Assembly: GCA_022841905.1 (NCBI GenBank)
Contig: JALHQO010000007.1
Location: 62,001 to 126,000 of the forward strand
Source of the DNA: Hyphomonadaceae bacterium
GTDB taxonomy: Bacteria; Pseudomonadota; Alphaproteobacteria; Caulobacterales; Aquidulcibacteraceae
Direction: 5' to 3'
DNA length: 64,000 bases
Part shown: positions 1 through 64,000 of the stretch, in pieces
Position numbering within the stretch: position 1 is the stretch's first letter
How the letters are laid out: each line of letters opens with the position of its first letter
Translations under genes and position numbers: made by a program
Notes under the pieces: generated by a model
Told to the model about the DNA's origin: nothing
Databases searched by the model: none
What the model saw: the letters and a program-made list of their open reading frames with translations, nothing else

Positions 1-879
1 GGTGAATTGATTTTGTTCGAACGAATTCTCGGCGGTGGAGGTGCGCGAGGACTCCAACACCCCGTCTTCGAAGAATTCGGACGTTTGATCGATTGAGGTT
101 GTGTGATTGCCGAAATCGAAGGCGGCGGTCAGGCGGCGCTGATCGTTGGGGCGGTAGCCGGCTTGCAGTCGGCTAGCGTACCAGCCTTCCCAGTTCACAT
201 CGCGCAGGCCTTCTTCTGTCAGCAGCGGCCCTGCGGGCAAATCCTGTCGCTCACGCAGCAGGTCTTGCTCTTGGCCGCCGGAGTAGGTCCCGATTTGGCC
301 GCTTAACGACCAGGGCCCGCGCGACCAGCTTGGCGATATGCCGACATGGGAGCCGCCGAGCGAATCTCCGCTCAGTTGCAGCGAGCCGTTGAAGCCGCCA
401 TCGACACGCTGACGTGTAATGATGTTGATGATGCCGCCCGAAGCGTCGGCGGAATATTGCGCCGACGGGTTGGTGATCACCTCGATGCGCTCGACGTCGC
501 TGCCCGGGATGCCGCGCAGAACTTGTTCAAGACTGGCGCCCGGCACGGGCTGGCCGTTGATCTGGATGACGACGTTCGATGCGCCGAGCAGCGTGATGTC
601 GCCCGAGGGCGCGACGCTGACCGATGGAATGCGGCCCAGCACGTCGAACATGTTTGTGCTTTGGGCGGTGGCGTCGTCGCGCAGCGTATAGGTGCGCCGA
701 TCAATGCGCACTTCGTCGCCGCGTGGCGCGAGCACGACGATCTCGTTGCTGCCGTCGTCCTCCTCAGACTCGGCCTCGGCCGGCGCTGGCGGCGGCGTTT
801 GCTGCGCATGCGCTGCGCCTCCCGCCAGCAAAGCGGCGGAGGCCGAAACGAGCCAAGTCAGACGATATGATTTCCCCAT
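1..879 (-). CDS. TonB-dependent outer-membrane receptor, N-terminal part (runs off the window)
   Basis: The first 293 codons of a TonB-dependent receptor are read on the minus strand from an ATG at 879; the rest lies left of the window. A signal peptide (about residues 1-26, ending AAHAQ) is followed by an acidic linker and a plug domain (about 45-150). The plug shows DVLGRIPSVSV, VVIQINGQPVPG and VERIEVITNPSAQYS, then GGIINIITRQ, the usual end of a plug. The remainder is the start of an alternating beta-barrel. This is the OMP_b-brl_3-like type of receptor, which takes up siderophores, vitamins or oligosaccharides; the ligand cannot be deduced. No substrate gene lies next to it. Confidence 0.92.
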   Translation of the reverse strand, partial: MGKSYRLTWLVSASAALLAGGAAHAQQTPPPAPAEAESEEDDGSNEIVVLAPRGDEVRIDRRTYTLRDDATAQSTNMFDVLGRIPSVSVAPSGDITLLGASNVVIQINGQPVPGASLEQVLRGIPGSDVERIEVITNPSAQYSADASGGIINIITRQRVDGGFNGSLQLSGDSLGGSHVGISPSWSRGPWSLSGQIGTYSGGQEQDLLRERQDLPAGPLLTEEGLRDVNWEGWYASRLQAGYRPNDQRRLTAAFDFGNHTTSIDQTSEFFEDGVLESSRTSTAENSFEQNQFT

Positions 880-963
880 GCGCCGGTCATGTCGGAGTTC
901 GCCGACGCGCACAATCGCGCCTCTGCGAACCGACTGCCGGGCACGGCGAACAGCGCTTAAATG

Positions 964-1344
964 TCAGTCGAAAATGTCGAACAGGTCGAAACCGCCACGA
1001 CGCCGCCGGCGGCCGTCTTGGGCATATTCGCCGCGCTCGCCCTGCTCACCGCGTTCTCCCCGTTCACCGCGCTCGCCATAGCCGTAGCCCTGGTCTTGCG
1101 GCGGGCGCTGTTGTTGCGGCGGCTGCGGGGGATGGCTGCGGCGGTAGGCGTCGGGGTCCTGGTAGAATTGGTTGCGGTCCTGCTCGAAGGCGGTGCGCTC
1201 GTCGCGGGCGCCGGAAATGATCTTTTCGAGTTCCCCACGGTCGAGCCACACGCCGCGGCAGGTCGGGCACATGTCGAAAGCGACATCATTGCGTTTCACC
1301 TCGGTCATTGAGGCGCTGCAGTTGGGGCACATCAATAGCGGCAT
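964..1344 (-). CDS. zf-TFIIB-type zinc-ribbon protein with a GER repeat
   Basis: A 126-residue protein starts at an ATG preceded by GGAGGAG. Its N-terminus carries a zinc ribbon with two Cys pairs (CPNC near residue 6 and CPTCRGVWLDRGELEKI near residue 26), the signature of the zf-TFIIB family of small bacterial proteins whose role is mostly unknown. A Pro/Gln-rich linker follows, then a tandem GER/GEQ tract (about 91-105), an Arg cluster and an acidic end FDLFDIFD. The family is known for the ribbon only; the tail is low-complexity and probably disordered. It stands alone between the receptor gene and divergent aatA. I infer a nucleic-acid or protein binding role only weakly. Confidence 0.85.
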   Translation of the reverse strand: MPLLMCPNCSASMTEVKRNDVAFDMCPTCRGVWLDRGELEKIISGARDERTAFEQDRNQFYQDPDAYRRSHPPQPPQQQRPPQDQGYGYGERGERGERGEQGERGEYAQDGRRRRRGGFDLFDIFD

Positions 1345-1423
1345 GGGGGCTCCTCCGTTTCCGGGGGATATAGGGGCGCTTCGCGGCCAGGCAAAAAGGG
1401 CGATGTGACGCGGGTTGCCCTAA

Positions 1424-2659
<1,236 letters not shown>

Positions 2660-2666
2660 ACGAGTT

Positions 2667-2695
2667 GGTCCCGGCTTCGGGAGAAAGCCGGGACC
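2667..2695 (+). terminator. Rho-independent terminator of aatA
   Basis: A perfect 11-bp stem (2667-2677 with 2685-2695, arm GGTCCCGGCTT) encloses a 7-nt loop starting 8 nt after the aatA stop, and is followed by ATTCTGTTT. A second 9-bp hairpin lies just behind it (2705-2713 with 2725-2733), between this terminator and the convergent small gene, so the pair may stop transcription from both sides. Confidence 0.8.
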
Positions 2696-2746
2696 ATTCT
2701 GTTTCGAAGCGGCGGCAGGCAATAGCCGCTTCGGGGGCAGAGCGTG

Positions 2747-2866
2747 TTACGAGACGATCGCGGCAGCTTGCAGCAACGTCGCCATGGCGACGGGTGCGAA
2801 CAGCACGACAGCGGCTGCGATGGCGGCGATTTTGTGCGCGGCGGTGATTGCGTTCAGTTTGGTCAT
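2747..2866 (-). CDS. Tiny exported peptide, 39 aa, paralogue of the 3070-3162 gene
   Basis: A 39-codon frame from an ATG at 2866 has a good Shine-Dalgarno (AGGGGA, about 8 nt upstream) and a TAA stop. The product has a short basic start (MTKLNAITAAHK), a hydrophobic run (IAAIAAAVVLFAPVAMA) and the tail TLLQAAAIVS. An A-M-A site after residue 29 fits signal peptidase I, which would release a decapeptide. The neighbouring 30-codon gene shares LFAPVAxATLxQAAxIVx. Function unknown; it could be an exported peptide or a single-pass small membrane protein. The homology between the two and the ribosome binding sites are what support a real gene. Confidence 0.68.
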   Translation of the reverse strand: MTKLNAITAAHKIAAIAAAVVLFAPVAMATLLQAAAIVS

Positions 2867-3006
2867 CTCGGTTTCCCCTGAAGGTTAGCGTCCGTTTGAC
2901 TATGAGATGCCGCGGCCTTCGGGCTTGGATGCGCGCTGCGTGATTTTTCGTGCATGAGATGTTTGCAATTTTGCAGACGCCGCACGCTGACAATCGCGCA
3001 AAGGAA

Positions 3007-3037
3007 AAGCCGCGGACCTGGTGAGGGTCCGCGGCTT
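3007..3037 (-). terminator. Rho-independent terminator of the 30-aa peptide gene
   Basis: A perfect 12-bp stem (3007-3018 with 3026-3037, arm AAGCCGCGGACC) has a 7-nt loop. Read on the minus strand it is followed by TTCC after the closing CTT, so the run reads CTTTTCC. It lies 32 nt behind the stop of the 3070-3162 gene and separates it from the paralogue at 2747-2866. Each peptide gene is therefore probably transcribed on its own. Confidence 0.82.
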
Positions 3038-3069
3038 CCTAGTCGATCGTCGCGGGCGGGTTTGGGGGA

Positions 3070-3162
3070 TCAGGCGACGATCAAAGCGGCTTGGTTCAAC
3101 GTGGCGAACGCGACGGGCGCGAACAGAGCCAGCGCTGCGGCGAGGCAAAGAAACTTGGACAT
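3070..3162 (-). CDS. Tiny exported peptide, 30 aa, paralogue of the 2747-2866 gene
   Basis: A 30-codon frame starts at an ATG at 3162 preceded by AAGAGGAG and ends with TGA. The product is MSKFLC, a hydrophobic stretch (LAAALALFAPVAFA) and the tail TLNQAALIVA. An A-F-A site after residue 20 fits signal peptidase I and would leave a ten-residue peptide almost the same as that of the neighbouring paralogue (TLLQAAAIVS). A dedicated terminator follows. No processing or export gene that is obviously linked lies beside it. Function unknown; a small membrane protein is the main alternative to a released peptide. Confidence 0.7.
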   Translation of the reverse strand: MSKFLCLAAALALFAPVAFATLNQAALIVA

Positions 3163-3273
3163 TGGCTGGCTCCTCTTGTTGGCGTTGCGTGTCTGAACTC
3201 TTGATGCAGTGAAGCTAGCGATTAGATGCAGGGGGCGATGTGACCCCCGACACACCCCGGTTTTGCCCGGGCT

Positions 3274-3304
3274 TGGGCCCCGCCGGGGATCGTGGCGGGG
3301 CCCA
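3274..3304 (-). terminator. Hairpin behind the EF-hand gene, probable terminator
   Basis: An 11-bp stem (3274-3284 with 3294-3304, arm TGGGCCCCGCC) with a 9-nt loop begins 12 nt behind the stop of the EF-hand gene. It lacks a proper U-run on the minus strand (AAGCCCGGGCAAAACC follows), so it may act with Rho or as an RNA 3-prime end stabiliser. The 3163-3273 stretch beyond it holds no gene that I can see. Confidence 0.5.
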
Positions 3305-3316
3305 GCGCCGAACCGC

Positions 3317-4021
3317 CTAGTGGCGGCGCGGCGGCTCAGGAGCGGCAGGCGCGACAGGCGGTTGGGGCGGCGCGGGCGGGGCCGGCGCGCGGATGCGGCC
3401 GTCGCCATTGGCGTCGTGGGCGTCGAACAGGCGCAGGTGCTGGGCGCGGAATTCTTCGCGGGAGAGGGCGCCGTCGCCATTGAGATCGGCTTCGCTTTCG
3501 TCGCCGAGCATCATCATGAACATCGGCGCCGGCGGGACGGGCGGTACCGGCGGCACGGGCGGGATTGGAGCGATGCGATCGCCGTCGCGCTCGACCCATT
3601 CGCCGCCACCGCCGCCACGGCGGATAATGACCTGGCGGTCCTCGCTGCTGCTCGAGCCGTCGGGGCTGCGGCAGATCACGGTGATGCGGCGCTCATTGCC
3701 TTCACCTGACTCTGTGCGGGTGCAGTTGTCGCCATGCGCTTGTGGCGCAGCGCCTGGGCCAACGTGGACGGTAACGTCGTGCTCGAAATGCGGACGGTCC
3801 TCGCTGGTGAGGCGGCCGTCATCATTGCTGTCCAGTTCATCGAACAAGCGGTCGGCGCCGGCGCGCGACTCGTCGCGCGACATCCAGCCATCGCCATTCG
3901 TGTCCATCGCGACGTGGCCGCCATGGCGGATGACGATGCGGTGTTCTTCGTTTTGTTGGGCAGAGGCCGCCATCGTGGTCAACGCCACGGCGGCCGCACC
4001 CAGGGTGAGCGCCAGTCTCAT
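3317..4021 (-). CDS. Periplasmic EF-hand calcium-binding protein with proline-rich segment
   Basis: A 234-residue exported protein starts at an ATG preceded by AAGGAG. The signal peptide ends ASA-QQ at residue 21. EF-hand loops are seen at 40-51 (DTNGDGWMSRDE), 64-75 (DSNDDGRLTSED) and 179-190 (DLNGDGALSREE). A fourth at 203 (DANGDGRI) lacks the position-12 acid and is probably degenerate. Between the pairs sits a two-Cys region (Cys100, Cys117), then VIIRRG and a Pro-rich tract (about 150-168). The C-terminus is Pro/Ala-rich. It is divergent from the response-regulator/kinase pair, and its Pro-rich segment resembles one in that kinase, so a functional link is inferred. Confidence 0.87.
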   Translation of the reverse strand: MRLALTLGAAAVALTTMAASAQQNEEHRIVIRHGGHVAMDTNGDGWMSRDESRAGADRLFDELDSNDDGRLTSEDRPHFEHDVTVHVGPGAAPQAHGDNCTRTESGEGNERRITVICRSPDGSSSSEDRQVIIRRGGGGGEWVERDGDRIAPIPPVPPVPPVPPAPMFMMMLGDESEADLNGDGALSREEFRAQHLRLFDAHDANGDGRIRAPAPPAPPQPPVAPAAPEPPRRH

Positions 4022-4192
4022 GATTAACTCCTTCAAGCGCCCAAAGCAGGCCTTGTGTGGGGCGGACCATGAGGGGGCTTCGTTGCGGGCGTACGTCAAA
4101 GCTTGAAACACTGCCGCAACAGAGCCCCCGTATTGCTCCTGCCCCTTGCGGCGGGGATTTGCCGTGGAAAGGGGCCCACGGGTCGCGATAGA

Positions 4193-4915
4193 ATGGCGCT
4201 CATGTCCGAACCAGCCCAGCCGCTGCGCGTGCTCATCGTCGATGACGATGCGGCCATCCGCGACGGGCTCGTTGAGGTGTTCGAGCGCGCGGGCTTCGCG
4301 GCCTATGCCGCCGGCGATGTACCGGCCATGGAGAGGGCGCTGGCGACCAGGGGCGCGGACCTGATCGTGCTCGATCTGATGATGCCGGGCGAGGACGGCC
4401 TGTCGGCGTGCAAGCGGCTTTCCGGCAAGGGCCGCCCACCGATCATCATGCTCTCCGCCTTGGGCGATGATGCCGACCGTATCGTGGGCCTGGAAATCGG
4501 CGCGGATGATTATCTGGCCAAGCCCTGCAATCCGCGCGAACTGGTTGCGCGCGCACGCGCCGTATTGCGGCGCCAGCGCGATGCCGACAGCGCCCCGCCC
4601 GGCGAATCCATTCGCTTCGCCGGCTTCAAACTCGACATTGCACGACGCGAACTGATCGATCCGGATGACGTGGTGATCCCGATGTCGGCGGGCGAGTTTC
4701 GTTTGCTGCGCGCGTTCGTGGAGCGGCCGCAGCGCGTGCTGTCGCGCGAGCAATTGCTTGATTACGCGTTCGACAATGACGGCGACGTGTTCGATCGCGC
4801 CGTTGACGTGCAGGTGAGTCGCTTGCGCAAGAAGCTCGAAACGCCGGGCGGCATCGAGATCATCCGCACCGTGCGCGGGGAGGGTTATCTCTTCGCGGTG
4901 AAGCCCATTCCATAA
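4193..4915 (+). CDS. OmpR/PhoB-family response regulator
   Basis: A receiver domain (RVLIVDDDAA with the acidic pair; phospho-acceptor Asp in DLIVLDLMMPGEDG; Thr/Ser position in IIMLSALG; Lys in YLAKPCNP) is followed by an OmpR-type winged helix (LIDPDDVVIPMSAGEFRLL, RAVDVQVSRLRKKLE, IRTVRGEGYLF). About 240 residues, normal for the family. Starts at 4193 and 4202 are both possible; neither has a clear Shine-Dalgarno. The stop overlaps the kinase start by one base (TAATG), so the two are translationally coupled. The likely target is unknown; the divergent EF-hand gene is the obvious candidate. Confidence 0.93.
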   Translation: MALMSEPAQPLRVLIVDDDAAIRDGLVEVFERAGFAAYAAGDVPAMERALATRGADLIVLDLMMPGEDGLSACKRLSGKGRPPIIMLSALGDDADRIVGLEIGADDYLAKPCNPRELVARARAVLRRQRDADSAPPGESIRFAGFKLDIARRELIDPDDVVIPMSAGEFRLLRAFVERPQRVLSREQLLDYAFDNDGDVFDRAVDVQVSRLRKKLETPGGIEIIRTVRGEGYLFAVKPIP

Positions 4916-6486
4916 TGGCCTCGACGCGGTCCTCTCGCGGCTGGCCGATTGCGGCCTATCTCGGCGCGCTAGTTGCGTTGGCGCTTTCGGCGGCGTTCGT
5001 CGCTGTGGTGGCGATCGTCATTTGGCTGCCGCCGCGGCCGCCGGATGTTGTGCGCGCCGATGTGACCGCGGCCCGCTTTCAGGCGGGCTATCATCACATG
5101 GTCGCGCTCGGCCGCACCCTGCCGGACGGCGCGATCCGCTGGCGCGTCCAAAACACGCCGCCGCGCCTGCTGGACTTGCCGTCATTGCGCGAGACGCGTG
5201 AGAGCTTGGCTGAGCAGCTCGACCTTGACGTCGATAATGTGCGCATCGCCGCGCAAGTGACGCGGAGCGACGTTTTTGTTTTTCGCGTGCGCGATCTTGA
5301 GGGCGATCTCGGCCGGCACAGGCGGGAAATCACGATCAACGGCGACCGCATCGTGCAAGAGCGGCATACCGAGCATGAGCAGATCGAAATTCAGCCGCCG
5401 TCCGCGCCCGGCGCCGCCCCGCAAGCGCCGGCTGTGCCCCGCGCGCCGGACGTTGTGATCCGTCGCGGCGCTGAGGGCGTGACGATCGCGCCGACCCCGC
5501 CGGTAGCCCCCGTTCCGCCTGTGCCGCCAGCGCCGATATTCGCGCCAGCGCCGCCTGGTGTTGTGCTGCTTTCGGGCTTCCAGCTTGGCGCGCAACTACC
5601 GGACGGGCGCTGGCTCATCATGGAGCAGGGGCGCAATTGGGAAGAGATCAGCTGGATCGGCACCGCCATGCTGATCATTGGAGGCACGCTCACCGTGTTG
5701 ACGTTGCTCGCCGCGCTGTTCGCACGGCGGCTAACACGCCCGATCCGAAACTTCTCCGACGCCGTGCAAGCCGTTGGCGTTGATCCGCAAAACGAGCCTG
5801 TGCGTGAGGAAGGGCCGCGCGAACTGCGCGGTGCGGCGCGTGCAGTGAACACGATGCAGGCGCGCTTGCGCGCGCTGATCGCGGATCGCACCAAAACGCT
5901 GGCTGCGGTGGCGCACGATATGCGCACGCCGCTGATGCGCTTGCGCTTGGTTGCTGAAAACGCCGCGCCAGAGCAGCGCGCCAAGATGGCCAAGGAAATC
6001 GAAGAGGTCGAAGCCCTGGTCGCCAGCTTCATCGCCTTCGCCCGCGACGATCCTGCCGAAGAAGCGCGCGTGCGGCTTGATCTGAGTGCGCTGCTGCAAA
6101 GCATCGCCGACGATCAGGCCGAGGCGGGGCGCGATGTAACCTTTGCCGCTGGCGAACGCGTGGTGATAACCGGGCAATCGCTTGGCCTGAAGCGACTGTT
6201 CGTCAACCTCGTCGAGAACGCGCTGAAGTATGGCGCGCGCGCGCGCATCGGACTCAAGCGCGAAGATGGCCTGGTGGTGATCGATGTCGCCGACGATGGG
6301 CCCGGAATACCAGCGGATCAGCGCGAAGCGGTGTTCGAACCGTTCGTGCGTCTCAATGATGAAGGCACGCGTGGCGCCGGCTTAGGGCTAGCGGCGGCGC
6401 GTTCGATTGCACGGGCGCATGGCGGCGACGTAGTGATCGCGGAGGGTGAAGGCGGCGCGTTATTGCGGGTGACGCTGCCGGGCTGA
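4915..6486 (+). CDS. EnvZ-type membrane sensor histidine kinase
   Basis: A 523-residue kinase. TM1 is about 13-38; a periplasmic domain of about 205 residues ends in a Pro/Ala-rich tract (about 160-214); TM2 is about 247-269; HAMP about 270-322; H-box AAVAHDMRTPLMRLRL with His334; N-box VNLVENALKYG at 430-440; G1 box DVADDGPGIP; and G2 GAGLGLAAA. All catalytic motifs are intact. It follows the regulator gene with a one-base overlap. The periplasmic segment 180-209 (VVIRRGAEGVTIAP, then PPVPPAPIF) resembles residues 131-168 of the divergent EF-hand protein, which suggests they sense or bind the same partner, perhaps calcium-dependent; this is inference. Confidence 0.93.
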   Translation: MASTRSSRGWPIAAYLGALVALALSAAFVAVVAIVIWLPPRPPDVVRADVTAARFQAGYHHMVALGRTLPDGAIRWRVQNTPPRLLDLPSLRETRESLAEQLDLDVDNVRIAAQVTRSDVFVFRVRDLEGDLGRHRREITINGDRIVQERHTEHEQIEIQPPSAPGAAPQAPAVPRAPDVVIRRGAEGVTIAPTPPVAPVPPVPPAPIFAPAPPGVVLLSGFQLGAQLPDGRWLIMEQGRNWEEISWIGTAMLIIGGTLTVLTLLAALFARRLTRPIRNFSDAVQAVGVDPQNEPVREEGPRELRGAARAVNTMQARLRALIADRTKTLAAVAHDMRTPLMRLRLVAENAAPEQRAKMAKEIEEVEALVASFIAFARDDPAEEARVRLDLSALLQSIADDQAEAGRDVTFAAGERVVITGQSLGLKRLFVNLVENALKYGARARIGLKREDGLVVIDVADDGPGIPADQREAVFEPFVRLNDEGTRGAGLGLAAARSIARAHGGDVVIAEGEGGALLRVTLPG

Positions 6487-6487
6487 G

Positions 6488-7180
6488 CTACTCGCTGCCT
6501 CTGAACCGCCCGTCGCCTTCTTCAGTGACAAGCACGACGTTTGGGTTTTCTGGAGCTTGGTCTTCGAACAGGCCGATATCCAAGTCCGCTTGCGGTTCGG
6601 CGCCGCGTAACGGGGCGGCCACGCGCTCGGCGAGTTCGATGCGTTCGACGGGGGCGAGCGGCGCGGCGATGCCGGGTGCGTGCATCGGGCGCCAGAAATG
6701 AACGGCGAGCGCGAACCTGCCTTCGCGCTCGACGATCTCACCCAAGCCGCTGCGCACCATCGCGCCCCAGCGTTTCATCAGCTGCTTGTGATCGGCGTAG
6801 AGTTTCGGCAGCACTTCGCGCGCCAACTCGGCCGGCGTCTGCAACAGCGCGCGCGCTTCCTCGGGTGTGCGCGCATGACCGAGCGGTTTCTTGACCGCCG
6901 CTTCGCCGGTGCGTGCAACCGGCGCGGGCGGGGCGGGGCGCCAGTAGCGCATGCTGACGCGCCAGCCGTCGCGCCAGATCAGTTCGTAGAGCCCGGTTCC
7001 ATAAAGTTCAGGGACGGCGATCTCCGCCTCCGCCGGCGTTTCGAACCGATCCGGCAGTTCCTCGACGGCGAGGAATACCGGCCCGCCGGCGAGGGTTGTG
7101 GCCTCGTCTTCGGTGCGCGCGCGCGGCGCGTTGGGATCGCGCGCCGCGGCCAAGTTCGCCGCTAGGGGGAAAATGCTCAT
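6488..7180 (-). CDS. Conserved-looking hypothetical protein, 230 aa
   Basis: I do not recognise this protein. It has no signal peptide or membrane segment. Two Trp-rich stretches (YELIWRDGWRVSMRYWRP near 78-95 and FALAVHFWRPMHAP near 158-171) read like a duplicated beta unit. They are separated by an alpha-helical section with the TPEEARALLQTPAELARE pattern. Codon use is like that of its neighbours, and it ends one base from the convergent kinase gene, which supports a real gene. It is divergent from the subtilase gene. Cytoplasmic location is likely; function unknown. Confidence 0.7.
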   Translation of the reverse strand: MSIFPLAANLAAARDPNAPRARTEDEATTLAGGPVFLAVEELPDRFETPAEAEIAVPELYGTGLYELIWRDGWRVSMRYWRPAPPAPVARTGEAAVKKPLGHARTPEEARALLQTPAELAREVLPKLYADHKQLMKRWGAMVRSGLGEIVEREGRFALAVHFWRPMHAPGIAAPLAPVERIELAERVAAPLRGAEPQADLDIGLFEDQAPENPNVVLVTEEGDGRFRGSE

Positions 7181-7286
7181 TGCGCGGCGTTACTCGCCTT
7201 CTCCACGGCCCGGCGGCGACATTGCCTTGTCATCGGAGGGGGCCAAGCTAGGGTCACTTTCCGCGAAAAAGTCAGGGGAGCCAAGC

Positions 7287-9275
7287 ATGTCGCATCGCCG
7301 CTGGAGTCTGATTGCGTTGGCGTTGGCGCCTCTTTTGGCGCTGGGCGCATGCGATCAGCTGGGCGGCGTCTGGGAACGCATGCGTGGCGGCGCTGAAGAA
7401 GGCCCCGGGCCGGTGCAGCTCGACACCGTGCCGCTCGAAGCACGTGCGCTGTCGGGCTCTGTGCAGCCGCAAGATCAGATCGCGGAGCTTTTGGCGCCGG
7501 AACCGGTGATGATCGCGCCGGGTGAGATCCTGGTTGGCGCCCGCGTCGAAGCGGAACTGGCTGAAACCGCGACCGAGATGGGGCTCGCCAGTAACTTCGT
7601 GCGCTCGCTGCGTGCGCAGGGTTTGGATGCCATCGAGGATCTGCCGGAGAATGTGATCCAGCAAGTGCGTCAGCGCGCTGAAGAGGAAGCCTCGGAAACG
7701 GCGCGCGGCGCGGCGCGCGATGTGTTGGGGCGGCTTGGCATTCAAGGCGAGATTGTCGTGCGCCCGGGCGGTGTGGTGACGGTTAGCCTCGCAAGCGTTG
7801 GCGCAAGCCCGACATCGCTGCGTATGGGCCAGCAAGCTGGCGAGGCGGCAACGCAAGAGGCGCCGCCGGCCGCGATCGAATGGAACGCAAGCGACCGCTG
7901 CCCGCGTATCGTGACGCAAGGCCAGCTTGAGAACGATCTCGCGCTTGCAACGCGTTGCGCCATTCAACGACTGACAGCCTCCGGTGATTTTGAATATGTC
8001 GAGCCGAATTACATTGCTGATGCCGGCTGGGACCGGCGCCCCGCACCGCGTCCAGCGCCGCCGCCGACAACGACGCCGCAACAGCCGGGCACGACACCAA
8101 CCACGCCGCCGCCAGCGCGCGTTGGCGGTTTGCCCAACGATCCGCTCTACGCGCTGCAGTGGCATTATCGGCCGCGCGGCGCGGGTGCGGGACAATCGCC
8201 CGGCGGCGCCGGCTTTGCGTCCTTCTGGGAAGCGGCGCAAATTGGCTCGCGCACCGTGCGCGTGGCCGTGCTCGATACCGGCCTTGATCTCACACACCCC
8301 GATATTCGCGGCTCGCAAAACGTCACCGGCGGCATCGACCTGATCAACAATCCCGAACGCAGCGGCGACGGCGATGGCGTTGACGCCGATGCGCAAGATG
8401 CGGGCGATCGCTGCGGCGCGCAGACAGAAGATTCGTATCACGGCACGCACGTCGCCGGCACGATTGGCGCGGCGTCGACGAACGATCGCGTCGGTGTTGC
8501 CGGCGGGGCGTGGGACGTCACCGTGATTCCGGTGCGCGTGCTCGGGCGTTGCGGCGGCGAACTGGCCGACATCGTCTCCGGCATTCGCTGGGCGGCGGGC
8601 ATTGCGCCGGCGGTGAATGCTGCGGGTCAGCAGATCGTGAACCGTACGCAAGCCGACATCATCAATATGAGCTTGTCGATCCAAGCGCCGTGCCCTGCGT
8701 CGCTACAGTCGGCGATCGATGCGGCGGTCGCGCGCAACGTCATTGTCGTGGTCGCGGCGGGTAATAAGGCAAACCAGGCTTCGCTCTACGCCCCCGCCAA
8801 CTGCAACAACGTGCTCGTCGTCGGCGCAAGCGACGCGCGGGGCGGCCTCTCATTCTACTCGAACTTCGGCCCGCAGATTGATCTGCTCGCGCCAGGTGGC
8901 GACGTGTTCGCCGATAGCGACAATGATGGGCGCCCCGATGGCGTGCTCTCGACACGCGCGACGACGGCGGGCTGCTACGATCCGGCCAACTCAACCTCGA
9001 CCGAGCGTTGCTATTACTCCTTCCTGCAAGGCACCTCGATGGCCACGCCACACGTCTCGGCGGCGCTGGCTTTGCTGGCGTCGCAGTCGGGTCTGCGTGG
9101 GCGTCAGCTTGAGGATGCGTTGATGACGCGAGCAATCGCGCCGCATGGGGCGGAGTATGGCCAGATCGAATGCGCGCGCTCGCGCTATGCGACGCCGATC
9201 GCGGCTGGTTCGCCAACCTGCGCGAGACCGAGCGGACGCGGTATGCTCGATCTCTCACGCGCATTGGGAGGGTAG
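7287..9275 (+). CDS. S8 (subtilisin-like) serine peptidase lipoprotein
   Basis: The start at 7287 is chosen for AGGGGAG 8 nt upstream and the lipobox that follows (LALGAC, Cys22). Mature residues 23-250 form a long prodomain-like region with a C-terminal I9-like end (residues 224-242, ending FEYVEPNY). A Pro/Thr-rich linker (250-277) leads to the peptidase domain with Asp330 (AVLDTGLD), His385 (YHGTHVAGT), oxyanion Asn493 and Ser584 (QGTSMATPHV). Several extra Cys suggest disulfides, fitting an exported lipid-anchored enzyme. The next gene starts 5 nt later and resembles a propeptide, so the two are probably co-translated. Confidence 0.92.
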   Translation: MSHRRWSLIALALAPLLALGACDQLGGVWERMRGGAEEGPGPVQLDTVPLEARALSGSVQPQDQIAELLAPEPVMIAPGEILVGARVEAELAETATEMGLASNFVRSLRAQGLDAIEDLPENVIQQVRQRAEEEASETARGAARDVLGRLGIQGEIVVRPGGVVTVSLASVGASPTSLRMGQQAGEAATQEAPPAAIEWNASDRCPRIVTQGQLENDLALATRCAIQRLTASGDFEYVEPNYIADAGWDRRPAPRPAPPPTTTPQQPGTTPTTPPPARVGGLPNDPLYALQWHYRPRGAGAGQSPGGAGFASFWEAAQIGSRTVRVAVLDTGLDLTHPDIRGSQNVTGGIDLINNPERSGDGDGVDADAQDAGDRCGAQTEDSYHGTHVAGTIGAASTNDRVGVAGGAWDVTVIPVRVLGRCGGELADIVSGIRWAAGIAPAVNAAGQQIVNRTQADIINMSLSIQAPCPASLQSAIDAAVARNVIVVVAAGNKANQASLYAPANCNNVLVVGASDARGGLSFYSNFGPQIDLLAPGGDVFADSDNDGRPDGVLSTRATTAGCYDPANSTSTERCYYSFLQGTSMATPHVSAALALLASQSGLRGRQLEDALMTRAIAPHGAEYGQIECARSRYATPIAAGSPTCARPSGRGMLDLSRALGG

Positions 9276-9280
9276 CGACA

Positions 9281-9745
9281 ATGGATGTAGCCGCGTTGCG
9301 CGTGTGGGGCATAGCCGCGAGCGCTGCGGTCATGGCCGTGGCGCTGACGATCGCGCTGCAGCCGGCGCAGAGCGCGCAAGCCGAGCCGCCGGCGGCGTAT
9401 CAGGTTGCGCAAGCGGGCGCGGCGGACGCTGTGCCCGTTGCTGTATTGGTGCGCTTTCGCGGCGCTGGGCCGATTGCACGTTCGCAGGCGCGCGCGGCGG
9501 CCGGTCAAACGCAGGCCGCGCAGCGCGAGGTCGAAGCGCAGTTGCGCCGGCAGACCGCGTTCGCGGGCTTGTGCTTCGATCGCTTCACCGTAGGCGGCGC
9601 TGAGATCGTGTTGCGCACGTGTGAACCAGTCGCGGCGAGTGAGCGCGCGCGCGTACAACAGAACTGGCTCACGCGGTTGCGGGCGATGCGCGCGGTTGAG
9701 TATGCCGACGCTAACGCCGCGGCGACTCAAGGGCGCGCGGGCTAG
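9281..9745 (+). CDS. Exported protein resembling a stand-alone subtilase propeptide/inhibitor
   Basis: A 154-residue product starts at an ATG with GGGAGG 9 nt upstream, only 5 nt after the subtilase stop. An N-terminal hydrophobic segment (about 9-30) is a signal peptide or anchor, ending near SAQA. The rest has VAVLVRFRG (about 53-61), a helical Ala/Gln/Arg region, CFDRF, IVLRTCEP and a tail AVEYADANAA (about 138-147). That tail parallels FEYVEPNY at the end of the adjacent subtilase prodomain and the beta-alpha-beta-alpha-beta order fits an I9 propeptide fold. I infer an intramolecular-chaperone or inhibitor role; sequence similarity is short, so this is tentative. Confidence 0.72.
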   Translation: MDVAALRVWGIAASAAVMAVALTIALQPAQSAQAEPPAAYQVAQAGAADAVPVAVLVRFRGAGPIARSQARAAAGQTQAAQREVEAQLRRQTAFAGLCFDRFTVGGAEIVLRTCEPVAASERARVQQNWLTRLRAMRAVEYADANAAATQGRAG

Positions 9746-9754
9746 GAGATGAGC

Positions 9755-10654
9755 ATGGATTCCGGGGCGCCCATCGCGATTGGCGGTTTCGAAGAACGCA
9801 TCGTGGCGACAGTCGACGGGCTCACGCTCTATGCGCGCGATTATACGCCGTTGTTGCCCGAGACCGGCCTGCCGGTGATCTGCCTGCATGGGTTGACGCG
9901 CAACGCGCGCGATTTCGAAGTGATCGCGCCGCGTATCGCAGCCCTCGGCCGGCGCGTGATCGCCGCCGATATGCGCGGTCGCGGAAAGAGCGCCAACGAT
10001 CCCGATCCGGCGCACTACGTGCCAGCGGTCTATGCGCAAGACGTGCTCAAGTTGATGGACACGCTGGAAATTCCCCGCGCTGTGTTTGTCGGCACCTCGA
10101 TGGGCGGGCTGATCACGATGGTGCTGGCGACGATCGCGCCGGATCGCATCGCCGCCTCGATCCTGAACGATGTCGGCCCGCGCTTATCGACGACGGGCCT
10201 TGGCCGCATCGCGTCTTACGTCGGGCGCGCGCAGCCTGTGGAGTCGTGGGCGGCGGCGGCGGAATCCGTGCGCGCGATCAACGGCTCGGCCTATCCCGAA
10301 CGCGCTGACGACGATGCATTCTGGATGGCCTTTGCGCGCCGCACCTTCTGCGAGCGCAACGATGGCAAGTTGGAAGCCGATTACGATCCGCATATCGCGC
10401 TCGCCTTCGCCGATTTTGACGAAGACGCTGCGCCGCCCGATCTGACGCCGCTCTTTCAGGTGCTGGCGGCAAAGCCCATGCTGGCTTTGCGCGGCGGTAT
10501 CTCGGATATTCTGACGGCGGACGCGCTGACCTATATGCGCTCGGTCAAATCCGATCTCGATAGCGTGACGATCGAGAATGTGGGCCACGCGCCAGCGTTG
10601 GACGAGCCGGAAGCCTGGGACGCGATTCTGGATTTCCTGGCGAAAGTGGCGTGA
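9755..10654 (+). CDS. Alpha/beta-hydrolase fold protein
   Basis: A hydrolase of 299 residues. The ATG at 9755 sits 6 nt behind AGGAG, a better spacing than the in-frame ATG at 9749, which touches it. Seen are the oxyanion region ICLHGLTRN, DMRGRGKS, the nucleophile elbow GTSMGG, the acid near SDILTAD and the His in NVGHAPALDE. This fits an esterase or lactonase/haloperoxidase-like enzyme of the cytoplasm; the substrate cannot be told. It follows the propeptide-like gene closely (9 nt) and may share its transcript. Confidence 0.88.
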   Translation: MDSGAPIAIGGFEERIVATVDGLTLYARDYTPLLPETGLPVICLHGLTRNARDFEVIAPRIAALGRRVIAADMRGRGKSANDPDPAHYVPAVYAQDVLKLMDTLEIPRAVFVGTSMGGLITMVLATIAPDRIAASILNDVGPRLSTTGLGRIASYVGRAQPVESWAAAAESVRAINGSAYPERADDDAFWMAFARRTFCERNDGKLEADYDPHIALAFADFDEDAAPPDLTPLFQVLAAKPMLALRGGISDILTADALTYMRSVKSDLDSVTIENVGHAPALDEPEAWDAILDFLAKVA

Positions 10655-10657
10655 CGC

Positions 10658-11782
10658 CTAGAGCGCGCGCCTAAACAGCTCGCGGTACTGATCGCCTTCG
10701 AACGGCACGGCGTTGGTGAGCGTGGCCAGATCGCTGACGGCGTAGTCGATGGCGCCTTCGCCGTGCTCTTCTTTCACGCCCATCGCGGCCAGGCCTGTCG
10801 GCAGGCCGATGCGGGCATTCAAGTCAGCAATGTATTGCGCAAGGTCGGCATTGGGCGCGAGGCCGAGCGCGCGGCGCAGACGCGCGAACTTGTCGGCGGC
10901 ATTGTTGCCGATCATGGCGAGCGAGTGGGGGAGGATCACGGCGTTGAGCGTGCCGTGATGCAGCTTGAGATCGTGGATGCGTCCAAGCGCATGGCTCAAG
11001 CCGTGCACGGCGCCCAGGCCCTTCGAGAAAGCGAGCGCGCCTTCGAACGAGCCCATCATCATGTGCCAACGCGCGTCGCGGTCGCTGCCGTCTTTGACGG
11101 CGCGTTCAATCCACGTGCCAATGCGCTCGGCGCCGTCGACGCCGATGGCTTCGGCGGGTGGATGCACGACCGGTGTCAGCACGGCTTCGATGCAGTGGGT
11201 CATCGCGTCCATGCCGGTGGCGGCGGTGAGTTGCGGCGGCAGGCCGAGCGTGAGCTCCGGGTCGCAGATCGCGGCTTTCGGCACGAGGAAAGGCGAGACG
11301 AAGGTCTCCTTGCGGCCATTGTCGAGGATGACGACGGCGCCTGGCGAGACTTCCGAGCCAGTGCCTGCCGTGGTGGGTATGGCGAGCAGCGGCGGGATGG
11401 CGCCGATATGCTTCATGCCTTTGACGCTGCCGCCGAGCCGCTCGAACGGACCCTCGTGGCTGACCATCAGCCCCATCGCTTTGGCGAGGTCCATCGAGGA
11501 GCCGCCGCCAAAGGCGACGATGCCGTTGGCGCCCGCGGCGCGATAGGCGTCAGCCGCTTTGGCCGAGGCTGATTCGGTTGGGTTGGGCGGCGTCTCTGTG
11601 AACATGCCGGCCGGTTCGGCGCCGAGCGCGGCGAGCAGTGCGGCCAAAAGGCCATTGGCCTTGAGGCCGGGGTCGGTGACGATGAACGGGCGGGTGACGC
11701 CCAGCCGCTGCAACACTTTCGGCGTCTGCTCCAACGCCCCGTAATCGAACGTGCATTGGGTGAGGTAATTCATCAGGGCCAT
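10658..11782 (-). CDS. Iron-containing alcohol dehydrogenase
   Basis: A group III (Fe-ADH) dehydrogenase of 374 residues. It has the NAD(P)-binding GGGSSMDLAKA motif, PTTAGTGSEVSP, and the metal ligands in GMDAMTHCIEA (Asp and His), GAVHGLSHALG (His) and LHHGTLNA (His). All four ligand positions are present. Such enzymes oxidise or reduce small alcohols and aldehydes, including 4-hydroxybutyrate and maleylacetate types; which one applies here is open. The start at 11782 has GGAGCG upstream; 11773 is an alternative. It ends 3 nt from the convergent hydrolase gene. Confidence 0.9.
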   Translation of the reverse strand: MALMNYLTQCTFDYGALEQTPKVLQRLGVTRPFIVTDPGLKANGLLAALLAALGAEPAGMFTETPPNPTESASAKAADAYRAAGANGIVAFGGGSSMDLAKAMGLMVSHEGPFERLGGSVKGMKHIGAIPPLLAIPTTAGTGSEVSPGAVVILDNGRKETFVSPFLVPKAAICDPELTLGLPPQLTAATGMDAMTHCIEAVLTPVVHPPAEAIGVDGAERIGTWIERAVKDGSDRDARWHMMMGSFEGALAFSKGLGAVHGLSHALGRIHDLKLHHGTLNAVILPHSLAMIGNNAADKFARLRRALGLAPNADLAQYIADLNARIGLPTGLAAMGVKEEHGEGAIDYAVSDLATLTNAVPFEGDQYRELFRRAL

Positions 11783-11913
11783 GATCGCGCTCCGTTATGT
11801 TCCGAATAGCGCGGCGCGGCGCGCTTGTCGAAGCGCGGCAGTTCGTCTTGTTCCGCTGTCGTAGCGGCATCCGGGTGTGGACTTGGGGCGAACCGCCGCT
11901 AGTCTCCGCGCCC

Positions 11914-13734
11914 ATGACTGAACCGGTACTCGAAATCTCCAATCTCTTCGTCACCTTCGACACGCCCGACGGCGACGTCGAAGCGGTCAAGGGCGTTTCG
12001 CTCAACATCAACAAAGGCGAATGCCTCGGCATTGTCGGCGAGAGCGGCTCGGGCAAGAGCCAGACCTTCCTCGCCGCGTTCGGGCTCACCTCGGACAATG
12101 CACGCGTTGCCGGCTCCGTGAAGTTTCAGGGCAACGAAGTGCTTGGCATGCGCCGTCGCGAACTCGATGGCTTCCGTGGCCGCAAAGTCGCGTTCGTGTT
12201 TCAGGATCCGCTAACGGCGCTGACGCCGCACCTGACCATCGAGCGGCAAATGTCGGAAGTGCTGCAGCACCACTTTCAGGTTACGGGCGCCGCCGCGCGT
12301 GAGCGTGCGATCGAGTGGCTCGAGCGTGTACGCATTCCGGAAGCGGCGCGCAGGCTTTCGCAATATCCGCATGAATTGTCGGGCGGCATGCGTCAGCGCG
12401 TTATGATCGGCATGGCGATGATGGCCGAGCCCGCGCTCTTGGTGGCGGACGAGCCGACGACAGCGCTGGACGCCACCGTGCAAGCGCAGGTGCTCGATCT
12501 GATCGAAGATTTGCGCCGTTACACCGATGCGGCAGTGGCGCTGATCACGCACGACATGGGCGTGATCGCGCGCATGGCGCAGCGTGTCGCGGTGATGCGC
12601 CGCGGCGAAGTGGTTGAGACCGGAACAGTTGAAGAAATTTATTCAGCGCCGAAGGCCGATTACACACGCATGCTGTTGAACGCCGTGCCGCGCATCGACG
12701 GCGCCCGCGCGCAAACGCTGACGGCGCCGGACGAGGGCGCGCCGATCCTAGAAGTTGACGATGTGCGCGTCAGCTTTCCGGTTCAGATCAAGGACGGCTC
12801 GATCTTCGGCAAAAAGAAGCCGCTGCGCGCCGTCGACGGCGTGAGCTTCAAACTAAAGGCCGGTGAGACGCTGGGCATTGTTGGCGAAAGCGGCTGCGGC
12901 AAGTCGACCTTGGCGCGCGCCGTTGTGCAGCTGTTGCCGCGCAATGCAGGGACCGTGAGCTTCCTCGGCCGTAACCTTGTGCCGAGCGAGAAAGAGACGA
13001 TCCGCAAGGCGCGCCAGGACCTGCAAATCGTTTTCCAGGATCCACTGGCCAGCCTCGATCCGCGCATGACCTTGGGCGCCTCGATCGCAGAACCGCTTTT
13101 GTCGTTCGAGCCAACGCTCAATCGGGCGCAACGTGAAGAGCGCGTGAAGGCGATCATGGCGCAAGTCGGCCTCGATCCCGATCTGATCAACCGCTACCCG
13201 CACGAACTCTCCGGCGGGCAGAACCAACGCGTCGGCGTGGCGCGTGCGATGATCATGAAGCCGAAGCTGGTGGTCTGCGACGAAGCGGTCTCGGCGCTCG
13301 ATGTCTCGATCCAGGCGCAGATTTTGAGGCTGCTGATCGATCTGCAGCGCGAGTTTAATGTCAGCATGCTGTTCATCAGCCATGACCTCGCGGTCGTGCG
13401 CGAGATCAGCCACAACGTGCTGGTGCTCTATCTCGGCCGCGCCGTCGAGTACGGGCCGAGCGAAGTGATCCTCACCGATCCGCGCCATCCCTACACGCAA
13501 GCTTTGCTGGCCGCCGCGCCCACGCCTGATCCGGAGATCGCGCGCAACAAAAAGCGCGTGCGCTTAGTCGGTGATTTGCCGAGTCCGCTCGATACGCGCG
13601 CGCCGCTGCGCTTCTTGAAGTCCAAGATTATCGATGATCCGGATGCCGTGCAGTACCGCCCGCAATGGAATCAGGTCGGACCGGGCCACTTTGTGGCTGA
13701 GCACGATCCGCCAGCTGCTGTTGCCGCTGAGTAG
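11914..13734 (+). CDS. Fused double ABC ATPase of the oligopeptide/YejF type
   Basis: A 606-residue protein with two complete nucleotide-binding domains. NBD1 shows Walker A GESGSGKSQ, signature LSGGMRQRV and Walker B LLVADEPTTALD. NBD2 shows GESGCGKST, LSGGQNQRV and LVVCDEAVSALD, with an oligopeptide-permease C-terminal tail. It corresponds to fused DppD-DppF, as in YejF, and would power uptake of peptides or small peptide-like compounds through a membrane complex. No permease or binding-protein gene is adjacent, so it must pair with subunits encoded elsewhere. The start at 11914 is chosen by homology (MTEPVLEISNLFVTF). Confidence 0.92.
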   Translation: MTEPVLEISNLFVTFDTPDGDVEAVKGVSLNINKGECLGIVGESGSGKSQTFLAAFGLTSDNARVAGSVKFQGNEVLGMRRRELDGFRGRKVAFVFQDPLTALTPHLTIERQMSEVLQHHFQVTGAAARERAIEWLERVRIPEAARRLSQYPHELSGGMRQRVMIGMAMMAEPALLVADEPTTALDATVQAQVLDLIEDLRRYTDAAVALITHDMGVIARMAQRVAVMRRGEVVETGTVEEIYSAPKADYTRMLLNAVPRIDGARAQTLTAPDEGAPILEVDDVRVSFPVQIKDGSIFGKKKPLRAVDGVSFKLKAGETLGIVGESGCGKSTLARAVVQLLPRNAGTVSFLGRNLVPSEKETIRKARQDLQIVFQDPLASLDPRMTLGASIAEPLLSFEPTLNRAQREERVKAIMAQVGLDPDLINRYPHELSGGQNQRVGVARAMIMKPKLVVCDEAVSALDVSIQAQILRLLIDLQREFNVSMLFISHDLAVVREISHNVLVLYLGRAVEYGPSEVILTDPRHPYTQALLAAAPTPDPEIARNKKRVRLVGDLPSPLDTRAPLRFLKSKIIDDPDAVQYRPQWNQVGPGHFVAEHDPPAAVAAE

Positions 13735-14178
13735 CTAGCCGCGCAGGAGTTCGGTGAGGCGTTCGCGCAATTGGGCGGGCGTTTCATCGACCAGGTCCTT
13801 CGGCGTCTCGGCGCGAACGCGTGCTTTGACGTTGTCCGGCAGCAAATCTCGCAAGATGCCAAGCGCGCGGGGTGGAGCGGCGATGACCAAATGGTCGAAG
13901 CCGTTTTGCTTCTCAGCCTGCGTGATCTTGTCTGCGACGCGCTTCAGGAAGTTGACCTCTTCCTGTTCATGCAGGCTGCGGCCCTTATCCATGGCGTGCC
14001 GCCCGGCGCCGACGCGATCGAAGCTGCGCGGCGGGCGATCTTGGGGGTCGTAGAGATCGTCTTCGTTGATGTCGTCGCTCCAAAGATCGCGCAGCTCGGC
14101 GCCGCGCCGTGTTTCAAGAAAGAGACGCGCGCGCCGGCCATCGGCGGCTAGGAACCAGGCTGTGCCGTCAAGAAGCAT
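13735..14178 (-). CDS. Host-attachment-protein family (baeRF-like) protein
   Basis: A 147-residue cytoplasmic protein; the ATG at 14178 follows AAGGAG. It matches the proteobacterial family called host attachment protein: WFLAADGRRARLF near the start, an acidic-to-basic middle (DRPPRSFDRVG, then HAMDKGR), DHLVIAAPPRALGILRDLL and a DLVDETPAQLRERL end. The fold is related to the eRF1-like/baeRF domains, suggesting RNA or ribosome contact; the name derives from Agrobacterium work and does not prove a role. Its TAG stop abuts the convergent ABC gene stop with no gap. Confidence 0.85.
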   Translation of the reverse strand: MLLDGTAWFLAADGRRARLFLETRRGAELRDLWSDDINEDDLYDPQDRPPRSFDRVGAGRHAMDKGRSLHEQEEVNFLKRVADKITQAEKQNGFDHLVIAAPPRALGILRDLLPDNVKARVRAETPKDLVDETPAQLRERLTELLRG

Positions 14179-14241
14179 GATTTTCTCCTTATCCGCCAAC
14201 GTTATGGCGCGCGTAGCGTTCCGGCTTGCGGTGAATCAAAA

Positions 14242-14273
14242 GGGGCCGCGCACCCGACTTGGTGCGCGGCCCC
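14242..14273 (-). terminator. Rho-independent terminator of the CsgG-like gene
   Basis: A perfect 13-bp stem (14242-14254 with 14261-14273, arm GGGGCCGCGCACC) with a 6-nt loop is followed on the minus strand by TTTTGATT. It lies 28 nt behind the stop of the 14302-15231 gene and before the host-attachment gene. Confidence 0.88.
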
Positions 14274-14301
14274 CGATGATCCGCAACGATAGGAGCTGCG
14301 C

Positions 14302-15231
14302 TTAGCTGACTGGCTCGAGGAAGTCGTTATTCACCCAGCCTTCGTTGTCGTTTTCGTCGGCAACACGCCACCACATGCCTTCGCGCTCGCCCGTCGGATA
14401 AACGGTAGCGCCTGCCGGCAGGTTGCGCAGCGTTTGGCCGCCGTTCGGGCGCGAACGCAGCGGCGTTGCTGACGTCGTGCGATAGGTGCGCTGCGGCGCT
14501 GCGGCGGCGGCTGAGCTGTCGAGCACGCCCAGCTGCGAGATGAGTTGCGTGTAGGCGTCGATGAACGCGATGGTCACGACGCGGCCGATGTCGGTGTCTG
14601 TGTAGCCGCCGAGCCCTGCGCCGCCGCCGCCGAGAAAGCCAACGCCGCCCCAGGTCCAGTTGCGGTTGCGCGCATTGCCTTCGGCCGCAAATGACTCAGT
14701 CGTGCGCACGTTGGCGAGCGTCAGCACGGCTGTCGCCGTCTGCGAGCGCGCGCCGACGCCGCCGATAATGCCGCCGAGACGGCCGCCGACAACGCCGCCG
14801 AGCGCTGCGCCGACGCCGCCGCCGCTGGCGTTGTTGTCTTGCGCCACGACGTCAGCGAGCAGCACGTAGTCAGCAGCACGGATTTGGCCGCCGCCGACAT
14901 TGTTGCCGCGTTGCAGTTGGCCGCCGCCCGCGAGATCGCGTTCGCGCATCGCCGCATCAAGACCGGCGCCACGTTCAACAACGGTGAAGCACCCCGATTG
15001 CTGGATGACAACGCGCAAGAGCGCTGCCGGCGGTTGCAGATTCATGCCGCGCCAGCCCTGGTGGGTGTCGCCGTTTTGAATAGAAATGGTGCCGAGATTT
15101 TGCGTGCAGCGCGGCACTTGCGGTGTCGTGCTCTCGGCGGCGCGGGGTTGCGCGGACGCCACGGTGGTCGTCACCGCAAGCCCGGCCGCCATCACGGCGG
15201 CAATCGCCAGAGCATTGAAAATTCGACTCAT
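14302..15231 (-). CDS. CsgG/HfaB-like exported protein with C-terminal SH3 domain
   Basis: A 309-residue protein. ATG 15231 is preferred over GTG 15237 because GGAGG sits 6 nt upstream. The signal peptide ends ASA-QP (about residue 29) and no lipobox is present. The middle (about 45-240) resembles the CsgG family: PPAALLRVVIQQSGCFTVVER, ADYVLLADVV, LTLANVRTTESFAAEG and VTIAFIDAYTQLI, with long Gly-rich stretches at the membrane-loop positions. The end (about 255-309) is an SH3-like domain (PLRSRPNGG, WWRVADEND, EGWVNNDFLEP). True CsgG is an acylated outer-membrane channel; without a lipid anchor this one may be a periplasmic relative that binds peptidoglycan or peptide. Confidence 0.82.
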   Translation of the reverse strand: MSRIFNALAIAAVMAAGLAVTTTVASAQPRAAESTTPQVPRCTQNLGTISIQNGDTHQGWRGMNLQPPAALLRVVIQQSGCFTVVERGAGLDAAMRERDLAGGGQLQRGNNVGGGQIRAADYVLLADVVAQDNNASGGGVGAALGGVVGGRLGGIIGGVGARSQTATAVLTLANVRTTESFAAEGNARNRNWTWGGVGFLGGGGAGLGGYTDTDIGRVVTIAFIDAYTQLISQLGVLDSSAAAAAPQRTYRTTSATPLRSRPNGGQTLRNLPAGATVYPTGEREGMWWRVADENDNEGWVNNDFLEPVS

Positions 15232-15338
15232 TCTCACCCTCCATCAGGCCGCGCTAATTGTAAGGCGCGCGACCGACCTATTCCCTCGGGGCTGGGGTAC
15301 CACATGGTTACGCGGAGGTCACGCGTAAGACGGGCGGC

Positions 15339-16577
15339 TCAGACGCGGCGCGCGTCGTAGCCGGCGGCCTTCAGCGCGGTGATGACTTCGGCAGTGTGAG
15401 CGCTGTCGCGCGTTTCGATTTCGATATCGAATTCGACACCCTTTGCCGGCGCGTCGAGCTTCATGCGGTGATGCGCGACTTGCAGAATGTTGCCGCCCGC
15501 GTCGCCAATGATGCGCGCGACGGTGGAGAGAATGCCGGGGCGATCGTCGCCGACGAAACGCAGCATGGCGATGCGCCCTTCGCGCACCATCGAGCGCTCA
15601 AGCACGGAGGCAAGCAAGCGCGTGTCGATATTGCCGCCGGAGAGAACCAAGCCGCATTTAGCACCGCGAAATTGTTCTGGCGCGGCGAGAACAGCGGCGA
15701 GCGATGCGGCGCCCGCGCCCTCGGCCACGGTTTTTTCCGCACTGATGTAAAGCGCGATGGCGCTTTCGAAGGTGGGCTCATCAATCAGGATGATGTCGTC
15801 GACGAGGGCGTGGGCGAGTTCGTAGGTGAGTTCGCCGATCTGCTTGACAGCGATGCCTTCGGCGATGGTTTGGCCGCCAGTGGTGACTTTCTCGCCGCGC
15901 TCGCGCGCCTGGAACGAGGGATACATCGCCGCTTCGACACCGATGATGCGTATGCCGGGCTTTATCGCCTTGGCCGCGATCGCCATGCCCGCCACGAGGC
16001 CGCCGCCCCCGATAGGGACGATCAGCACGTCGAGATCGGGCATGTCGGCGAGCATCTCGATCGCGACAGTGCCTTGGCCGGCGATGACGCCAGCATCATT
16101 GAACGGATGGACGAAGACCAGATTGCGTTGCTCGCGCAATTTCATGGCGTGGGCATAGGCGTCGTCGAATGTATCGCCTTCGAGCACGATCTCCGCGCCG
16201 CGCGCGCGCGTCTGCTCCACCTTCACGTTCGGAGTCCCGCGCGGCATGACGATGACGGCTGGTACGCCAAGCGTCCGCGCGTGATGGGCGAGCGCTTGCG
16301 AGTGATTGCCGGCGGAAGCGGCGATGACGCCGCGTTTTCTTTCTTGCTCGGTCAGCTGCAGCAGGCGATTGAGCGCGCCGCGCTCCTTGAAGGCGCCGGT
16401 CTGGTGCTGGTTCTCGTACTTCACCCAAATGTCGGCGCCGGTGGCTGCCGAGAGCGGACGCGAATGGTGCAGAGGCGTGCGCTCGACGCGGCCGGCAATG
16501 CGCTGCGCAGCGTTGCGAACGTCGTCATAAGTCACGGCTGGGGCCGTAGCGCTCGGATGGGTCGATTCAATCGCCAT
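15339..16577 (-). CDS. ilvA: Threonine ammonia-lyase with ACT domain
   Basis: A 412-residue PLP enzyme that would convert threonine to 2-oxobutyrate and ammonia, the first step to isoleucine. Catalytic Lys is in TGAFKERGA; SAGNHSQALA and the glycine loop PIGGGGLVAG hold the cofactor phosphate; LSGGNID is the C-terminal cofactor site. A single ACT-like domain fills the last 80 or so residues (AMLRFVGDDRPGILSTVARI), the short TdcB/IlvA layout. ATG 16577 has AGGGTG upstream. It follows the CelD-like gene by 48 nt and may be co-transcribed with it. Confidence 0.93.
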   Translation of the reverse strand: MAIESTHPSATAPAVTYDDVRNAAQRIAGRVERTPLHHSRPLSAATGADIWVKYENQHQTGAFKERGALNRLLQLTEQERKRGVIAASAGNHSQALAHHARTLGVPAVIVMPRGTPNVKVEQTRARGAEIVLEGDTFDDAYAHAMKLREQRNLVFVHPFNDAGVIAGQGTVAIEMLADMPDLDVLIVPIGGGGLVAGMAIAAKAIKPGIRIIGVEAAMYPSFQARERGEKVTTGGQTIAEGIAVKQIGELTYELAHALVDDIILIDEPTFESAIALYISAEKTVAEGAGAASLAAVLAAPEQFRGAKCGLVLSGGNIDTRLLASVLERSMVREGRIAMLRFVGDDRPGILSTVARIIGDAGGNILQVAHHRMKLDAPAKGVEFDIEIETRDSAHTAEVITALKAAGYDARRV

Positions 16578-16625
16578 GCGCGGCACCCTAGTCGCGCCGA
16601 GTCCCGCGTTCAATCGCGCTGGCGC

Positions 16626-17684
16626 TCAGCCGAGCGCGCGCATCAGGTCGAGCCGGCGCATGGCTTTACCGGGAAGGGCGGCGAGGCGCGCCTGCGGCAG
16701 GCGCTCGATGCCGCCGCGCAGCGCGTACTGCGTGCGCCGCACCGCGCCGGAGACTGAGGCGCCTGCGATGACGCCGTAGGAGAGCATGCGCTGCGTAGTC
16801 GAGAGCTGGCGCTTGTATTGGTAGTCGCCGGGCCCGAAATCGACTTCGGCGATGCCGTTTTCCGCCGCCCAACCGACGATCCACCGCGCCAGTTGAACAC
16901 CAGGCGAATAGGCGTCGAAGGCGCTGTCGTGGGCGACGATCCAGAAGTGCAGCACACGCGCGCTGCGCAGGCAGAAGGCGGCGGCGACCAGCTGGTTCTC
17001 CGCGCGCAGCGTAAACAGGGCGCCGCCGAAGTTCGGCGTGTTGGTGTCGAAGCAACGCTCGAGCACCTCGGAGACCCACGGCGTCGCCCAAATCGCCGGC
17101 TGGCCGGAGCTGACGAGCTGAGCGTTTTTCCACGCCAGGAGCGCATCGAAATCGCTGCGTTCGTTCGACGGGCCGCGAAATTCGGTGTGGCCCTTTTCGC
17201 GTGCGAGTTTGCGGGACTTTTTCTCCGTCTGGCGCACGAACTCGCTGCGGCGCTGTTTGAGTGCGGCTTCATAGAGGTCGCTGCCGTCTTGTGTTTCAGC
17301 GATCCACGAGCCTTCGGCGCCGGCGCGCTGCAGAGGCGTCAGGCCCTCAGGCACGTGGGTAAGATCGATGCGGCCGACGCCGAGCGAGCGGCAAAGCGCA
17401 CGCGGATCGAGGTCCAGGGCGCTGCTGCTGACGACGCCCTGATAGTCCGCGATCGGCGCGCCGAGGCCCATTGCGGCGAAGGGCGAAAGGCGCTGCACGG
17501 CGAGGAAGCCGTCGCCGCCATTGATGACACAGACGCGGGCGTCGTCGCGCACGTCGGCGACGATGCGCATCCATTCGGGCGTCAGATAGGGACTTGCCAG
17601 TTCGGGACGGGCGCGCTGATGCGCGCGCCAGCGGTCGAGGTCCGCCGGCCCGAGGTCGTCGGGATGTATCGTTTCGAGACGCAC
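16626..17684 (-). CDS. GNAT acetyltransferase of the CelD/BcsL type
   Basis: A 352-residue protein starting at a GTG with GGAAGG upstream. It has two GNAT-like halves. The C-terminal half carries RRSEFVRQTEKKSRKLAREKG, ALFTLRAENQLVAAAFCLRS, LHFWIVAHDSAFDAYSPG and EVDFGPGDYQYKRQL, typical of acetyltransferases linked to cellulose and other polysaccharides (family COG5653). It would act in the cytoplasm on a sugar or lipid-linked precursor. There is no cellulose synthase nearby; the exopolysaccharide locus 17 kb away is a possible client but this is not shown. Confidence 0.85.
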   Translation of the reverse strand: MRLETIHPDDLGPADLDRWRAHQRARPELASPYLTPEWMRIVADVRDDARVCVINGGDGFLAVQRLSPFAAMGLGAPIADYQGVVSSSALDLDPRALCRSLGVGRIDLTHVPEGLTPLQRAGAEGSWIAETQDGSDLYEAALKQRRSEFVRQTEKKSRKLAREKGHTEFRGPSNERSDFDALLAWKNAQLVSSGQPAIWATPWVSEVLERCFDTNTPNFGGALFTLRAENQLVAAAFCLRSARVLHFWIVAHDSAFDAYSPGVQLARWIVGWAAENGIAEVDFGPGDYQYKRQLSTTQRMLSYGVIAGASVSGAVRRTQYALRGGIERLPQARLAALPGKAMRRLDLMRALG

Positions 17685-17722
17685 GTATTCGCCTTCCGCA
17701 GTTCGCGCGTCAGGCGTGGCAA

Positions 17723-19021
17723 TTAACGGGCCTTGTTGAGCGATTTGCGGCCCGTCCCGGCCGGGGCGCTGCCGAAGCGCGTGCCCGAGCGGCCGGCGAC
17801 GAAGTCGGCCATGAACGGCTGGAAGGATGAGGCGGAGACGGCGATGTAAATGAACGGCCCGCCCGGGTTCGAGCGGAAGTTCGAGTCGACGCCAACGACG
17901 TCAAAACCTTGGCCATTGCGGATCAGGAAAGCCGAGCCGCTGTCGCCGCGCGTGGTGTCGCACTCGTGCGCGAAAGTGCCGTCGGTGTGGGCTTGGATGA
18001 TATGGCAGTTGATGTTGGCCGAGAGCGTATCGCCAGTATCCCAGGAATAGCCCGCCTGCAGCAGATTGTGCGCGGCGGCCGCTTGCGTGCCGCGGTCCGT
18101 GATCGAGCGCACGCCGGCAAAGCCTAGGCGATCGCCCAGCGGCTGGTCGAGACGGATGATGGCCCAGTCGAGCCCGTCAATCTCGTCGGTCGTGTTGAAG
18201 CGGCGATAATCGAAGCGGGGATCGACGATGTAGGCGACGGCGCGTGCTTCGCCGCCGCCGGCTTCTGGACGGAACGTGCCGCCGCCGGTGACTGAGTTGG
18301 TGTCGGTGTGGATGCAGTGGGCGGCGGTGACGATGACATCGCGTGCGATCAGCGTCGCGGTGCAGGCTTCGCCTTGCTGGTTGGTGAAGCGGCCCATGAA
18401 ACGCCAGGGCGTCTGTTGGCCATTGACGCGCACGCGGTCGTCGCGCCCGAAGAAGTGATCGTTGATCAGCGTCGGCCGTTCGCGGCCGTGGCAGTCGGTG
18501 CGATCGGAGCGCGCGGCGCATGAACCGTTGCCGCGGCCTGGCTCTTCGCAAATGCCGTTGAAGGAGGTGGCGCAACGGTCGGTCTGGTTGCGCATCCAGG
18601 CGACGTTGCCGCAATCGGTGCGGTCGCTGCCTTGCACGCACGCGCCGGTGCCGAAATTCGGCTCGTCGCATTCGCCGTCGCGGGCCCAGCGGCAGGAATC
18701 GTCCTCCGTACCTGCGCGCAGGCGCCGGCAATCGGAAAAATCGGTGCCGAGACGGCAGGCGCCGGTGCCGATATCGGGATCGTCGCACTCGTTGTCGTTG
18801 GCCCACTGGCAGGAATCGTCGCCGCGCGCCGGGCCGCCAGCGCCAGCGCCAGGCTTTGGTCCGCCGGTTTGCTTTTCTGGCGAGAGCGAGGCGATGCGCT
18901 CGGGCGCGCTGGCGCCGCTAATGGCTGCGGATACGGTTGTGAATGGGGCTTGATTGCCGCTCGCGGCAAAGCTCACCAGGACACACGCGGCGATTGTCGC
19001 CGCCGCAGCCGCCATACGCAT
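17723..19021 (-). CDS. Exported trypsin-like serine peptidase with three Cys repeats
   Basis: A 432-residue protein. ATG 19021 follows GGGAGA and opens a signal peptide (about 1-21). After a Gly/Pro linker come three tandem units with the identical spacing C-x7-C-x9-C-x8-C: Cys71-98, Cys110-137 and Cys150-177, each ending in D-C. The peptidase domain follows (about 185-415) with His235 (VTAAHC), Asp285 (LDWAIIRLD) and Ser361 (TTRGDSGSAF). The triad is intact and more Cys suggest disulfides. The repeats are probably a binding module. It is divergent from the GST gene across a 108-nt gap that must hold both promoters. Confidence 0.9.
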   Translation of the reverse strand: MRMAAAAATIAACVLVSFAASGNQAPFTTVSAAISGASAPERIASLSPEKQTGGPKPGAGAGGPARGDDSCQWANDNECDDPDIGTGACRLGTDFSDCRRLRAGTEDDSCRWARDGECDEPNFGTGACVQGSDRTDCGNVAWMRNQTDRCATSFNGICEEPGRGNGSCAARSDRTDCHGRERPTLINDHFFGRDDRVRVNGQQTPWRFMGRFTNQQGEACTATLIARDVIVTAAHCIHTDTNSVTGGGTFRPEAGGGEARAVAYIVDPRFDYRRFNTTDEIDGLDWAIIRLDQPLGDRLGFAGVRSITDRGTQAAAAHNLLQAGYSWDTGDTLSANINCHIIQAHTDGTFAHECDTTRGDSGSAFLIRNGQGFDVVGVDSNFRSNPGGPFIYIAVSASSFQPFMADFVAGRSGTRFGSAPAGTGRKSLNKAR

Positions 19022-19129
19022 CAGGTTTCTCCCGCGCCCTCGTGCTTCATTCCTAGCCTGCGTCGCGGCGGCGGGGAAGCGGCGCCGCTGTGGCTTGATC
19101 TCGCGCCCCGGCTCTGGAACAAGCCGCCC

Positions 19130-19795
19130 ATGGCCGCGCCTGTCCTCCACATCGGCAACAAGAATTATTCCTCCTGGTCCCTGCGCCCATGGTTGGCTCT
19201 GAAATGGGGCGGAATCCCGTTCGAGGAGCACATCATCCCGCTCGGCGGCGAAGGCTACGGGATGTCGCAAATCAAGGAAGTGCGCGCGGTGTCGCCGAGC
19301 GGACGCGTGCCGGCGCTGAAGGTCGGCGACACGACGATCTATGAGAGCTTGGCGATCTGCGAATGGGCGGCGGAGCAAACGCCGTCGTTGTGGCCGGCGG
19401 ATGCGCTGGTGCGCGCCGAGGCGCGCGCGGTTGCTTCAGAGATGCACGCGGGCTTTGCGGCGGTGCGTCGCGACATGTCGATGAATATTCGCCGCCGCTT
19501 GGAGCGCGCGCCCGAATGGCCGGACGATACGCGCGCCGATCTTGATCGGCTTTACGCGCTGTGGGGCGGGCTGATGGCGCGCTTCGGAGGGCCGTTCCTG
19601 TTTGGCGCCCGCTCGATCGCCGATGCGATGTTTGCGCCGGTGGCGACGCGGCTGCGCACCTATGCGGTGGATGCGCCGGACGCGGCGCAGGCGTATTCCG
19701 CCGCGATTTTCGCCGATGCTGCGTTCCAGGAATGGGAACGCGCGGCGGAAGCCGAGGCTTGGACCATTGATCAATCGGAAGCGTTGTATCGTTAG
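19130..19795 (+). CDS. Glutathione S-transferase
   Basis: A 221-residue soluble GST. The N-terminal thioredoxin-like domain has HIGNKNYSSWSLRPWLALK (Ser/Tyr region that activates glutathione), SPSGRVPALKVGD with the cis-Pro, and ESLAICEW, the classic Glu-Ser glutathione contact. The helical C-terminal domain follows, with FGGPFLFGARSIADAMFAPV (the SIADAM capping motif). It would conjugate glutathione to electrophiles. An FKBP lipoprotein gene starts 27 nt later on the same strand. Confidence 0.92.
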   Translation: MAAPVLHIGNKNYSSWSLRPWLALKWGGIPFEEHIIPLGGEGYGMSQIKEVRAVSPSGRVPALKVGDTTIYESLAICEWAAEQTPSLWPADALVRAEARAVASEMHAGFAAVRRDMSMNIRRRLERAPEWPDDTRADLDRLYALWGGLMARFGGPFLFGARSIADAMFAPVATRLRTYAVDAPDAAQAYSAAIFADAAFQEWERAAEAEAWTIDQSEALYR

Positions 19796-19822
19796 AGGCG
19801 GCGCGCGAGGAAGGTAGACGAG

Positions 19823-20347
19823 ATGAAGCGAGTTTTTTTGGCCTTAGCGGTGTTGGCGCTGGCGGCGTGCAACAATGATGAAGGCGTGATGGACGAAATC
19901 CGTCAGGGCGAGAGCGAGGATGCAACGGCTTTGGAAGATCAAATCAACGCGCTGAGCCGCGAAGTCACCGAAGCGCCGCAGACGCTCCCGTCGGGCCTAG
20001 AATTGCAGTTCGTGCGCCGCGGCAACGATCAGACGCTGCCGCAGCCAACGATGAACGCGCAAGTGCTCGTCCATTATGCGGGCTCGTTCGTAGATGGCGG
20101 CGAAGAGTTCGACTCCTCATTCGCGCGCGGCGAGCCGGCTGAGTTTCCGCTCCAGGGCGTGGTGCGCGGCTTTTCCGAAGCGATCACGCAGATGCGCCCA
20201 GGCGATGAAGTGATCGCGACGTTCCCTGGTTCGCTGGGTTACGGCGCTTCGGGTCGCGGCCAAATTCCGCCGAATGCGGCGCTGCGCTTCCGCATCGTGT
20301 TGCTGGCGTTCCAGGAGCCGGGCGGCCAGCCGGTGCAGGCGCAGTAG
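19823..20347 (+). CDS. FKBP-type peptidyl-prolyl isomerase lipoprotein
   Basis: A 174-residue protein. A short signal peptide ends with a lipobox (LALAAC, Cys16). A helical linker follows, then one FKBP domain (about 55-165) with VLVHYAGSF, EFDSSFARGEP, GVVRGFSEAI, MRPGDEVIATFPGSLGYG and IPPNAALRFRIVLL, the full set of family landmarks. It would fold or isomerise proteins in the periplasm from a membrane anchor. GAGGAAGG precedes the ATG. The argE GTG starts directly after its TAG stop. Confidence 0.92.
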   Translation: MKRVFLALAVLALAACNNDEGVMDEIRQGESEDATALEDQINALSREVTEAPQTLPSGLELQFVRRGNDQTLPQPTMNAQVLVHYAGSFVDGGEEFDSSFARGEPAEFPLQGVVRGFSEAITQMRPGDEVIATFPGSLGYGASGRGQIPPNAALRFRIVLLAFQEPGGQPVQAQ

Positions 20348-21487
20348 GTGACCGCCGCCGCGCTCGACATTCTGGCGCGGCTGATCGCGTTCGACACGAC
20401 GTCGCGTAATTCCAATCTCGCTTTGATTGCGTGGGCGGAAGAGTTTCTGCGTGCGCGCGGGATTGCGTCACAGCGCGTGTCGAACGCGGATGGCTCGAAG
20501 GCTAATCTCTATGCCGTGGTTGGTCCCAACGTTGAGGGTGGCGTTGTGCTGTCCGGGCACACGGATGTGGTGCCGGTCGATGGCCAGCCATGGTCCAGCG
20601 ATCCGTGGCTGCTGACCGAGCGCGGCGGCAAACTCTATGGCCGCGGCACGGCGGACATGAAAAGTTTCATCGCGCTGGCGCTGGCGCATGTCGATGGAGC
20701 GCTCGCCGCGCCGCTGAAGCGGCCGATCATCTTGGCGTTTTCGTATGACGAAGAGATCGGCTGCCTCGGCGCGCCGGCGATGATCGAGGAGATCGTGCGT
20801 GACGTGCCGAAGCCGGCGGCGGCCATCATTGGTGAGCCGACGCTGATGAAGGTTGTTTCAGCGCACAAGAGCATCCGCTCCTTCTTCGTCGAAGTGACAG
20901 GCCGCGAAGCGCATTCGTCACTGCCTGAGCAAGGCGTCTCGGCGATTATGGAAGCGCTGAAGCTGATGAATTTGGTCGTTGAGCTTGGGCGCGAAGCGCG
21001 GACTGTGAGCCACACGCATTTCACGCCGGCGACGATGACGATCGGCAAGGTCGAAGGCGGCACGGCGTCGAACATTCTGGCGCGGCGGTGCGAGTTTATT
21101 TGGGATTTGCGGTGCCCGGAGATGGTGCAAGGCGATGCGATCGAGGCGCGCTTCCGCGAGGCCGCTGAGGCGCTTGATGCGGACATCAAAGCGCGGGCGC
21201 CGGAAGCCGGCGTGAGCGTGACGCGTCGTTCGATTACGCCTGGATTGGCGGTTGCGCCCCATAGTGAGGCCGAGACTTTGGCGCGGGCGTTGACGGGCGA
21301 TAACGAAACGCGCGCTGTTTCGTATGCGGCGGAGGCGGGGCTGTTTCAGCGCGCTGGACTGCCAGCGATCATTTGCGGTCCGGGCTCTATCGAGCAGGCG
21401 CACCAGCCGGATGAATGGATCGAGCGCGCGCAGATCGAAGAGGGCGCAGCGTTCATGCGTAAGCTGATTGCGCGGTTGAGCGCTTAG
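20348..21487 (+). CDS. argE: Acetylornithine deacetylase
   Basis: A 379-residue M20 metallohydrolase that would release ornithine from N-acetylornithine in arginine synthesis. The metal site shows SGHTDVVPVDG (His and Asp), GRGTADMK (bridging Asp), SYDEEIGC (general base Glu and ligand Glu), IGEPT and the late His in QAHQPDEW. Start is a GTG that immediately follows the FKBP stop, so translation is coupled. Related M20 deacylases cannot be fully excluded, but length and motifs fit ArgE. It overlaps convergent cysQ by 4 nt. Confidence 0.9.
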   Translation: MTAAALDILARLIAFDTTSRNSNLALIAWAEEFLRARGIASQRVSNADGSKANLYAVVGPNVEGGVVLSGHTDVVPVDGQPWSSDPWLLTERGGKLYGRGTADMKSFIALALAHVDGALAAPLKRPIILAFSYDEEIGCLGAPAMIEEIVRDVPKPAAAIIGEPTLMKVVSAHKSIRSFFVEVTGREAHSSLPEQGVSAIMEALKLMNLVVELGREARTVSHTHFTPATMTIGKVEGGTASNILARRCEFIWDLRCPEMVQGDAIEARFREAAEALDADIKARAPEAGVSVTRRSITPGLAVAPHSEAETLARALTGDNETRAVSYAAEAGLFQRAGLPAIICGPGSIEQAHQPDEWIERAQIEEGAAFMRKLIARLSA

Positions 21488-22299
21488 CGCATCGCGGCAA
21501 GCGCCGCGCGCTTTGCTTCTTCATTCGCGTAAGCGATGAAACCGTGGATCAAAAACTTGCCGTCACGGTCTCCGTAGCGCAGGGGCGCGCCATCGAGGCG
21601 CATGATGTCGCCGCCTGCGGCGAGGAGGATGGCGTGACCAGCGGCCGCGTCCCACTCACTGACATCGCCGAAGCGCGGATAGAGATCGGCGCCGCCATCG
21701 GCGAGGCGGCAAAACTTGATGGATGAACTGGCGTGCGTGGCGGCGCCATTGAGGGCGGTGATGAAGTCAGCCGTGCGCGCGTCCCGGCCGGAATTCTGTG
21801 ATGCGACGATGCGCCATTGTGGCGGCGCGGTGCGGTCGGCGTGGATGCGCGTGGGCGGCGCCTTCGGCATCGCGGTGGCGATGTCGCATTTCGCGGTGAA
21901 AGCGGTGCCGGGTTCGCCGGCGTAGAGCTCGCCCGTTGCGGGCGCATAGACGACGCCATGTGTCGGCACGCCGCCGCGGACCAGCGCGATATTGACGGTG
22001 AATTCATCGCTGCCTTCGGAGAAGCCGCGCGTGCCATCGAGCGGATCAACACACCAGAAGAGTTGCCCGCACTGCGGGACGCGACCAAGTGCGACGGCTT
22101 CCTCGCCGATCATCGGCACGTCGGGGGCAAGCTTCAGCAAGCCTTGCTCAATGATCGCCTCAGCGCGCTGATCGGCGATGGTCACGATGGACCCATCAAG
22201 CTTTTGCTGCGTGTCGAAGCCCGCCGCGCGCACGGCCATGATCTCACGCCCCGCGGCGAGAGCGAGATCAATCAGGTCTTGCAGCTTGGGCTCAGTCAT
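21484..22299 (-). CDS. cysQ: 3'(2'),5'-bisphosphate nucleotidase
   Basis: A 271-residue member of the inositol-monophosphatase superfamily. It would hydrolyse 3'-phosphoadenosine 5'-phosphate to AMP during sulfate assimilation. Metal ligands are visible in GEEAVALG, the VDPLDGTRGF motif and SEWDAAAGHAILLAAGG. ATG 22299 is preferred by family length; a GTG at 22317 is in frame. It lies 30 nt behind nadE on the same strand and shares a 4-nt stop overlap with convergent argE. Confidence 0.9.
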   Translation of the reverse strand: MTEPKLQDLIDLALAAGREIMAVRAAGFDTQQKLDGSIVTIADQRAEAIIEQGLLKLAPDVPMIGEEAVALGRVPQCGQLFWCVDPLDGTRGFSEGSDEFTVNIALVRGGVPTHGVVYAPATGELYAGEPGTAFTAKCDIATAMPKAPPTRIHADRTAPPQWRIVASQNSGRDARTADFITALNGAATHASSSIKFCRLADGGADLYPRFGDVSEWDAAAGHAILLAAGGDIMRLDGAPLRYGDRDGKFLIHGFIAYANEEAKRAALAAMR

Positions 22300-22329
22300 G
22301 CGGCGCGGATGAAGCACGCGAGTGTGCGG

Positions 22330-24351
22330 CTAGTCCAGCTTATCGGGCGTATTCGCGTGCAATTCTTCTAGCCAGGGCGTGGCGCTGGCGTCGCTCGGCA
22401 TGCGCCAATCGCCGCGCGGCGAGAGCGCGCCGCCAGAGACGATCTTCGGGCCGTTTGGCACGGCGGAGCGTTTGTACTGGTTGGCGAAGAAGCGCTTGAG
22501 GAAAAGTGCCAGCCATTGGCGCAGCGTGGCGTAATCGTATTTGTCGCGCCACGCGCTCCAGGCGAGGAACAGGATCTTGCTCGGCTTTAGGCCGTAACGT
22601 GAGAACCAATAGAGATTGAAGTCCTGCAACTCGTACGGTCCGACGACGGCTTGCGTGCTTTGCTGGGTATCGCCGGGAATGAGCTCGGGGCTGATTTCGC
22701 CGGAGAGCACGCTCAGCAAAGTCTTCGACGTGTGTGTATCGAAGAGATTGGAGTCCGCCACCCAGCGGATCAAATGCTGGATCAACGTTTTGGGCGCGCC
22801 GCCATTGACGTTGTAATGGCTCATATGGTCGCCGACGCCGTACGTGCACCAGCCGAGCGCTAGTTCGGAGAGGTCGCCCGTGCCGACGACGAAGCCGCCT
22901 TCCTTGTTGGCAAGGCGGAAGAGGTAATCGGTGCGTAGGCCTGCCTGCACGTTCTCATAAGCGACGTCGTACACCTGCTCACCGCGCGCGGCAGGGTGAT
23001 TGAGGTCCTCCAGCATGCGCTGCGCGAGAGGCTCGATCGAGACTTCGCGCGCATCGATGCCGAGCGCGCTCATAAGCGCGTGTGCATTGGCCTTGGTGCC
23101 TTCGCTCGTTGCAAAGCCCGGCATGGTGACGCCGATAATATTCTTGCGTGGCAGGCCGAGCAGATCGAAGGCGCGCGCGATGACGATCAGCGCATGCGTG
23201 GAATCGATGCCGCCGGAGACGCCGATGACAACACGCTTGGTGTTGGTCGCCTCGATGCGCTTGGCGAGGCCTTGGACTTGGATGTTGTAGGCTTCGAAGC
23301 AATCGCGGTCGCGGCGGGCGAGATCGTCCGGCACGAACGGGAAGCGATCGAGCTTGCGCTTCAGCGGCAGCGGGCCGGTGGGGAGCTCTTGCTCGAAGCG
23401 AATGCGCGACCAGAGATAAAGTTCGTCGCGCAGGCGCGCGGCGGCGTCGCGAAATGTGCCATTACGTATGCGCTGCTGCGCGATGCGGGCGACATCGATG
23501 TCAGCCGTGACGAGTTTGGGCTCGCGGGAAAAGCGCTCGCCCTCGGCAATCTGCTCGCCCATTTCGTAGGCGATAATCTGGCCATCCCAGGCGAGGTCCG
23601 TGGTGCTTTCCCCGTAGCCGGCGGCGGCGAACACGTAAGCGGCGATGGCGCGGCGCGATTGGCTGTCGCAGAGCACGGCGCGGTCTTCGGCTTTGCCGAT
23701 AACGATGTTCGAGGCCGAGAGATTGAAGAGAATATTGGCGCCGGCGAGCGCGCCTTTGGTGGACGGCGGCGTCGGCGCCCAAAAATCCTCACAGATTTCG
23801 ACGTGGAAGCTGAAATCGGGGTTGTCGGCGTGAAAGAAGATTTGGTTCGCGCCGAAATTCGTGCCGTCGCCGAGAAACGGAATCGCGTGCACGTGGCGAT
23901 CGGGCGCGACGCCAAAATAGCGCTTCTCGTAGAACTCGCGATAATTCGGCAGGAAGGATTTCGGGACGATGCCGAGAACCTCGCCGCGGTGGATCACAAC
24001 GGCGCAATTGTAGAGCGCGCCGCACATGCGAATGGGCGCGCCGACGATCAGAATCGGGAAGAGCTTCTCGCTTTCAGCTTTCAGCGTGGCGAGCGCCGTC
24101 TCGACATTGTCGAGCAACGTCTCCTGCAAGAACAGATCGTCGATGGCGTAGCCGGAAATTGAGAGTTCAGGCGTCAGCAGCACCGCCGCCTTCTCTGCAT
24201 CCGCTTGCCGCCAAAATTTCAGGATTGCTTCGGCGTTGGCGGCTGGATCGGCCGGCGCGACGACTGGCGCGCACGCCGCCACGCGCACGAAGCCGTGCGT
24301 GTAGAGCGATTGGAAGCTCTTTGCAGAGGCGGAGGATTTGCGGGAGGCCAT
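22330..24351 (-). CDS. nadE: Glutamine-dependent NAD+ synthetase
   Basis: A 673-residue two-domain enzyme that makes NAD+ from deamido-NAD, ATP and glutamine. The N-terminal nitrilase-like glutaminase domain (about 10-290) shows the Glu of LTPELSISGY, the Lys of PKSFLPNYREFYE and the Cys of HVEICEDFW. The C-terminal synthetase domain has the PP-loop GVSGGIDSTHAL, TMPGFATSEGTK and GTGDLSELALGWCTYG. All are intact. ATG 24351 is used; an in-frame ATG at 24372 would add seven residues. It is the last but one gene of a long same-strand run starting with ydbH. Confidence 0.95.
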   Translation of the reverse strand: MASRKSSASAKSFQSLYTHGFVRVAACAPVVAPADPAANAEAILKFWRQADAEKAAVLLTPELSISGYAIDDLFLQETLLDNVETALATLKAESEKLFPILIVGAPIRMCGALYNCAVVIHRGEVLGIVPKSFLPNYREFYEKRYFGVAPDRHVHAIPFLGDGTNFGANQIFFHADNPDFSFHVEICEDFWAPTPPSTKGALAGANILFNLSASNIVIGKAEDRAVLCDSQSRRAIAAYVFAAAGYGESTTDLAWDGQIIAYEMGEQIAEGERFSREPKLVTADIDVARIAQQRIRNGTFRDAAARLRDELYLWSRIRFEQELPTGPLPLKRKLDRFPFVPDDLARRDRDCFEAYNIQVQGLAKRIEATNTKRVVIGVSGGIDSTHALIVIARAFDLLGLPRKNIIGVTMPGFATSEGTKANAHALMSALGIDAREVSIEPLAQRMLEDLNHPAARGEQVYDVAYENVQAGLRTDYLFRLANKEGGFVVGTGDLSELALGWCTYGVGDHMSHYNVNGGAPKTLIQHLIRWVADSNLFDTHTSKTLLSVLSGEISPELIPGDTQQSTQAVVGPYELQDFNLYWFSRYGLKPSKILFLAWSAWRDKYDYATLRQWLALFLKRFFANQYKRSAVPNGPKIVSGGALSPRGDWRMPSDASATPWLEELHANTPDKLD

Positions 24352-24396
24352 TAACCTAACGCGGCGGAGCATAGCACATTATGCTCAGCCTGACTA

Positions 24397-24642
24397 TTAG
24401 TGCTGGCGCGGTTCGTCCTGGTTCGGAACGTCGACCTGAATGCGGTCGTCATAGCCTTTGCGGGCGGAGTGAAAGACCAGCGCCATCAGGCCGCCGCCCA
24501 CCGCCAACGAGAGGAAGGTGCCGAGGCCCAAGGCGATCCAGCCATGGATGCTCATCGCGGAGCTGTCCCAGTCGCTCAGCGCGCCGAACATGACGGCGGC
24601 GAGGATGCCGCCGAGCGAGATGGTCAGCAGAAAAACTTTCAT
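24397..24642 (-). CDS. Small inner-membrane protein, 81 aa, two TM segments
   Basis: An unrecognised protein with two hydrophobic helices (about 3-22 and 34-57) joined by SDWDSSAMSIHG, and a charged tail rich in Asp/Arg/Gln. N-terminus is MKVFLLTISLGG. No catalytic motif is seen. It sits between ydbL and nadE on the same strand with gaps of 43 and 45 nt, so it is probably in the same transcript. Small two-helix proteins like this are often accessory membrane subunits; no role can be assigned. Confidence 0.72.
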   Translation of the reverse strand: MKVFLLTISLGGILAAVMFGALSDWDSSAMSIHGWIALGLGTFLSLAVGGGLMALVFHSARKGYDDRIQVDVPNQDEPRQH

Positions 24643-24685
24643 GGACCGGATGTGGTGCGCCGCGCGACATCTTGGCTTCGGCCGG

Positions 24686-25093
24686 CTAGTCGGCGCAGAA
24701 CGCCGGCACTTCGACCGGGCTCGAGGCGGTGCGTTGGCGCCATTGGCCGGCGGCGTTGCGATAGCGTTCGCCGACGGCGATGCGGTCTCGCTCGATCACC
24801 TCGCAGGCGACGGCGGCGGCCATTTCGTTGACCGAAACACCGCGTTCAGCAGCGCGGCGCGTATAGAGCGCGCGGCGCTGAATGTTGTTTTGATCGACGC
24901 GGCCGCGCAAATCGGCGGAGACTGAAGCGCCGGGCACGATGCCGAGATAGCCGTCAGCTTGTTCGCCGATCAGGCCGCTGGCGCGCGCGCTGTTCAAGGC
25001 TGCGTCCTGCGCCGCAGCCGGCATGGAGAACGCGATCGCGGCGGCGAGCGCGGCAACAGCGGATGCGATTGCAATTCTGCGCTTCATAATCAT
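24686..25093 (-). CDS. ydbL: YdbL-family periplasmic protein (DUF1318)
   Basis: An exported protein of about 135 residues; signal peptide ends AAA-QD. The mature part has GLIGEQADGYLGIVPG, RGRVDQNNIQRRALYTRRAAERG, VNEMAAAVACEVIERDR and a final motif of the DUF1318 family with QWRQR. The start at 25093 overlaps the ynbE stop (ATGA); an ATG at 25087 has better spacing from GGAGG. YdbL is known to work with YdbH and YnbE in phospholipid transport between the two membranes, probably as a modulator of their assembly. It is the third gene of that conserved set. Confidence 0.88.
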   Translation of the reverse strand: MIMKRRIAIASAVAALAAAIAFSMPAAAQDAALNSARASGLIGEQADGYLGIVPGASVSADLRGRVDQNNIQRRALYTRRAAERGVSVNEMAAAVACEVIERDRIAVGERYRNAAGQWRQRTASSPVEVPAFCAD

Positions 25094-25290
25094 CGACCTC
25101 CGGGGCCAAACAGCCCCTCGTTTTGTTCAAGCAGTTCCTGGGCGTCCCGTTCGAGACGCACGATCACTTCCTGGCGGATGTTGACGTTGAGATTGATCTC
25201 AATCGGCTCATCAGGCGCCTGGATCTGCACCGGGATGCAGCCCGCGACGGCTATGGCCGCGCCTATTCCCGTCAGAATGTGTGCCCGCAT
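25090..25290 (-). CDS. ynbE: YnbE-like lipoprotein
   Basis: A 66-residue lipoprotein with lipobox AVAGC (Cys18) and the family core PDEPIEINLNVNIRQEVIVRL, followed by an acidic helix ending LFGPGG. In E. coli YnbE is the outer-membrane anchor that pairs by beta-strand addition with the C-terminus of YdbH to make a continuous lipid groove. The same order ydbH-ynbE-ydbL is kept here. Its stop overlaps the ydbL start by four bases. Confidence 0.9.
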   Translation of the reverse strand: MRAHILTGIGAAIAVAGCIPVQIQAPDEPIEINLNVNIRQEVIVRLERDAQELLEQNEGLFGPGGR

Positions 25291-25353
25291 ACCTGGAGCT
25301 CCTCACGATGGATCAATAGCTAGGCGCGCCTGAACGCGCACTGAAGCTGCGCT

Positions 25354-28300
25354 TTATCTTGTTCCCGGAGGGGTGGGGTCAACCGGTTCTAGCGCCGTTT
25401 CTTCCGTTTCCGGCGCAATCTGGACGTCGGTGTCGGTTTCGGTGGTCTGGCCGTTGGCGCGATTAATGATATCGCCAGGATCGACGATCGAGGTCGCCGT
25501 GCGGGCCAGCGCCCGGAACGGGGCGCTGATGCGGACATTGAAGTCGAACGGCACGCCGCGGACGGTGACGCTGCCGATGCCGGGCACGTTGGTGAGGTCG
25601 CCCATCTCGACGGGGCGGCCCGAGTTGCGACCGCTGAACTCAATCGACGAGACGACCTCGCCGTTCAGGTCGCCGTCCAATCTGAGTTCCAGGTGGTCGT
25701 AGCTGAAACGGCGCAGCGCATCGAACGCGACGCGGCTGAAGCCTTCGACATTGTCTCCCGCCGTGCCGGTGTAAGAGAGAATGCCGCCATCGCCTTGGGA
25801 GCGCAGCACGCCGCCTTCAATGAACGCGGTTTGCCGCGTCAGGCGCAGCGGGAAGGAGCCTTCAACAATCCCAGTAGCGGCGAGGTCGGGCACGTTCAGG
25901 TTCGCGATCAGATCGGCAGCGTCGACGTCGGAGAGCGTGAGCTCGATGCGGGTTTCATCTTCGCCGAGCGTGATGGTGGTCGGCGCCATGGCAAGCGCGC
26001 CGCCGGCGAAATCGAACTCAGCTTGCTCGATCGTTAGGCGTTGCTCGCTCAGCAATTGGAAGCGCAGACGTCCGTTGCGCGCGGCGAGACCTGGATTGAG
26101 CAGGCCGACGGTCGCGCTTTGGCCGGGCGGAGTGGTGAGGTTGAAGAGGTCGTCGAAATAGATCGAGCCGCGCACGTCCTGGATGATTGGCATTGTCGCC
26201 GTCGCAAACGAGACGCCGGTCGTGCTCATCGTGCCGGTCGCGGTCAGCGCATCGTTTGTCCAGGTGACGTCGGCCACCATGGAGGCCGCGCCCTGCACGT
26301 TTTCAACCATGCCGCGGGCGCGTTCGGTGATGTGGTAGGGCTGCAATGTGTCGTCAAAGACTATGTTGGTGGCGAGGATGCGTGTGTTGCCAGCGCCTTC
26401 GCTGATGTCGTGGAACGCGGTGAAGCCGGCGAGCTGCCGGCGGCCGTCGGCAAGCGCGATGTCTCCGCGCGCATTGATGTCGCCGTCGCGCACAATCGCG
26501 GTCACATCGGCGAGTCGCATCGGATTGAACAGGGTGCGCTCGTTTTCCGTCGCGGGTTCGTGCGCGGTGAGCAGCGCTTCGCCAGAACGGACTTGAATGA
26601 TCGGCCCTTCGCCGCTGCCTTGCGGGGCGGCGTCCCATTCGCCGGTGATGGTGGAAACCGAGCCGGGCAGGGATGGATCGTTCAGCGTGCCGGATCGGAA
26701 CGCGCCATCGACGCGCCAGGTGCCGTCATAGATGCGGGCGTCGGCGGTCGCGCTTTGCAGCGCGATGGCGAGCGTGCGGTCTTCGCCCATGTCGATCTCA
26801 AGGCTCGGTGTTTGCGCTTCGAGCAACAATGTCATGTCGCCGGTGCGGCCGCGGAATTGGCCGACGACGTTTTGTGCGCCGAGACGCGCGGGCTGCGCTT
26901 CGGGCCCAGCCATGCGGCCGTTCAGGCCGAGGCTGCGGATCGAGAAACCGCCTGAGAGGTTCTGATTAGCGTCGGCGGCGATCAGCGCGCCGTTGAGCGG
27001 GCAGAGCGCGAATGCGCCGCTGCCAAACGAAAAGCCCGCCACGTCGAGGCCGCCGAGTTGCATTTGCGTGCAGCCGTTCGGTGTCACCCGCCACCCGGGT
27101 CGCCAGGTTACGGCGAGATCGAGTGCGGCGACCATGTCGCGCACTTCGCCTGCTCCGATCGGGCCGGTGATGCGCGCGGGGCCGCGGAAGTCGATGCGGC
27201 CGCTGCCTTCTGGCGCGATCGCGATGGCGACGACGAGTTCGTTGGTGGCGATGCTCGCATTGTCGGCGCGCCAGTTGGAGAGCGTCAGCGTGCCGTCGGC
27301 TTCAAACGGCGCGCCGGGCGACCAGTCGACGGTATCAAGCAGCAGCGACGCGGTCGGCGCGCCGCCGCCGGAGAGTTCGAGCGCGACCGCGCCATGCAGT
27401 GCAGCACCCGGCCATTGAATGACCAAAGCCGGCGCGTCGTTGCGCAGCGGCGCCAGACGCAACACCGTGCCGCTGGCGGCGCGCGCTTCCACGGGCGCTG
27501 CAAGCCGAAGGCGCGTGGCGTTGCTGTCGATGACAAGGCCGAGCGGCGCCGTGACGTCGAAGCGATCGGCGGCGATATCGAGCGCGCGCTCGGCGGAGGC
27601 GAAGGTCGGCCCGATGGGTGCGTCGCTGAGATTGGGAAAGGCGTCGCGCAATGTTTGCTGCGCGTCGTTGTCGAGCCGTGCTTGGCTGAGCACGATTTGC
27701 GCCGCGCCTTCGGCCGCGCCGGCGCCGTCAAGATCGAAACGCAAATCGCCTGAGGCTGTAGCGCGCGGCGCAAGCATGGAAAGGCCGGCATACTCTTCGC
27801 CCGCGAGAGACCAGCGCGCCGAGCCGTTGGCGGCGTCGCCTTCCAAGCGCGCATCGAAGCGGGCGCGTTGCAGTGCATTGCCGTGCGCGCGGAACGCAGC
27901 GGCGTTCAGGCGCGCTTGGCCCTGCCACATGCGCGGCGTGAGCGCGTTCTCCTGCGCGATCGCTTCGCCGCCAATGCCGCCGCTCACTTGATCTGCGTTG
28001 ATGTTCGCGCTCCGCACTGATGCGATGCGCCATGCGCCTTCCGCTTCGTAGCGCGCGAGATCGAGCGGCGCGCGCGCGGTGAAGCGGAGCTGCACTTGCT
28101 CGAACGTGGCGCCGTTCCAGAGTACGGAGTTTGCGCTGGCGGTTAGACGCGCGGCGAGCATGTTGTCACGCGAGGCGACGATGAGATCAGCGCGGCCGCT
28201 TTCAAGCGCATGCGTTTGGCCGGCCAGCGTCGTCTCAGCGATATGGGCGATGGCTTGGAAATCGCCACCCAACGAACCGGACGATTCAAACGTCGCGTTT

Positions 28301-28839
28301 AATGTGCCGAACGGCGCGGCGATAATCGCCTCGCCGTCGACGATCTCAAACTCGAACGCTGGAATGGTCGGGCGGCGGCGACCGGGCGGGCCAGCGCGCA
28401 GGCGGTCTAGCGATCCGGCGCTGACCCGGCCTGACGCGTCCATGCGCAGGCGCACGCGTGGCGATTGTACATGCACGTTGGCAAGGCGGGGCGTGAGGCC
28501 GGACCAGGTCCAGCGCGCGTCGATGCGGGGAACTTCTACGTCCGGCTCGTTCTCGGCGCCGAAACGAAGGTCGGCCAGCGTGATGCGGCTCAAATCGAGG
28601 TTAACGACCCGGAAATCCGCCTCGGCCCCGCGCTCGGCCAAAGCCGCACCGATAAAGAAGCTGGCTATGGGAAACCGCAGAAACCATAATGCCCCGACGA
28701 CGCCAGCCGTGCTCAAGCCGAGCGCCAGGATGGCGGTCGTCCAGCCGATCAGTAATCGGCGGCCAGGAGGCGGGTCATCCGTCGCCTGCGGCGCCGGTTG
28801 TTCTTGACTCGCAACGGCCTGGTTAGACCTATGTGCCAT
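25354..28839 (-). CDS. ydbH: YdbH-family AsmA-like phospholipid transport protein
   Basis: A 1161-residue envelope protein. After a Pro-rich cytoplasmic stretch, one TM helix (about 32-58) anchors it in the inner membrane. The rest is repetitive beta structure as in bridge-like lipid transfer proteins, ending with a dicarboxylate-transport/YdbH C-terminal domain (about 950-1120: LLSEQRLTIEQAEFDFAGG, then GSFPLRLTRQTAFIEGG, and LELRLDGDLNGEV). In E. coli YdbH, TamB and YhdP share phospholipid transport to the outer membrane. ATG 28839 is chosen; a TTG at 28869 is in frame. First gene of the ydbH-ynbE-ydbL operon, divergent from an M23 peptidase. Confidence 0.9.
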   Translation of the reverse strand: MAHRSNQAVASQEQPAPQATDDPPPGRRLLIGWTTAILALGLSTAGVVGALWFLRFPIASFFIGAALAERGAEADFRVVNLDLSRITLADLRFGAENEPDVEVPRIDARWTWSGLTPRLANVHVQSPRVRLRMDASGRVSAGSLDRLRAGPPGRRRPTIPAFEFEIVDGEAIIAAPFGTLNATFESSGSLGGDFQAIAHIAETTLAGQTHALESGRADLIVASRDNMLAARLTASANSVLWNGATFEQVQLRFTARAPLDLARYEAEGAWRIASVRSANINADQVSGGIGGEAIAQENALTPRMWQGQARLNAAAFRAHGNALQRARFDARLEGDAANGSARWSLAGEEYAGLSMLAPRATASGDLRFDLDGAGAAEGAAQIVLSQARLDNDAQQTLRDAFPNLSDAPIGPTFASAERALDIAADRFDVTAPLGLVIDSNATRLRLAAPVEARAASGTVLRLAPLRNDAPALVIQWPGAALHGAVALELSGGGAPTASLLLDTVDWSPGAPFEADGTLTLSNWRADNASIATNELVVAIAIAPEGSGRIDFRGPARITGPIGAGEVRDMVAALDLAVTWRPGWRVTPNGCTQMQLGGLDVAGFSFGSGAFALCPLNGALIAADANQNLSGGFSIRSLGLNGRMAGPEAQPARLGAQNVVGQFRGRTGDMTLLLEAQTPSLEIDMGEDRTLAIALQSATADARIYDGTWRVDGAFRSGTLNDPSLPGSVSTITGEWDAAPQGSGEGPIIQVRSGEALLTAHEPATENERTLFNPMRLADVTAIVRDGDINARGDIALADGRRQLAGFTAFHDISEGAGNTRILATNIVFDDTLQPYHITERARGMVENVQGAASMVADVTWTNDALTATGTMSTTGVSFATATMPIIQDVRGSIYFDDLFNLTTPPGQSATVGLLNPGLAARNGRLRFQLLSEQRLTIEQAEFDFAGGALAMAPTTITLGEDETRIELTLSDVDAADLIANLNVPDLAATGIVEGSFPLRLTRQTAFIEGGVLRSQGDGGILSYTGTAGDNVEGFSRVAFDALRRFSYDHLELRLDGDLNGEVVSSIEFSGRNSGRPVEMGDLTNVPGIGSVTVRGVPFDFNVRISAPFRALARTATSIVDPGDIINRANGQTTETDTDVQIAPETEETALEPVDPTPPGTR

Positions 28840-28967
28840 AATCCTCGGCTTGGTGCGGTTCTTGCTCAACCATTAAGCGTCTCCCGCGGGCGTCTTCGTG
28901 GCTCAAGGAATGCGCCAATTTCGGTTTCTGGTGAGATAACCAAAGGGCAAAAGGTCTTGTCCTTTGT

Positions 28968-30347
28968 ATGTTTTCCGCTGTTGCGGACAGTTGGAGCGTG
29001 AGGTTGAGGGCAGAATTCGCTCAACGGCTCATGAAGGCTCGGAAAGGTTTAGCGGCGTTCGCCATTATGGCGGGGGCTCTGGGCCTAGGGCTTGGGCTTG
29101 CCTGGAACACCGGCTTGTTCGGTGGAGGCTCCGCCGCGGCTGCGGCGCAGACCGCGCAGATCCGTGAAGAGGCCGCGCGCCGGGCCGAGCATTTGGCGTT
29201 TACGGAAGCTTACCTGGATCACGAGACGCGCGAGATGCGGGTCGCCTCGGGCGAAACGCTGGCGGGGCTCTTGGTGCGCGCTGGCGCTTCGCGTGATGAA
29301 ACCAATGCCGCGCTTGCATCTCTTAACGGCGTTTACGATCCGCGCCGGCTGCGCCCTGGCCAGTCGGTCAGCCTGTTTTTCTCCGATGCGCGCTTGACCG
29401 GCGTTGCGTTCCGCTCGGAGCCGGGCGCATCCGTCACCGCCAATCGCACTACGGCAGGCTTCGCCGCGCGCGAAGTGCTGATGCCGCTGACGTTCGAGAA
29501 TGCGCGTATCGCGGCGCAAGTGGAAACCAGCCTTTACGCCACCGCCCTTTCGCTCGGCGCAACCGATCGCGAAATCGCCGCGCTCGCGGACGCGTTCTCG
29601 TACGATGTCGACTTCCAACGCGACGTGCGGCCAGGCGATGATTTCGAACTCGTGTTCGAGCGCTATTATGACGACGAAGGCAACACGGTCCGCACCGGCG
29701 ATCTGTTGTTCGTCGCGCTAGAGACGCGTCGCGGTCAGCGTAATTTCTATTCGTTCTTGGCGCCAGGCGACGCGCGGCCGGATTGGTACGACGCCGACGG
29801 CAAGAGCGCGCGGCGCTTCTTGATGCGAACGCCTATCAATGGCGCCCGTCTCTCATCGGGTTTCGGCATGCGCCGCCACCCGATCCTCGGCTATTCGCGC
29901 ATGCACCGCGGCACTGATTTCGCTGCGCCGATCGGCACGCCGATCCTGGCGGCAGGCGAAGGCACCGTCGTGCGTGCGGGTCCATTCAGTTCGTACGGGA
30001 ACTACGTCCGCATCCGTCACGCCAACGGCTATGAAACGGCGTACGCACACATGTCGCGGTTTGCGCGCGGTATCCGCGCCGGCACGCGCGTTCGGCAGGG
30101 CCAGATCATCGGGTATGTCGGCAATACGGGGCGCTCGACCGGGCCGCATCTCCACTATGAAGTCATGCGCCGCGGTCAGCAGATCAATCCGATCAATTTG
30201 CAGGTCGCCAACGGCCGCAATCTGACGGGCCGTGCTCTGGAACTGTTCAACATTGAGCGCCAGCGCATCGACACCCTGCGCCAAGTTCGCGCCAGCGAAA
30301 CGACCGAGGCGGCTCTCCACGGCGCAGCGGCGGTTGCGACGCCGTAA
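28968..30347 (+). CDS. M23-family (LytM) murein endopeptidase, membrane anchored
   Basis: A 459-residue protein; an ATG at 29031 (MKARKGLAAFAIM) is an alternative start. A TM helix lies about residues 28-47. An OapA/LysM-like section follows (ASGETLAGLLVRAGASRDE, LRPGQSVSLFF), then a middle domain (about 165-270). The C-terminal LytM domain (about 285-420) has the zinc ligands in MHRGTDFAAP and GPHLHYEV plus the His of YAHMSRF. All are intact, so it should cut peptide cross-links of murein. It lies divergent from ydbH across a 128-nt gap. Confidence 0.92.
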   Translation: MFSAVADSWSVRLRAEFAQRLMKARKGLAAFAIMAGALGLGLGLAWNTGLFGGGSAAAAAQTAQIREEAARRAEHLAFTEAYLDHETREMRVASGETLAGLLVRAGASRDETNAALASLNGVYDPRRLRPGQSVSLFFSDARLTGVAFRSEPGASVTANRTTAGFAAREVLMPLTFENARIAAQVETSLYATALSLGATDREIAALADAFSYDVDFQRDVRPGDDFELVFERYYDDEGNTVRTGDLLFVALETRRGQRNFYSFLAPGDARPDWYDADGKSARRFLMRTPINGARLSSGFGMRRHPILGYSRMHRGTDFAAPIGTPILAAGEGTVVRAGPFSSYGNYVRIRHANGYETAYAHMSRFARGIRAGTRVRQGQIIGYVGNTGRSTGPHLHYEVMRRGQQINPINLQVANGRNLTGRALELFNIERQRIDTLRQVRASETTEAALHGAAAVATP

Positions 30348-30413
30348 ATTCCAGGTTGAGCGAGAACGGAAACCGGCGCATGGTTCGCGCTCTGGTAACG
30401 AACCTCGAGGCCT

Positions 30414-31028
30414 ATGCGCGCCCTCATCGCCGACGACCACGAATTGTTCCGCAGCGGCTTGCGCCAGCTGCTGGTCGATGTGCTGAATGCCACTGAAGTT
30501 CGCGAAGCCGAAACGTTCGATCAGGCCATCGAGGTGCTGACCAACGAAGGCGCGGGCGATCTCATTCTCGTGGATTTACGCATGCCGGGCATGTCCGGTG
30601 CGGAGGCGCTGGCGGCGCTGCGCGACGGTTTTCCCGATGCGAAGCTCGCGGTTGTATCCGCCTGGGAAGAGCGCGCCGAGATCATCGCGGCTTTGAGCGC
30701 CGGCGTGCACGGCTACATTCCGAAGTCGCTCTCATCGAATGAGATCGCAGCCGCCATTCGCTCTATTCTCGGGGGCCAGATTTTCGCGCCGGCAGCACTC
30801 GGCCGTCGCGAGCCGGGAGCGTACCAAGCCGCTCAAGCCACACCCGTCGTCGGCGCCTTGCGCCAGCGCGAGGTTCTGAACGAGTTGCTGAAAGGGCAGG
30901 CGAGCAAAGAGATCGCCCGCTCGCTCGACATTGCCGAAGGCACGGTGAAAATTCACCTCGCCGCAATCTATCGGGCGCTGGGCGTTCGCACACGCGCCGA
31001 GGCGATCGCCAAACTTAAAGCGGCCTAG
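30414..31028 (+). CDS. NarL/FixJ-type response regulator
   Basis: A 204-residue regulator. Receiver: LIADDHELFRSGL, phospho-acceptor in ILVDLRMPGMSG, VVSAW and YIPKSL with the conserved Lys. The LuxR-type helix-turn-helix is at about 145-204 (LRQREVLNELLKGQASKEIA, then GTVKIHLAAIYRALG). It overlaps the stop of the convergent hybrid kinase by 4 nt. The two genes probably form a phosphorelay with the lone receiver upstream of the kinase; that pairing is inferred from position. Confidence 0.92.
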   Translation: MRALIADDHELFRSGLRQLLVDVLNATEVREAETFDQAIEVLTNEGAGDLILVDLRMPGMSGAEALAALRDGFPDAKLAVVSAWEERAEIIAALSAGVHGYIPKSLSSNEIAAAIRSILGGQIFAPAALGRREPGAYQAAQATPVVGALRQREVLNELLKGQASKEIARSLDIAEGTVKIHLAAIYRALGVRTRAEAIAKLKAA

Positions 31029-32760
31029 CGCACGAGTTCTCGAGTCACCGTTCGGATCAGCTGTTCGCGATCGACCGGTTTGATCAGCCACGACAATCCG
31101 GATGCGCGCAGCAGCGCCAGCGTGTCGGCGGCGGTGTCACCCGTCACGACAATGGTCTTTGGCGCCGGATCGGTGGCGTGGGCGAGCCTGCGGGCGATAT
31201 CGATGCCTTGCAGTCGCCCTTCGACACGCAAGTCCATAATCAGCAAGGCCGGCTTAAAGTCGGCGAGCAAAGCGCCAGCTTCGGCTTCGTTTGCCGCCGA
31301 CTGCACGTTAGCGCCGATGTCGCGTAGCGCCCCGCTGACCGCTTCGCGCGCCAAGGCCTCATCGTCGACCACCAGCACTTTTACGCCAACTAGTGCACCG
31401 GACTCTGGCGGTGCAGTCGGCCGCGCTTCCGGCGCCGTGGCGCGCTCGGCGGTGACGATGAAGCGTGCGCCGGCGCCGGGTGAGGATTCGATGCGAACCG
31501 GCATATCCAACAGATCGGCGATGCGCTTCACGATGGCGAGACCTAGGCCCAAGCCATCGGCGCGGCCCTCTAGGCGCACAAACTCGTCAAAGATGCGCTC
31601 GTGGTCTTCTGGCGCGATGCCGGGGCCTTCGTCCTCCACAATGATGTCGGCGCTCTCGTCGCGCTCAATGACGCGGATCCGCACCTTTCCGCCGCCGTGT
31701 TTCAGCGCGTTAGAAACTAGATTCTGGAGGATGCGATCGAGCAGGGTCGGATCGGTTTGAACGCCGACCGGCGTCGGCGCCGCTTCCACCGTGCTTTCAG
31801 GATATTGAGCGACCACGCGATCGAATGTTTCCTGCAGCGGCACGACGGTGATTTCCGGTTCAACGACGCCAGCCTGGATGCGCGCCAGATCAAGCAGCGT
31901 CGAGAACATGCCCACCATGGATTGGGTGGCGCGGTCCATCTTGGCGACAATATCGCGCGCCTCTTCGGTTTCGACGCGCCGCTCCAGGGCGCTCAGATAA
32001 AGTGTCAGCGCGTGCAGCGGTTGGCGCATGTCGTGGCTGGCGACGGCGAGAAAGCGCGTCTTGGCGAGATCGGACGCCGCCGCCTTGGCGCGCGCGTCTT
32101 CCGCCGCTTCGGTCGCCAGGCGCCACTGCGCGCGTTCGCGGCTCAGTGCCAAGGCGGACAGAGCCGCGACGATGAGCGACAGAAGCGCCAGCGCGCTTGC
32201 AAGGGTGTCCGTGCGTCTGCGCGCAGCCGCCTCGTTTTCGTCGACGGCCTCGCTGCGGAGCAAAATGCCTTCGTGCAGCGCGGCCGTGTCTTGCTCCAGC
32301 GCCTGTCCCAAGGTGGCGGACAGGAGGTCCTGTTGTTGGCGGCGCGCGTTGGGGCTCATCCTCCGTTCTAGGTGCGAGAGCAAAGTCTCAGTGGTCGCAG
32401 AGAGGCGTCCGGCCGCAATAGCGTCGCGTTCTTCAAGCGCGCTGAGGCTGACAATGTCGGCCGCGCTTGTGCGCGCGGCGGCGCTGGCGGCGTTGAGGCG
32501 GTCAGGCTGCCCTCATTGTCTTCGTTGACATAAGCGCGCGCCGCTTCTCTGGCGCCGTGTTGTGCGCGCGCGAAATTGATCAGGGCGATGCGGAGATCGC
32601 GCATCTCGATGCGGGCGACGCGGGCTTGCTCGTAGCTCTCGCGGCCGGAGGTGATAACAAGCAGCAGCGCTAGAACGAGAAGAGCGACCAGTGCGATAGC
32701 TGCGGTGAGAAAGTAATCAGCGCGGGCTTGCCGAGTTTGGGTCACGCGCTGTCCGTTCAA
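31025..32760 (-). pseudogene. Hybrid sensor histidine kinase with a frameshift near 32.5 kb
   Basis: Two frames together make one kinase of about 575 residues. The upstream frame starts at TTG 32760 (overlapping the preceding stop as TTGA) or GTG 32745. It encodes a TM helix (about 18-38) and the start of a CHASE3-like helical sensor, REAARAYVNEDNEG; it then turns into low-sense Pro-rich sequence and stops at 32368. The other frame opens at 32512 and continues the sensor (DRLNAASAAARTSAAD, DIVSLSALEERDA), a second TM, H-box VASHDMRQPLHAL, N-box LVSNALKHGGG, G boxes, and a C-terminal receiver (LIMDLRVEG, IKPVD). One base appears to be missing between about 32495 and 32512. Sequencing error or real inactivation cannot be told apart here. 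Confidence 0.85.
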
Positions 32761-33125
32761 GCGCGCTCAAGCCATGCGACAATGGCCTCCGCGCGCGCGG
32801 GCTTTTGCATGACCTCGTAGCCGGCGAGATCGGCGGCCGTTGTCGCCCGCCCGTGGAACGAGCCTGACAACACCAGCACGCGCGCCTGTGGCGCAGCCCG
32901 AGAGAGTCGCTTCACGACGCTAATCCCGTCCGCGCCGTCGCCCAAATGGAAATCGGTGATGATCCAATTGAGATCGTCGAGGCGTGGGGCAATCACGGCC
33001 TTTGCTTCTGCACCGTCTTGCGCGTGAACGACGTCGGCGCCCCAATCACTTAGAATGAACGCCAGCGCCTCCGCGGATGCGGGGTTATCCTCGATAATGA
33101 GGGCGAGGGGGCGCGCGTTCGCCAT
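32757..33125 (-). CDS. Single-domain receiver protein
   Basis: A 122-residue CheY-like protein with no output domain: IIEDN acidic pair, phospho-acceptor in IITDFHLGDG, VLSGSF and the Lys in VMQKPARAE. ATG 33125 is used because it begins right before the receiver fold. It precedes the hybrid kinase gene with a four-base TTGA overlap, so it is the likely phosphate partner of that kinase, either as a shuttle or a sink. With the NarL-type gene it makes a three-part signalling cluster. Confidence 0.9.
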   Translation of the reverse strand: MANARPLALIIEDNPASAEALAFILSDWGADVVHAQDGAEAKAVIAPRLDDLNWIITDFHLGDGADGISVVKRLSRAAPQARVLVLSGSFHGRATTAADLAGYEVMQKPARAEAIVAWLERA

Positions 33126-33331
33126 GCCCACAAACAGAACACTGCCGTGCGCCAGCGTCGAAAGCCTGACACAAGGCATAGGCCGAAGGGAGTAGTCTGA
33201 AGTCTAACTCTAGGTTCGGGTTGGACGGACCTCCGGCCTAGGTCTTCGGGCAAGACTTATGTGCAATATTCATGAGGGAATATTTTTGTCATCTTTATCC
33301 TGACTGGGGAATTCTTCTTGGCGGGAGAAAA

Positions 33332-33673
33332 ATGGCAATGAAACCCTTTGCGTTGCAGAAGGCAGACGATGACCACGAGTTTCAGGCGTGGTCGACGCCC
33401 GGCGGAAGCCGCGAACCTGCGGATCGTTGCTCGCGCGACGGCGCGCTGGTGCTGAAGGAAAAGATCGAGGCCTATTGGCGCGAGCGTGGCTGCGACGTGA
33501 TGATCGTCCTCCACAATGTCGGGTTTCACCCCGCCATCCGCGCGGCCCGTTTCGACGTCCGCGGCGACATGATCAACGGCATGCCGCGCCCCGGCAAGAC
33601 GGCGGCGGCCGCGCCGGCTGAGGTCTTCGTCGAAGACTTCGACTTGGAAGACGACGACCTCGCATTCGCCTAA
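33332..33673 (+). CDS. Small hypothetical protein, 113 aa
   Basis: I do not recognise this protein. The ATG at 33332 has GGGAGAAAA directly upstream; ATG 33338 is also possible. The product is soluble, with a charged start ([19 protein letters not shown]), a helical segment [19 protein letters not shown] and a strand [11 protein letters not shown], then [16 protein letters not shown] and an acidic tail [13 protein letters not shown]. It may be a compact alpha/beta domain. It is divergent from the receiver/kinase pair across a 206-nt gap that should hold both promoters. Confidence 0.68.
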
Positions 33674-33743
33674 GGGCCTCAATTGCTCGCATGCGGCGGT
33701 CGCGCTCTTTGCTTTTGCGCGCGCGCGGCTAGGGTCGCGCACC

Positions 33744-34211
33744 ATGTCCGACGATATCGCCGCGCCTGCCCAGTTTGAAATTCCCGAAGGCTATGTCGCC
33801 CTTGATTGGCGCCGCGGTTTCGTGCGCCAGATCGGGCCGCTCTACCGGCGCGCGACCGGCGACGCTTATGCAATGGGCTTCCGCGTCGAGGACCACCACA
33901 CCAATGGCATGAAGAACGCCCATGGCGGCATGTTGATGTCGTTTGCGGACATGGCTTGGGGGCATGTCGTCTCGGTGGAACGCTCCTCTTACTGGGTGAC
34001 GGTGCGGCTGACGCTCGACTTCCTCTCCAGCGCTCATTTGGGCGACTGGGTCGAGGGGGCGAGCGAGGTGCTGTCGCGGGAGGACGATCTCTTCGTCGTG
34101 CGCGGCCGGATCTGGACCGGGGATCGGTTGCTGATCACTGGCACCGGCGTCTTCAAGCCGATCCAAAAGCGCGATCCGCGCCCAGGTGAACGCGCCTACG
34201 CCGCCGGCTAG
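33744..34211 (+). CDS. PaaI-like hotdog-fold thioesterase
   Basis: A 155-residue hotdog-fold protein. The signature [16 protein letters not shown] (helix with the HGG turn and catalytic acid) and [19 protein letters not shown], then [11 protein letters not shown], match the PaaI/YdiI-type 4HBT family, which hydrolyses acyl-CoA thioesters in the cytoplasm. Substrate unknown. It follows the small hypothetical gene by 70 nt and precedes a beta-helix protein gene by 54 nt. Confidence 0.9.
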
Positions 34212-34265
34212 CCTGTCGCGGTTCTGCGATGGACGGGGCGATGCAGACAGGGCCACACTCCGCGC

Positions 34266-35462
34266 ATGCGCTTGACCCGCCGTTCCCTGATCGCCGCCAT
34301 GCCGCTTGCCGCGGCCTGCTCGGGTGCAGCGCGTGCGCAAGTGCTGCACGTCGCGCCGGGCGGTGAGGGCGATGGCGGCTCATGGGAGAATGCCGCCAGT
34401 TTGCGCGATCTTGATGATCTGATTGGGCGCGTCGCGCCGGGTGGCGAAATCCTGCTCGCGGCTAATCGCGGCGTTTACGAACTTGAGGGCGCGATACAAG
34501 TCGCTTCCGGCGGGCGCGCTGGGCGGCGTGTGCGGGTGCGCGGCGTCAACACCTTGTCCGGCGAGACGCAATGGGCGGTCCTGCGCGGCGTTCGCGGCGG
34601 TGGGGAGGAAGGCGCGGATGGATTTCGCCTGCTGCGCGGCGCAAACCATTTGCACTTCTCGCATCTCTCGTTCGAACGCTTCGGCAATGGTTGCTTTCGC
34701 GCTGGCGGCCCGATCAGCGATCTGACGATCGAGGATTGCACCTTCGACACTGTCTATCGCTTCTTCGAGAATACCGCGTCTGACGGGGAGCGCCAAGCGA
34801 GTGTGCGATCGTTGGTTCTGCGTCGATGTTTCGGAGAAAACGCCGAGCGCGGATTTGCGCGTATCCGCTATGCTTCTAGCAATGGTCTGATTGAGGATTG
34901 CCGCGCGCGCGGGCTGCCCAATGAGGAAGGCTATATTCCTGCCGGCTGCGCTCTCGACGATGAAGCACACACGATCACGCTCCGGCGCTGTGTGATGGAA
35001 AACTTCCAGCAATGGCGCGCCGGCGACTATTGGAACGGCGACGGATTTTCCGACGAATTCGACAATCACGGCATTGTCTATGAAGCCTGCGAAGCGCGCG
35101 GCTCGACCGATGGCGGCTTCGATTGCAAGAGTGAGGGCGTGGTGCTGCGCGACTGTGTGGCGGAGGATAATAAGCGCAACTTCCGCATCTGGAGCGCCGA
35201 GGCGACGCTGGAGCGCTGCACCAGCCGCAATCCCAACTTTCGTGGTGAAGCCGAAGAGAGCGCCAGCGCCTGCCACGTTTGGATTGGGCACGAAGAGGCG
35301 AACGTGCGCATCGACGATCTCACCGTCGTGGACGCCGCCGCTGAGCCGATCGTGGAGTTCGAGCACGATGACGCCCGCGTCGAGATCCGTGGCTTTACGT
35401 TGGATGCGCCGCGCGAAAACTGGGGCGAGGGGCAAGATCAGGTCGAGATCGTCTCGCGTTAA
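34266..35462 (+). CDS. Exported right-handed beta-helix protein, possible polysaccharide lyase
   Basis: A 398-residue protein. The N-terminus MRLTRRSLIAAMPLAAACSG has paired Arg followed by a hydrophobic core, resembling a Tat signal, and the Cys may be lipidated. The body is made of short parallel-beta-helix rungs (DLTIEDCTFDTVYRFF, SLVLRRCFGENAERGFARI, LIEDCRARG, TITLRRCVMENF, VVLRDCVAEDNKRNFRI, ATLERCTSRNPNFRG) as in pectate-lyase-like proteins. No lyase triad can be named with certainty. It lies at the left edge of the exopolysaccharide locus, so a role in cutting or modifying that polymer is a reasonable guess. Confidence 0.85.
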   Translation: MRLTRRSLIAAMPLAAACSGAARAQVLHVAPGGEGDGGSWENAASLRDLDDLIGRVAPGGEILLAANRGVYELEGAIQVASGGRAGRRVRVRGVNTLSGETQWAVLRGVRGGGEEGADGFRLLRGANHLHFSHLSFERFGNGCFRAGGPISDLTIEDCTFDTVYRFFENTASDGERQASVRSLVLRRCFGENAERGFARIRYASSNGLIEDCRARGLPNEEGYIPAGCALDDEAHTITLRRCVMENFQQWRAGDYWNGDGFSDEFDNHGIVYEACEARGSTDGGFDCKSEGVVLRDCVAEDNKRNFRIWSAEATLERCTSRNPNFRGEAEESASACHVWIGHEEANVRIDDLTVVDAAAEPIVEFEHDDARVEIRGFTLDAPRENWGEGQDQVEIVSR

Positions 35463-35614
35463 GCATGTGCCAATTCGGAGCGCTTTCCGTGTGCTGCATG
35501 ACGCGGCCGCGGGGGGCGTAGCGCAGCGGGCGAGGCGTGTTGCGTGGGGCGAGCGATTTGGCATAACCCAGCCTGGGCGGAGAAGCCGTCCGCTAGGCAG
35601 CGCGCATCCCTCCC

Positions 35615-36748
35615 ATGTCGGCTCCGAACACCACTGAAGCTCAGCAGGCGCCGTCGATCTTTGTCGTCGGCGCGCGCGGCGTGCCGGACGTTGAGGGCGG
35701 AGCTGAGAAGAACGCTGAGATGCTGTTCCCACTGGTGGCGGCGAGCGGCTATCGCGTCACGCTTGTCGGCCTCGCGGACAATATCAAGAGCGACAGCTTC
35801 AAGGGCGTCGCGCTGCTGAAGGCGCCGCGCTCGCAAATCATGAAGACCGATAAGGTGCTCTATTACATCGCCGCGCTCTTCATGGCCGCGCGCCGTAAGC
35901 CTGATATCGTCCACTTCCAAGGGCTGGGCTCTGCGATCTTCCTTTGGGTCTACAAGCTGATGGGCGCGAAGACCGTCGTCCGCTACGGCTCCGCCGACTA
36001 TCTGGTGGGCAAGTGGGGCATGATCGGCAAACTCGGCTTCTTGTTGAGTGAGTTTCAATTGCGCTTCGCCGATGCGGTGATCGCGGTGACGCCGGCGCTG
36101 GCTGAGCGGCTGCAGCGACGGGGCATCGCGCGCAACGTGCACGTGATCGCCAACGCCGTCGACGTGCTGCCGGCGGACGGCATGGGCGCGCCGGTTGATG
36201 CTTACGTGCTAAGTGTTGGCCGCGTCACCGCGCAAAAAAACGTCGCCAATTTGATGCGTGGCTTTGCGTTGTTGGCGAAGCGTACGCCGAACGCGCCGCG
36301 CCTGCTGGTCGCAGGCGGTTTGGATGAAACCGACTATGTCGCGAGCTTGGAGCCGCTGAAGACGGAGCGGATCACTTTGGCCGGCCGGTATGCGCGCAGC
36401 GCGATGGCGCCGCTCTATCGCGGCGCGGCGGTCTACATCAATGCGTCGTTGCACGAAGGCAGTTCGAACGCGGTGCTGGAAGCCATTTCCGCCGGCTGCC
36501 CGATCCTGCTGAGCGATATCCCCGAGAACCGCGATTTCGGTCTGCCGGATCGCTGCTATTTCAATCCCAATGCGCCCGAAGCGATCGCTGACGCGATCGG
36601 CGCCGCGCTGCAAAACCCGCAGGCTTATGTGGCGGACGCGAAAGCGTTTCTGACATGGAGCCAGGTGGCGGAGCGCACATTGGCGATTTACCGCAGCGTT
36701 GCGCCATCGCCGCCTCTTGCTGCCGCCGCGCTGGCGACCAGCCACTAA
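35615..36748 (+). CDS. Glycosyltransferase family 4
   Basis: A 377-residue GT-B enzyme. The N-terminal domain begins IFVVGARGVPDVEGGAEKN, the sugar-acceptor loop of this class. The C-terminal domain has YVLSVGRVTAQKNV, LLVAGGLDETD, the EX7E-like motif in HEGSSNAVLEAISAGCPIL and a donor-binding region. It would add one sugar to a lipid-linked repeat unit on the cytoplasmic side. The start ATG at 35615 is used. It ends exactly where the convergent GT2 gene ends. Donor sugar unknown. Confidence 0.9.
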   Translation: MSAPNTTEAQQAPSIFVVGARGVPDVEGGAEKNAEMLFPLVAASGYRVTLVGLADNIKSDSFKGVALLKAPRSQIMKTDKVLYYIAALFMAARRKPDIVHFQGLGSAIFLWVYKLMGAKTVVRYGSADYLVGKWGMIGKLGFLLSEFQLRFADAVIAVTPALAERLQRRGIARNVHVIANAVDVLPADGMGAPVDAYVLSVGRVTAQKNVANLMRGFALLAKRTPNAPRLLVAGGLDETDYVASLEPLKTERITLAGRYARSAMAPLYRGAAVYINASLHEGSSNAVLEAISAGCPILLSDIPENRDFGLPDRCYFNPNAPEAIADAIGAALQNPQAYVADAKAFLTWSQVAERTLAIYRSVAPSPPLAAAALATSH

Positions 36749-37639
36749 TCACATGCGCGGATTGGCCCCGATGCGCTTGCGCGCCGTGCGCATGGCGCCA
36801 TTGGCGAGCGCGTGCAGCGTGGGAACGACGCCGGCTTTGTTTATGGCGTGGCGGATGAACTTCATGCGCTGACGTCGGCCGCTGATGAAAGCCAGCGTGC
36901 TGGTGGCGATGCGCAGATTGTAGTGATACTCGCCGAGGAAGGCGCGGTGCTTGTCGGTGGCGTCGTAGCGCACCTGCAATTGCGTCGGCTCGAGCTGCTT
37001 GATCTCGTTCACCATCGACGTGCCCGACTGCGATGGCATCTGATAATTGAACAACGGCTCTGCGATGTAGGGGATGGGGCCCAGGCCCGCGGCGCGGATC
37101 AGAAAATCCCAATCTTCGCCGTAGCGCAGCGTTTCGTCGAACTGCACGGTGTCGAACAGGGAGCGGCGGCAGATGAAGCCGCTTGGCGGGCAATAAGGAT
37201 TGCCGCACTTCAGCATGCCGAGATGGACATGATTGATGTCCCAGACCTTGAAGGTAGCGTCCGGTATGCGCTCCAGGCCGCAGAGCGACATATGGGCGTC
37301 ACCCATGCCGGCGATTTGGCGTTCGAGCTTGTTTGGCTTCCAAGTGTCGTCATCGTCGAGAAAGGCGACGTAGTCGCCAATGGCGTGACGGACGGCGTGA
37401 TTGCGCGAATGGCCGACGGCTGAGTTCTTCTCGTTACGCAACACCCGCACGCGGCCTTCCAGCGGCCGCATGATCTCGAAAATGTCGAATTTGGGCGAGC
37501 AATCGTCGACGACGAAGACTTCGACGGGCTTCAGTGTCTGCGCGAACACGCTTTCGAGCGCCGCCATGAGCGACTCGGCGCGATTATAGGACGCGACGAT
37601 AGCCGAGACTTTCGGCGTCGGGGGTGGGGCGGCGGTCAC
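36749..37639 (-). CDS. Glycosyltransferase family 2
   Basis: A 296-residue GT-A enzyme from a GTG start. It shows VSAIVASYNRAESLMAALESV, FVVDDCSP, NHAVRHAIGDYVAFLDDDD (the DXD metal site), an acceptor loop with RYGEDWDFLIRAAG (the ED motif) and a basic C-terminal helix for membrane contact. It would transfer a sugar onto the growing repeat unit. It lies 81 nt behind the flippase gene in the same direction and probably shares the transcript that begins at the polymerase gene. Confidence 0.9.
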   Translation of the reverse strand: MTAAPPPTPKVSAIVASYNRAESLMAALESVFAQTLKPVEVFVVDDCSPKFDIFEIMRPLEGRVRVLRNEKNSAVGHSRNHAVRHAIGDYVAFLDDDDTWKPNKLERQIAGMGDAHMSLCGLERIPDATFKVWDINHVHLGMLKCGNPYCPPSGFICRRSLFDTVQFDETLRYGEDWDFLIRAAGLGPIPYIAEPLFNYQMPSQSGTSMVNEIKQLEPTQLQVRYDATDKHRAFLGEYHYNLRIATSTLAFISGRRQRMKFIRHAINKAGVVPTLHALANGAMRTARKRIGANPRM

Positions 37640-37720
37640 GGGATGGGTTGGTAAACTGCTTTGGCCTTGCGATGCACCATTTTTGCCGCGCCCACTGTTT
37701 TACGTCCAGAGATAACGCGC

Positions 37721-39193
37721 TTACGGCATCGCGTCCGGCGTGGGTTCGGCACTCGGCCGCTTCATTAACGACCGCACGCTCTCCAGCTGGCGCTCGATGC
37801 TTTTACGCCCGAAGAAGAGGAGCAGGCCGTAAGCGGTCAGCGTCTCCAGGGTGATGAGGCCAAGCTGATGCCAGTTGCTGGGGTGGTGGAAGATAACGCG
37901 CGTCAGCAGCAAATGCACCGCGACGATCCCCGCGGCGGCGACAATCGGCCAGAATAGCGCTTTCGCGTACTCAAGCTGCGAGCACTGGATGCGCTTGAGC
38001 AAGACGCTGAGTGAACGCGGTAGATAGAGCAAGCTCACGGCGCTGAACGTCGCGGCGATAGCGACAATGCCGTACTGCGCCGAGACGATGGCGGCGACGG
38101 TCCAGAGCAGGGTAAATTCAGCCGTGAGCTGCAGGCGGGTGCCGGTTCGCCCCATCGCTTGCAGCAGCGAGCTGTTGAAGTTGGAGATCGTCTGCACCAT
38201 GCCGGCGATCGCCAGCGCCGAGAAGATAGCGCCGGCGGCGGTCCAACGTTCCGAGAGCAGCGTCGCAAAAACAGGCCCGCTCGCGGCGGCTGCGGCGGCC
38301 ATGGCCGGGAACACGAGCGCGGCTTGGCCGATCGTGGCTGCGAGCACGAGTGCGCGCAATTCGTCCGGCTTGTCGCGCAATTGTGAGAGGCGCGGATAAA
38401 GCGCGGTCTGCACCGGCGTGGCGACGACGCCAGCGGGCAGGTTCATGATGCGGAATGCAACAGTGTAGAGGCCGAGCGGCGCGGTGCCGAGGGCTTTGCC
38501 GATGACGAACGGATCGATCTGCTTGCCGATCACTTGCATGATTGCATAGCCCAACGTGTCGCGGGCAAAGCGCAAATGTTCGCCAAGGGCAGTGAGGCTG
38601 AAGACGTAGCGCGGCTTGTACTTGGCGGCGATGAGGATGATCGGCGCGCGCACGGCGACGTTGACGATGTTCTGCGCCACCAGCGCCCACGCGCCAAAAC
38701 CGGCGAGGCCAAAGCCAATAGCCGCGACCGCACCCGCGATCGCCGCGGCGAAATCGGCGCCAGCCAGTGGCAGCAAGTTTTCCCGCTTGATCAAGGAAGC
38801 GATCGGCAGCTCGAGAAATCCCATCATGAGCGGGATGATCGCGAGCGCCAGCATCACCGGCAGCAGGGCCGGCGTTTCGAAGAAGATCGACGCTGGCCAG
38901 GCGAGGGCCGCAAGCAAGAGGGAAAGACAAGCCGTGGCGCCGACAATGAGCCAATGCGCGCTGGACCAGGCGTCACTATCGAGTTCGCTGGTGCGGATGA
39001 GTGAGCGGCTGAGCCCCGCATCGCTCACCGCCAATGTCAGCGACACCGCCGCCATGGCGAGTGCGACGAGGCCGAATTCGCTCGGCTCCAACAAGCGCGC
39101 CATAAACGGCACTGTGAGAAAGCTCGCGCCGAGCTGAAAGATGCGCGCCGCCGAGAGCGCGCCCGCGCCAAAAGCCAATCGCCTGAGCGCCAC
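37721..39193 (-). CDS. Wzx-type oligosaccharide flippase
   Basis: A 490-residue membrane protein with about 12-14 hydrophobic segments and the N-terminal pattern SAARIFQLGASFLTVPFMARLLEPSEFGLVALAMA of polysaccharide exporters (MOP/PST family). SDAGLSRSLIR and PALLPVMLALAIIPLMMG also fit. It would flip the lipid-linked repeat unit to the periplasm. The GTG start at 39193 lies two bases behind the stop of the polymerase gene, so the two are coupled (flippase and polymerase adjacent, as usual). Confidence 0.9.
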   Translation of the reverse strand: MALRRLAFGAGALSAARIFQLGASFLTVPFMARLLEPSEFGLVALAMAAVSLTLAVSDAGLSRSLIRTSELDSDAWSSAHWLIVGATACLSLLLAALAWPASIFFETPALLPVMLALAIIPLMMGFLELPIASLIKRENLLPLAGADFAAAIAGAVAAIGFGLAGFGAWALVAQNIVNVAVRAPIILIAAKYKPRYVFSLTALGEHLRFARDTLGYAIMQVIGKQIDPFVIGKALGTAPLGLYTVAFRIMNLPAGVVATPVQTALYPRLSQLRDKPDELRALVLAATIGQAALVFPAMAAAAAASGPVFATLLSERWTAAGAIFSALAIAGMVQTISNFNSSLLQAMGRTGTRLQLTAEFTLLWTVAAIVSAQYGIVAIAATFSAVSLLYLPRSLSVLLKRIQCSQLEYAKALFWPIVAAAGIVAVHLLLTRVIFHHPSNWHQLGLITLETLTAYGLLLFFGRKSIERQLESVRSLMKRPSAEPTPDAMP

Positions 39194-39194
39194 C

Positions 39195-40577
39195 TTAAGC
39201 GCCCCGCATGAAGGGTGGTCGCGCCGCCGCACGCGGCTTTTGCGGCGTTTGTGTTTGCGGCGTGCGGCCTTGTAGGGAGAGCAGGTAGAGCGTGTAGCCG
39301 CAAATGATGCCGTAGAGCATGTTGCCCTCGATCATCCACATCGGCATCGTCGACATGTTCAGCGTCAAGAACATGAAGTGCGCGCCGATCAGCACTGGGC
39401 GGTGGTGGTGGCGGACGCGGAACGCCGCGCCCAGCATGGAGAGCCATAGGAACAGCACGCCGACGACGCCGACAATGCCAAACTCGAACAAGTAGTTCAC
39501 CAGCGTGTTGTGGGCGTAGAGCGGGAAGATCTGGCTCCACGATTCCGGACCAAAGCCGATCACGTGTTGTAGCGGTCCGCCCAGCGTCCAGCCGTAAATA
39601 TACATGCTCCAAATGCGCGGACGCCCCGACAGCAACCGCGTTTCATCGACGCTGTACTCATGCGGCGGTTTGATCAGGTTGACGTCGCCAGAGAAGAGAA
39701 CGGCGACATCTTGGAAGCGAGACGCAAAGAGGAAAGCGGTAACGGCGAGCGCGAGGACAACCAAGACAGCCGCTAAACTGACGATAAACGGGCGGTCGCG
39801 CGCTGGGAAGCGGTGGAGCGACGAGAAGCCGAAATAGACCAAGAGCAGCGGCGCGATAGCCACCAACGTCGTGCGATAGTTCGCGAGCACGATGCCGCCG
39901 ACGCAAGCGATGACGAGGCCGAACTTGGTGAGGCGGTTGAGCCGGTCGTTGAAGACGACAATGGTAAGGCATGTCGCCAGGATGACGGAGAACACGGCCT
40001 CGTGGTTAAAGCCGCCAATATAGCTGGCGGCGTTGGCGTCGGTCTCGGTCGCTTTGGCCACGCCGAGCACGAGCGACATGAGTTGCAGCAGCAAGACCGG
40101 GGCGAACGACCAGAGCAGCGCCGTCATGAACGAGCCGCCCTTGGCGCTTTGCAGTGCGTTGTAGACGCTGAGCGTCACGACGATGAGGAAGCCGTATTTC
40201 GTCACGACCGTGATGAGGCCGTTCCAAGGGCCATTATTGGCCAAGGCGCTGACGCAAGCGATGATGATTAGCACGTAGAAGGGGAGCATGAAGCGGAGTG
40301 CGAGGTGGCGCCAGTTGATGGTCAGCAGGCCAACGAGAAAGAGGGCGATCGAGCCGACAGCGTTCGCCGACATGCCCGCAACCAGCGGCCTGTAGGTGAT
40401 CGCGTGCATGGATTGCATGGCCAGCCGCAACCACGATGCGCCGATCATGAACGCGGCGGCGCGGTTACGCATGCGCATCATCGCCAGGACGACAAACACC
40501 AAGCTCAGCCCGAGGACGGGATAGAGCGCCCACGCCGGCATCGACGGTGCAAAGAGGGCAAGTTCGTTGGAATTCAT
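39195..40577 (-). CDS. Wzy/O-antigen-ligase-type membrane polymerase
   Basis: A 460-residue protein with about 11-12 TM segments and one large periplasmic loop (about 305-385). The loop holds LLSGRPRIWSMYIYGWTLGG, VIGFGPESW and YAHNTLVNYLFEFGIVGVVG, the conserved Arg, Glu and His region of the Wzy_C family. It would join repeat units on the periplasmic face. ATG 40577 starts the run of minus-strand genes polymerase-flippase-GT2, divergent from the GT4 at 40817 across 239 nt. Confidence 0.9.
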   Translation of the reverse strand: MNSNELALFAPSMPAWALYPVLGLSLVFVVLAMMRMRNRAAAFMIGASWLRLAMQSMHAITYRPLVAGMSANAVGSIALFLVGLLTINWRHLALRFMLPFYVLIIIACVSALANNGPWNGLITVVTKYGFLIVVTLSVYNALQSAKGGSFMTALLWSFAPVLLLQLMSLVLGVAKATETDANAASYIGGFNHEAVFSVILATCLTIVVFNDRLNRLTKFGLVIACVGGIVLANYRTTLVAIAPLLLVYFGFSSLHRFPARDRPFIVSLAAVLVVLALAVTAFLFASRFQDVAVLFSGDVNLIKPPHEYSVDETRLLSGRPRIWSMYIYGWTLGGPLQHVIGFGPESWSQIFPLYAHNTLVNYLFEFGIVGVVGVLFLWLSMLGAAFRVRHHHRPVLIGAHFMFLTLNMSTMPMWMIEGNMLYGIICGYTLYLLSLQGRTPQTQTPQKPRAAARPPFMRGA

Positions 40578-40816
40578 GGGCGGCTACTTTGTGTACACCA
40601 CAATTCTAACGATCTCGGCGCCTGATGGTCGCGAAGGGTTAACGGCTTGCGCCGACACTGACCTCGCGGCGTGCGGACTTCTACAGGCCGTGGCGGGTTT
40701 GTCATCCGATTGCGCCGACGAGTTGCGCAGTTGCGCGCGCCGGGTGCGAACATGCTAGGCGGCGCGAGATTTGCGGCGCGCCATTGCCGATAGAGTTGGC
40801 CGACAAGGTTAATGCA

Positions 40817-41935
40817 ATGACAGCGCCGCGCCGCGCCATTTTCCTGATCAACTCGCTCGCCGGCGGCGGCGCCGAGCGGGTGATGTGCACGCTGCTGCGT
40901 TATTCCGAACCGATGCGGGCGGAGTTCCAGATCACGCTGGCGCTCTTGGATCAGGAACCAGCGGCCTACGCGCCGCCCGACTGGGTTGAACTGCGGCAGC
41001 TGGACGGCCGGCGCTCGCTGCCGCGCAGCATCGCGGCAGTGGGAAAGCTCTATGCGGATTTGAAGCCGGACGTAACGCTCAGCTTCCTGAGCCGCGCCAA
41101 TATCGCCAATATCTGGAACGCCAAGGGCGGGTGCGTGATCAGCGAGCGCTCGAACACGTCGGCGCATCTGCCTGGGTTGCGCGCTGCGCCGGCGCGCGCG
41201 CTGGTGCGGCTTGCCTATCCGCGTGCTGATAAGGTGATCGCGGTGTCGCAAGGCGTCGCTGACGATTTGGTGCAGAATTTCGGCTTAGCGCGCGAGAAGC
41301 TCGCGACCATCGCCAACCCGATCGACGCCGCCGCCATTGCGCAACGCGCCGCTGAGGCGCCGACGATTGATACCGAGAATGATTATCTCCTCGCGGTTGG
41401 CCGGTTGGTGCGGTCGAAGAATTTTGAACTTCTGATCCGCGCCTATGCGGCGTCGGAGCTTGCGCAGCGTCTCGTGATTTTGGGTGAGGGCCCTGAGCGC
41501 GTGAATCTGGAAGGCTTGATTGCAGAGCTCGGTCTCGCAGACCGCGTCTCGATGCCCGGTTTTGCTGCTAATCCTTATCCCATCATGGCGCGCGCGGCGC
41601 TATTCGTGCTCTCGTCGAATGACGAGGGGTTTCCGAATGCGTTGGTGGAAGCGATGACGCTAGGCGTGCCGGTGGTCGCGACCAATTGCGCTTCGGGGCC
41701 ATCCGAAATTTTGGCGGAGAGCGCGCGCGAGACTGTGAGCGGCCTTGCGCTGGCTCAACACGGCGTGCTGACGCCGACGGATGATGTGGCTTCCATGGCG
41801 GAAGCACTGCGTCTGATGTCCGATCTCGAACGCCGGCGCGACTACGGCGCTCGCGCGGAGGCGCGTGCGCGCACCTACAGCCCTGAAGCCGCGGCCGAGC
41901 GTTACTGGCGCGTCTTGCGCGAGGCGATGGCATGA
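40817..41935 (+). CDS. Glycosyltransferase family 4
   Basis: A 372-residue GT-B enzyme. ATG 40817 is chosen (AAGG about 8 nt upstream). It begins AIFLINSLAGGGAERVMCTLL, typical of N-acetylgalactosamine-alpha-1,4-like transferases, and has LLAVGRLVRSKNFELLIRAY, LVILGEGPERVNLEGLI, VSMPGFAANPYPIMARA and NDEGFPNALVEAMTLGVPVVAT. It would add a sugar to the repeat unit. It overlaps the pyruvyl transferase start by 4 nt (ATGA). Confidence 0.92.
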   Translation: MTAPRRAIFLINSLAGGGAERVMCTLLRYSEPMRAEFQITLALLDQEPAAYAPPDWVELRQLDGRRSLPRSIAAVGKLYADLKPDVTLSFLSRANIANIWNAKGGCVISERSNTSAHLPGLRAAPARALVRLAYPRADKVIAVSQGVADDLVQNFGLAREKLATIANPIDAAAIAQRAAEAPTIDTENDYLLAVGRLVRSKNFELLIRAYAASELAQRLVILGEGPERVNLEGLIAELGLADRVSMPGFAANPYPIMARAALFVLSSNDEGFPNALVEAMTLGVPVVATNCASGPSEILAESARETVSGLALAQHGVLTPTDDVASMAEALRLMSDLERRRDYGARAEARARTYSPEAAAERYWRVLREAMA

Positions 41936-43113
41936 CGAGTCCGCTCCGCATCGCGCTGATTGGCGGCTTTGGCGGCGGCAATTTCGGCAACGACGCGTCG
42001 TTGAAAACGGCGCTCGGCCGCATCGCAGCGAAACTGCCGGACGCGCAAGTTGCCGTCATCGGCGTGAACGCGAAGGCGGTCACGGAACGGTTCGGCGTGC
42101 CTGCCTTTAGGATTACACGGCGCCCATTGGGCGCGATGCGCTTCTTCGATCAATTGTTGTTGCGCCTGCCGAGCAGCCTATTGAACTGGGCTTTAGCGGT
42201 CTGGTTCATTCGCTCGTTCGACGTTCTGTTGTTTCCCGGAACCGGCATCTTCGACGACTATCGCACCGGGCCGATGGGTTTTCCGGCGCAGGTGTTTCGC
42301 TGGTCGGTTGCAGCAAAGCTCTCCGGCGTGCGCGTGATTTTTCAAAGTGTGGGTGCAGGGCCGATCATCAATCCGCTGAGCCGCCTTTTATTGAAGACGG
42401 CGGCGCGGTGCGCGGTTGCACGCTCCTATCGTGACGCTGACTCGAAGGCGTTCATGCAGAGCATAGGCGTGGACGAGCGCAACAGCCCGGTGGCGCCAGA
42501 TATCGTGTTTGCGTTACCGACACCGGCCCGGCGCCAACGCGCAGAGGGCGATCCAATCACAATTGGTGTCGGCGTCATGGCCTATCGTGGTTGGCGCATC
42601 GATGAGCGGCTGGGCGACGATTATCTTGAGAAGCTGGCGCGCTTCATACGTTACGTCGAAGGACGCGGTTGCCGAGTGCGGCTGATCGTTGGCGAGAGAT
42701 CCGACAAACGTGCGGTCGTCCGCGTGAACGCCCTCTTGGCAGACGAGGTCGACCGTGGCGGGGCGCAGAACAACTTTACGGACGTCATGGATGAAGCGGC
42801 GGGCGCCGATGTCGTGCTCGCTTCCCGCTTTCACGTCCTTATCGCGGGGCTGAAGCTTGGCCGGCCGTGCATTTCGCTCAGTTATGGCCCCAAGCACGCG
42901 CAGTTGATGGCTGCGGCGGGCATTGGTGCGTTCGCCCAGGACGCTGACCGGTTCGATTATGATCTGCTCGTTCGCCACTTCGAAACCATCGCCGCTGACT
43001 TGTCGCGCTACGAAAGCATCGTGCGCGAACGCGTTGGGCTGATGCAGACGCGTCTCTCGGAGGTGGAAGGCGAGCTGTTCGCGCAGATTGCGACGACTAA
43101 ACGCCGGGCCTGA
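41932..43113 (+). CDS. Polysaccharide pyruvyl transferase family protein
   Basis: A 393-residue protein of the PS_pyruv_trans family. Visible are IALIGGFGGGNFGNDASLKTA, LLFPGTGIFDD, VRVIFQSVGAGPIINPLSR, the long NBD-like second half with TIGVGVMAYRGWR, and DVVLASRFHVLIAGLKLGRPCISLSYG (conserved His). Family members add a ketal pyruvate from PEP to a sugar, giving the polymer acidity. It overlaps GT4 at its start and runs 17 nt past the stop of the convergent GT2 gene. Confidence 0.88.
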   Translation: MTSPLRIALIGGFGGGNFGNDASLKTALGRIAAKLPDAQVAVIGVNAKAVTERFGVPAFRITRRPLGAMRFFDQLLLRLPSSLLNWALAVWFIRSFDVLLFPGTGIFDDYRTGPMGFPAQVFRWSVAAKLSGVRVIFQSVGAGPIINPLSRLLLKTAARCAVARSYRDADSKAFMQSIGVDERNSPVAPDIVFALPTPARRQRAEGDPITIGVGVMAYRGWRIDERLGDDYLEKLARFIRYVEGRGCRVRLIVGERSDKRAVVRVNALLADEVDRGGAQNNFTDVMDEAAGADVVLASRFHVLIAGLKLGRPCISLSYGPKHAQLMAAAGIGAFAQDADRFDYDLLVRHFETIAADLSRYESIVRERVGLMQTRLSEVEGELFAQIATTKRRA

Positions 43114-44083
43114 TGGCGTCGGCGGGCCAGGTCTTTGGCCGCTGCATGCCGCTGTAGCGCTTGATGTAAATGTGCTCGGGCCAAAACAGCAGGGCGCCAA
43201 TATAGTCTGCAAAGCTTGGCGCGAGCCCGCGCGCGCGCAGGTTTTCGCGATCGCGCCTGGCCAAGTGAGGCTTGGTCACGCTCCAAAACAGCAGACGGCG
43301 ATAGATCACGCGCAGATGGGTTTTGCGGACGCGTTCGCGTTCGCTGTTGGAAAGGGCCAGCGGGCCGTAAATCTCGGCGTAGTAGAGATGCTCCCAGATG
43401 ATCGTCATGATCCGTGCGTCGAGCGTGGAGCGGCGGTTGCCGGGATGATTGGTGGTGTCGCCAATCACCTCGTGCAGATGAATGTAACGTCCGCCCTGGG
43501 CGAGGACACGTAGCATCATGTCAGTGTCGGCGCTGTTGACGGCGGTGTTGTAGTAGGGAACGCCGGGGCGGCGCGTGTCGGTGCGCGTGAGAATGTGCAT
43601 CATCGGGATGCGCGCGTAGTCGGAAAACCAGCGGGCGATGGCGGCGTGCGCCTCGAAGACGGTGGCTTCCGGTGGAAATTGGTGCGGCTGCTTGATGCCG
43701 TTCACGCGCTCGATGCCGCCGACCATGATGACGTTCGGCGTTGCTTCGGCTGCGGCGACCATGTTCTCGATCGCGTCGGGCGGGATGCCGTCGTCGGCGC
43801 AGAGCAGGCGCATGTATTTCGCCTCCGCCGGCACGAGGTCAACGGCGAGGTTGAAGTTCTCGACTTGAGGCACGGTTTCAGCGTTGCGCTTAACGATGAT
43901 GTTGGCGCCGTTGGCGATCGCCTTGGCGATGATGGCGTCGGTGCCGTCTGTGCTGGCGTTGTCGACGATCACGTGCAGGATCGGGCGGTAGGTCTGAGAG
44001 AGCACAGTCTGGATCGCGTTCTCGATGAATTGCGCGCCGTTATAAACGGGTGTGTAAATGGCAACGAGGGGCTTGTCGCTCAT
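43097..44083 (-). CDS. Glycosyltransferase family 2
   Basis: A 328-residue GT-A enzyme: LVAIYTPVYNGAQFIENAIQ, HVIVDNASTDGTDAII, EAKYMRLLCADDG (DD metal site), NSADTDMMLRVL and a C-terminal basic region. It closes the seven-gene minus-strand run that begins with the MBOAT gene at 50198. Its start overlaps the stop of the GT87-like gene by 4 nt (ATGA). The gene overlaps the convergent pyruvyl transferase by 17 nt. Confidence 0.9.
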   Translation of the reverse strand: MSDKPLVAIYTPVYNGAQFIENAIQTVLSQTYRPILHVIVDNASTDGTDAIIAKAIANGANIIVKRNAETVPQVENFNLAVDLVPAEAKYMRLLCADDGIPPDAIENMVAAAEATPNVIMVGGIERVNGIKQPHQFPPEATVFEAHAAIARWFSDYARIPMMHILTRTDTRRPGVPYYNTAVNSADTDMMLRVLAQGGRYIHLHEVIGDTTNHPGNRRSTLDARIMTIIWEHLYYAEIYGPLALSNSERERVRKTHLRVIYRRLLFWSVTKPHLARRDRENLRARGLAPSFADYIGALLFWPEHIYIKRYSGMQRPKTWPADAIRPGV

Positions 44084-45375
44084 GGCAGCGCCCTCCGCGC
44101 TTTAAGCAGCAATGCATAGAGGATGAGACCCGCGACGCAGATGTGCGAGCCCAGCACATAGAAAGCGGGGCCGAATTGGCCTTCGCCCATGCGCACGCCG
44201 TAGAAGACAATAGGCGCCGCGAGCACGTAAGCGATGGCAAGCGCAACGCGCTCACGCTTGGCGCCGGTCTGCAACTCGCGCCATAGCCATGCCGCAGGCA
44301 GCAGCGCCAGCGCGAAATAGTGCGTCCATGCGAGCGTCGAGGCGAGAAGCGCGAGGATCAGCGCGAGCATGATTTCGCCTTCGAAGCGGGTGTTGTCGGC
44401 GCGGAGATTGGTCCAAGGTCGCGTCGACCACACGAATGCAGCGAGCAGCGCGGCGTAGATCGCATAGAGCGCGATTTTGAAACCAGCGCTGAGGGGTTGG
44501 ACGTCGAAATCCCAATACGCGCCGGGGCCACGCTCGGCGCGGGCGAGGGAGGCGGCGATGGATTGGTTGTTGAACGCCGGCAGCGGTTGGCCGGAGTATG
44601 GCGCGATCGCAGTCTGGTGCCAGTAAACGTGCGCATCCCAGCCGAAAATGGCCAGCGAGAGCAGCGCGGCGCTGAGAACGACGATGCCGCCGCCGATGGC
44701 GATGCGGAAACGTCCGCGGAGAAACGCGAACACACCGAGCAGCAGCAATGGCGGCTTGAGCAACGCTGCTGCGGCGAAGAGTGCGCCGGCGCGCAAGTCC
44801 TGGCCGTTGCGGATGGCGGCGATGCCGAGCACGAGCGGCAGGAGCAGCAAGTGCGTCGTGTTGCCTTCGCGGAACGAATAGATCAGCGGGCCGTATGCGG
44901 CGATCAGGAAGAGGCTGAATATCTTCGTGCGGAAGCTGAAGCCGTAGAGCTCGGCCGCTTTCCACCATGCGTACAACACCGCGGCGAGCCCGAGCGCGAA
45001 GAAAACGTAAGCCGCCACGTCCGCGTCGAGCAGGCCGAACGGCGCGAAAAGGTAGGCGATGATCGGCAGATTGACGAAGCCGAACACCTCGCGTCCGTAG
45101 TGCTGCGATAGACCTTCCCAGCCGGAGTGCACGCCGCGCCCCGCGCCCCAATAGGCGCGTGTGAAATCCTGGAACGGGTCCGGCGGCACGCTGAACATGA
45201 AAACGAACGCGGCGATCAGAACGGAAAGGCCGATCGCGGCAGCCCAGATCACTCGCTCGCTCGCGCCGCGCTTGAACAGGAACCAGAGCACAGTGAGGCC
45301 GGCGATGACGCTGGCGTAGTAGACCGGGTTAGCGAGTAGGCCGCTGCCGCGTAGGGTTTGAAGCAGCTCGCTCAT
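44080..45375 (-). CDS. GT87-like (DUF2029) membrane mannosyltransferase
   Basis: A 431-residue protein with about 11 TM helices. The first periplasmic loop holds PPDPFQDFTRAYWGAGRG with the acidic residue expected for GT-C enzymes, and GLLDADVAAYVF, REGNTTHLLLLPLVLG and ALLKPPLLLLG match DUF2029/GT87, the family of polyprenol-phosphate-mannose-dependent transferases. The donor may be made by the DPM1-like protein at 54187; that link is inferred. It lies 4 nt behind the SDR gene. Confidence 0.82.
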   Translation of the reverse strand: MSELLQTLRGSGLLANPVYYASVIAGLTVLWFLFKRGASERVIWAAAIGLSVLIAAFVFMFSVPPDPFQDFTRAYWGAGRGVHSGWEGLSQHYGREVFGFVNLPIIAYLFAPFGLLDADVAAYVFFALGLAAVLYAWWKAAELYGFSFRTKIFSLFLIAAYGPLIYSFREGNTTHLLLLPLVLGIAAIRNGQDLRAGALFAAAALLKPPLLLLGVFAFLRGRFRIAIGGGIVVLSAALLSLAIFGWDAHVYWHQTAIAPYSGQPLPAFNNQSIAASLARAERGPGAYWDFDVQPLSAGFKIALYAIYAALLAAFVWSTRPWTNLRADNTRFEGEIMLALILALLASTLAWTHYFALALLPAAWLWRELQTGAKRERVALAIAYVLAAPIVFYGVRMGEGQFGPAFYVLGSHICVAGLILYALLLKARRALP

Positions 45376-45379
45376 GGCG

Positions 45380-46120
45380 TCAGCACGAAATGCCGCCGTC
45401 CACCAGGATCACTTGTCCGGTGATGGAGGCGGCTTTGTCGCTCAAGAGAAAGCGCACGAGTTCGAACACGTCTTGCTCCGTCGCAAGGCGGCCTAGCGGC
45501 GTGCGGTTGACGATTTGCATCATTTGCGGCGGCGTCAGCGTCGAAGACATTTCGGTCGCGACGTAGCCGGGCGACACGCTGTTCACGGTGATCTGACGGC
45601 GGCCGAGTTCGCGGGCGAGTGCGCGCGTCAAACCATCCATGCCGGCTTTCGATGCGGAGTAGGCGGACATGCCGTTATAGCCGCGGGCGCCGATGATCGA
45701 GCTGATATTGATGATGCGGCCGCCGTCTTCGCGCTTCAGCAGATAGGGCGAGCAGGCACGGGCCATCTGGATGGCGCCAATCAAATTGATCTGGATCAGC
45801 TTTTCGCTCTCGATGTTCGGAAACGAGGCGAGGATGCCGGTGCGCGCGACGCCGGCATTGTTGACGAGACCATAAATGCCATCCTCGCCGGCCCATTCGC
45901 CGGCCGCTTTGACGAAGGCGTCGACCTGGTCGGCCTCTCCCACTTGCGCCGATTGCCAGAAGAAGTCGTCGCCGCCGAGGTCGGAGAGCTTGTCGATCGC
46001 GGCGGACTTGGAGCGGCTGCAGGTGGAGACACGATAACCGTCGGCCAACAGGCCCTCGATCATCGCGGCGCCGAGGCCGCGGCTGCCGCCAGTGACGATG
46101 ACGTGCCGACGTCCGCTCAT
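45380..46120 (-). CDS. Short-chain dehydrogenase/reductase (FabG-like)
   Basis: A 246-residue SDR: VIVTGGSRGLGAAM (NAD(P) site), NNAGVART, Ser in NISSIIGA, the YSASKAGM Tyr-Lys pair, and SPGYVATEM. ILVDGG closes the protein. FabG-type proteins reduce 3-oxoacyl-ACP. Its start overlaps the ligase stop by 4 nt (ATGA) and a dedicated ACP gene lies two genes away, so I infer that it reduces a carrier-bound acyl group before transfer to the polysaccharide. Confidence 0.88.
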   Translation of the reverse strand: MSGRRHVIVTGGSRGLGAAMIEGLLADGYRVSTCSRSKSAAIDKLSDLGGDDFFWQSAQVGEADQVDAFVKAAGEWAGEDGIYGLVNNAGVARTGILASFPNIESEKLIQINLIGAIQMARACSPYLLKREDGGRIINISSIIGARGYNGMSAYSASKAGMDGLTRALARELGRRQITVNSVSPGYVATEMSSTLTPPQMMQIVNRTPLGRLATEQDVFELVRFLLSDKAASITGQVILVDGGISC

Positions 46121-47415
46121 GACGTACCCTTTTTGCCGGACTCGCGTATGCTGATCTGATCGACGATCTTGACCACGCGCGGCACTTGATAAGACGCTAA
46201 CCCTTCGCGGCATGCGGCGAGAACCCGCGCACGCGCTTCGGCGTGATCCTGATCCGGCGCAAACACGATTTCTGCGCCGACGAGCGCGCCCGCGACCGGG
46301 TTCGGCACGCCGAACACCCGCGCTTCCAGCACGCCGTGTTGTTTCAGCAGGAACGTCTCCACCATAAGCGGATAAACCTTAGAACCGCCGACATTGATGG
46401 TGCTGTCCTGGCGCCCGAGGATGCGCACGCGGTCGTCCACGATCTCGCAACGATCCGCGGTGGAGAGCCAGCCGTCATTGAGCAGAGGCTGCGCTTCTTG
46501 ATCCAGATAGCCGCCCATCAGATTGGCGGACTTAATCTGAAGCAGGTCGTCCACGATGCGTAGCGCCACGCCTTGCGGCGGCGTGTCGAGCCAGGCTTTC
46601 GGGAAGCCTTCGCGTCCGTCATGCACCGCGAACACCACGCCGGCCTCGGTGGAGGCGTACATGTGCGTGATGCGCGCGGTGGGGAAGGCGGCTTTGAGGC
46701 GATCCAGTGTCGCCTGATCGGCCGCTTCGCCACCCAAGGTGATTTGCTTCAGCGCCAACTCTGCCGGGCGCGCGACCATCATGAAGGAGCGCCAGAAGGT
46801 CGGCGTGCCGCTGATCTGGGTGACGGCGTTGTCGCGCGCGGCTGCGTAGAAGCCGCCTGGCGTACGCTGCTCGGGCGCCACGATCAGGCCATGCGTGGCG
46901 ACGGCGGTTAGCTGCACTTGCAGGCCAGCGAAGCCGGTGGGCTGATAAGTCAGCAGCCACTTGCTCTCGGTCTGCGAGAACTTAGCGCTCGTACGCGCGC
47001 GGCTCATCAAGGCGTCCAGCGTGTGGGCGGCGATTTTTGGTTTGCCGGTGGTTCCGGAGGTCATCATGTAAATGCGCCGCGAGGGGGCGGGCGCTTCAAC
47101 GGCAATAAATGTATCGGTTTCGCCGATGCGCGCTTGCACGTCATACTGCGCCGCGATCTCGTCGATCGTCGTCGCCGGCAAATTGGTGTGGGCAATGAAG
47201 AGATCGGCGCCCGTCGCATCCGCCGCGCCTATGGCGCGCAGGATATCGATTGGATCGTCGCTCACCACCATCGCCCGCGTCACGCCGCGTGCATTGAAGG
47301 TGGCGGCGAGCTCGTTGACGCGCGCATGCACGTCGCTGCGGCTCAAGCAATTGGCCCCGCGCGCAACTAGGGCTGCGCCGGCATTCACATGGAGGGCCAG
47401 ACCGCGTTCGTTCAT
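46117..47415 (-). CDS. AMP-forming acyl/aminoacyl-carrier ligase
   Basis: A 432-residue, compact member of the ANL adenylating superfamily. Core motifs: MMTSGTTGKPKIAAHT (P-loop A3), GTPTFWRSF, ITLGGEAA, MYASTEAGVVFAV (A5), DGWLSTADRCEIVDDRVRIL (A7/A8) and a C-terminal domain ending IRESGKKGTS with a candidate A10 Lys. The N-terminal subdomain is short compared with acyl-CoA synthetases, as in DltA-like enzymes. It would load the adjacent ACP with an acyl or aminoacyl group. It is coupled on both sides by four-base overlaps. Confidence 0.88.
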   Translation of the reverse strand: MNERGLALHVNAGAALVARGANCLSRSDVHARVNELAATFNARGVTRAMVVSDDPIDILRAIGAADATGADLFIAHTNLPATTIDEIAAQYDVQARIGETDTFIAVEAPAPSRRIYMMTSGTTGKPKIAAHTLDALMSRARTSAKFSQTESKWLLTYQPTGFAGLQVQLTAVATHGLIVAPEQRTPGGFYAAARDNAVTQISGTPTFWRSFMMVARPAELALKQITLGGEAADQATLDRLKAAFPTARITHMYASTEAGVVFAVHDGREGFPKAWLDTPPQGVALRIVDDLLQIKSANLMGGYLDQEAQPLLNDGWLSTADRCEIVDDRVRILGRQDSTINVGGSKVYPLMVETFLLKQHGVLEARVFGVPNPVAGALVGAEIVFAPDQDHAEARARVLAACREGLASYQVPRVVKIVDQISIRESGKKGTS

Positions 47416-47657
47416 TTGACGTAGAGCTTCGCCATTTCACCGGCGGTGCGGAAGTCGATGAAGCCGTCTTGGAACGGGTCGAAGCCAACGCGCTCTTCCA
47501 TCTCGCGCACTAACATGGCGAGATCGAGCGAGTCGATCGGCAGTTCGCCGCCGAGCAATTCGGTGTCAGCGGTCACAGTCGGCGCTGGCAAGCCCTTATC
47601 GCTCATGATTTGTGTGATCGCTTTGCTGATCTCCGCTAGGATTTGGTCTTCAGTCAT
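47412..47657 (-). CDS. Acyl/peptidyl carrier protein
   Basis: An 81-residue acidic helical protein with the 4'-phosphopantetheine attachment Ser in GELPIDSLDLAMLVREME, the usual carrier layout of four helices. It is not the fatty-acid ACP (sequence differs from DSLD-T-V-EL). ATGA overlaps link it to the upstream SGNH gene and the downstream ligase gene. It is therefore a dedicated carrier for the acyl or aminoacyl group used by the MBOAT system. Confidence 0.9.
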   Translation of the reverse strand: MTEDQILAEISKAITQIMSDKGLPAPTVTADTELLGGELPIDSLDLAMLVREMEERVGFDPFQDGFIDFRTAGEMAKLYVK

Positions 47658-48727
47658 TGCGCGTGCGCTCCAGTCTCAGTCGGTTGCGCGGCTGGTTCGC
47701 ATTGAGCGCCTGGGCCGCGAAAAGCGTTAATGTCTGCCGCGAGTCGTTCCGAACGAAGCCTGCGGCCCTCAGCGTTTACGTGAAAGACGGTGTCGAAGAA
47801 AAAGGATTCGTCGTAAACGTAGTCGGCAGGTGCAGCGGGCACGGTGAGCCCGGCTTCGGTCAGCAGTCGGTGCACATTGTCGATGCCGGGCCGGTGCTGA
47901 TCGTAGAAGGTGCGGAGAAGTGGCGTGTAGGACACCATCACCCGCACGCCGCGTGTCTCCATGCTGGCGCTGAAGTCGCGCAACAGGCTGACAATGTCGG
48001 GATCGACCGGCGTGGCCGGATCGATGCCTTGCTCGCGTCCATACGGCCAGTCGACGCCGAGATGGCTGACGAGGTCGCCTTCGGCGTTGAAGCCGCTCAG
48101 CGTTTCGATCTCCATCGTCAGTTCTTCGAGCGTCGCCGGCTCATCTTCATCGCTCGACACTGCGTCGCGCAGACCGAAGGCGACGCCGCGGATGAGGCGC
48201 AGCAGCTTTTCCTGGGCGACGTAGGGCATCGCGCCCAAAACAGCGAGCTGTTGGCGCATGCTCAGGTACGCGAACGCTTGCGGATTGGCTTTGACGATCA
48301 ACAGCAGGTTAGAGGCTGTGCCATCCACTGGCTTAAAGAAGCTGTCATACTCAAGCGCGATGACGACCGTATCGCCGCGTCGCAGTGAAGGGCGCACTTC
48401 TTCGAGCATGTAACGCACGCCAAAATAGCCGTTCATGCCCATGTTCACGACCGGGCAGCCGGTCTCGGCTTGCATCTGCAATGTATCGATGCCGAAGGCG
48501 AGATTGGAGCCGCCGACGAGCACGATCTTAGGGCCGTCGAAAGAATCCAAGCGTTCGTGTTTCAGGAGCGTGGCTTCAGCGTAGTCGTTGCCCTCCGGAA
48601 TGAACGCGACGATGGCGAAAACCACAGCAGCGCAGAGTACGACGACGGCGAGCGCTTTGGCGCCCAGGCGTAGCGCGTTGAGGAGCCGGCGGCTCGGTTC
48701 GGTGGGCGGGGATGCAGGGGCGCTCAT
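47654..48727 (-). CDS. DltD/SGNH-like membrane-anchored partner of the MBOAT protein
   Basis: A 357-residue protein. ATG 48727 lies one base behind the MBOAT stop. One TM helix (about 26-48) leaves most of it in the periplasm. SGNH landmarks: KIVLVGGSNLAFGID (Ser), NMGMNGYFGVRY (Gly/Asn), YDSFF, VMVSYTPLLRTFY and the C-terminal Asp/His pair FFFDTVFHVNAEG. This matches the SGNH partners of MBOAT O-acyltransferases (DltD, PatB, AlgJ-type): they pass the acyl group to the polysaccharide. The exact activity is inferred. Confidence 0.8.
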   Translation of the reverse strand: MSAPASPPTEPSRRLLNALRLGAKALAVVVLCAAVVFAIVAFIPEGNDYAEATLLKHERLDSFDGPKIVLVGGSNLAFGIDTLQMQAETGCPVVNMGMNGYFGVRYMLEEVRPSLRRGDTVVIALEYDSFFKPVDGTASNLLLIVKANPQAFAYLSMRQQLAVLGAMPYVAQEKLLRLIRGVAFGLRDAVSSDEDEPATLEELTMEIETLSGFNAEGDLVSHLGVDWPYGREQGIDPATPVDPDIVSLLRDFSASMETRGVRVMVSYTPLLRTFYDQHRPGIDNVHRLLTEAGLTVPAAPADYVYDESFFFDTVFHVNAEGRRLRSERLAADINAFRGPGAQCEPAAQPTETGAHAQ

Positions 48728-48728
48728 A

Positions 48729-50198
48729 TCAGAACCGGAAATAGATGAATTGCTGGCCCGCGCCGTAGAAGGCGCCGAGCAGGACAACGGCGAGCGCGCA
48801 CGCATTGATCATCGCCCAGCGCACAGGGCCGGATGGGACGACTGCCGGCCGCTTTGCTGTCGCCGCGCGGCCTTGCATCAAATCGGCCGTCATCACCACC
48901 GCGATGCCAAGCGCTGAGAGAACAAGGCCGTCGGCGCCACGCGCGACGAAGGCGCGGACTGCATCGACAGCATCGCCCCAACCGGTGTGCAGGTGCGTGT
49001 ATATGTAAGCCGCATCACCAATGCTTTCGGCGCGGAAGAGCACGTAGGCCAAGCAGACCAGCAGGAATGTCACTCCGATCTTGAGGCCCCGATAGAAGGT
49101 GGGCGCCTTGTCGAGTTTGATCTGGCGCGCGAATTGGTTCCAAGGCTTCTGCAAGAGCAGCGAGACGACGATATAGAGGCCGTGCAGCGCGCCCCACGCG
49201 ACGAACGTCCAGGCCGCGCCATGCCACAGGCCGCTCACCAGAAAGGTGAGAAAGAGGCCGAACAGCGTCATCGTGAAGAATTTGAGCTTCAGGAATTTCT
49301 GGCGCGTCAGTGGCGTGTAGACGTAGTCCGTCAGCCACGTCGTCAGCGATATATGCCAGCGGCGCCAGAAATCTTGGATCGAGACGGCGAAGTAGGGGCG
49401 GTTGAAGTTCGGCAGCAATTTGTAGCCGAGGATCAGCGCGCAGCCGAGGGCGATGTCGGTGTAGCCTGAAAAGTCGCAATAGATCTGGAAGGCATAGAGG
49501 ACCGTGGCGATCGAGAGCGTTATGCCATCGACCGCTTGCGGATTGGCGTAGATGTCATTGACGAATGGCGCGATGCGGTCGGCAACGACGGCCTTCTTGA
49601 ATACGCCCCACAGGATGAGTTGCGCGCCAGCGGCAATGCGTGCGGCATCAAAGGCGTGCTCGACATGCAATTGAGGCAGCAGGTTCTTGCTGCGCTCGAT
49701 CGGGCCGGAGACGAATTTTGGGAAGAAGGTGACGAAGAGCGCAAATGCCCCGACATCGCGCTCGGCCTTTCCGCCGCGCATGACGTCGATCAGATAGCCG
49801 ATCAGCAGGAAGGTGTAGAACGAGACGCCGAGCGGCAGCAGCAGGTTCACTTCCGGCACAGCGTAAGGAAGTCCTAGCGAGCCGGCGATAGCGCGTGCGC
49901 TTTCGTTGAAGAAGTCAGCGTATTTGAAGGTGAAGAGGTTGGCGACGAGCAGAACAATGCCGAACGCCATCACGCGCTGCTTGGCCGGCTTTTCCGTCTC
50001 GCGGTCGATGCCGATGCCCGCGACGTAGGCAACCGCTGCTGCCGCGAGCACCTGGACAAGGTAAACGATGCCGCCCGCGGCGCAGAAATAGGCGCTCGCC
50101 GCCAACAGCCAGTGCTGGCGAAAGCGGCCCGGAATGAGAAAGTAAACCACCGCGACGATCGCGAAGAACGCGGCGAAGTGGGTCGAAATGAACGGCAT
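48729..50198 (-). CDS. MBOAT-family O-acyltransferase (AlgI/DltB type)
   Basis: A 489-residue polytopic protein; ATG 50198 follows GGGGAGAG. The AlgI/DltB landmarks are present: YFLIPGRFRQHWLLAASAYF, LPLGVSFYTFLLIGYLIDV, FVTFFPKFVSGPIERSKNLL, DIALGCALILGYKLLPNFNRPY, WRRWHISLTTWLTDYVYTPL and the catalytic His in VSGLWHGAAWTF. It moves an activated acyl group across the membrane. It is the first gene of a tightly coupled run (SGNH, ACP, ligase, SDR, GT87-like, GT2). Confidence 0.93.
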   Translation of the reverse strand: MPFISTHFAAFFAIVAVVYFLIPGRFRQHWLLAASAYFCAAGGIVYLVQVLAAAAVAYVAGIGIDRETEKPAKQRVMAFGIVLLVANLFTFKYADFFNESARAIAGSLGLPYAVPEVNLLLPLGVSFYTFLLIGYLIDVMRGGKAERDVGAFALFVTFFPKFVSGPIERSKNLLPQLHVEHAFDAARIAAGAQLILWGVFKKAVVADRIAPFVNDIYANPQAVDGITLSIATVLYAFQIYCDFSGYTDIALGCALILGYKLLPNFNRPYFAVSIQDFWRRWHISLTTWLTDYVYTPLTRQKFLKLKFFTMTLFGLFLTFLVSGLWHGAAWTFVAWGALHGLYIVVSLLLQKPWNQFARQIKLDKAPTFYRGLKIGVTFLLVCLAYVLFRAESIGDAAYIYTHLHTGWGDAVDAVRAFVARGADGLVLSALGIAVVMTADLMQGRAATAKRPAVVPSGPVRWAMINACALAVVLLGAFYGAGQQFIYFRF

Positions 50199-50413
50199 CA
50201 CTCTCCCCGCACTTATCTCTAAGCGTGTCACACCCGCGCTGCGCGCAAAATTCTAGCGCTCGGCGAAGGTCCCAAACTATTGAGAACGACGCTGCAACAC
50301 TCACGCCTCGCGGCCATGACGTATGCAAGCCGTAGTGCAATCTTAAAGCGCTCGCACACTGGCTGGCAATGCGACGCATCGCTATGGTGCGCGCTACTCG
50401 AGGAGGGCGTTTG

Positions 50414-51886
50414 GTGAATCGCGGCTGGCGACATGGGTTCGCGCGCATCGGCGCGCCTGCGCCGCTTGCGGCGCTGCTTGTGTTGCTGTTTGCGCTGTTC
50501 GGCGCGAGCTACGGCTATTTCCTGCAGAATGAGTATAGCTACAACGTCGTCTGTCGCGCCGGGCTCGCGGCCAACATCGTTCAGCATGGCCGTGTGGATA
50601 TCGATGCGTTCGAACACCTGACCGAAGACAAAGCTGTGCGCGACGGCGTTTACTATTGCGACAAGGCGCCGGGCATGAGCTTCCTCGCCTTGCCGGCCGC
50701 GTTCGTGTTCACACAATTCATCCCCATCGATCGCGAGGCGGCGGACGCGGACGGGCGGACCTGGCCGCTCTTTCTTTATCTGCTGACGCTGACGACGTCG
50801 GTGTTCTGGACGGCTCTGGCCGCCGTTGTACTCTTCGCTTACCTCAACGCCCGCACCGGCAGCCCGCGTGCGGCTTTGATCGGCGCGCTCGCCTTCGGGC
50901 TCGGGACCCCGATCTGGGGCTGGGCGACGTCGTATTTCAGTCATGCGGCGGCGGGCGCGTTTTTGCTGATGGCGTTCGTGGCGCTCGACACCGCCGCGCG
51001 GCGGATCGGAACGGAAAAGCCGCGTCTGTGGCTGGCGATCGCGGGTGGCCTGGCGCTGGGGACCGCCGTGTCGGTCGAATATACTTCGGCCATTCCCGCA
51101 GCAATCATTGGCGCGGTGGTTGGCTTCAGCCATCTTTCGCGCGAGCGCTTGGTCGCGCTGGTTCAGCTCTTTGCGGTGGCGTTGGCGGCGGCGGTAGTTG
51201 CGATCCTGCCCACGCTCGCTTACCACAACGCCGCCTTCGGCTCGCCCTTCACCACCGGCTATGGGTTCGCCGCTGTCTATGAAGAGACGCGTGCGGGGTT
51301 CTTTGGCGTGCGCCTGCCCGATGTGAGCCTGGTTGGCGAACTGTTGTTCGGCACGCGGCGCGGGCTCTTTTGGTACGCGCCCGTCGTGGCGGCGGCGATC
51401 TATGGAGCGTTCATCGCGTGGCGTAAGCCGGATGCGCGACCGGCCTTGTTGGTCTCGGGCCTCATCCTTGTGGCGTTTCTGTTCATCAATGCCGGCTTTG
51501 CCTATTGGCTCGGCGGTGCTTCGACAGGACCGCGCTATCTGACGCCCGCGCTGGGCTTTGCCGGCTTGGCGTTGGGCGTGAGCTGGCCGTCGCTCGGACC
51601 GGGGGCGCGGCGCATAGTGCTCGGCCTGTTGGTCCTCAGCGTCTTCATTAACCTCGCGGCCGTCGCGGGGAACATGACAGTCGACGAGACTATTGCGCAC
51701 CCATTGCTCGATAGTGTGCTGCCGAGTTTCTTTGCCGGCGAACTGCACCAGACCATGCTCTACAAAGCGCTGAAGCTGGACGGGCTCGTGACGCTGCTGC
51801 CCTTGTTGCTGATCTGGGCAGGCTTGGGCTGGCTGATTTGGCGCGGGATCCGTCGACTGGAAGCGGGCGGACCTGTATCGGCATAA
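50414..51886 (+). CDS. Polytopic GT-C-like membrane protein
   Basis: A 490-residue protein. GTG 50414 is chosen for GGAGGG 8 nt upstream. It has about 11 hydrophobic segments. The first periplasmic loop has NIVQHGRVDIDAFEHLTEDKA with acidic residues like the catalytic loop of GT-C glycosyltransferases, and GVYYCDKAPGMSFLALPAAF and a later NAGFAYWLGGASTGPRYLTPALG. I infer a polyprenol-linked-sugar transferase but family assignment is not firm. It is divergent from the MBOAT gene across 215 nt and precedes the ManC-like gene by 44 nt. Confidence 0.78.
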   Translation: MNRGWRHGFARIGAPAPLAALLVLLFALFGASYGYFLQNEYSYNVVCRAGLAANIVQHGRVDIDAFEHLTEDKAVRDGVYYCDKAPGMSFLALPAAFVFTQFIPIDREAADADGRTWPLFLYLLTLTTSVFWTALAAVVLFAYLNARTGSPRAALIGALAFGLGTPIWGWATSYFSHAAAGAFLLMAFVALDTAARRIGTEKPRLWLAIAGGLALGTAVSVEYTSAIPAAIIGAVVGFSHLSRERLVALVQLFAVALAAAVVAILPTLAYHNAAFGSPFTTGYGFAAVYEETRAGFFGVRLPDVSLVGELLFGTRRGLFWYAPVVAAAIYGAFIAWRKPDARPALLVSGLILVAFLFINAGFAYWLGGASTGPRYLTPALGFAGLALGVSWPSLGPGARRIVLGLLVLSVFINLAAVAGNMTVDETIAHPLLDSVLPSFFAGELHQTMLYKALKLDGLVTLLPLLLIWAGLGWLIWRGIRRLEAGGPVSA

Positions 51887-51930
51887 TAAATGCGTCCATG
51901 ATGCGACTCGGACCCAAGGCCTGACTGCGA

Positions 51931-54075
51931 ATGGCGTGTTACCCGGTAATCATGTGCGGCGGCTTGGGCGTGCGCCTGTGGCCCGCATCGCGCCCGGCGC
52001 GCCCGAAGCAGTTCATTCCGCTGATCGGTGAGCGATCGCTGTTTCAGGAGACGGCGCTGCGTGTCGCCGGCATCGCTGGCGCCCGCGAGTTGGTGATTGT
52101 CGCCGGCGCTGCGCATGCGGATATCATTCGCGCGCAACTCGCCGACATTGGCGTTAACGCAACCATTCTTCTCGAACCCGAAGCGCGCGACTCCGGCGCT
52201 GCGATCGCCGCAGCAAGTGCGTGGATCGTCGCGCGCGATGCGGAGGGCGTCGCGCTCATCGTCGCCTCCGACCATCACGTGCCAGACGCCGCCGCCTTCC
52301 GCACCGCCGCTGCGACCGCGGTGGAAGCCTCGCAAGCCGGCTACATCGTCACTATGGGCGTCACGCCGAGTGGGCCGAACACTGCTTACGGTTATATCGC
52401 GCCGGGCGATGCAGTCGGCGGCGCGCGCAAGGTAGCCGCTTTCGTGGAGAAACCGGACGCTGCGACGGCCGAGACCTACATCGCTAAAGGCTATCTTTGG
52501 AACAGCGGCAATTTCGTCGCCCGCGCCTCGGTCTTGCTCGATGAATTGGATCGCCATGCGCCGGAGATCGCCGCCGCTGCGCGGCGCGCAGTTGCTGAGG
52601 CGAACGAGAATGACGGCGTTGTGCTGCTGACCGGCGCTTTTCGCTCTGCGCCGAAAATCTCGATTGATTATGCGGTGATGGAAAAAACTGAGCACGCTGC
52701 CGTTCTGCCGGTCAGCTTTGCCTGGACTGATCTCGGCGCTTGGGATGCGGTGTGGAGTGCGCGCGAGAAGGATGGGCGGGGCAACGCCGAGCGCGGCGAA
52801 GTTACGTTGCAGGATGCGGAGAATGTTCTGGTCAGCGCGGCGCCGGGGGTGCGCGTTGTGGCGATTGGCGTGAGCGATGTGGCGATCGTCGCCGAAGCTG
52901 GCCAAGTGTTGGTTTGCGACCTCGCATCTAGCCAAAGCGTAAAAACCGTCGTCGATGCACTGAAAGCAAAAGGCGAGGACGTCGCGCCGGCGCCGTTTGA
53001 GGATTTGGCTGGCGCCGCGCGGTGGTTTGATCGCTGGCTTAGGCTCAGTGCGCTGCCGTTCTGGTGCAGCGTCGGGCTCGATCACGCGCGTGGCGGCTTC
53101 CATGAAGCGGTTTCGCTCGATGGCGCGCCGCTCGATTTGCCGCGCCGCATGCGCGTGCAGGCAAGGCAAGCGTATGTGTATGCGCAGGCGGGGCAAATGA
53201 ACTGGCCGGGGCCGTGGCGGCAAGCGGCGCAGCATGGGCTCGATTATTTGGAGGCAGCGTACAAGCGTCCGGACGGGCTTTATCGCACGCTGGTCGCCGC
53301 CGACGGCGCCACGATCGATGAAACCGCGATGCTCTACGATCAGGCGTTCGTGCTGCTCGCGTTGGCGGCGCTGAAGCAAGCTGGCGCGAGCGGCCCTTGG
53401 GGGGCGCACGCGGAAACACTGCGCGGCGCGATCGAGCGTCATCGCCACGCGGATGGCGGCTTCCGTGAATCGCCGCCGCACCCGTTCCAAGCCAACGCGC
53501 ACATGCATTTGTTCGAGGCGGCGCAAGCGTGGAGCGAAGCAGCTGGCGGCCCTGCATGGGGCGCGCTCGCGGATGAGATCGCGCAGCTGGCGCTGACCTG
53601 CTTTGTCGACGCTGAAGGCGGTTTTGTGCGTGAGTTCTTCGATGCGTCCTGGGCGCGCGCTACTGGCGACGAAGGACGCCATCTTGAGCCCGGTCATCAA
53701 TTTGAGTGGGCCTGGCTGTTTGCGCGTGCGGGTCACGAGGCGGCGGCGCGGAAGCTGTTTGCGGCGGGCGTGCGCGGCATCGATCCCCGCCGAAACGCTG
53801 CCGTCGATGCGGTCTGGGACGATTTCTCTACGAAGGCGCCAACGGCGCGGCTTTGGGTTCAGACCGAGTATCTGAAGGCCGCTTTGATCCTGGGCCAGGA
53901 ACAGCACGCGCTGGCCGCCGCCAAGACGTTTTGGCGCTATCTGCAAACGCCCGCGCCAGGGCTTTGGTACGACACGCTCAAGCCTGACAACACATTTGTG
54001 GATGAGCCTGCGAGCGCCAGTTCATTCTATCACATCATTACGGCGATCAGGGCGCTCGGCGCTATTTACAATTAA
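51931..54075 (+). CDS. Fused mannose-1-phosphate guanylyltransferase and AGE-family epimerase
   Basis: A 714-residue fusion. Residues 1-345 are a type II MPG: VIMCGGLGVRLWPASRPARP then PKQFIPL (nucleotide loop), LIVASDHHV, FVEKPDAATA and WNSGNFVARAS. Residues 350-714 are an (alpha/alpha)6 AGE-like barrel: SVGLDHARGGFHEAV, DLPRRMRVQARQAYVYAQAG, DQAFVLLALAAL, EPGHQFEWAWLFARAG and TEYLKAALIL. It lacks the usual cupin PMI domain of ManC/AlgA, so the AGE part may isomerise mannose-6-phosphate/fructose-6-phosphate. It would supply GDP-mannose for the locus. No phosphomannomutase gene lies nearby. Confidence 0.9.
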   Translation: MACYPVIMCGGLGVRLWPASRPARPKQFIPLIGERSLFQETALRVAGIAGARELVIVAGAAHADIIRAQLADIGVNATILLEPEARDSGAAIAAASAWIVARDAEGVALIVASDHHVPDAAAFRTAAATAVEASQAGYIVTMGVTPSGPNTAYGYIAPGDAVGGARKVAAFVEKPDAATAETYIAKGYLWNSGNFVARASVLLDELDRHAPEIAAAARRAVAEANENDGVVLLTGAFRSAPKISIDYAVMEKTEHAAVLPVSFAWTDLGAWDAVWSAREKDGRGNAERGEVTLQDAENVLVSAAPGVRVVAIGVSDVAIVAEAGQVLVCDLASSQSVKTVVDALKAKGEDVAPAPFEDLAGAARWFDRWLRLSALPFWCSVGLDHARGGFHEAVSLDGAPLDLPRRMRVQARQAYVYAQAGQMNWPGPWRQAAQHGLDYLEAAYKRPDGLYRTLVAADGATIDETAMLYDQAFVLLALAALKQAGASGPWGAHAETLRGAIERHRHADGGFRESPPHPFQANAHMHLFEAAQAWSEAAGGPAWGALADEIAQLALTCFVDAEGGFVREFFDASWARATGDEGRHLEPGHQFEWAWLFARAGHEAAARKLFAAGVRGIDPRRNAAVDAVWDDFSTKAPTARLWVQTEYLKAALILGQEQHALAAAKTFWRYLQTPAPGLWYDTLKPDNTFVDEPASASSFYHIITAIRALGAIYN

Positions 54076-54186
54076 CGCGCCGCTCGCCAACAAGGCGCCG
54101 CGCGCGTTTCTCTCCGCCCGCGCGTAAGGGCTCGCGTTTCGCCAGCTTGGCGTGACATAGACGGCGTTTGATCAAGGCGGCGGGCG

Positions 54187-55338
54187 ATGCTGAACGAGGA
54201 CGTGATGAGCGATGTGCCGATTGCCGCGCCTGCCGCTTTGCGGCCAGACGTTACGCACGGCTACGAGCTCACGCTCGTGATCCCGACGTTCAAGGAAGAG
54301 CCCAACATCCGCCCGCTGGTGGCGAAGCTCGACGCGGCGCTGAAGGGCGTGCGTTGGGAAGTGATCTTCGTTGACGACGATAGCAGCGACGGCACCGCCG
54401 ATACGATCCGCGCTGTGGCGCAGGACGATCCGCGCGTGCGAGTGCTGCAACGTATCGGACGGCGCGGGCTTTCGAGCGCGTGTATCGAGGGCGTGCTGGC
54501 GTCGTCATCTGAATTCGTCGCTGTTATGGACGCGGACCTGCAACATGACGAAGCGATCCTGCCGGCCATGCTCGAGCAAGTGCGCTCTGGCGCGGCCGAC
54601 ATTTCGGTGGGCACCCGTTACGCGGGCGGCGGCTCGGTGGGCGAGTGGGATGAATCCCGCGCCAAAATGAGCCGGCTCGCGACTTGGCTCAGCCACAAGG
54701 TGACGGGCGTCGAACTCTCCGACCCGATGAGCGGCTTTTTCCTCCTGCGCCGGGACGCGTTTAACGCAGTGGTGCGCGATCTCTCCGGGCTCGGCTTCAA
54801 AATCTTGCTCGACATTCTGGCCAGCAACAAAGGCACGATGCGCGTTGGCGAGCAGCCCTACCAGTTCCGCTTCCGCGTCGCTGGCGAGAGCAAGCTCGAC
54901 ACACAGGCGCTTTGGGACTTCTTCCTGCTCTTGGTGGATAAGCGCTTCGGCAAGTATGTGCCGGCGCGGTTCGTCTCGTTCGCCATGATCGGCGGGGCAG
55001 GCGTTGTCGTGCACTTTGCGGTGGTGACGGCGTTGTTCCAGGGCATGGGCCGGAACTTCGCGCTGAGCCAAGCGATCGCCACCACGGTCGCGATGGTGTT
55101 CAACTACACGCTCAACAACGTGCTCACTTATCGCGACCGCCGCCGCAAGGGTTGGGGCTGGCTGGTCGGCCTGTTCACGTTCGTTGCGATCTGCTCGATC
55201 GGCGGCGCGGCGAACGTCGGTGTCGCCAATTATCTCTTCGTGCAGGAAACGAACTGGGTGCTCTCGGCGCTCGCCGGCATCTTGCTGGGCGCCGTTTGGA
55301 ACTACGCAGTCAGCTCCGTTTACACGTGGCGCAAATAG
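54187..55338 (+). CDS. DPM1-like glycosyltransferase 2 fused to a GtrA domain
   Basis: A 383-residue protein; the ATG at 54205 (GAGGA 4 nt upstream) is an equal alternative start. The GT2 domain (about 30-255) shows LVIPTFKEEPNI, FVDDDSSDGT, AVMDADLQHDE (DXD) and SGFFLLRRDAFN, as in polyprenol-phosphate mannosyl/glucosyltransferases. The C-terminal GtrA domain (about 258-380) adds four TM helices (RFVSFAMIGGAGVVVHF, then FNYTLNNVLTYRDR). It would charge undecaprenyl phosphate with a sugar for GT-C enzymes in this locus. The GT39-like gene starts 9 nt later. Confidence 0.92.
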   Translation: MLNEDVMSDVPIAAPAALRPDVTHGYELTLVIPTFKEEPNIRPLVAKLDAALKGVRWEVIFVDDDSSDGTADTIRAVAQDDPRVRVLQRIGRRGLSSACIEGVLASSSEFVAVMDADLQHDEAILPAMLEQVRSGAADISVGTRYAGGGSVGEWDESRAKMSRLATWLSHKVTGVELSDPMSGFFLLRRDAFNAVVRDLSGLGFKILLDILASNKGTMRVGEQPYQFRFRVAGESKLDTQALWDFFLLLVDKRFGKYVPARFVSFAMIGGAGVVVHFAVVTALFQGMGRNFALSQAIATTVAMVFNYTLNNVLTYRDRRRKGWGWLVGLFTFVAICSIGGAANVGVANYLFVQETNWVLSALAGILLGAVWNYAVSSVYTWRK

Positions 55339-55346
55339 GCGCCGCG

Positions 55347-56846
55347 ATGAGCACCCGCGTATCCGCGTTCGTTGATCAACGGCCCTGGTACGCGGTCCTC
55401 GCGATCATCGTCGTCGCGGCGGCGCTGCGGCTCTGGAATCTCGATGGCCCGTCGCTGTGGACGGACGAGCTTGCCTCGGTCGCGTTCGCGCGCGCGCCGT
55501 TCCACCTCTTGTGGAGCGACTGGATGGTCTACGAGACCAATCCGCCGCTTTATTATTCGCTGCTCGGCGGCTGGATCAGCGTGTTCGGCGAGAGCGAGTT
55601 TGCGGTGCGCGGCATGTCCGTCGTGCTGGGGCTTGCCGCAATCGCCGCGATATTTCTGTTCGCCCGCGCTTTGCATTCGACGCAAGCGGGCGTGCTGGCG
55701 GCGCTGTTTTGCGCGCTTTCGGCGGAACAGCTTGGTTACAGCCAGGAGACGCGCGGTTACATGCTGGGCTTTCTGGCCGCGACATTGGCGGCGCTGTCAC
55801 TTCTACGCATCGCGCATGCTTGGCGAGAAGGGGCGGCGCCCGCGCGCCAGCTTTTGCCCTGGTATGCGCTTTATGCCGGTACGAGCGCGGTCGCGGTTTA
55901 CACGCACACGACGTTTTTCATTCTGCCAGTGCTGTCTAACGTCTTCATCGCGTGGCTCTGGATTTTCCGCACACCGCGTCGTTTGAACGACGCGCTCGGC
56001 TGGGTCGGCGCGAACCTCGTGTTTGCGGCGCTCTATGCGTGGTGGATCACCATCACGCTTCGCCAAATACAAACCGGCGCCGAGACCGCAGCGTGGATAC
56101 CTACGCCGACCTTGCGAGACACGGTCGCGATTGTGTCGCACGTCGTCGCCACGCGCAGCTTTGAGATTTTCAATCTGCCGTTCGCAGCCGCGTTCGGTGC
56201 GGTGATGGCATGGGGCTGGTGGAAGTTGCCGCTTGAGCGGCGCGTTCTTGCTTTGGTGTTTGCGGTCGGCGTTCCGTTTATCTTGCTCGCTGTTAGTTTT
56301 GTTCGCCCGATCTTTCTCGAGCGGACGCTGTTTTGGGTTCAGTTCATCTATCTTGCCTGCCTTGCGGTCGGGGTCGCGACGTTGCCATGGGCGCGCTGGC
56401 GACCGGTATTGGTTGCGGCGATCGCGCTGGTGCTTATTGCGGATTCAATGAACTGGTCGCGCGTGGCGCACCGCGAGCAATGGCGCGAAATCGCGACCAT
56501 CCTTCACGATAACGCGCAGCCCGGCGATGCAGTGCTTATTTCCAGCGCCACCGGCGCGGTGGTCTTCAGCTATTATTGCCGTCACCTCGGCTGCGAGGAC
56601 GTGCCGGTGCTGGCGCAGGCGACCGAGCGCGGTAAGCGCGGCTTGGGGGAGTTCTTCGCTGGGCCCGAGCTCTCTGTGGGTAACGTGGCTGAGGGCGTCG
56701 GCGGCTATCGACGCATCTGGACAGTGGCGCGGACGGAGGATGATCCGGCGCCGTTGCTTGAAGCCGTGGCGACCCCGGAAAGAGAGTGGCTCAACGACGA
56801 AACGGGTCGCATGCGTTTCACGCTCTGGCGTGTCGGCGCCGAATGA
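55347..56846 (+). CDS. Glycosyltransferase family 39-like membrane protein
   Basis: A 499-residue GT-C protein with about 10-11 TM segments. The first loop RLWNLDGPSLWTDELASVAF is the well-known Asp-Glu motif of the ArnT/PMT-like family, and NPPLYYSLLGGWISVFGESE also fits. QETRGYMLG follows. A periplasmic C-terminal domain (about 375-499) contains two Cys. It would use the polyprenol-linked sugar made by the DPM1-like neighbour, acting on the periplasmic face. Acceptor unknown. Confidence 0.88.
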   Translation: MSTRVSAFVDQRPWYAVLAIIVVAAALRLWNLDGPSLWTDELASVAFARAPFHLLWSDWMVYETNPPLYYSLLGGWISVFGESEFAVRGMSVVLGLAAIAAIFLFARALHSTQAGVLAALFCALSAEQLGYSQETRGYMLGFLAATLAALSLLRIAHAWREGAAPARQLLPWYALYAGTSAVAVYTHTTFFILPVLSNVFIAWLWIFRTPRRLNDALGWVGANLVFAALYAWWITITLRQIQTGAETAAWIPTPTLRDTVAIVSHVVATRSFEIFNLPFAAAFGAVMAWGWWKLPLERRVLALVFAVGVPFILLAVSFVRPIFLERTLFWVQFIYLACLAVGVATLPWARWRPVLVAAIALVLIADSMNWSRVAHREQWREIATILHDNAQPGDAVLISSATGAVVFSYYCRHLGCEDVPVLAQATERGKRGLGEFFAGPELSVGNVAEGVGGYRRIWTVARTEDDPAPLLEAVATPEREWLNDETGRMRFTLWRVGAE

Positions 56847-56848
56847 TC

Positions 56849-56872
56849 GGATTCCCCTTTTGGGAGAAATCC
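56849..56872. terminator. Weak hairpin between convergent genes
   Basis: Arms GGATT (56849-56853) and AATCC (56868-56872) plus an inner CCC/GGG pair form an imperfect hairpin followed by AAATTCGATTTTCG. It is the only terminator-like structure in the 49-nt gap between the GT39-like gene and the convergent small gene. The stem is interrupted by a bulge, so this is tentative. Confidence 0.3.
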
Positions 56873-56895
56873 AAATTCGATTTTCGCGTTTGCGT

Positions 56896-57078
56896 TTAGC
56901 TCAGCGCGTCGATGGCCGCGCCGATGATGCCGAAGATGCCGGCCCATAAAAATAAGCTCGCGGCGATCGCTAGGATCAAAGTCCAGATAAAGGGCCAGCG
57001 GCGTACGCGCTGCCGCGCGCGACCGCGCGGTCTGATGACCTTCGTCTCAGGCGGTACGACCTGCGGCTTGGGCGCCAT
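56896..57078 (-). CDS. Small single-pass membrane protein, 60 aa
   Basis: An unrecognised protein: a basic Pro/Arg-rich cytoplasmic head (MAPKPQVVPPETK, then RPRGRARQRVRRWP) and one TM helix (about 33-55, FIWTLILAIAASLFLWAGIF). The positive-inside rule puts the N-terminus in the cytoplasm. ATG 57078 is used; a TTG 9 nt upstream is in frame. No clear Shine-Dalgarno. It sits beside the long regulatory gap of the BY-kinase gene. Function unknown. Confidence 0.62.
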   Translation of the reverse strand: MAPKPQVVPPETKVIRPRGRARQRVRRWPFIWTLILAIAASLFLWAGIFGIIGAAIDALS

Positions 57079-57211
57079 AAGGTTCAAAATAGCCCTCAGA
57101 ACGCGTCTTGATAATGACGCGGCTCAGTTGCGACTGTGATCCGAAACTCACTGCTAAAGCATTGATCGGCCGAGCTAATCGGTTTCGACTAGTTAACTTT
57201 CCGACAATCGA

Positions 57212-57242
57212 TCATGTGGTTAATGCACCCGATACCACATGA
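57212..57242. promoter_or_regulatory. Spaced inverted repeat, possible operator
   Basis: Two perfect 9-nt arms, TCATGTGGT (57212-57220) and ACCACATGA (57234-57242), are separated by 13 nt. The arm centres are 22 bp apart, two helical turns, as expected for a dimeric regulator on one DNA face. The loop has no terminator tail. It lies about 290 nt before the BY-kinase start and about 135 nt upstream of the small gene start at 57078. Confidence 0.5.
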
Positions 57243-57470
57243 GTTCCGTTCCGCGGCGTCATCACAAGTCGATTTTTCGGACGCTAGCGCGAGCGGCGAA
57301 AACCTCGCTTCGTCGATGAGATCGCAGGCTGACTACGCGCCGTTGAGCTACCGACCGCGAGCATGAATGCGGGCGCCAGTGCGCGGTGCTGAGGCTCGTC
57401 GTGCATTATTGCGCATGTGCAGCAATCAGCGCCTGTGCGCCGAAACGAGACATGCTATGGAATACGCGAT

Positions 57471-57485
57471 TGGCCGTGGAATTGC
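57471..57485 (+). promoter_or_regulatory. Candidate sigma-54 (-24/-12) promoter
   Basis: The 15-mer TGGCCGTGGAATTGC has the required GG and GC dinucleotides 10 nt apart and the TTGC half, against the consensus TGGCAC-N5-TTGC; three inner positions differ. Transcription would start near 57497, about 38 nt before the BY-kinase ATG. An unrelated match by chance is possible. Confidence 0.35.
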
Positions 57486-57534
57486 TTAGTTTTTTGGCCG
57501 CCAGCAGCTGGATCTCGCGGTTTAGGATAACGCA

Positions 57535-59724
57535 ATGAACGTCATCGCTATCCGCCAGCGGACGGAAGAGGCCTTCCAGCCGCCGGAAGACAACGGCGAA
57601 TTGGGGCTGATCAGCCTCAAGTGGATTTTTTCGTTCCTGCTTCGGCGCTGGATGCTGATCGGGGCGGTGGCCTTTGTCGTGGCCGTCATTTGCTTCGCCA
57701 ATTTTGCGTTCCAGCCCTCACGCTACACCGCTACTGCGCTCATCATGCTGACGAGCGGGCAGGACGGCGTGCTGACGCCAGACCAGACCTTTGTCGGCGA
57801 AGGGCCCGCAAACCAGAGTCTGGACAACCAACTCGAAATTCTCCGCTCGCCCCTGCTGGCGGGACGTCTCGTCGATGACCTTCGGCTCATGGAAGACCCG
57901 GAGTGGAATGGCTCGCTGCCTCGTGGCGATGGCGAAATGACACGCCAAGCCGAAGTGCCCCAAACCGAAGCGCAACGCTTGGCGGTACGCCAAGGCGTGG
58001 TGAATGGAGTGGTCGGATCTTTGGATGTGCGCCGCCGCGGTTTGACTTACGCCGCTGAAGTGCGTGTCACGTCGCAAAGCCCAGAGCGCGCCGCGCAGAT
58101 GGCTAATCGCCTGGTCGAGCTCTTCCAGATCTACCAGGTCGAAGCGCGCCTGCGCAGCGCCGAGCGCGCCAACGATTGGCTCTCGCAGCGCGTTAACGAA
58201 CTCCGCGCCGACGTACAGCGTAAGGAAGAAATCGCTGAGCGTTACCGCGTTGAGACGGGCCTTATTTCGTCGCAAGGTACGTTGCTGACTGAACAGCAAA
58301 CCACCGACCTGCAAGGGCAAGTGCTTAACGCGCGCGCCGATCTGGCTGAAAAAGAAGCTCGCCATCTGCAAGTGCAGTCGATGCTCGGCGGCGGCCAGTC
58401 TATCGACGCGATCGCGGCCGTGCTGAACTCCACAGTGCTGAACCAATTGCGCGCACAGGAATCTGAAATCGCGCGCCGTCAGGCCGATTATGAGAGCCGT
58501 TACGGCGATCAGCATCCGCTCGTCATCAACGTGCGCGCAGAGCGCGCGGACAACCGGGTTCAAGTTAACGCGGAAATCCGGCGCGGCATCAGCGCGTTGG
58601 GTACGGAAGTGCAGGTTGCACGCGCGCGCCTCGCGATGATCGAGACCAACATGTCGGCGGTACGCGGCGAACTCGCTGGCAACAATGAAGAGATGGTCCA
58701 GCTGCGTGAGTATGAGCGCGAGGCCGCAGCGGCGCGCGCCGTGTATGAAGCGTTCCTGCAGCGCTTCCACGAAATCGCCGACCAAGGCACGATGCGCACG
58801 GCGCCGGCTGAGGTGATCTCGGCGGCCGGAGTGCCCACAAACCGCTCTTCTCCAAGGCTTTCCATCGCTTTCGTGCTTTCTGTTGCGCTGGGCTTTGGTG
58901 TTGGTCTGGCGGCAGGTTTCCTGGCTGAAGCGCTCGACGAAGGCTTCGGCGATGGCGATGAAGTTGAGCGGAAGATTGGCGTCCCGGCGCTCGCCATGGT
59001 GCCGAAGCTGCGCCGCAGCGAGCTGCGTCAGCTTCCCGTAGCATCGCAGCATCCGGCGGCTTACCTACTCGAGCGGCAGGTCTCGGCGTTTACCGAAGCG
59101 TGCCGCGTTCTGCGCACAGCGATCCTATTCGCGGCTGGCCAGCCCAAGACGCAAGTCGTCGCCATCACATCAGCGTTGCCGAACGAGGGCAAGACGACGA
59201 TGTCGCTCTGTCTCGCGCGCGTTGCGGCGCTCTCCGGGCAGCGCGTCTTGTTGGTCGATTGCGACCTGCGTCGCCGCTCGGTGAAGGACGTGCTCGATTT
59301 CGAACCGCCCGTCGGCTTGTTGCAGGTGTTGGCCGGCGAAGTGAACTGGCGCCAAGCGACGTATCTCGATGACGCAAGCGGCATGCACGTGCTGCCGCTC
59401 AGCGATTCTGGCTTCACCCCCAAGGATGTCTTCGGTGGCGAAGACATGGATCGTTTGCTGGGCGAGCTGCGCAACGCCTTCGATCTGGTGATCCTCGATT
59501 GCGCGCCAGTGCTCGCTGTCGCCGATACGCGCGTTGTCGTGTCAAAAGCCGATTGTGCGGTGATGATCACGCGCTGGCAGAAGACGCCGATCCGCGCCGT
59601 GCGGGCGGCGATGCAACAGCTGCAAAGCTCCGGCGCAAATGTACGCGGCATTACGCTGAACAGCGTCGATCGCCGTATGCCCGGCTACTATTCCTATCCA
59701 ATGTACGAGTTCCGCGAGAACTGA
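57535..59724 (+). CDS. Polysaccharide co-polymerase fused to BY-type tyrosine kinase
   Basis: A 729-residue Wzz/GumC-type protein with a fused kinase, as in ExoP/Wzc. TM1 is about 39-60, a large periplasmic coiled-coil region follows (about 60-440, with RERAxxWLSQRVNELRADVQ-like helices), and TM2 is about 443-465. The kinase domain (about 510-715) has Walker A LPNEGKTTMS (Lys near 552), Walker A' LLVDCDLRRRS and Walker B LVILDCAPV. The end is Tyr-rich (GYYSYPMYEF), the usual autophosphorylation cluster. It would set chain length and couple synthesis with export. No phosphatase or Wza gene is in the window. Confidence 0.93.
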   Translation: MNVIAIRQRTEEAFQPPEDNGELGLISLKWIFSFLLRRWMLIGAVAFVVAVICFANFAFQPSRYTATALIMLTSGQDGVLTPDQTFVGEGPANQSLDNQLEILRSPLLAGRLVDDLRLMEDPEWNGSLPRGDGEMTRQAEVPQTEAQRLAVRQGVVNGVVGSLDVRRRGLTYAAEVRVTSQSPERAAQMANRLVELFQIYQVEARLRSAERANDWLSQRVNELRADVQRKEEIAERYRVETGLISSQGTLLTEQQTTDLQGQVLNARADLAEKEARHLQVQSMLGGGQSIDAIAAVLNSTVLNQLRAQESEIARRQADYESRYGDQHPLVINVRAERADNRVQVNAEIRRGISALGTEVQVARARLAMIETNMSAVRGELAGNNEEMVQLREYEREAAAARAVYEAFLQRFHEIADQGTMRTAPAEVISAAGVPTNRSSPRLSIAFVLSVALGFGVGLAAGFLAEALDEGFGDGDEVERKIGVPALAMVPKLRRSELRQLPVASQHPAAYLLERQVSAFTEACRVLRTAILFAAGQPKTQVVAITSALPNEGKTTMSLCLARVAALSGQRVLLVDCDLRRRSVKDVLDFEPPVGLLQVLAGEVNWRQATYLDDASGMHVLPLSDSGFTPKDVFGGEDMDRLLGELRNAFDLVILDCAPVLAVADTRVVVSKADCAVMITRWQKTPIRAVRAAMQQLQSSGANVRGITLNSVDRRMPGYYSYPMYEFREN

Positions 59725-59782
59725 GCGCGTTCAAAACCGTGCACCATTCGCGCGTTCACATGAGTGCGTGATGAACGCGCTC
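59723..59782. repeat. Cluster of inverted and direct GCGCGTTCA repeats behind the BY-kinase gene
   Basis: An 11-nt arm GAGCGCGTTCA (59723-59733, including the TGA stop of the BY-kinase gene) is matched by TGAACGCGCTC at 59772-59782. A third copy of the 9-mer GCGCGTTCA lies between them at 59750-59758. Two alternative hairpins (38-nt or 13-nt loop) are possible. No U-run follows, so it is not a standard terminator. The rest of the gap to 59957 shows no gene to me. Confidence 0.55.
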
Positions 59783-59957
59783 GATCGGGCGCAATTTGTG
59801 TTGCGCCACGGACACCGCTTCGCCTTTCGCGCGAACCTCACAAGAGATCGGCGCCGCAAGGTCAGAGTGTGCTTGCATCATGTTGCAGCGCACGCTTTAA
59901 CTGCCGCCTCTGCTCGAACGCCACAGAAGGTGGGCGCGGAAGCAGTGGGGACCGTCC

Positions 59958-60737
59958 ATGAAAGAGAACGCAAAGCCGGACGGCGCCCGCGCGACCAGCG
60001 CTGAGGCGCACGCGCAGAGTTCTGCGCCGCCGGTGCGTGCTACTGGCGCGCGTTTTGCGACGACCGCCCCAGCGAAGGGCGACATGAACGGTCGGGTCGA
60101 AATCATCCGCTATTGGGCGCCGTCGCGTTCCGATCAGAAGCCGCCTATGGGCGGCTGGTCCAAGCGCGCCTTCGACGTAGTCGTTTCGGCTGGCGCGCTA
60201 ATCCTGTTTGCGCCGCTGCTGCTGCTCATCGCCCTGATCATTCGCCTCGACAGCCGTGGTCCGGCGATCTTCCGGCAAGAGCGCGGCGGCTTTAACGGAA
60301 AACCGTTCCTTATCTGGAAGTTCCGCACCATGACGGTGATGGAAAACCGCGGCATCGTGCAAGCCCGTCCGGGCGATGTGCGCTTCACCCGCCTCGGCGC
60401 TTTCCTGCGCGGCTCCAGCCTCGACGAACTGCCGCAGCTGGTGAACGTTCTGCGCGGCGACATGTCGATCATCGGTCCGCGCCCGCACGCGCTGGAGCAC
60501 GACGCCAAATTCGAGAAGGTCGATCCTCGCTATCCGATGCGCTTCGACGCGCGGCCGGGTTTGACTGGCCTTGCCCAGGTTAGCGGCAGCCGTGGGCCTA
60601 CCCCGACCGACGAGAAGATCGTCCTCCGCACCGGCCACGACATCGAATACGTCCAGGCTTGGTCCTGGCGGCGCGACCTCAAAATCTTGTGGCGGACGAT
60701 TGTGGTCCTGGTTCGCGGCGCCCCGGACGCGCTCTAA
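59958..60737 (+). CDS. ExoY-like phosphoglycosyltransferase (initiating sugar transferase)
   Basis: A 259-residue monotopic PGT. A disordered N-terminal stretch of about 65 residues comes first, then the membrane re-entrant helix (about 70-95, FDVVVSAGALILFAPLLLL), the catalytic region IWKFRTMTV, SLDELPQLVNVLRGDMSIIG (the Asp-Glu dyad) with PRP, and PGLTGLAQVSG. It would start the repeat unit by moving a sugar-1-phosphate to undecaprenyl phosphate. The N-terminal extension is longer than in ExoY. Confidence 0.92.
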   Translation: MKENAKPDGARATSAEAHAQSSAPPVRATGARFATTAPAKGDMNGRVEIIRYWAPSRSDQKPPMGGWSKRAFDVVVSAGALILFAPLLLLIALIIRLDSRGPAIFRQERGGFNGKPFLIWKFRTMTVMENRGIVQARPGDVRFTRLGAFLRGSSLDELPQLVNVLRGDMSIIGPRPHALEHDAKFEKVDPRYPMRFDARPGLTGLAQVSGSRGPTPTDEKIVLRTGHDIEYVQAWSWRRDLKILWRTIVVLVRGAPDAL

Positions 60738-60830
60738 GCCCGTTTTTTCTGGCGGCGTTTCTTGCATAAAAATGTGTAGAAGAGGGCGTGCTTGGCTTCG
60801 GTGCCGGGCGCGGGCGAAAGGGCGAGAGCG

Positions 60831-61874
60831 ATGAAGGTCCTGCTGAGCGGACACCTGGGCTATATCGGCACAGTCATGGCGCCGATGCTGCTGAAGGCGG
60901 GACACGAGGTGGTCGGCATTGACGCCAATCTCTATCGCCGGTGCACTTTCGCCGAGGGCGGCGAGATCGCCGACATTCCCGAGATCATCAAGGACCTGCG
61001 CGATCTTGAAGCTAGCGACGTCGAAGGTTTCGACGCCGTGATCCATCTGGCGGCGCTTTCGAACGATCCGCTGAGCGATCTCAATCCCGACCTCACCTAC
61101 GCGATCAACCACCGCGCCAGCGTGAAACTCGCCGAATTGGCGAAGGCTGCCGGCGTGCCGCGTTTCCTGTTCGCCTCGTCGTGCTCGAACTACGGCAAGT
61201 CCGGCGACACCATGATCGACGAGACGGGTGAGCTGAATCCGGTTACTGCCTACGGCCAATCGAAGGTCTGGGTCGAGCGCGACGTGAGCGCCATGGCGAG
61301 CGATGATTTCTCGCCGACCTTCCTGCGCCCCGCCACCGCCTATGGCGTCAGCCCGCGCTTGCGCTTCGATATAGTGCTGAACAACCTCGTCGCCTGGGGC
61401 ATGACCAAGGGCGTCATTCTGTTGAAGTCCGACGGCACGCCGCTGCGGCCTATCGTGCACATCGAGGACATTTCGCGTGCCTTCATCGCCGCGATGGAGG
61501 CGCCGCGCGAGGTCATCCACAACCAAGCATTCAATGTCGGCCAAACGGCCCACAATTATCGCATCCGCGACATCGCCGAGATTGTCGGCGAGGTGGTGCC
61601 AAACACGAAGATCGAACTGGCGTCCGACGCTGGCCCCGATACGCGTTCCTACAAGGTGAGCTTTGAAAAGATCGCCAAGGCGCTGCCGGCGTTTAAACCG
61701 CAATGGGATGCGCGCAAGGGCGCAGAGCAATTGTACGCGGCTTACGGGGAATCAGGCGTCACGCTCGAAGAGTTCGAAGGTGCGCGCTACAACCGTATCG
61801 CCCACATCCGCAAGCTCATTGCAGACCAATCGCTCGACGGAGATCTGCGCGTACGCTCGATGGAGACTGCGTGA
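60831..61874 (+). CDS. NAD-dependent epimerase/dehydratase (extended SDR)
   Basis: A 347-residue extended SDR. ATG 60831 opens [20 protein letters not shown] (NAD-binding GxxGxxG), with [22 protein letters not shown], the YGQSK Tyr-Lys pair and [15 protein letters not shown]. It acts on a nucleotide-activated sugar, likely to make a deoxy or epimerised sugar for the polymer; the substrate is not clear. Its stop overlaps the GTG start of the DUF4910 gene (GTGA). Confidence 0.9.
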
Positions 61875-63202
61875 GCGGCGATAGCGCTGCGCATTCAGTA
61901 CCGGGCGCGAGCCTCGCTGCTTCGCTCGATAGCGATGGCATTGGCGGCGCGATTTACGCTCTCGCGGCCGAACTCTATCCGATCTGCCGCAGCATAACCG
62001 GCGGCGGCGTGCGTGAGACGTTGCGCATTCTTTCCCAGCACGCGCCCATCGTTCAGCACGAAGTCCCGACCGGTACGCCGGTTCTGGATTGGACCGTGCC
62101 GAAGGAGTGGGTGATCCGCGATGCGTGGATCAAGAACGCCGCCGGCGAGCGCGTCGTCGATTTTCAGAAGCACAATCTCCATGTGCTCAATTATTCAACG
62201 CCGATCCGCGCGACGCTGCCGCTTGCGGAGCTGAAGAAGAATATCTTCACGCTGCCGGAGCAGCCCGATCTCATCCCGTACCGCACCTCGTACTACAACG
62301 AGCGCTGGGGCTTCTGCATGGCACAGCGCTCGCTCGATGCGTTGCCGGACGGCGAGTACGAGGTTTGCGTCGATTCAGATTTGAAGGATGGTTCGCTGAC
62401 CTATGGCGAGTTCGTTCATCGCGGCGCCTCGGAGGAGGAGGTGCTGTTGTCCGTGCACACCTGCCACCCGTCGCTCGCCAACGACAATTGCTCCGGCATG
62501 GCCTTGTTGGCGTTGCTGGCTGGCCGCATGGCCGGCCTCAAGACGCGCTACACCTACCGCTTCCTGTTTGCGCCCGGCACGATCGGCGCGATCACTTGGC
62601 TCGCGCTGAGCGGCGACGCTGCCAAGCGCATCAAACATGGGCTGGTCATGTCCTGCGTCGGCGATCGCGGCGGCTTTACCTACAAGCGCACGAAGCGCGG
62701 CAACGCGCGCATCGATCGCGTGATGTCGCGCGTGCTCCGGGGGCGAGACGCGAACGTCATCGATTTTTTCCCGTACGGCTACGACGAGCGGCAATACAAT
62801 TCGCCAGGCTTCGATCTGGATGTCGGGCTATTTCAACGCACGCAGTTCGCGACGTTTCCCGAGTATCACACGAGCGGCGACAATCTGGATTTCATCGACG
62901 CTGCATCATTGGCGGAAAGCTATCGCGTCGTCGTCGCCGTGATTGAAGCGCTGGAGACCGAGCGCCGCTATCTCAACACTTCCCCCCACGGCGAGCCGCA
63001 GCTCGGCCGGCGCGGGCTCTATGCGGCGATCGGCGGGGATAAGGATAGTTACGCCAAGAGCATGGCAATGCTCTGGGTGCTGAACCTGTCCGATGGCGAT
63101 CACTCGCTTCAAGATATTGCTGACCGCGCCGGGGCAGAGTTGGCGGTGATCGAAGAGACGGCGCTCTTGCTGGAGCGAGCCGGGCTGCTGAAAGCGCTCT
63201 GA
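61871..63202 (+). CDS. DUF4910/M28-like aminopeptidase-domain protein
   Basis: A 443-residue protein from GTG 61871. It matches the DUF4910 family (COG4310), a zinc-peptidase-like core with a C-terminal winged helix. Seen are [16 protein letters not shown] at the start, [20 protein letters not shown] (His, Asp positions), [28 protein letters not shown] (His) and a final helical domain [18 protein letters not shown]. These genes recur in surface-polysaccharide clusters, but their substrate is not established. The last residues end at the repeat element that follows. Confidence 0.87.
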
Positions 63203-63298
63203 TATGGAGCGCGGGCGTCCTCGCCCGCATCGGCAGTCGGCAAGTGACGATACCGTCGATGTCAGCCGACCTGCGGGCGAGGACGCCCGCGCTCCATA
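63203..63298. repeat. REP-like paired palindrome filling the intergenic gap
   Basis: Two 27-nt arms (63203-63229 and 63272-63298) are perfect reverse complements. Each arm is itself a small hairpin, GCGGGCG-TCCT-CGCCCGC. An extra inner stem of GTCGGC (63236-63241) with GCCGAC (63265-63270) continues the structure. The whole element takes up nearly all of the gap between the DUF4910 and rfbC genes, which converge on it, so it may serve as a bidirectional terminator. It looks like a head-to-head pair of repetitive extragenic palindromes. Confidence 0.85.
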
Positions 63299-63301
63299 AG
63301 A

Positions 63302-63832
63302 TTACCCAGCGAAATCCGGCCAAGCTCTATCTTTGTCGCTTATCTCGCTAACCGGCAGCGGCCACTCGATCGCGAACGCCGAATCGTCCCAGCGCACGCC
63401 GGCAGCGGCGTCCGGGGCATAAAATTCCGAGATCAGATAGCCGATCTGGCAATCGTCTTTGAGGGTTTGGAAACCGTGGGCGAAGCCCTTGGGGATGTAG
63501 AGCTGGCGCATGTTTTCAGCGCTGAGTTCGAAGCCTTGCCAGCGGCGGTAAGTCGGCGAGTCCGGATTCAGATCGATGATCACGTCCCAAATCGCGCCCT
63601 TCAGGCAGCGCACCAGCTTCACCTCGGCGTGCGGCGCGCGCTGAAAATGCATGCCGCGCAGTGTGCCGCGCTGGACGTTTTGGGACGTCGAGTGCTGCGG
63701 AAAGCGCGTCTCGAGACCATGCGCGCCGAACTCGCGTTCGCAGAAAGTCCGCGCGAACCAGCCGCGCGTATCACGCGCGGGTTCAGGTTCGACCAGCCAG
63801 GCCCCTGCGAGGTCGGTTTTGGTAAAAATCAT
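63302..63832 (-). CDS. rfbC: dTDP-4-dehydrorhamnose 3,5-epimerase-like protein
   Basis: A 176-residue RmlC-type cupin: DTRGWFARTFCEREF, STSQNVQRGTLRGMHFQ (catalytic His in MHF), VRCLKGAIWDVIIDLNPDSP, YIPKGFAHGFQTL and ISEFYAPDAAAGVRWDD. The catalytic His and the Asp expected for the family are both there. It would make dTDP-L-lyxo-4-hexulose on the way to L-rhamnose. rfbA, B and D are not in the window, so it may serve a related deoxysugar instead. Divergent from a partial gene at the right edge. Confidence 0.9.
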   Translation of the reverse strand: MIFTKTDLAGAWLVEPEPARDTRGWFARTFCEREFGAHGLETRFPQHSTSQNVQRGTLRGMHFQRAPHAEVKLVRCLKGAIWDVIIDLNPDSPTYRRWQGFELSAENMRQLYIPKGFAHGFQTLKDDCQIGYLISEFYAPDAAAGVRWDDSAFAIEWPLPVSEISDKDRAWPDFAG

Positions 63833-63942
63833 CGCTAGTTAGACGCTCTGCAAAGCCCGCGCCCGTCGCGCGCGAATTCGCTTATAACGTCCGTATAGCG
63901 AACCTAGAATACGCTGGCTGGGACCCGAGGCCGCCAACTCCG

Positions 63943-64000
63943 ATGACCAACGTCTATATCGACGCCGACCTGACCGACGAGGAGCGCCGAGCGCGCCTCT
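63943..64000 (+). CDS. Start of an unidentified gene cut by the window end
   Basis: An ATG at 63943 opens MTNVYIDADLTDEERRARL, with no stop before the window ends. The 110-nt gap from the divergent rfbC gene has room for promoters on both strands. Nineteen residues are too few to name a family. The clean open frame and its codon use like the neighbours support a real start. Confidence 0.55.
   Translation, partial: MTNVYIDADLTDEERRARL

Follow-up and report, generated by a model that had tools for sequence, protein, structure and literature searches.

The operon described here appears, judging by its sequence, to join a starter-type cassette of the kind used in antibiotic pathways with a Dlt-like export pair, and its products probably form a transmembrane system, fed by a carrier protein, that hydroxyacylates a surface glycan. 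It lies in a 64,000-nucleotide stretch of a Hyphomonadaceae contig, referred to below as the window. The initial annotation had placed six genes on one strand; all six are on the minus strand, and their positions and junctions (from MBOAT to GT87, three 4-nt overlaps between a first gap of 1 nt and a last gap of 4 nt) match exactly. Since a GT2 gene overlaps the GT87 gene by a further 4 nt, the tight run comprises seven genes:

48729-50198, minus strand: MBOAT acyltransferase, 489 aa (Pfam MBOAT, 6e-28)
47654-48727, minus strand: SGNH-fold protein with an N-terminal helix, 357 aa, the putative agent of final transfer to the glycan
47412-47657, minus strand: acyl carrier protein, 81 aa (PP-binding, 7e-5), with the phosphopantetheine serine in GELPIDSLD
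46117-47415, minus strand: AMP-forming acyl:carrier ligase, 432 aa (Pfam AMP-binding and AMP-binding_C)
45380-46120, minus strand: SDR reductase related to MupS/TmlS, 246 aa (Pfam SDR), which would form the hydroxyl on the acyl group
44080-45375, minus strand: GT87 membrane glycosyltransferase (Pfam GT87, 1.4e-21)
43097-44083, minus strand: GT2 glycosyltransferase (Pfam Glycos_transf_2)

We infer the reactions, the acyl group and the acceptor as follows. The ligase would activate an acid for loading onto the carrier encoded in the operon itself. If MupQ/TmlQ are a guide, its substrate may be a dicarboxylic acyl-CoA (malonyl- or succinyl-CoA, for instance), joined through the free carboxylate. 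Next, the SDR would convert the carrier-bound group into a hydroxyacyl group, which the MBOAT would move, on the cytoplasmic side, from the carrier to Tyr486 in its own C-terminal hexapeptide. Serine 74 of the SGNH protein would then accept the acyl group and esterify a hydroxyl group on a sugar of a glycan that lies beyond the inner membrane; the GT87 and GT2 glycosyltransferases of the same run probably take part in building this acceptor. A dedicated set for acid activation, carrier loading, reduction and membrane transfer had been proposed before, and the sequence bears out this part of the proposal to the extent that it can. A more elaborate scheme, to which we give little credence, specifies an omega-hydroxyacyl group (3-hydroxypropionyl or 4-hydroxybutyryl) derived from a dicarboxylic acyl-CoA and put on an extramembrane sugar by the carrier-fed MBOAT; its free terminal hydroxyl would then be glycosylated by the GT87 enzyme, leaving an acyl spacer in the glycan linkage.

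The kinship of the cassette is indicated by structural and plasmid-borne relatives. Among solved chains, the best match of the carrier is MacpD (6tg5, 4.1e-6, the next best at 0.015), and that of the SDR is MupS, with 188 bits against 153 bits for the best FabG. The MupQ-MupS-MacpD cassette makes its omega-hydroxyacyl-carrier via a bis-thioester. Its product is a 3-hydroxypropionate starter derived from malonyl-CoA, and thiomarinol is primed from a 4-hydroxybutanoyl group, as described in PMC10098928. The thiomarinol plasmid pTML1 carries ligase, SDR and carrier genes side by side; the operon ligase is 30.5% identical to TmlQ over residues 115-419 (7e-34, 142 bits) and the SDR is 40.8% identical to TmlS (6e-42). 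Two rows annotated as malonyl-CoA synthase score 88 and 94 bits against the ligase among the matches listed (30 of 54). The kinship of the ligase, judged by TmlQ, is distant, and a quick tree puts TmlQ outside the ligases of the glycan cassettes. In that tree one 14-row group (SH-aLRT 99) holds all 13 MBOAT-linked ligases; locus L045 has the cassette with no MBOAT nearby, yet its ligase falls inside the MBOAT-linked group. The ligase lysine is retained (G427-K428, invariant in 9 rows; ESGKK in the window), and an exact TSGTTG motif occurs in 12 of the 13 MBOAT-type ligases, the exception being L039.

The same cassette might instead produce a 3-hydroxyacyl group, such as 3-hydroxybutyryl, if the ligase loaded a 3-oxo acid (acetoacetate) and the SDR acted as a FabG-like ketoreductase, with the transfer steps unchanged; we regard this as a real, if lesser, possibility. 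The SDR is indeed FabG-like, with its Ser and YxxxK motif residues intact, and 3-hydroxybutanoyl groups are described on several bacterial glycans in PMC8074265, the reference list of which also includes an O-polysaccharide of Idiomarina abyssalis KMM 227 with 4-hydroxybutanoyl. The ligase loop points the same way in being unlike that of TmlQ: FAGxQ is found in 67 of 85 ligases, DHIGG in three of polyketide type and neither in 15, and because of this difference the ligase substrate may differ from that of TmlQ. Two findings weaken a purely FabG view of the SDR. Its score with MupS is higher than with any FabG, and residues Y187 and R207 are common to the window SDR, TmlS and two other polyketide-type SDRs; among 13 further SDRs of these loci they are present in 0% and 15%, respectively.

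Relatives were collected by a scan of genome contigs, the best 80 of 228 being compared, and neighboring genes were counted with phmmer (E 1e-4) from a few seed proteins within 6 kb, some loci ending sooner. Of the 80 named loci kept, 77 have the full carrier-ligase-SDR cassette (L056, L070 and L112 were not scored complete), and MBOAT, SGNH, carrier, ligase and SDR genes occur together in 12 of the 80, 10 in Alphaproteobacteria and 2 in Myxococcales, so the operon grouping is not due to chance. A check of gene order, which had been suggested earlier, found it kept across genera and in Myxococcota; Asticcacaulis and Hyphomonas each have a copy. Within its own family the operon is patchy (4 of 60 genomes, its own included); with the ligase of cassette locus L107 as query, 14 of the 118 genomes of that locus's family gave a match, again including its own. 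Pairwise protein distances among 12 copies correlate for all ten gene pairs of the five proteins (r 0.91-0.97), a level that no pair reached in 2000 permutations; this co-divergence is a sign of common descent and not of function.

The window operon is flanked by flippase, Wzy_C, Wzz and initiating sugar transferase families. The polysaccharide setting given in the initial annotation thus holds for the window and, by the look of its neighbors, for L035; other relatives differ in their neighbors. The acceptor is uncertain because some MBOAT-type relatives, such as L038, L043 and L044, sit outside any visible Wzx/Wzy locus, and these loci would suit a target other than exopolysaccharide, namely a lipid carrier, lipid A or a protein. 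Such a target seems unlikely given the position of the window copy within a polysaccharide locus, a GT87 gene of at least 200 bits within 6 kb in 7 of the 12 MBOAT-type relatives (on the opposite strand in three of these), and glycosyltransferase-like genes near others.

The membrane-transfer pair combines conserved catalytic features with an altered segment. The MBOAT is related to DltB but scores below the equivalog cut-off (TIGR04091, 181.6 bits against 375), and its best PDB match is DltB 6bug (5.7e-33). Residues H326 and Y486 are invariant in 12 rows, the comparison set being 11 relatives plus the window, with L037 left out since its MBOAT is split. The SGNH protein has no Pfam match; its predicted structure model shows the SGNH fold, with DltD the nearest structure by Foldseek though not set apart from other SGNH folds, and its S, G, N, D and H residues are likewise invariant (12 rows). 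Two features of the MBOAT gene are relevant here:

48732-48749, minus strand: C-terminal FIYFRF, a hexapeptide that includes Tyr486 and is the acyl-shuttle motif known from PatA/DltX
49281-49316, minus strand: segment TPLTRQ..K (MBOAT residues 295-306), which replaces the GG[NS] loop and aligns to the DltB helix HC region

PMC12148441 describes the hexapeptide tyrosine as the acyl shuttle, carried in Dlt by the separate DltX. MBOATs, sought in 385 genomes, were found at 77 places in 61 of them (own genome included), and 29 comparator loci were compared. The tail F[ILV]YFxF ends the MBOAT in 12/12 of the group and 29/29 comparators, whereas TPxxR is found in 12/12 against 0/29 and the GG[NS] loop in 0/12 (11 complete relatives and the window) against 29/29 ordinary MBOATs; a DltB fragment likewise has no GG[NS] loop. 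DltC docks on helix HC of DltB, as reported in PMC11035591, and in the alignment DltB residues 304-307, two HC contacts among them, are unmatched in the window MBOAT, for which reason its docking surface cannot equal that of DltB. Loss of GG[NS] could be drift in one lineage. In the predicted MBOAT model, pLDDT is below 50 at residues 264-300 and most of 302-333; as the prediction is too weak in this key segment, no fold-search or docking argument is drawn from it.

These observations also bear on whether the MBOAT-SGNH pair could be an ordinary acetyl-CoA O-acetyltransferase that merely neighbors an independent hydroxyacyl cassette serving another acyltransferase. The retained FIYFRF tail is that of acyl-CoA-type enzymes, and among the kept loci the cassette often adjoins soluble acyltransferase-like genes elsewhere. 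This arrangement is nevertheless disfavored, and we think it improbable: the genes overlap, all five proteins co-diverge, the GG[NS] loop is missing in all 12, and a search of the surrounding 6 kb for particular kinds of NeuB, GNAT, KASIII, AAC3 and LbH genes came up empty at all 12 MBOAT-type loci (the GNAT seeds numbered five; that of L107 apart, three carry Pfam GNAT matches and L080 carries none). The 12 stretches compared around ordinary MBOATs, some of them ending at contig ends, contain no carrier, ligase or SGNH protein of the operon type. Eleven of them are the best places in genomes other than the window's own and one comes from the same order; L151, one of the 12, is outside the 29 comparators.

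A diverged Dlt system that decorates the polymer with D-alanine or some other amino acid, with the SDR acting elsewhere, would fit a DltB-like MBOAT, an SGNH partner nearest DltD, and a carrier and adenylating ligase in one operon. It is rejected as highly improbable on the scores with models for DltA and for carriers (with TIGR01734, whose cut-off is 559.85, the ligase reaches 26.3 bits and ranks thirteenth among the genome's 17 matches; the carrier matches three NCBIfam models at E <=0.01, all generic ACP, all below their cut-offs and none of them DltC), on the SDR adjoining the ligase in 12/12 MBOAT-type loci, and on MacpD and MupS being the nearest solved chains of carrier and SDR. The initial annotation had counted four parts of Dlt in the operon. 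Ligase and carrier are not DltA and DltC; their matches to TmlQ and MacpD make them kin of a mupirocin/thiomarinol-type cassette. The MBOAT does resemble DltB, as claimed, but has its own C-terminal tyrosine motif, placed on DltX in the Dlt system of PMC12148441. The accompanying suggestion that the group is not D-alanine agrees with the model scores.

If the proposed carrier-fed hydroxyacylation is correct, the operon would represent a third layout of MBOAT-SGNH acylation, with its own carrier and a fused tyrosine, next to Dlt, which has a carrier and DltX as a separate protein, and PatAB, in which the donor is a CoA thioester and the tyrosine is fused. A cassette of the antibiotic starter-unit type would then be a small portable hydroxyacyl supplier, plugged into several unrelated glycan acyltransferases, and the change from GG[NS] to TPxxR would be a candidate sequence mark of carrier-fed MBOATs, usable for annotation. 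In the literature searched, no description of an MBOAT-SGNH pair combined with a carrier-ligase-SDR cassette was found, in agreement with the earlier view that the gene set is undescribed.

With Dlt (DltABCDX) the operon has in common a dedicated carrier, an adenylating ligase, a DltB-like MBOAT, an SGNH partner and the tyrosine shuttle; it departs from Dlt in having a ligase that is not DltA, a carrier that is not DltC and an extra SDR, in the fusion of the hexapeptide with the MBOAT, and in its setting, a Gram-negative glycan locus. With PatA/PatB and other acyl-CoA MBOAT-SGNH pairs it shares the MBOAT with a fused FIYFxF hexapeptide and the SGNH partner, and the traits of such pairs are present (conserved His, C-terminal Tyr hexapeptide, SGNH fold and catalytic residues). 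It differs from them in lacking the GG[NS] loop and in apparently using its own carrier, ligase and reductase in place of an acyl-CoA donor; the sections of PMC12148441 drawn on here describe the other MBOAT/SGNH pathways as carrier-free. The Aeromonas group II flagellin glycosylation islands, likened to the operon by gene kind only, have ACP, 3-oxoacyl-ACP reductase and AMP-synthetase genes in a glycan locus, in a pseudaminic acid setting and with no MBOAT-SGNH pair mentioned in the portion of PMC7874193 cited here. The MupQ-MupS-MacpD and TmlQ-TmlS-TacpD cassettes share the adjacent ligase, SDR and carrier genes and provide the best solved relatives of the SDR and carrier. Their ligase loop differs, identity to the thiomarinol-plasmid proteins is 30.5% (ligase, partial) and 40.8% (SDR), and the operon adjoins a transmembrane acyltransferase pair instead of a polyketide synthase.

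The tight run that the initial annotation had given as six genes retains those six (MBOAT to GT87) and gains a seventh, a GT2 gene overlapping GT87 by 4 nt, while the five junctions first described (a 1-nt gap, three 4-nt overlaps and a 4-nt gap) are reproduced by the coordinates. Pfam confirmed six of the seven genes and returned no match for the SGNH protein. The polysaccharide-locus setting was likewise borne out, with flippase, Wzy_C, Wzz and Bac_transf families around the operon.

Genes of the operon and of the surrounding polysaccharide locus (window coordinates)
48729-50198, minus strand, MBOAT (Pfam)
47654-48727, minus strand, SGNH protein (without Pfam match)
47412-47657, minus strand, carrier (Pfam)
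46117-47415, minus strand, AMP-forming ligase (Pfam)
45380-46120, minus strand, SDR (Pfam)
44080-45375, minus strand, GT87 (Pfam)
43097-44083, minus strand, GT2 (Pfam)
37721-39232, Polysacc_synt_3 flippase family
39195-40577, Wzy_C
41932-43113, pyruvyl transferase
51931-54075, NTP_transferase/GlcNAc 2-epimerase fusion in a single frame
54187-55338, GT2-GtrA
55152-56846, PMT_2 (25.5 bits against a cut-off of 26.1)
57535-59724, Wzz/AAA_31
59958-60737, Bac_transf

A DUF4910/DUF2172/HTH_47 protein (61703-63202) also lies close to the polysaccharide genes.

Identity with the Dlt operon was rejected, and with it the proposal that ligase and carrier are DltA and DltC. The DltA model gave the window ligase 26.3 bits against a cut-off of 559.85, which places it thirteenth among the genome's 17 matches. 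Just three models matched the carrier, each a generic acyl carrier model whose cut-off was not reached. The MBOAT, the only one matched in this genome, reached 181.6 bits with the DltB equivalog model (cut-off 375), and DltB alone was recovered among solved relatives at E 0.001.

The carrier, ligase and SDR genes form a cassette with a wider distribution. When 385 genomes of the class were searched with the ligase, 11 contained matches at an E-value of 1e-50 or lower, including the window's own; in each of the other ten the ligase is close to a carrier and an SDR of these kinds, and the window-type MBOAT-SGNH pair is absent from the fetched stretch. Scanning one genome from each of 84,980 species yielded 228 relatives. 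The best 80 were kept; 77 of these loci carry the whole trio, and in 12 of the 80 the cassette is accompanied by MBOAT and SGNH genes, from Hyphomonas (two), Asticcacaulis (three), Terricaulis, Hyphomonadaceae and Hyphomicrobiaceae (one each), unclassified Alphaproteobacteria (two) and Myxococcales (two). The five-gene order, whose conservation in relatives the initial annotation had put forward for checking, is that of the window in 10 of the 12; one of the others has an inserted GT87 gene (L040) and one is rearranged (L039). Within the window's family the variant occurs in 4 of 60 genomes, its own included, all in one of 14 genera.

In a quick ligase tree, all 13 MBOAT-linked ligases fall inside one 14-row group (SH-aLRT 99), whose sole member without a nearby MBOAT is a Myxococcales locus (L045, cassette at 9693-12007); close upstream of that cassette, on the opposite strand, is a gene resembling hexapeptide-repeat acyltransferases. 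Pairwise distances of the five proteins across the 12 copies correlate at 0.91-0.97. Given the single ligase group and these correlated distances, the five genes seem to travel as a unit, although common descent by itself would produce this pattern as well. In a Terricaulis MAG (L013 8732-11273, L037 7178-9719) the MBOAT gene and the SGNH gene each fall into two separate frames, either because the transfer half is decaying or through an error of sequencing; the carrier, ligase and SDR frames are open.

Of the 68 kept loci that lack an MBOAT, 27 encode NeuB/PseI within 6 kb of the ligase. At this range KASIII occurs in 25, GNAT-type proteins matching the seeds used in 16, hexapeptide-repeat acyltransferases in 15 and AAC(3)-like acyltransferases in two; Pfam matched these kinds in nine of ten example proteins, the GNAT seed of locus L080 having no match. 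In Azospirillum brasilense Sp7 (L158 6530-9861), carrier, ligase, SDR and ketoacyl-ACP synthase III genes lie between pseI and flagellin, and this KASIII may act as the acyltransferase; PMC7874193 describes the same three gene kinds in Aeromonas flagellin glycosylation islands. Plasmids of Bradyrhizobium japonicum (L157) and Burkholderia stagnalis (L159) also have a ligase-SDR-carrier cassette; the gene that follows is annotated as a type I polyketide synthase in the former, and in the latter is 6.3 kb long with no annotation beyond SDR family. These loci may likewise make use of hydroxyacyl starters. Because its neighbours vary so widely across loci, the cassette appears to be a portable donor module. 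It also occurs in a record titled Klebsiella pneumoniae MAG (L069), possibly misbinned, where the neighbours resemble, by eye, histidine-pathway and aminotransferase genes.

We consider it reasonably probable that the operon encodes a hydroxyacyl transferase that is fed by a carrier protein and acts on a glycan lying outside the inner membrane; our confidence is slightly reduced because the DltB alignment to the window MBOAT omits two docking contacts and the SGNH protein matches DltD weakly. Anatomy, conservation, kinship, conserved residues and predicted fold were observed or computed; we infer the reactions, the acyl group and its acceptor. The initial annotation knew of no described system with this set, and no description of this combination was found in the literature searched, mostly open-access papers.

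Starter cassettes of the mupirocin and thiomarinol type work through bis-thioester chemistry. The thiomarinol plasmid pTML1 has its ligase, SDR and carrier genes next to one another; its ligase shares 30.5% identity with the window ligase over residues 115-419 (142 bits, 7e-34), against 88 and 94 bits for rows annotated as malonyl-CoA synthase, all among the best 30 of 54 records, and its SDR is 40.8% identical to the window's (6e-42). Y187 and R207 are among the positions common to the SDRs of the window, pTML1 and two other polyketide-type systems; of 80 cassette SDRs, 95% have the former and 100% the latter, compared with 0% and 15% of 13 other SDRs encoded at these loci. Two observations speak against orthology of the ligase with polyketide-type ligases such as TmlQ: these occupy a branch of their own, apart from the 82 ligases of glycan cassettes, which group with support 90 (quick, midpoint-rooted tree with long outgroup branches), and the loop differs, reading FAGxQ in 67 of 85 ligases, DHIGG in the three polyketide ones and neither in 15. 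According to PMC10098928, malonyl-CoA is converted into a 3-hydroxypropionate starter by MupQ, MupS and MacpD, and 4-hydroxybutanoyl is the primer of thiomarinol. It is this mupirocin pathway that holds the nearest solved kin of the window carrier and SDR, namely MacpD (4.1e-6, with the runner-up at 0.015) and MupS (188 bits, compared with 153 for the top FabG).
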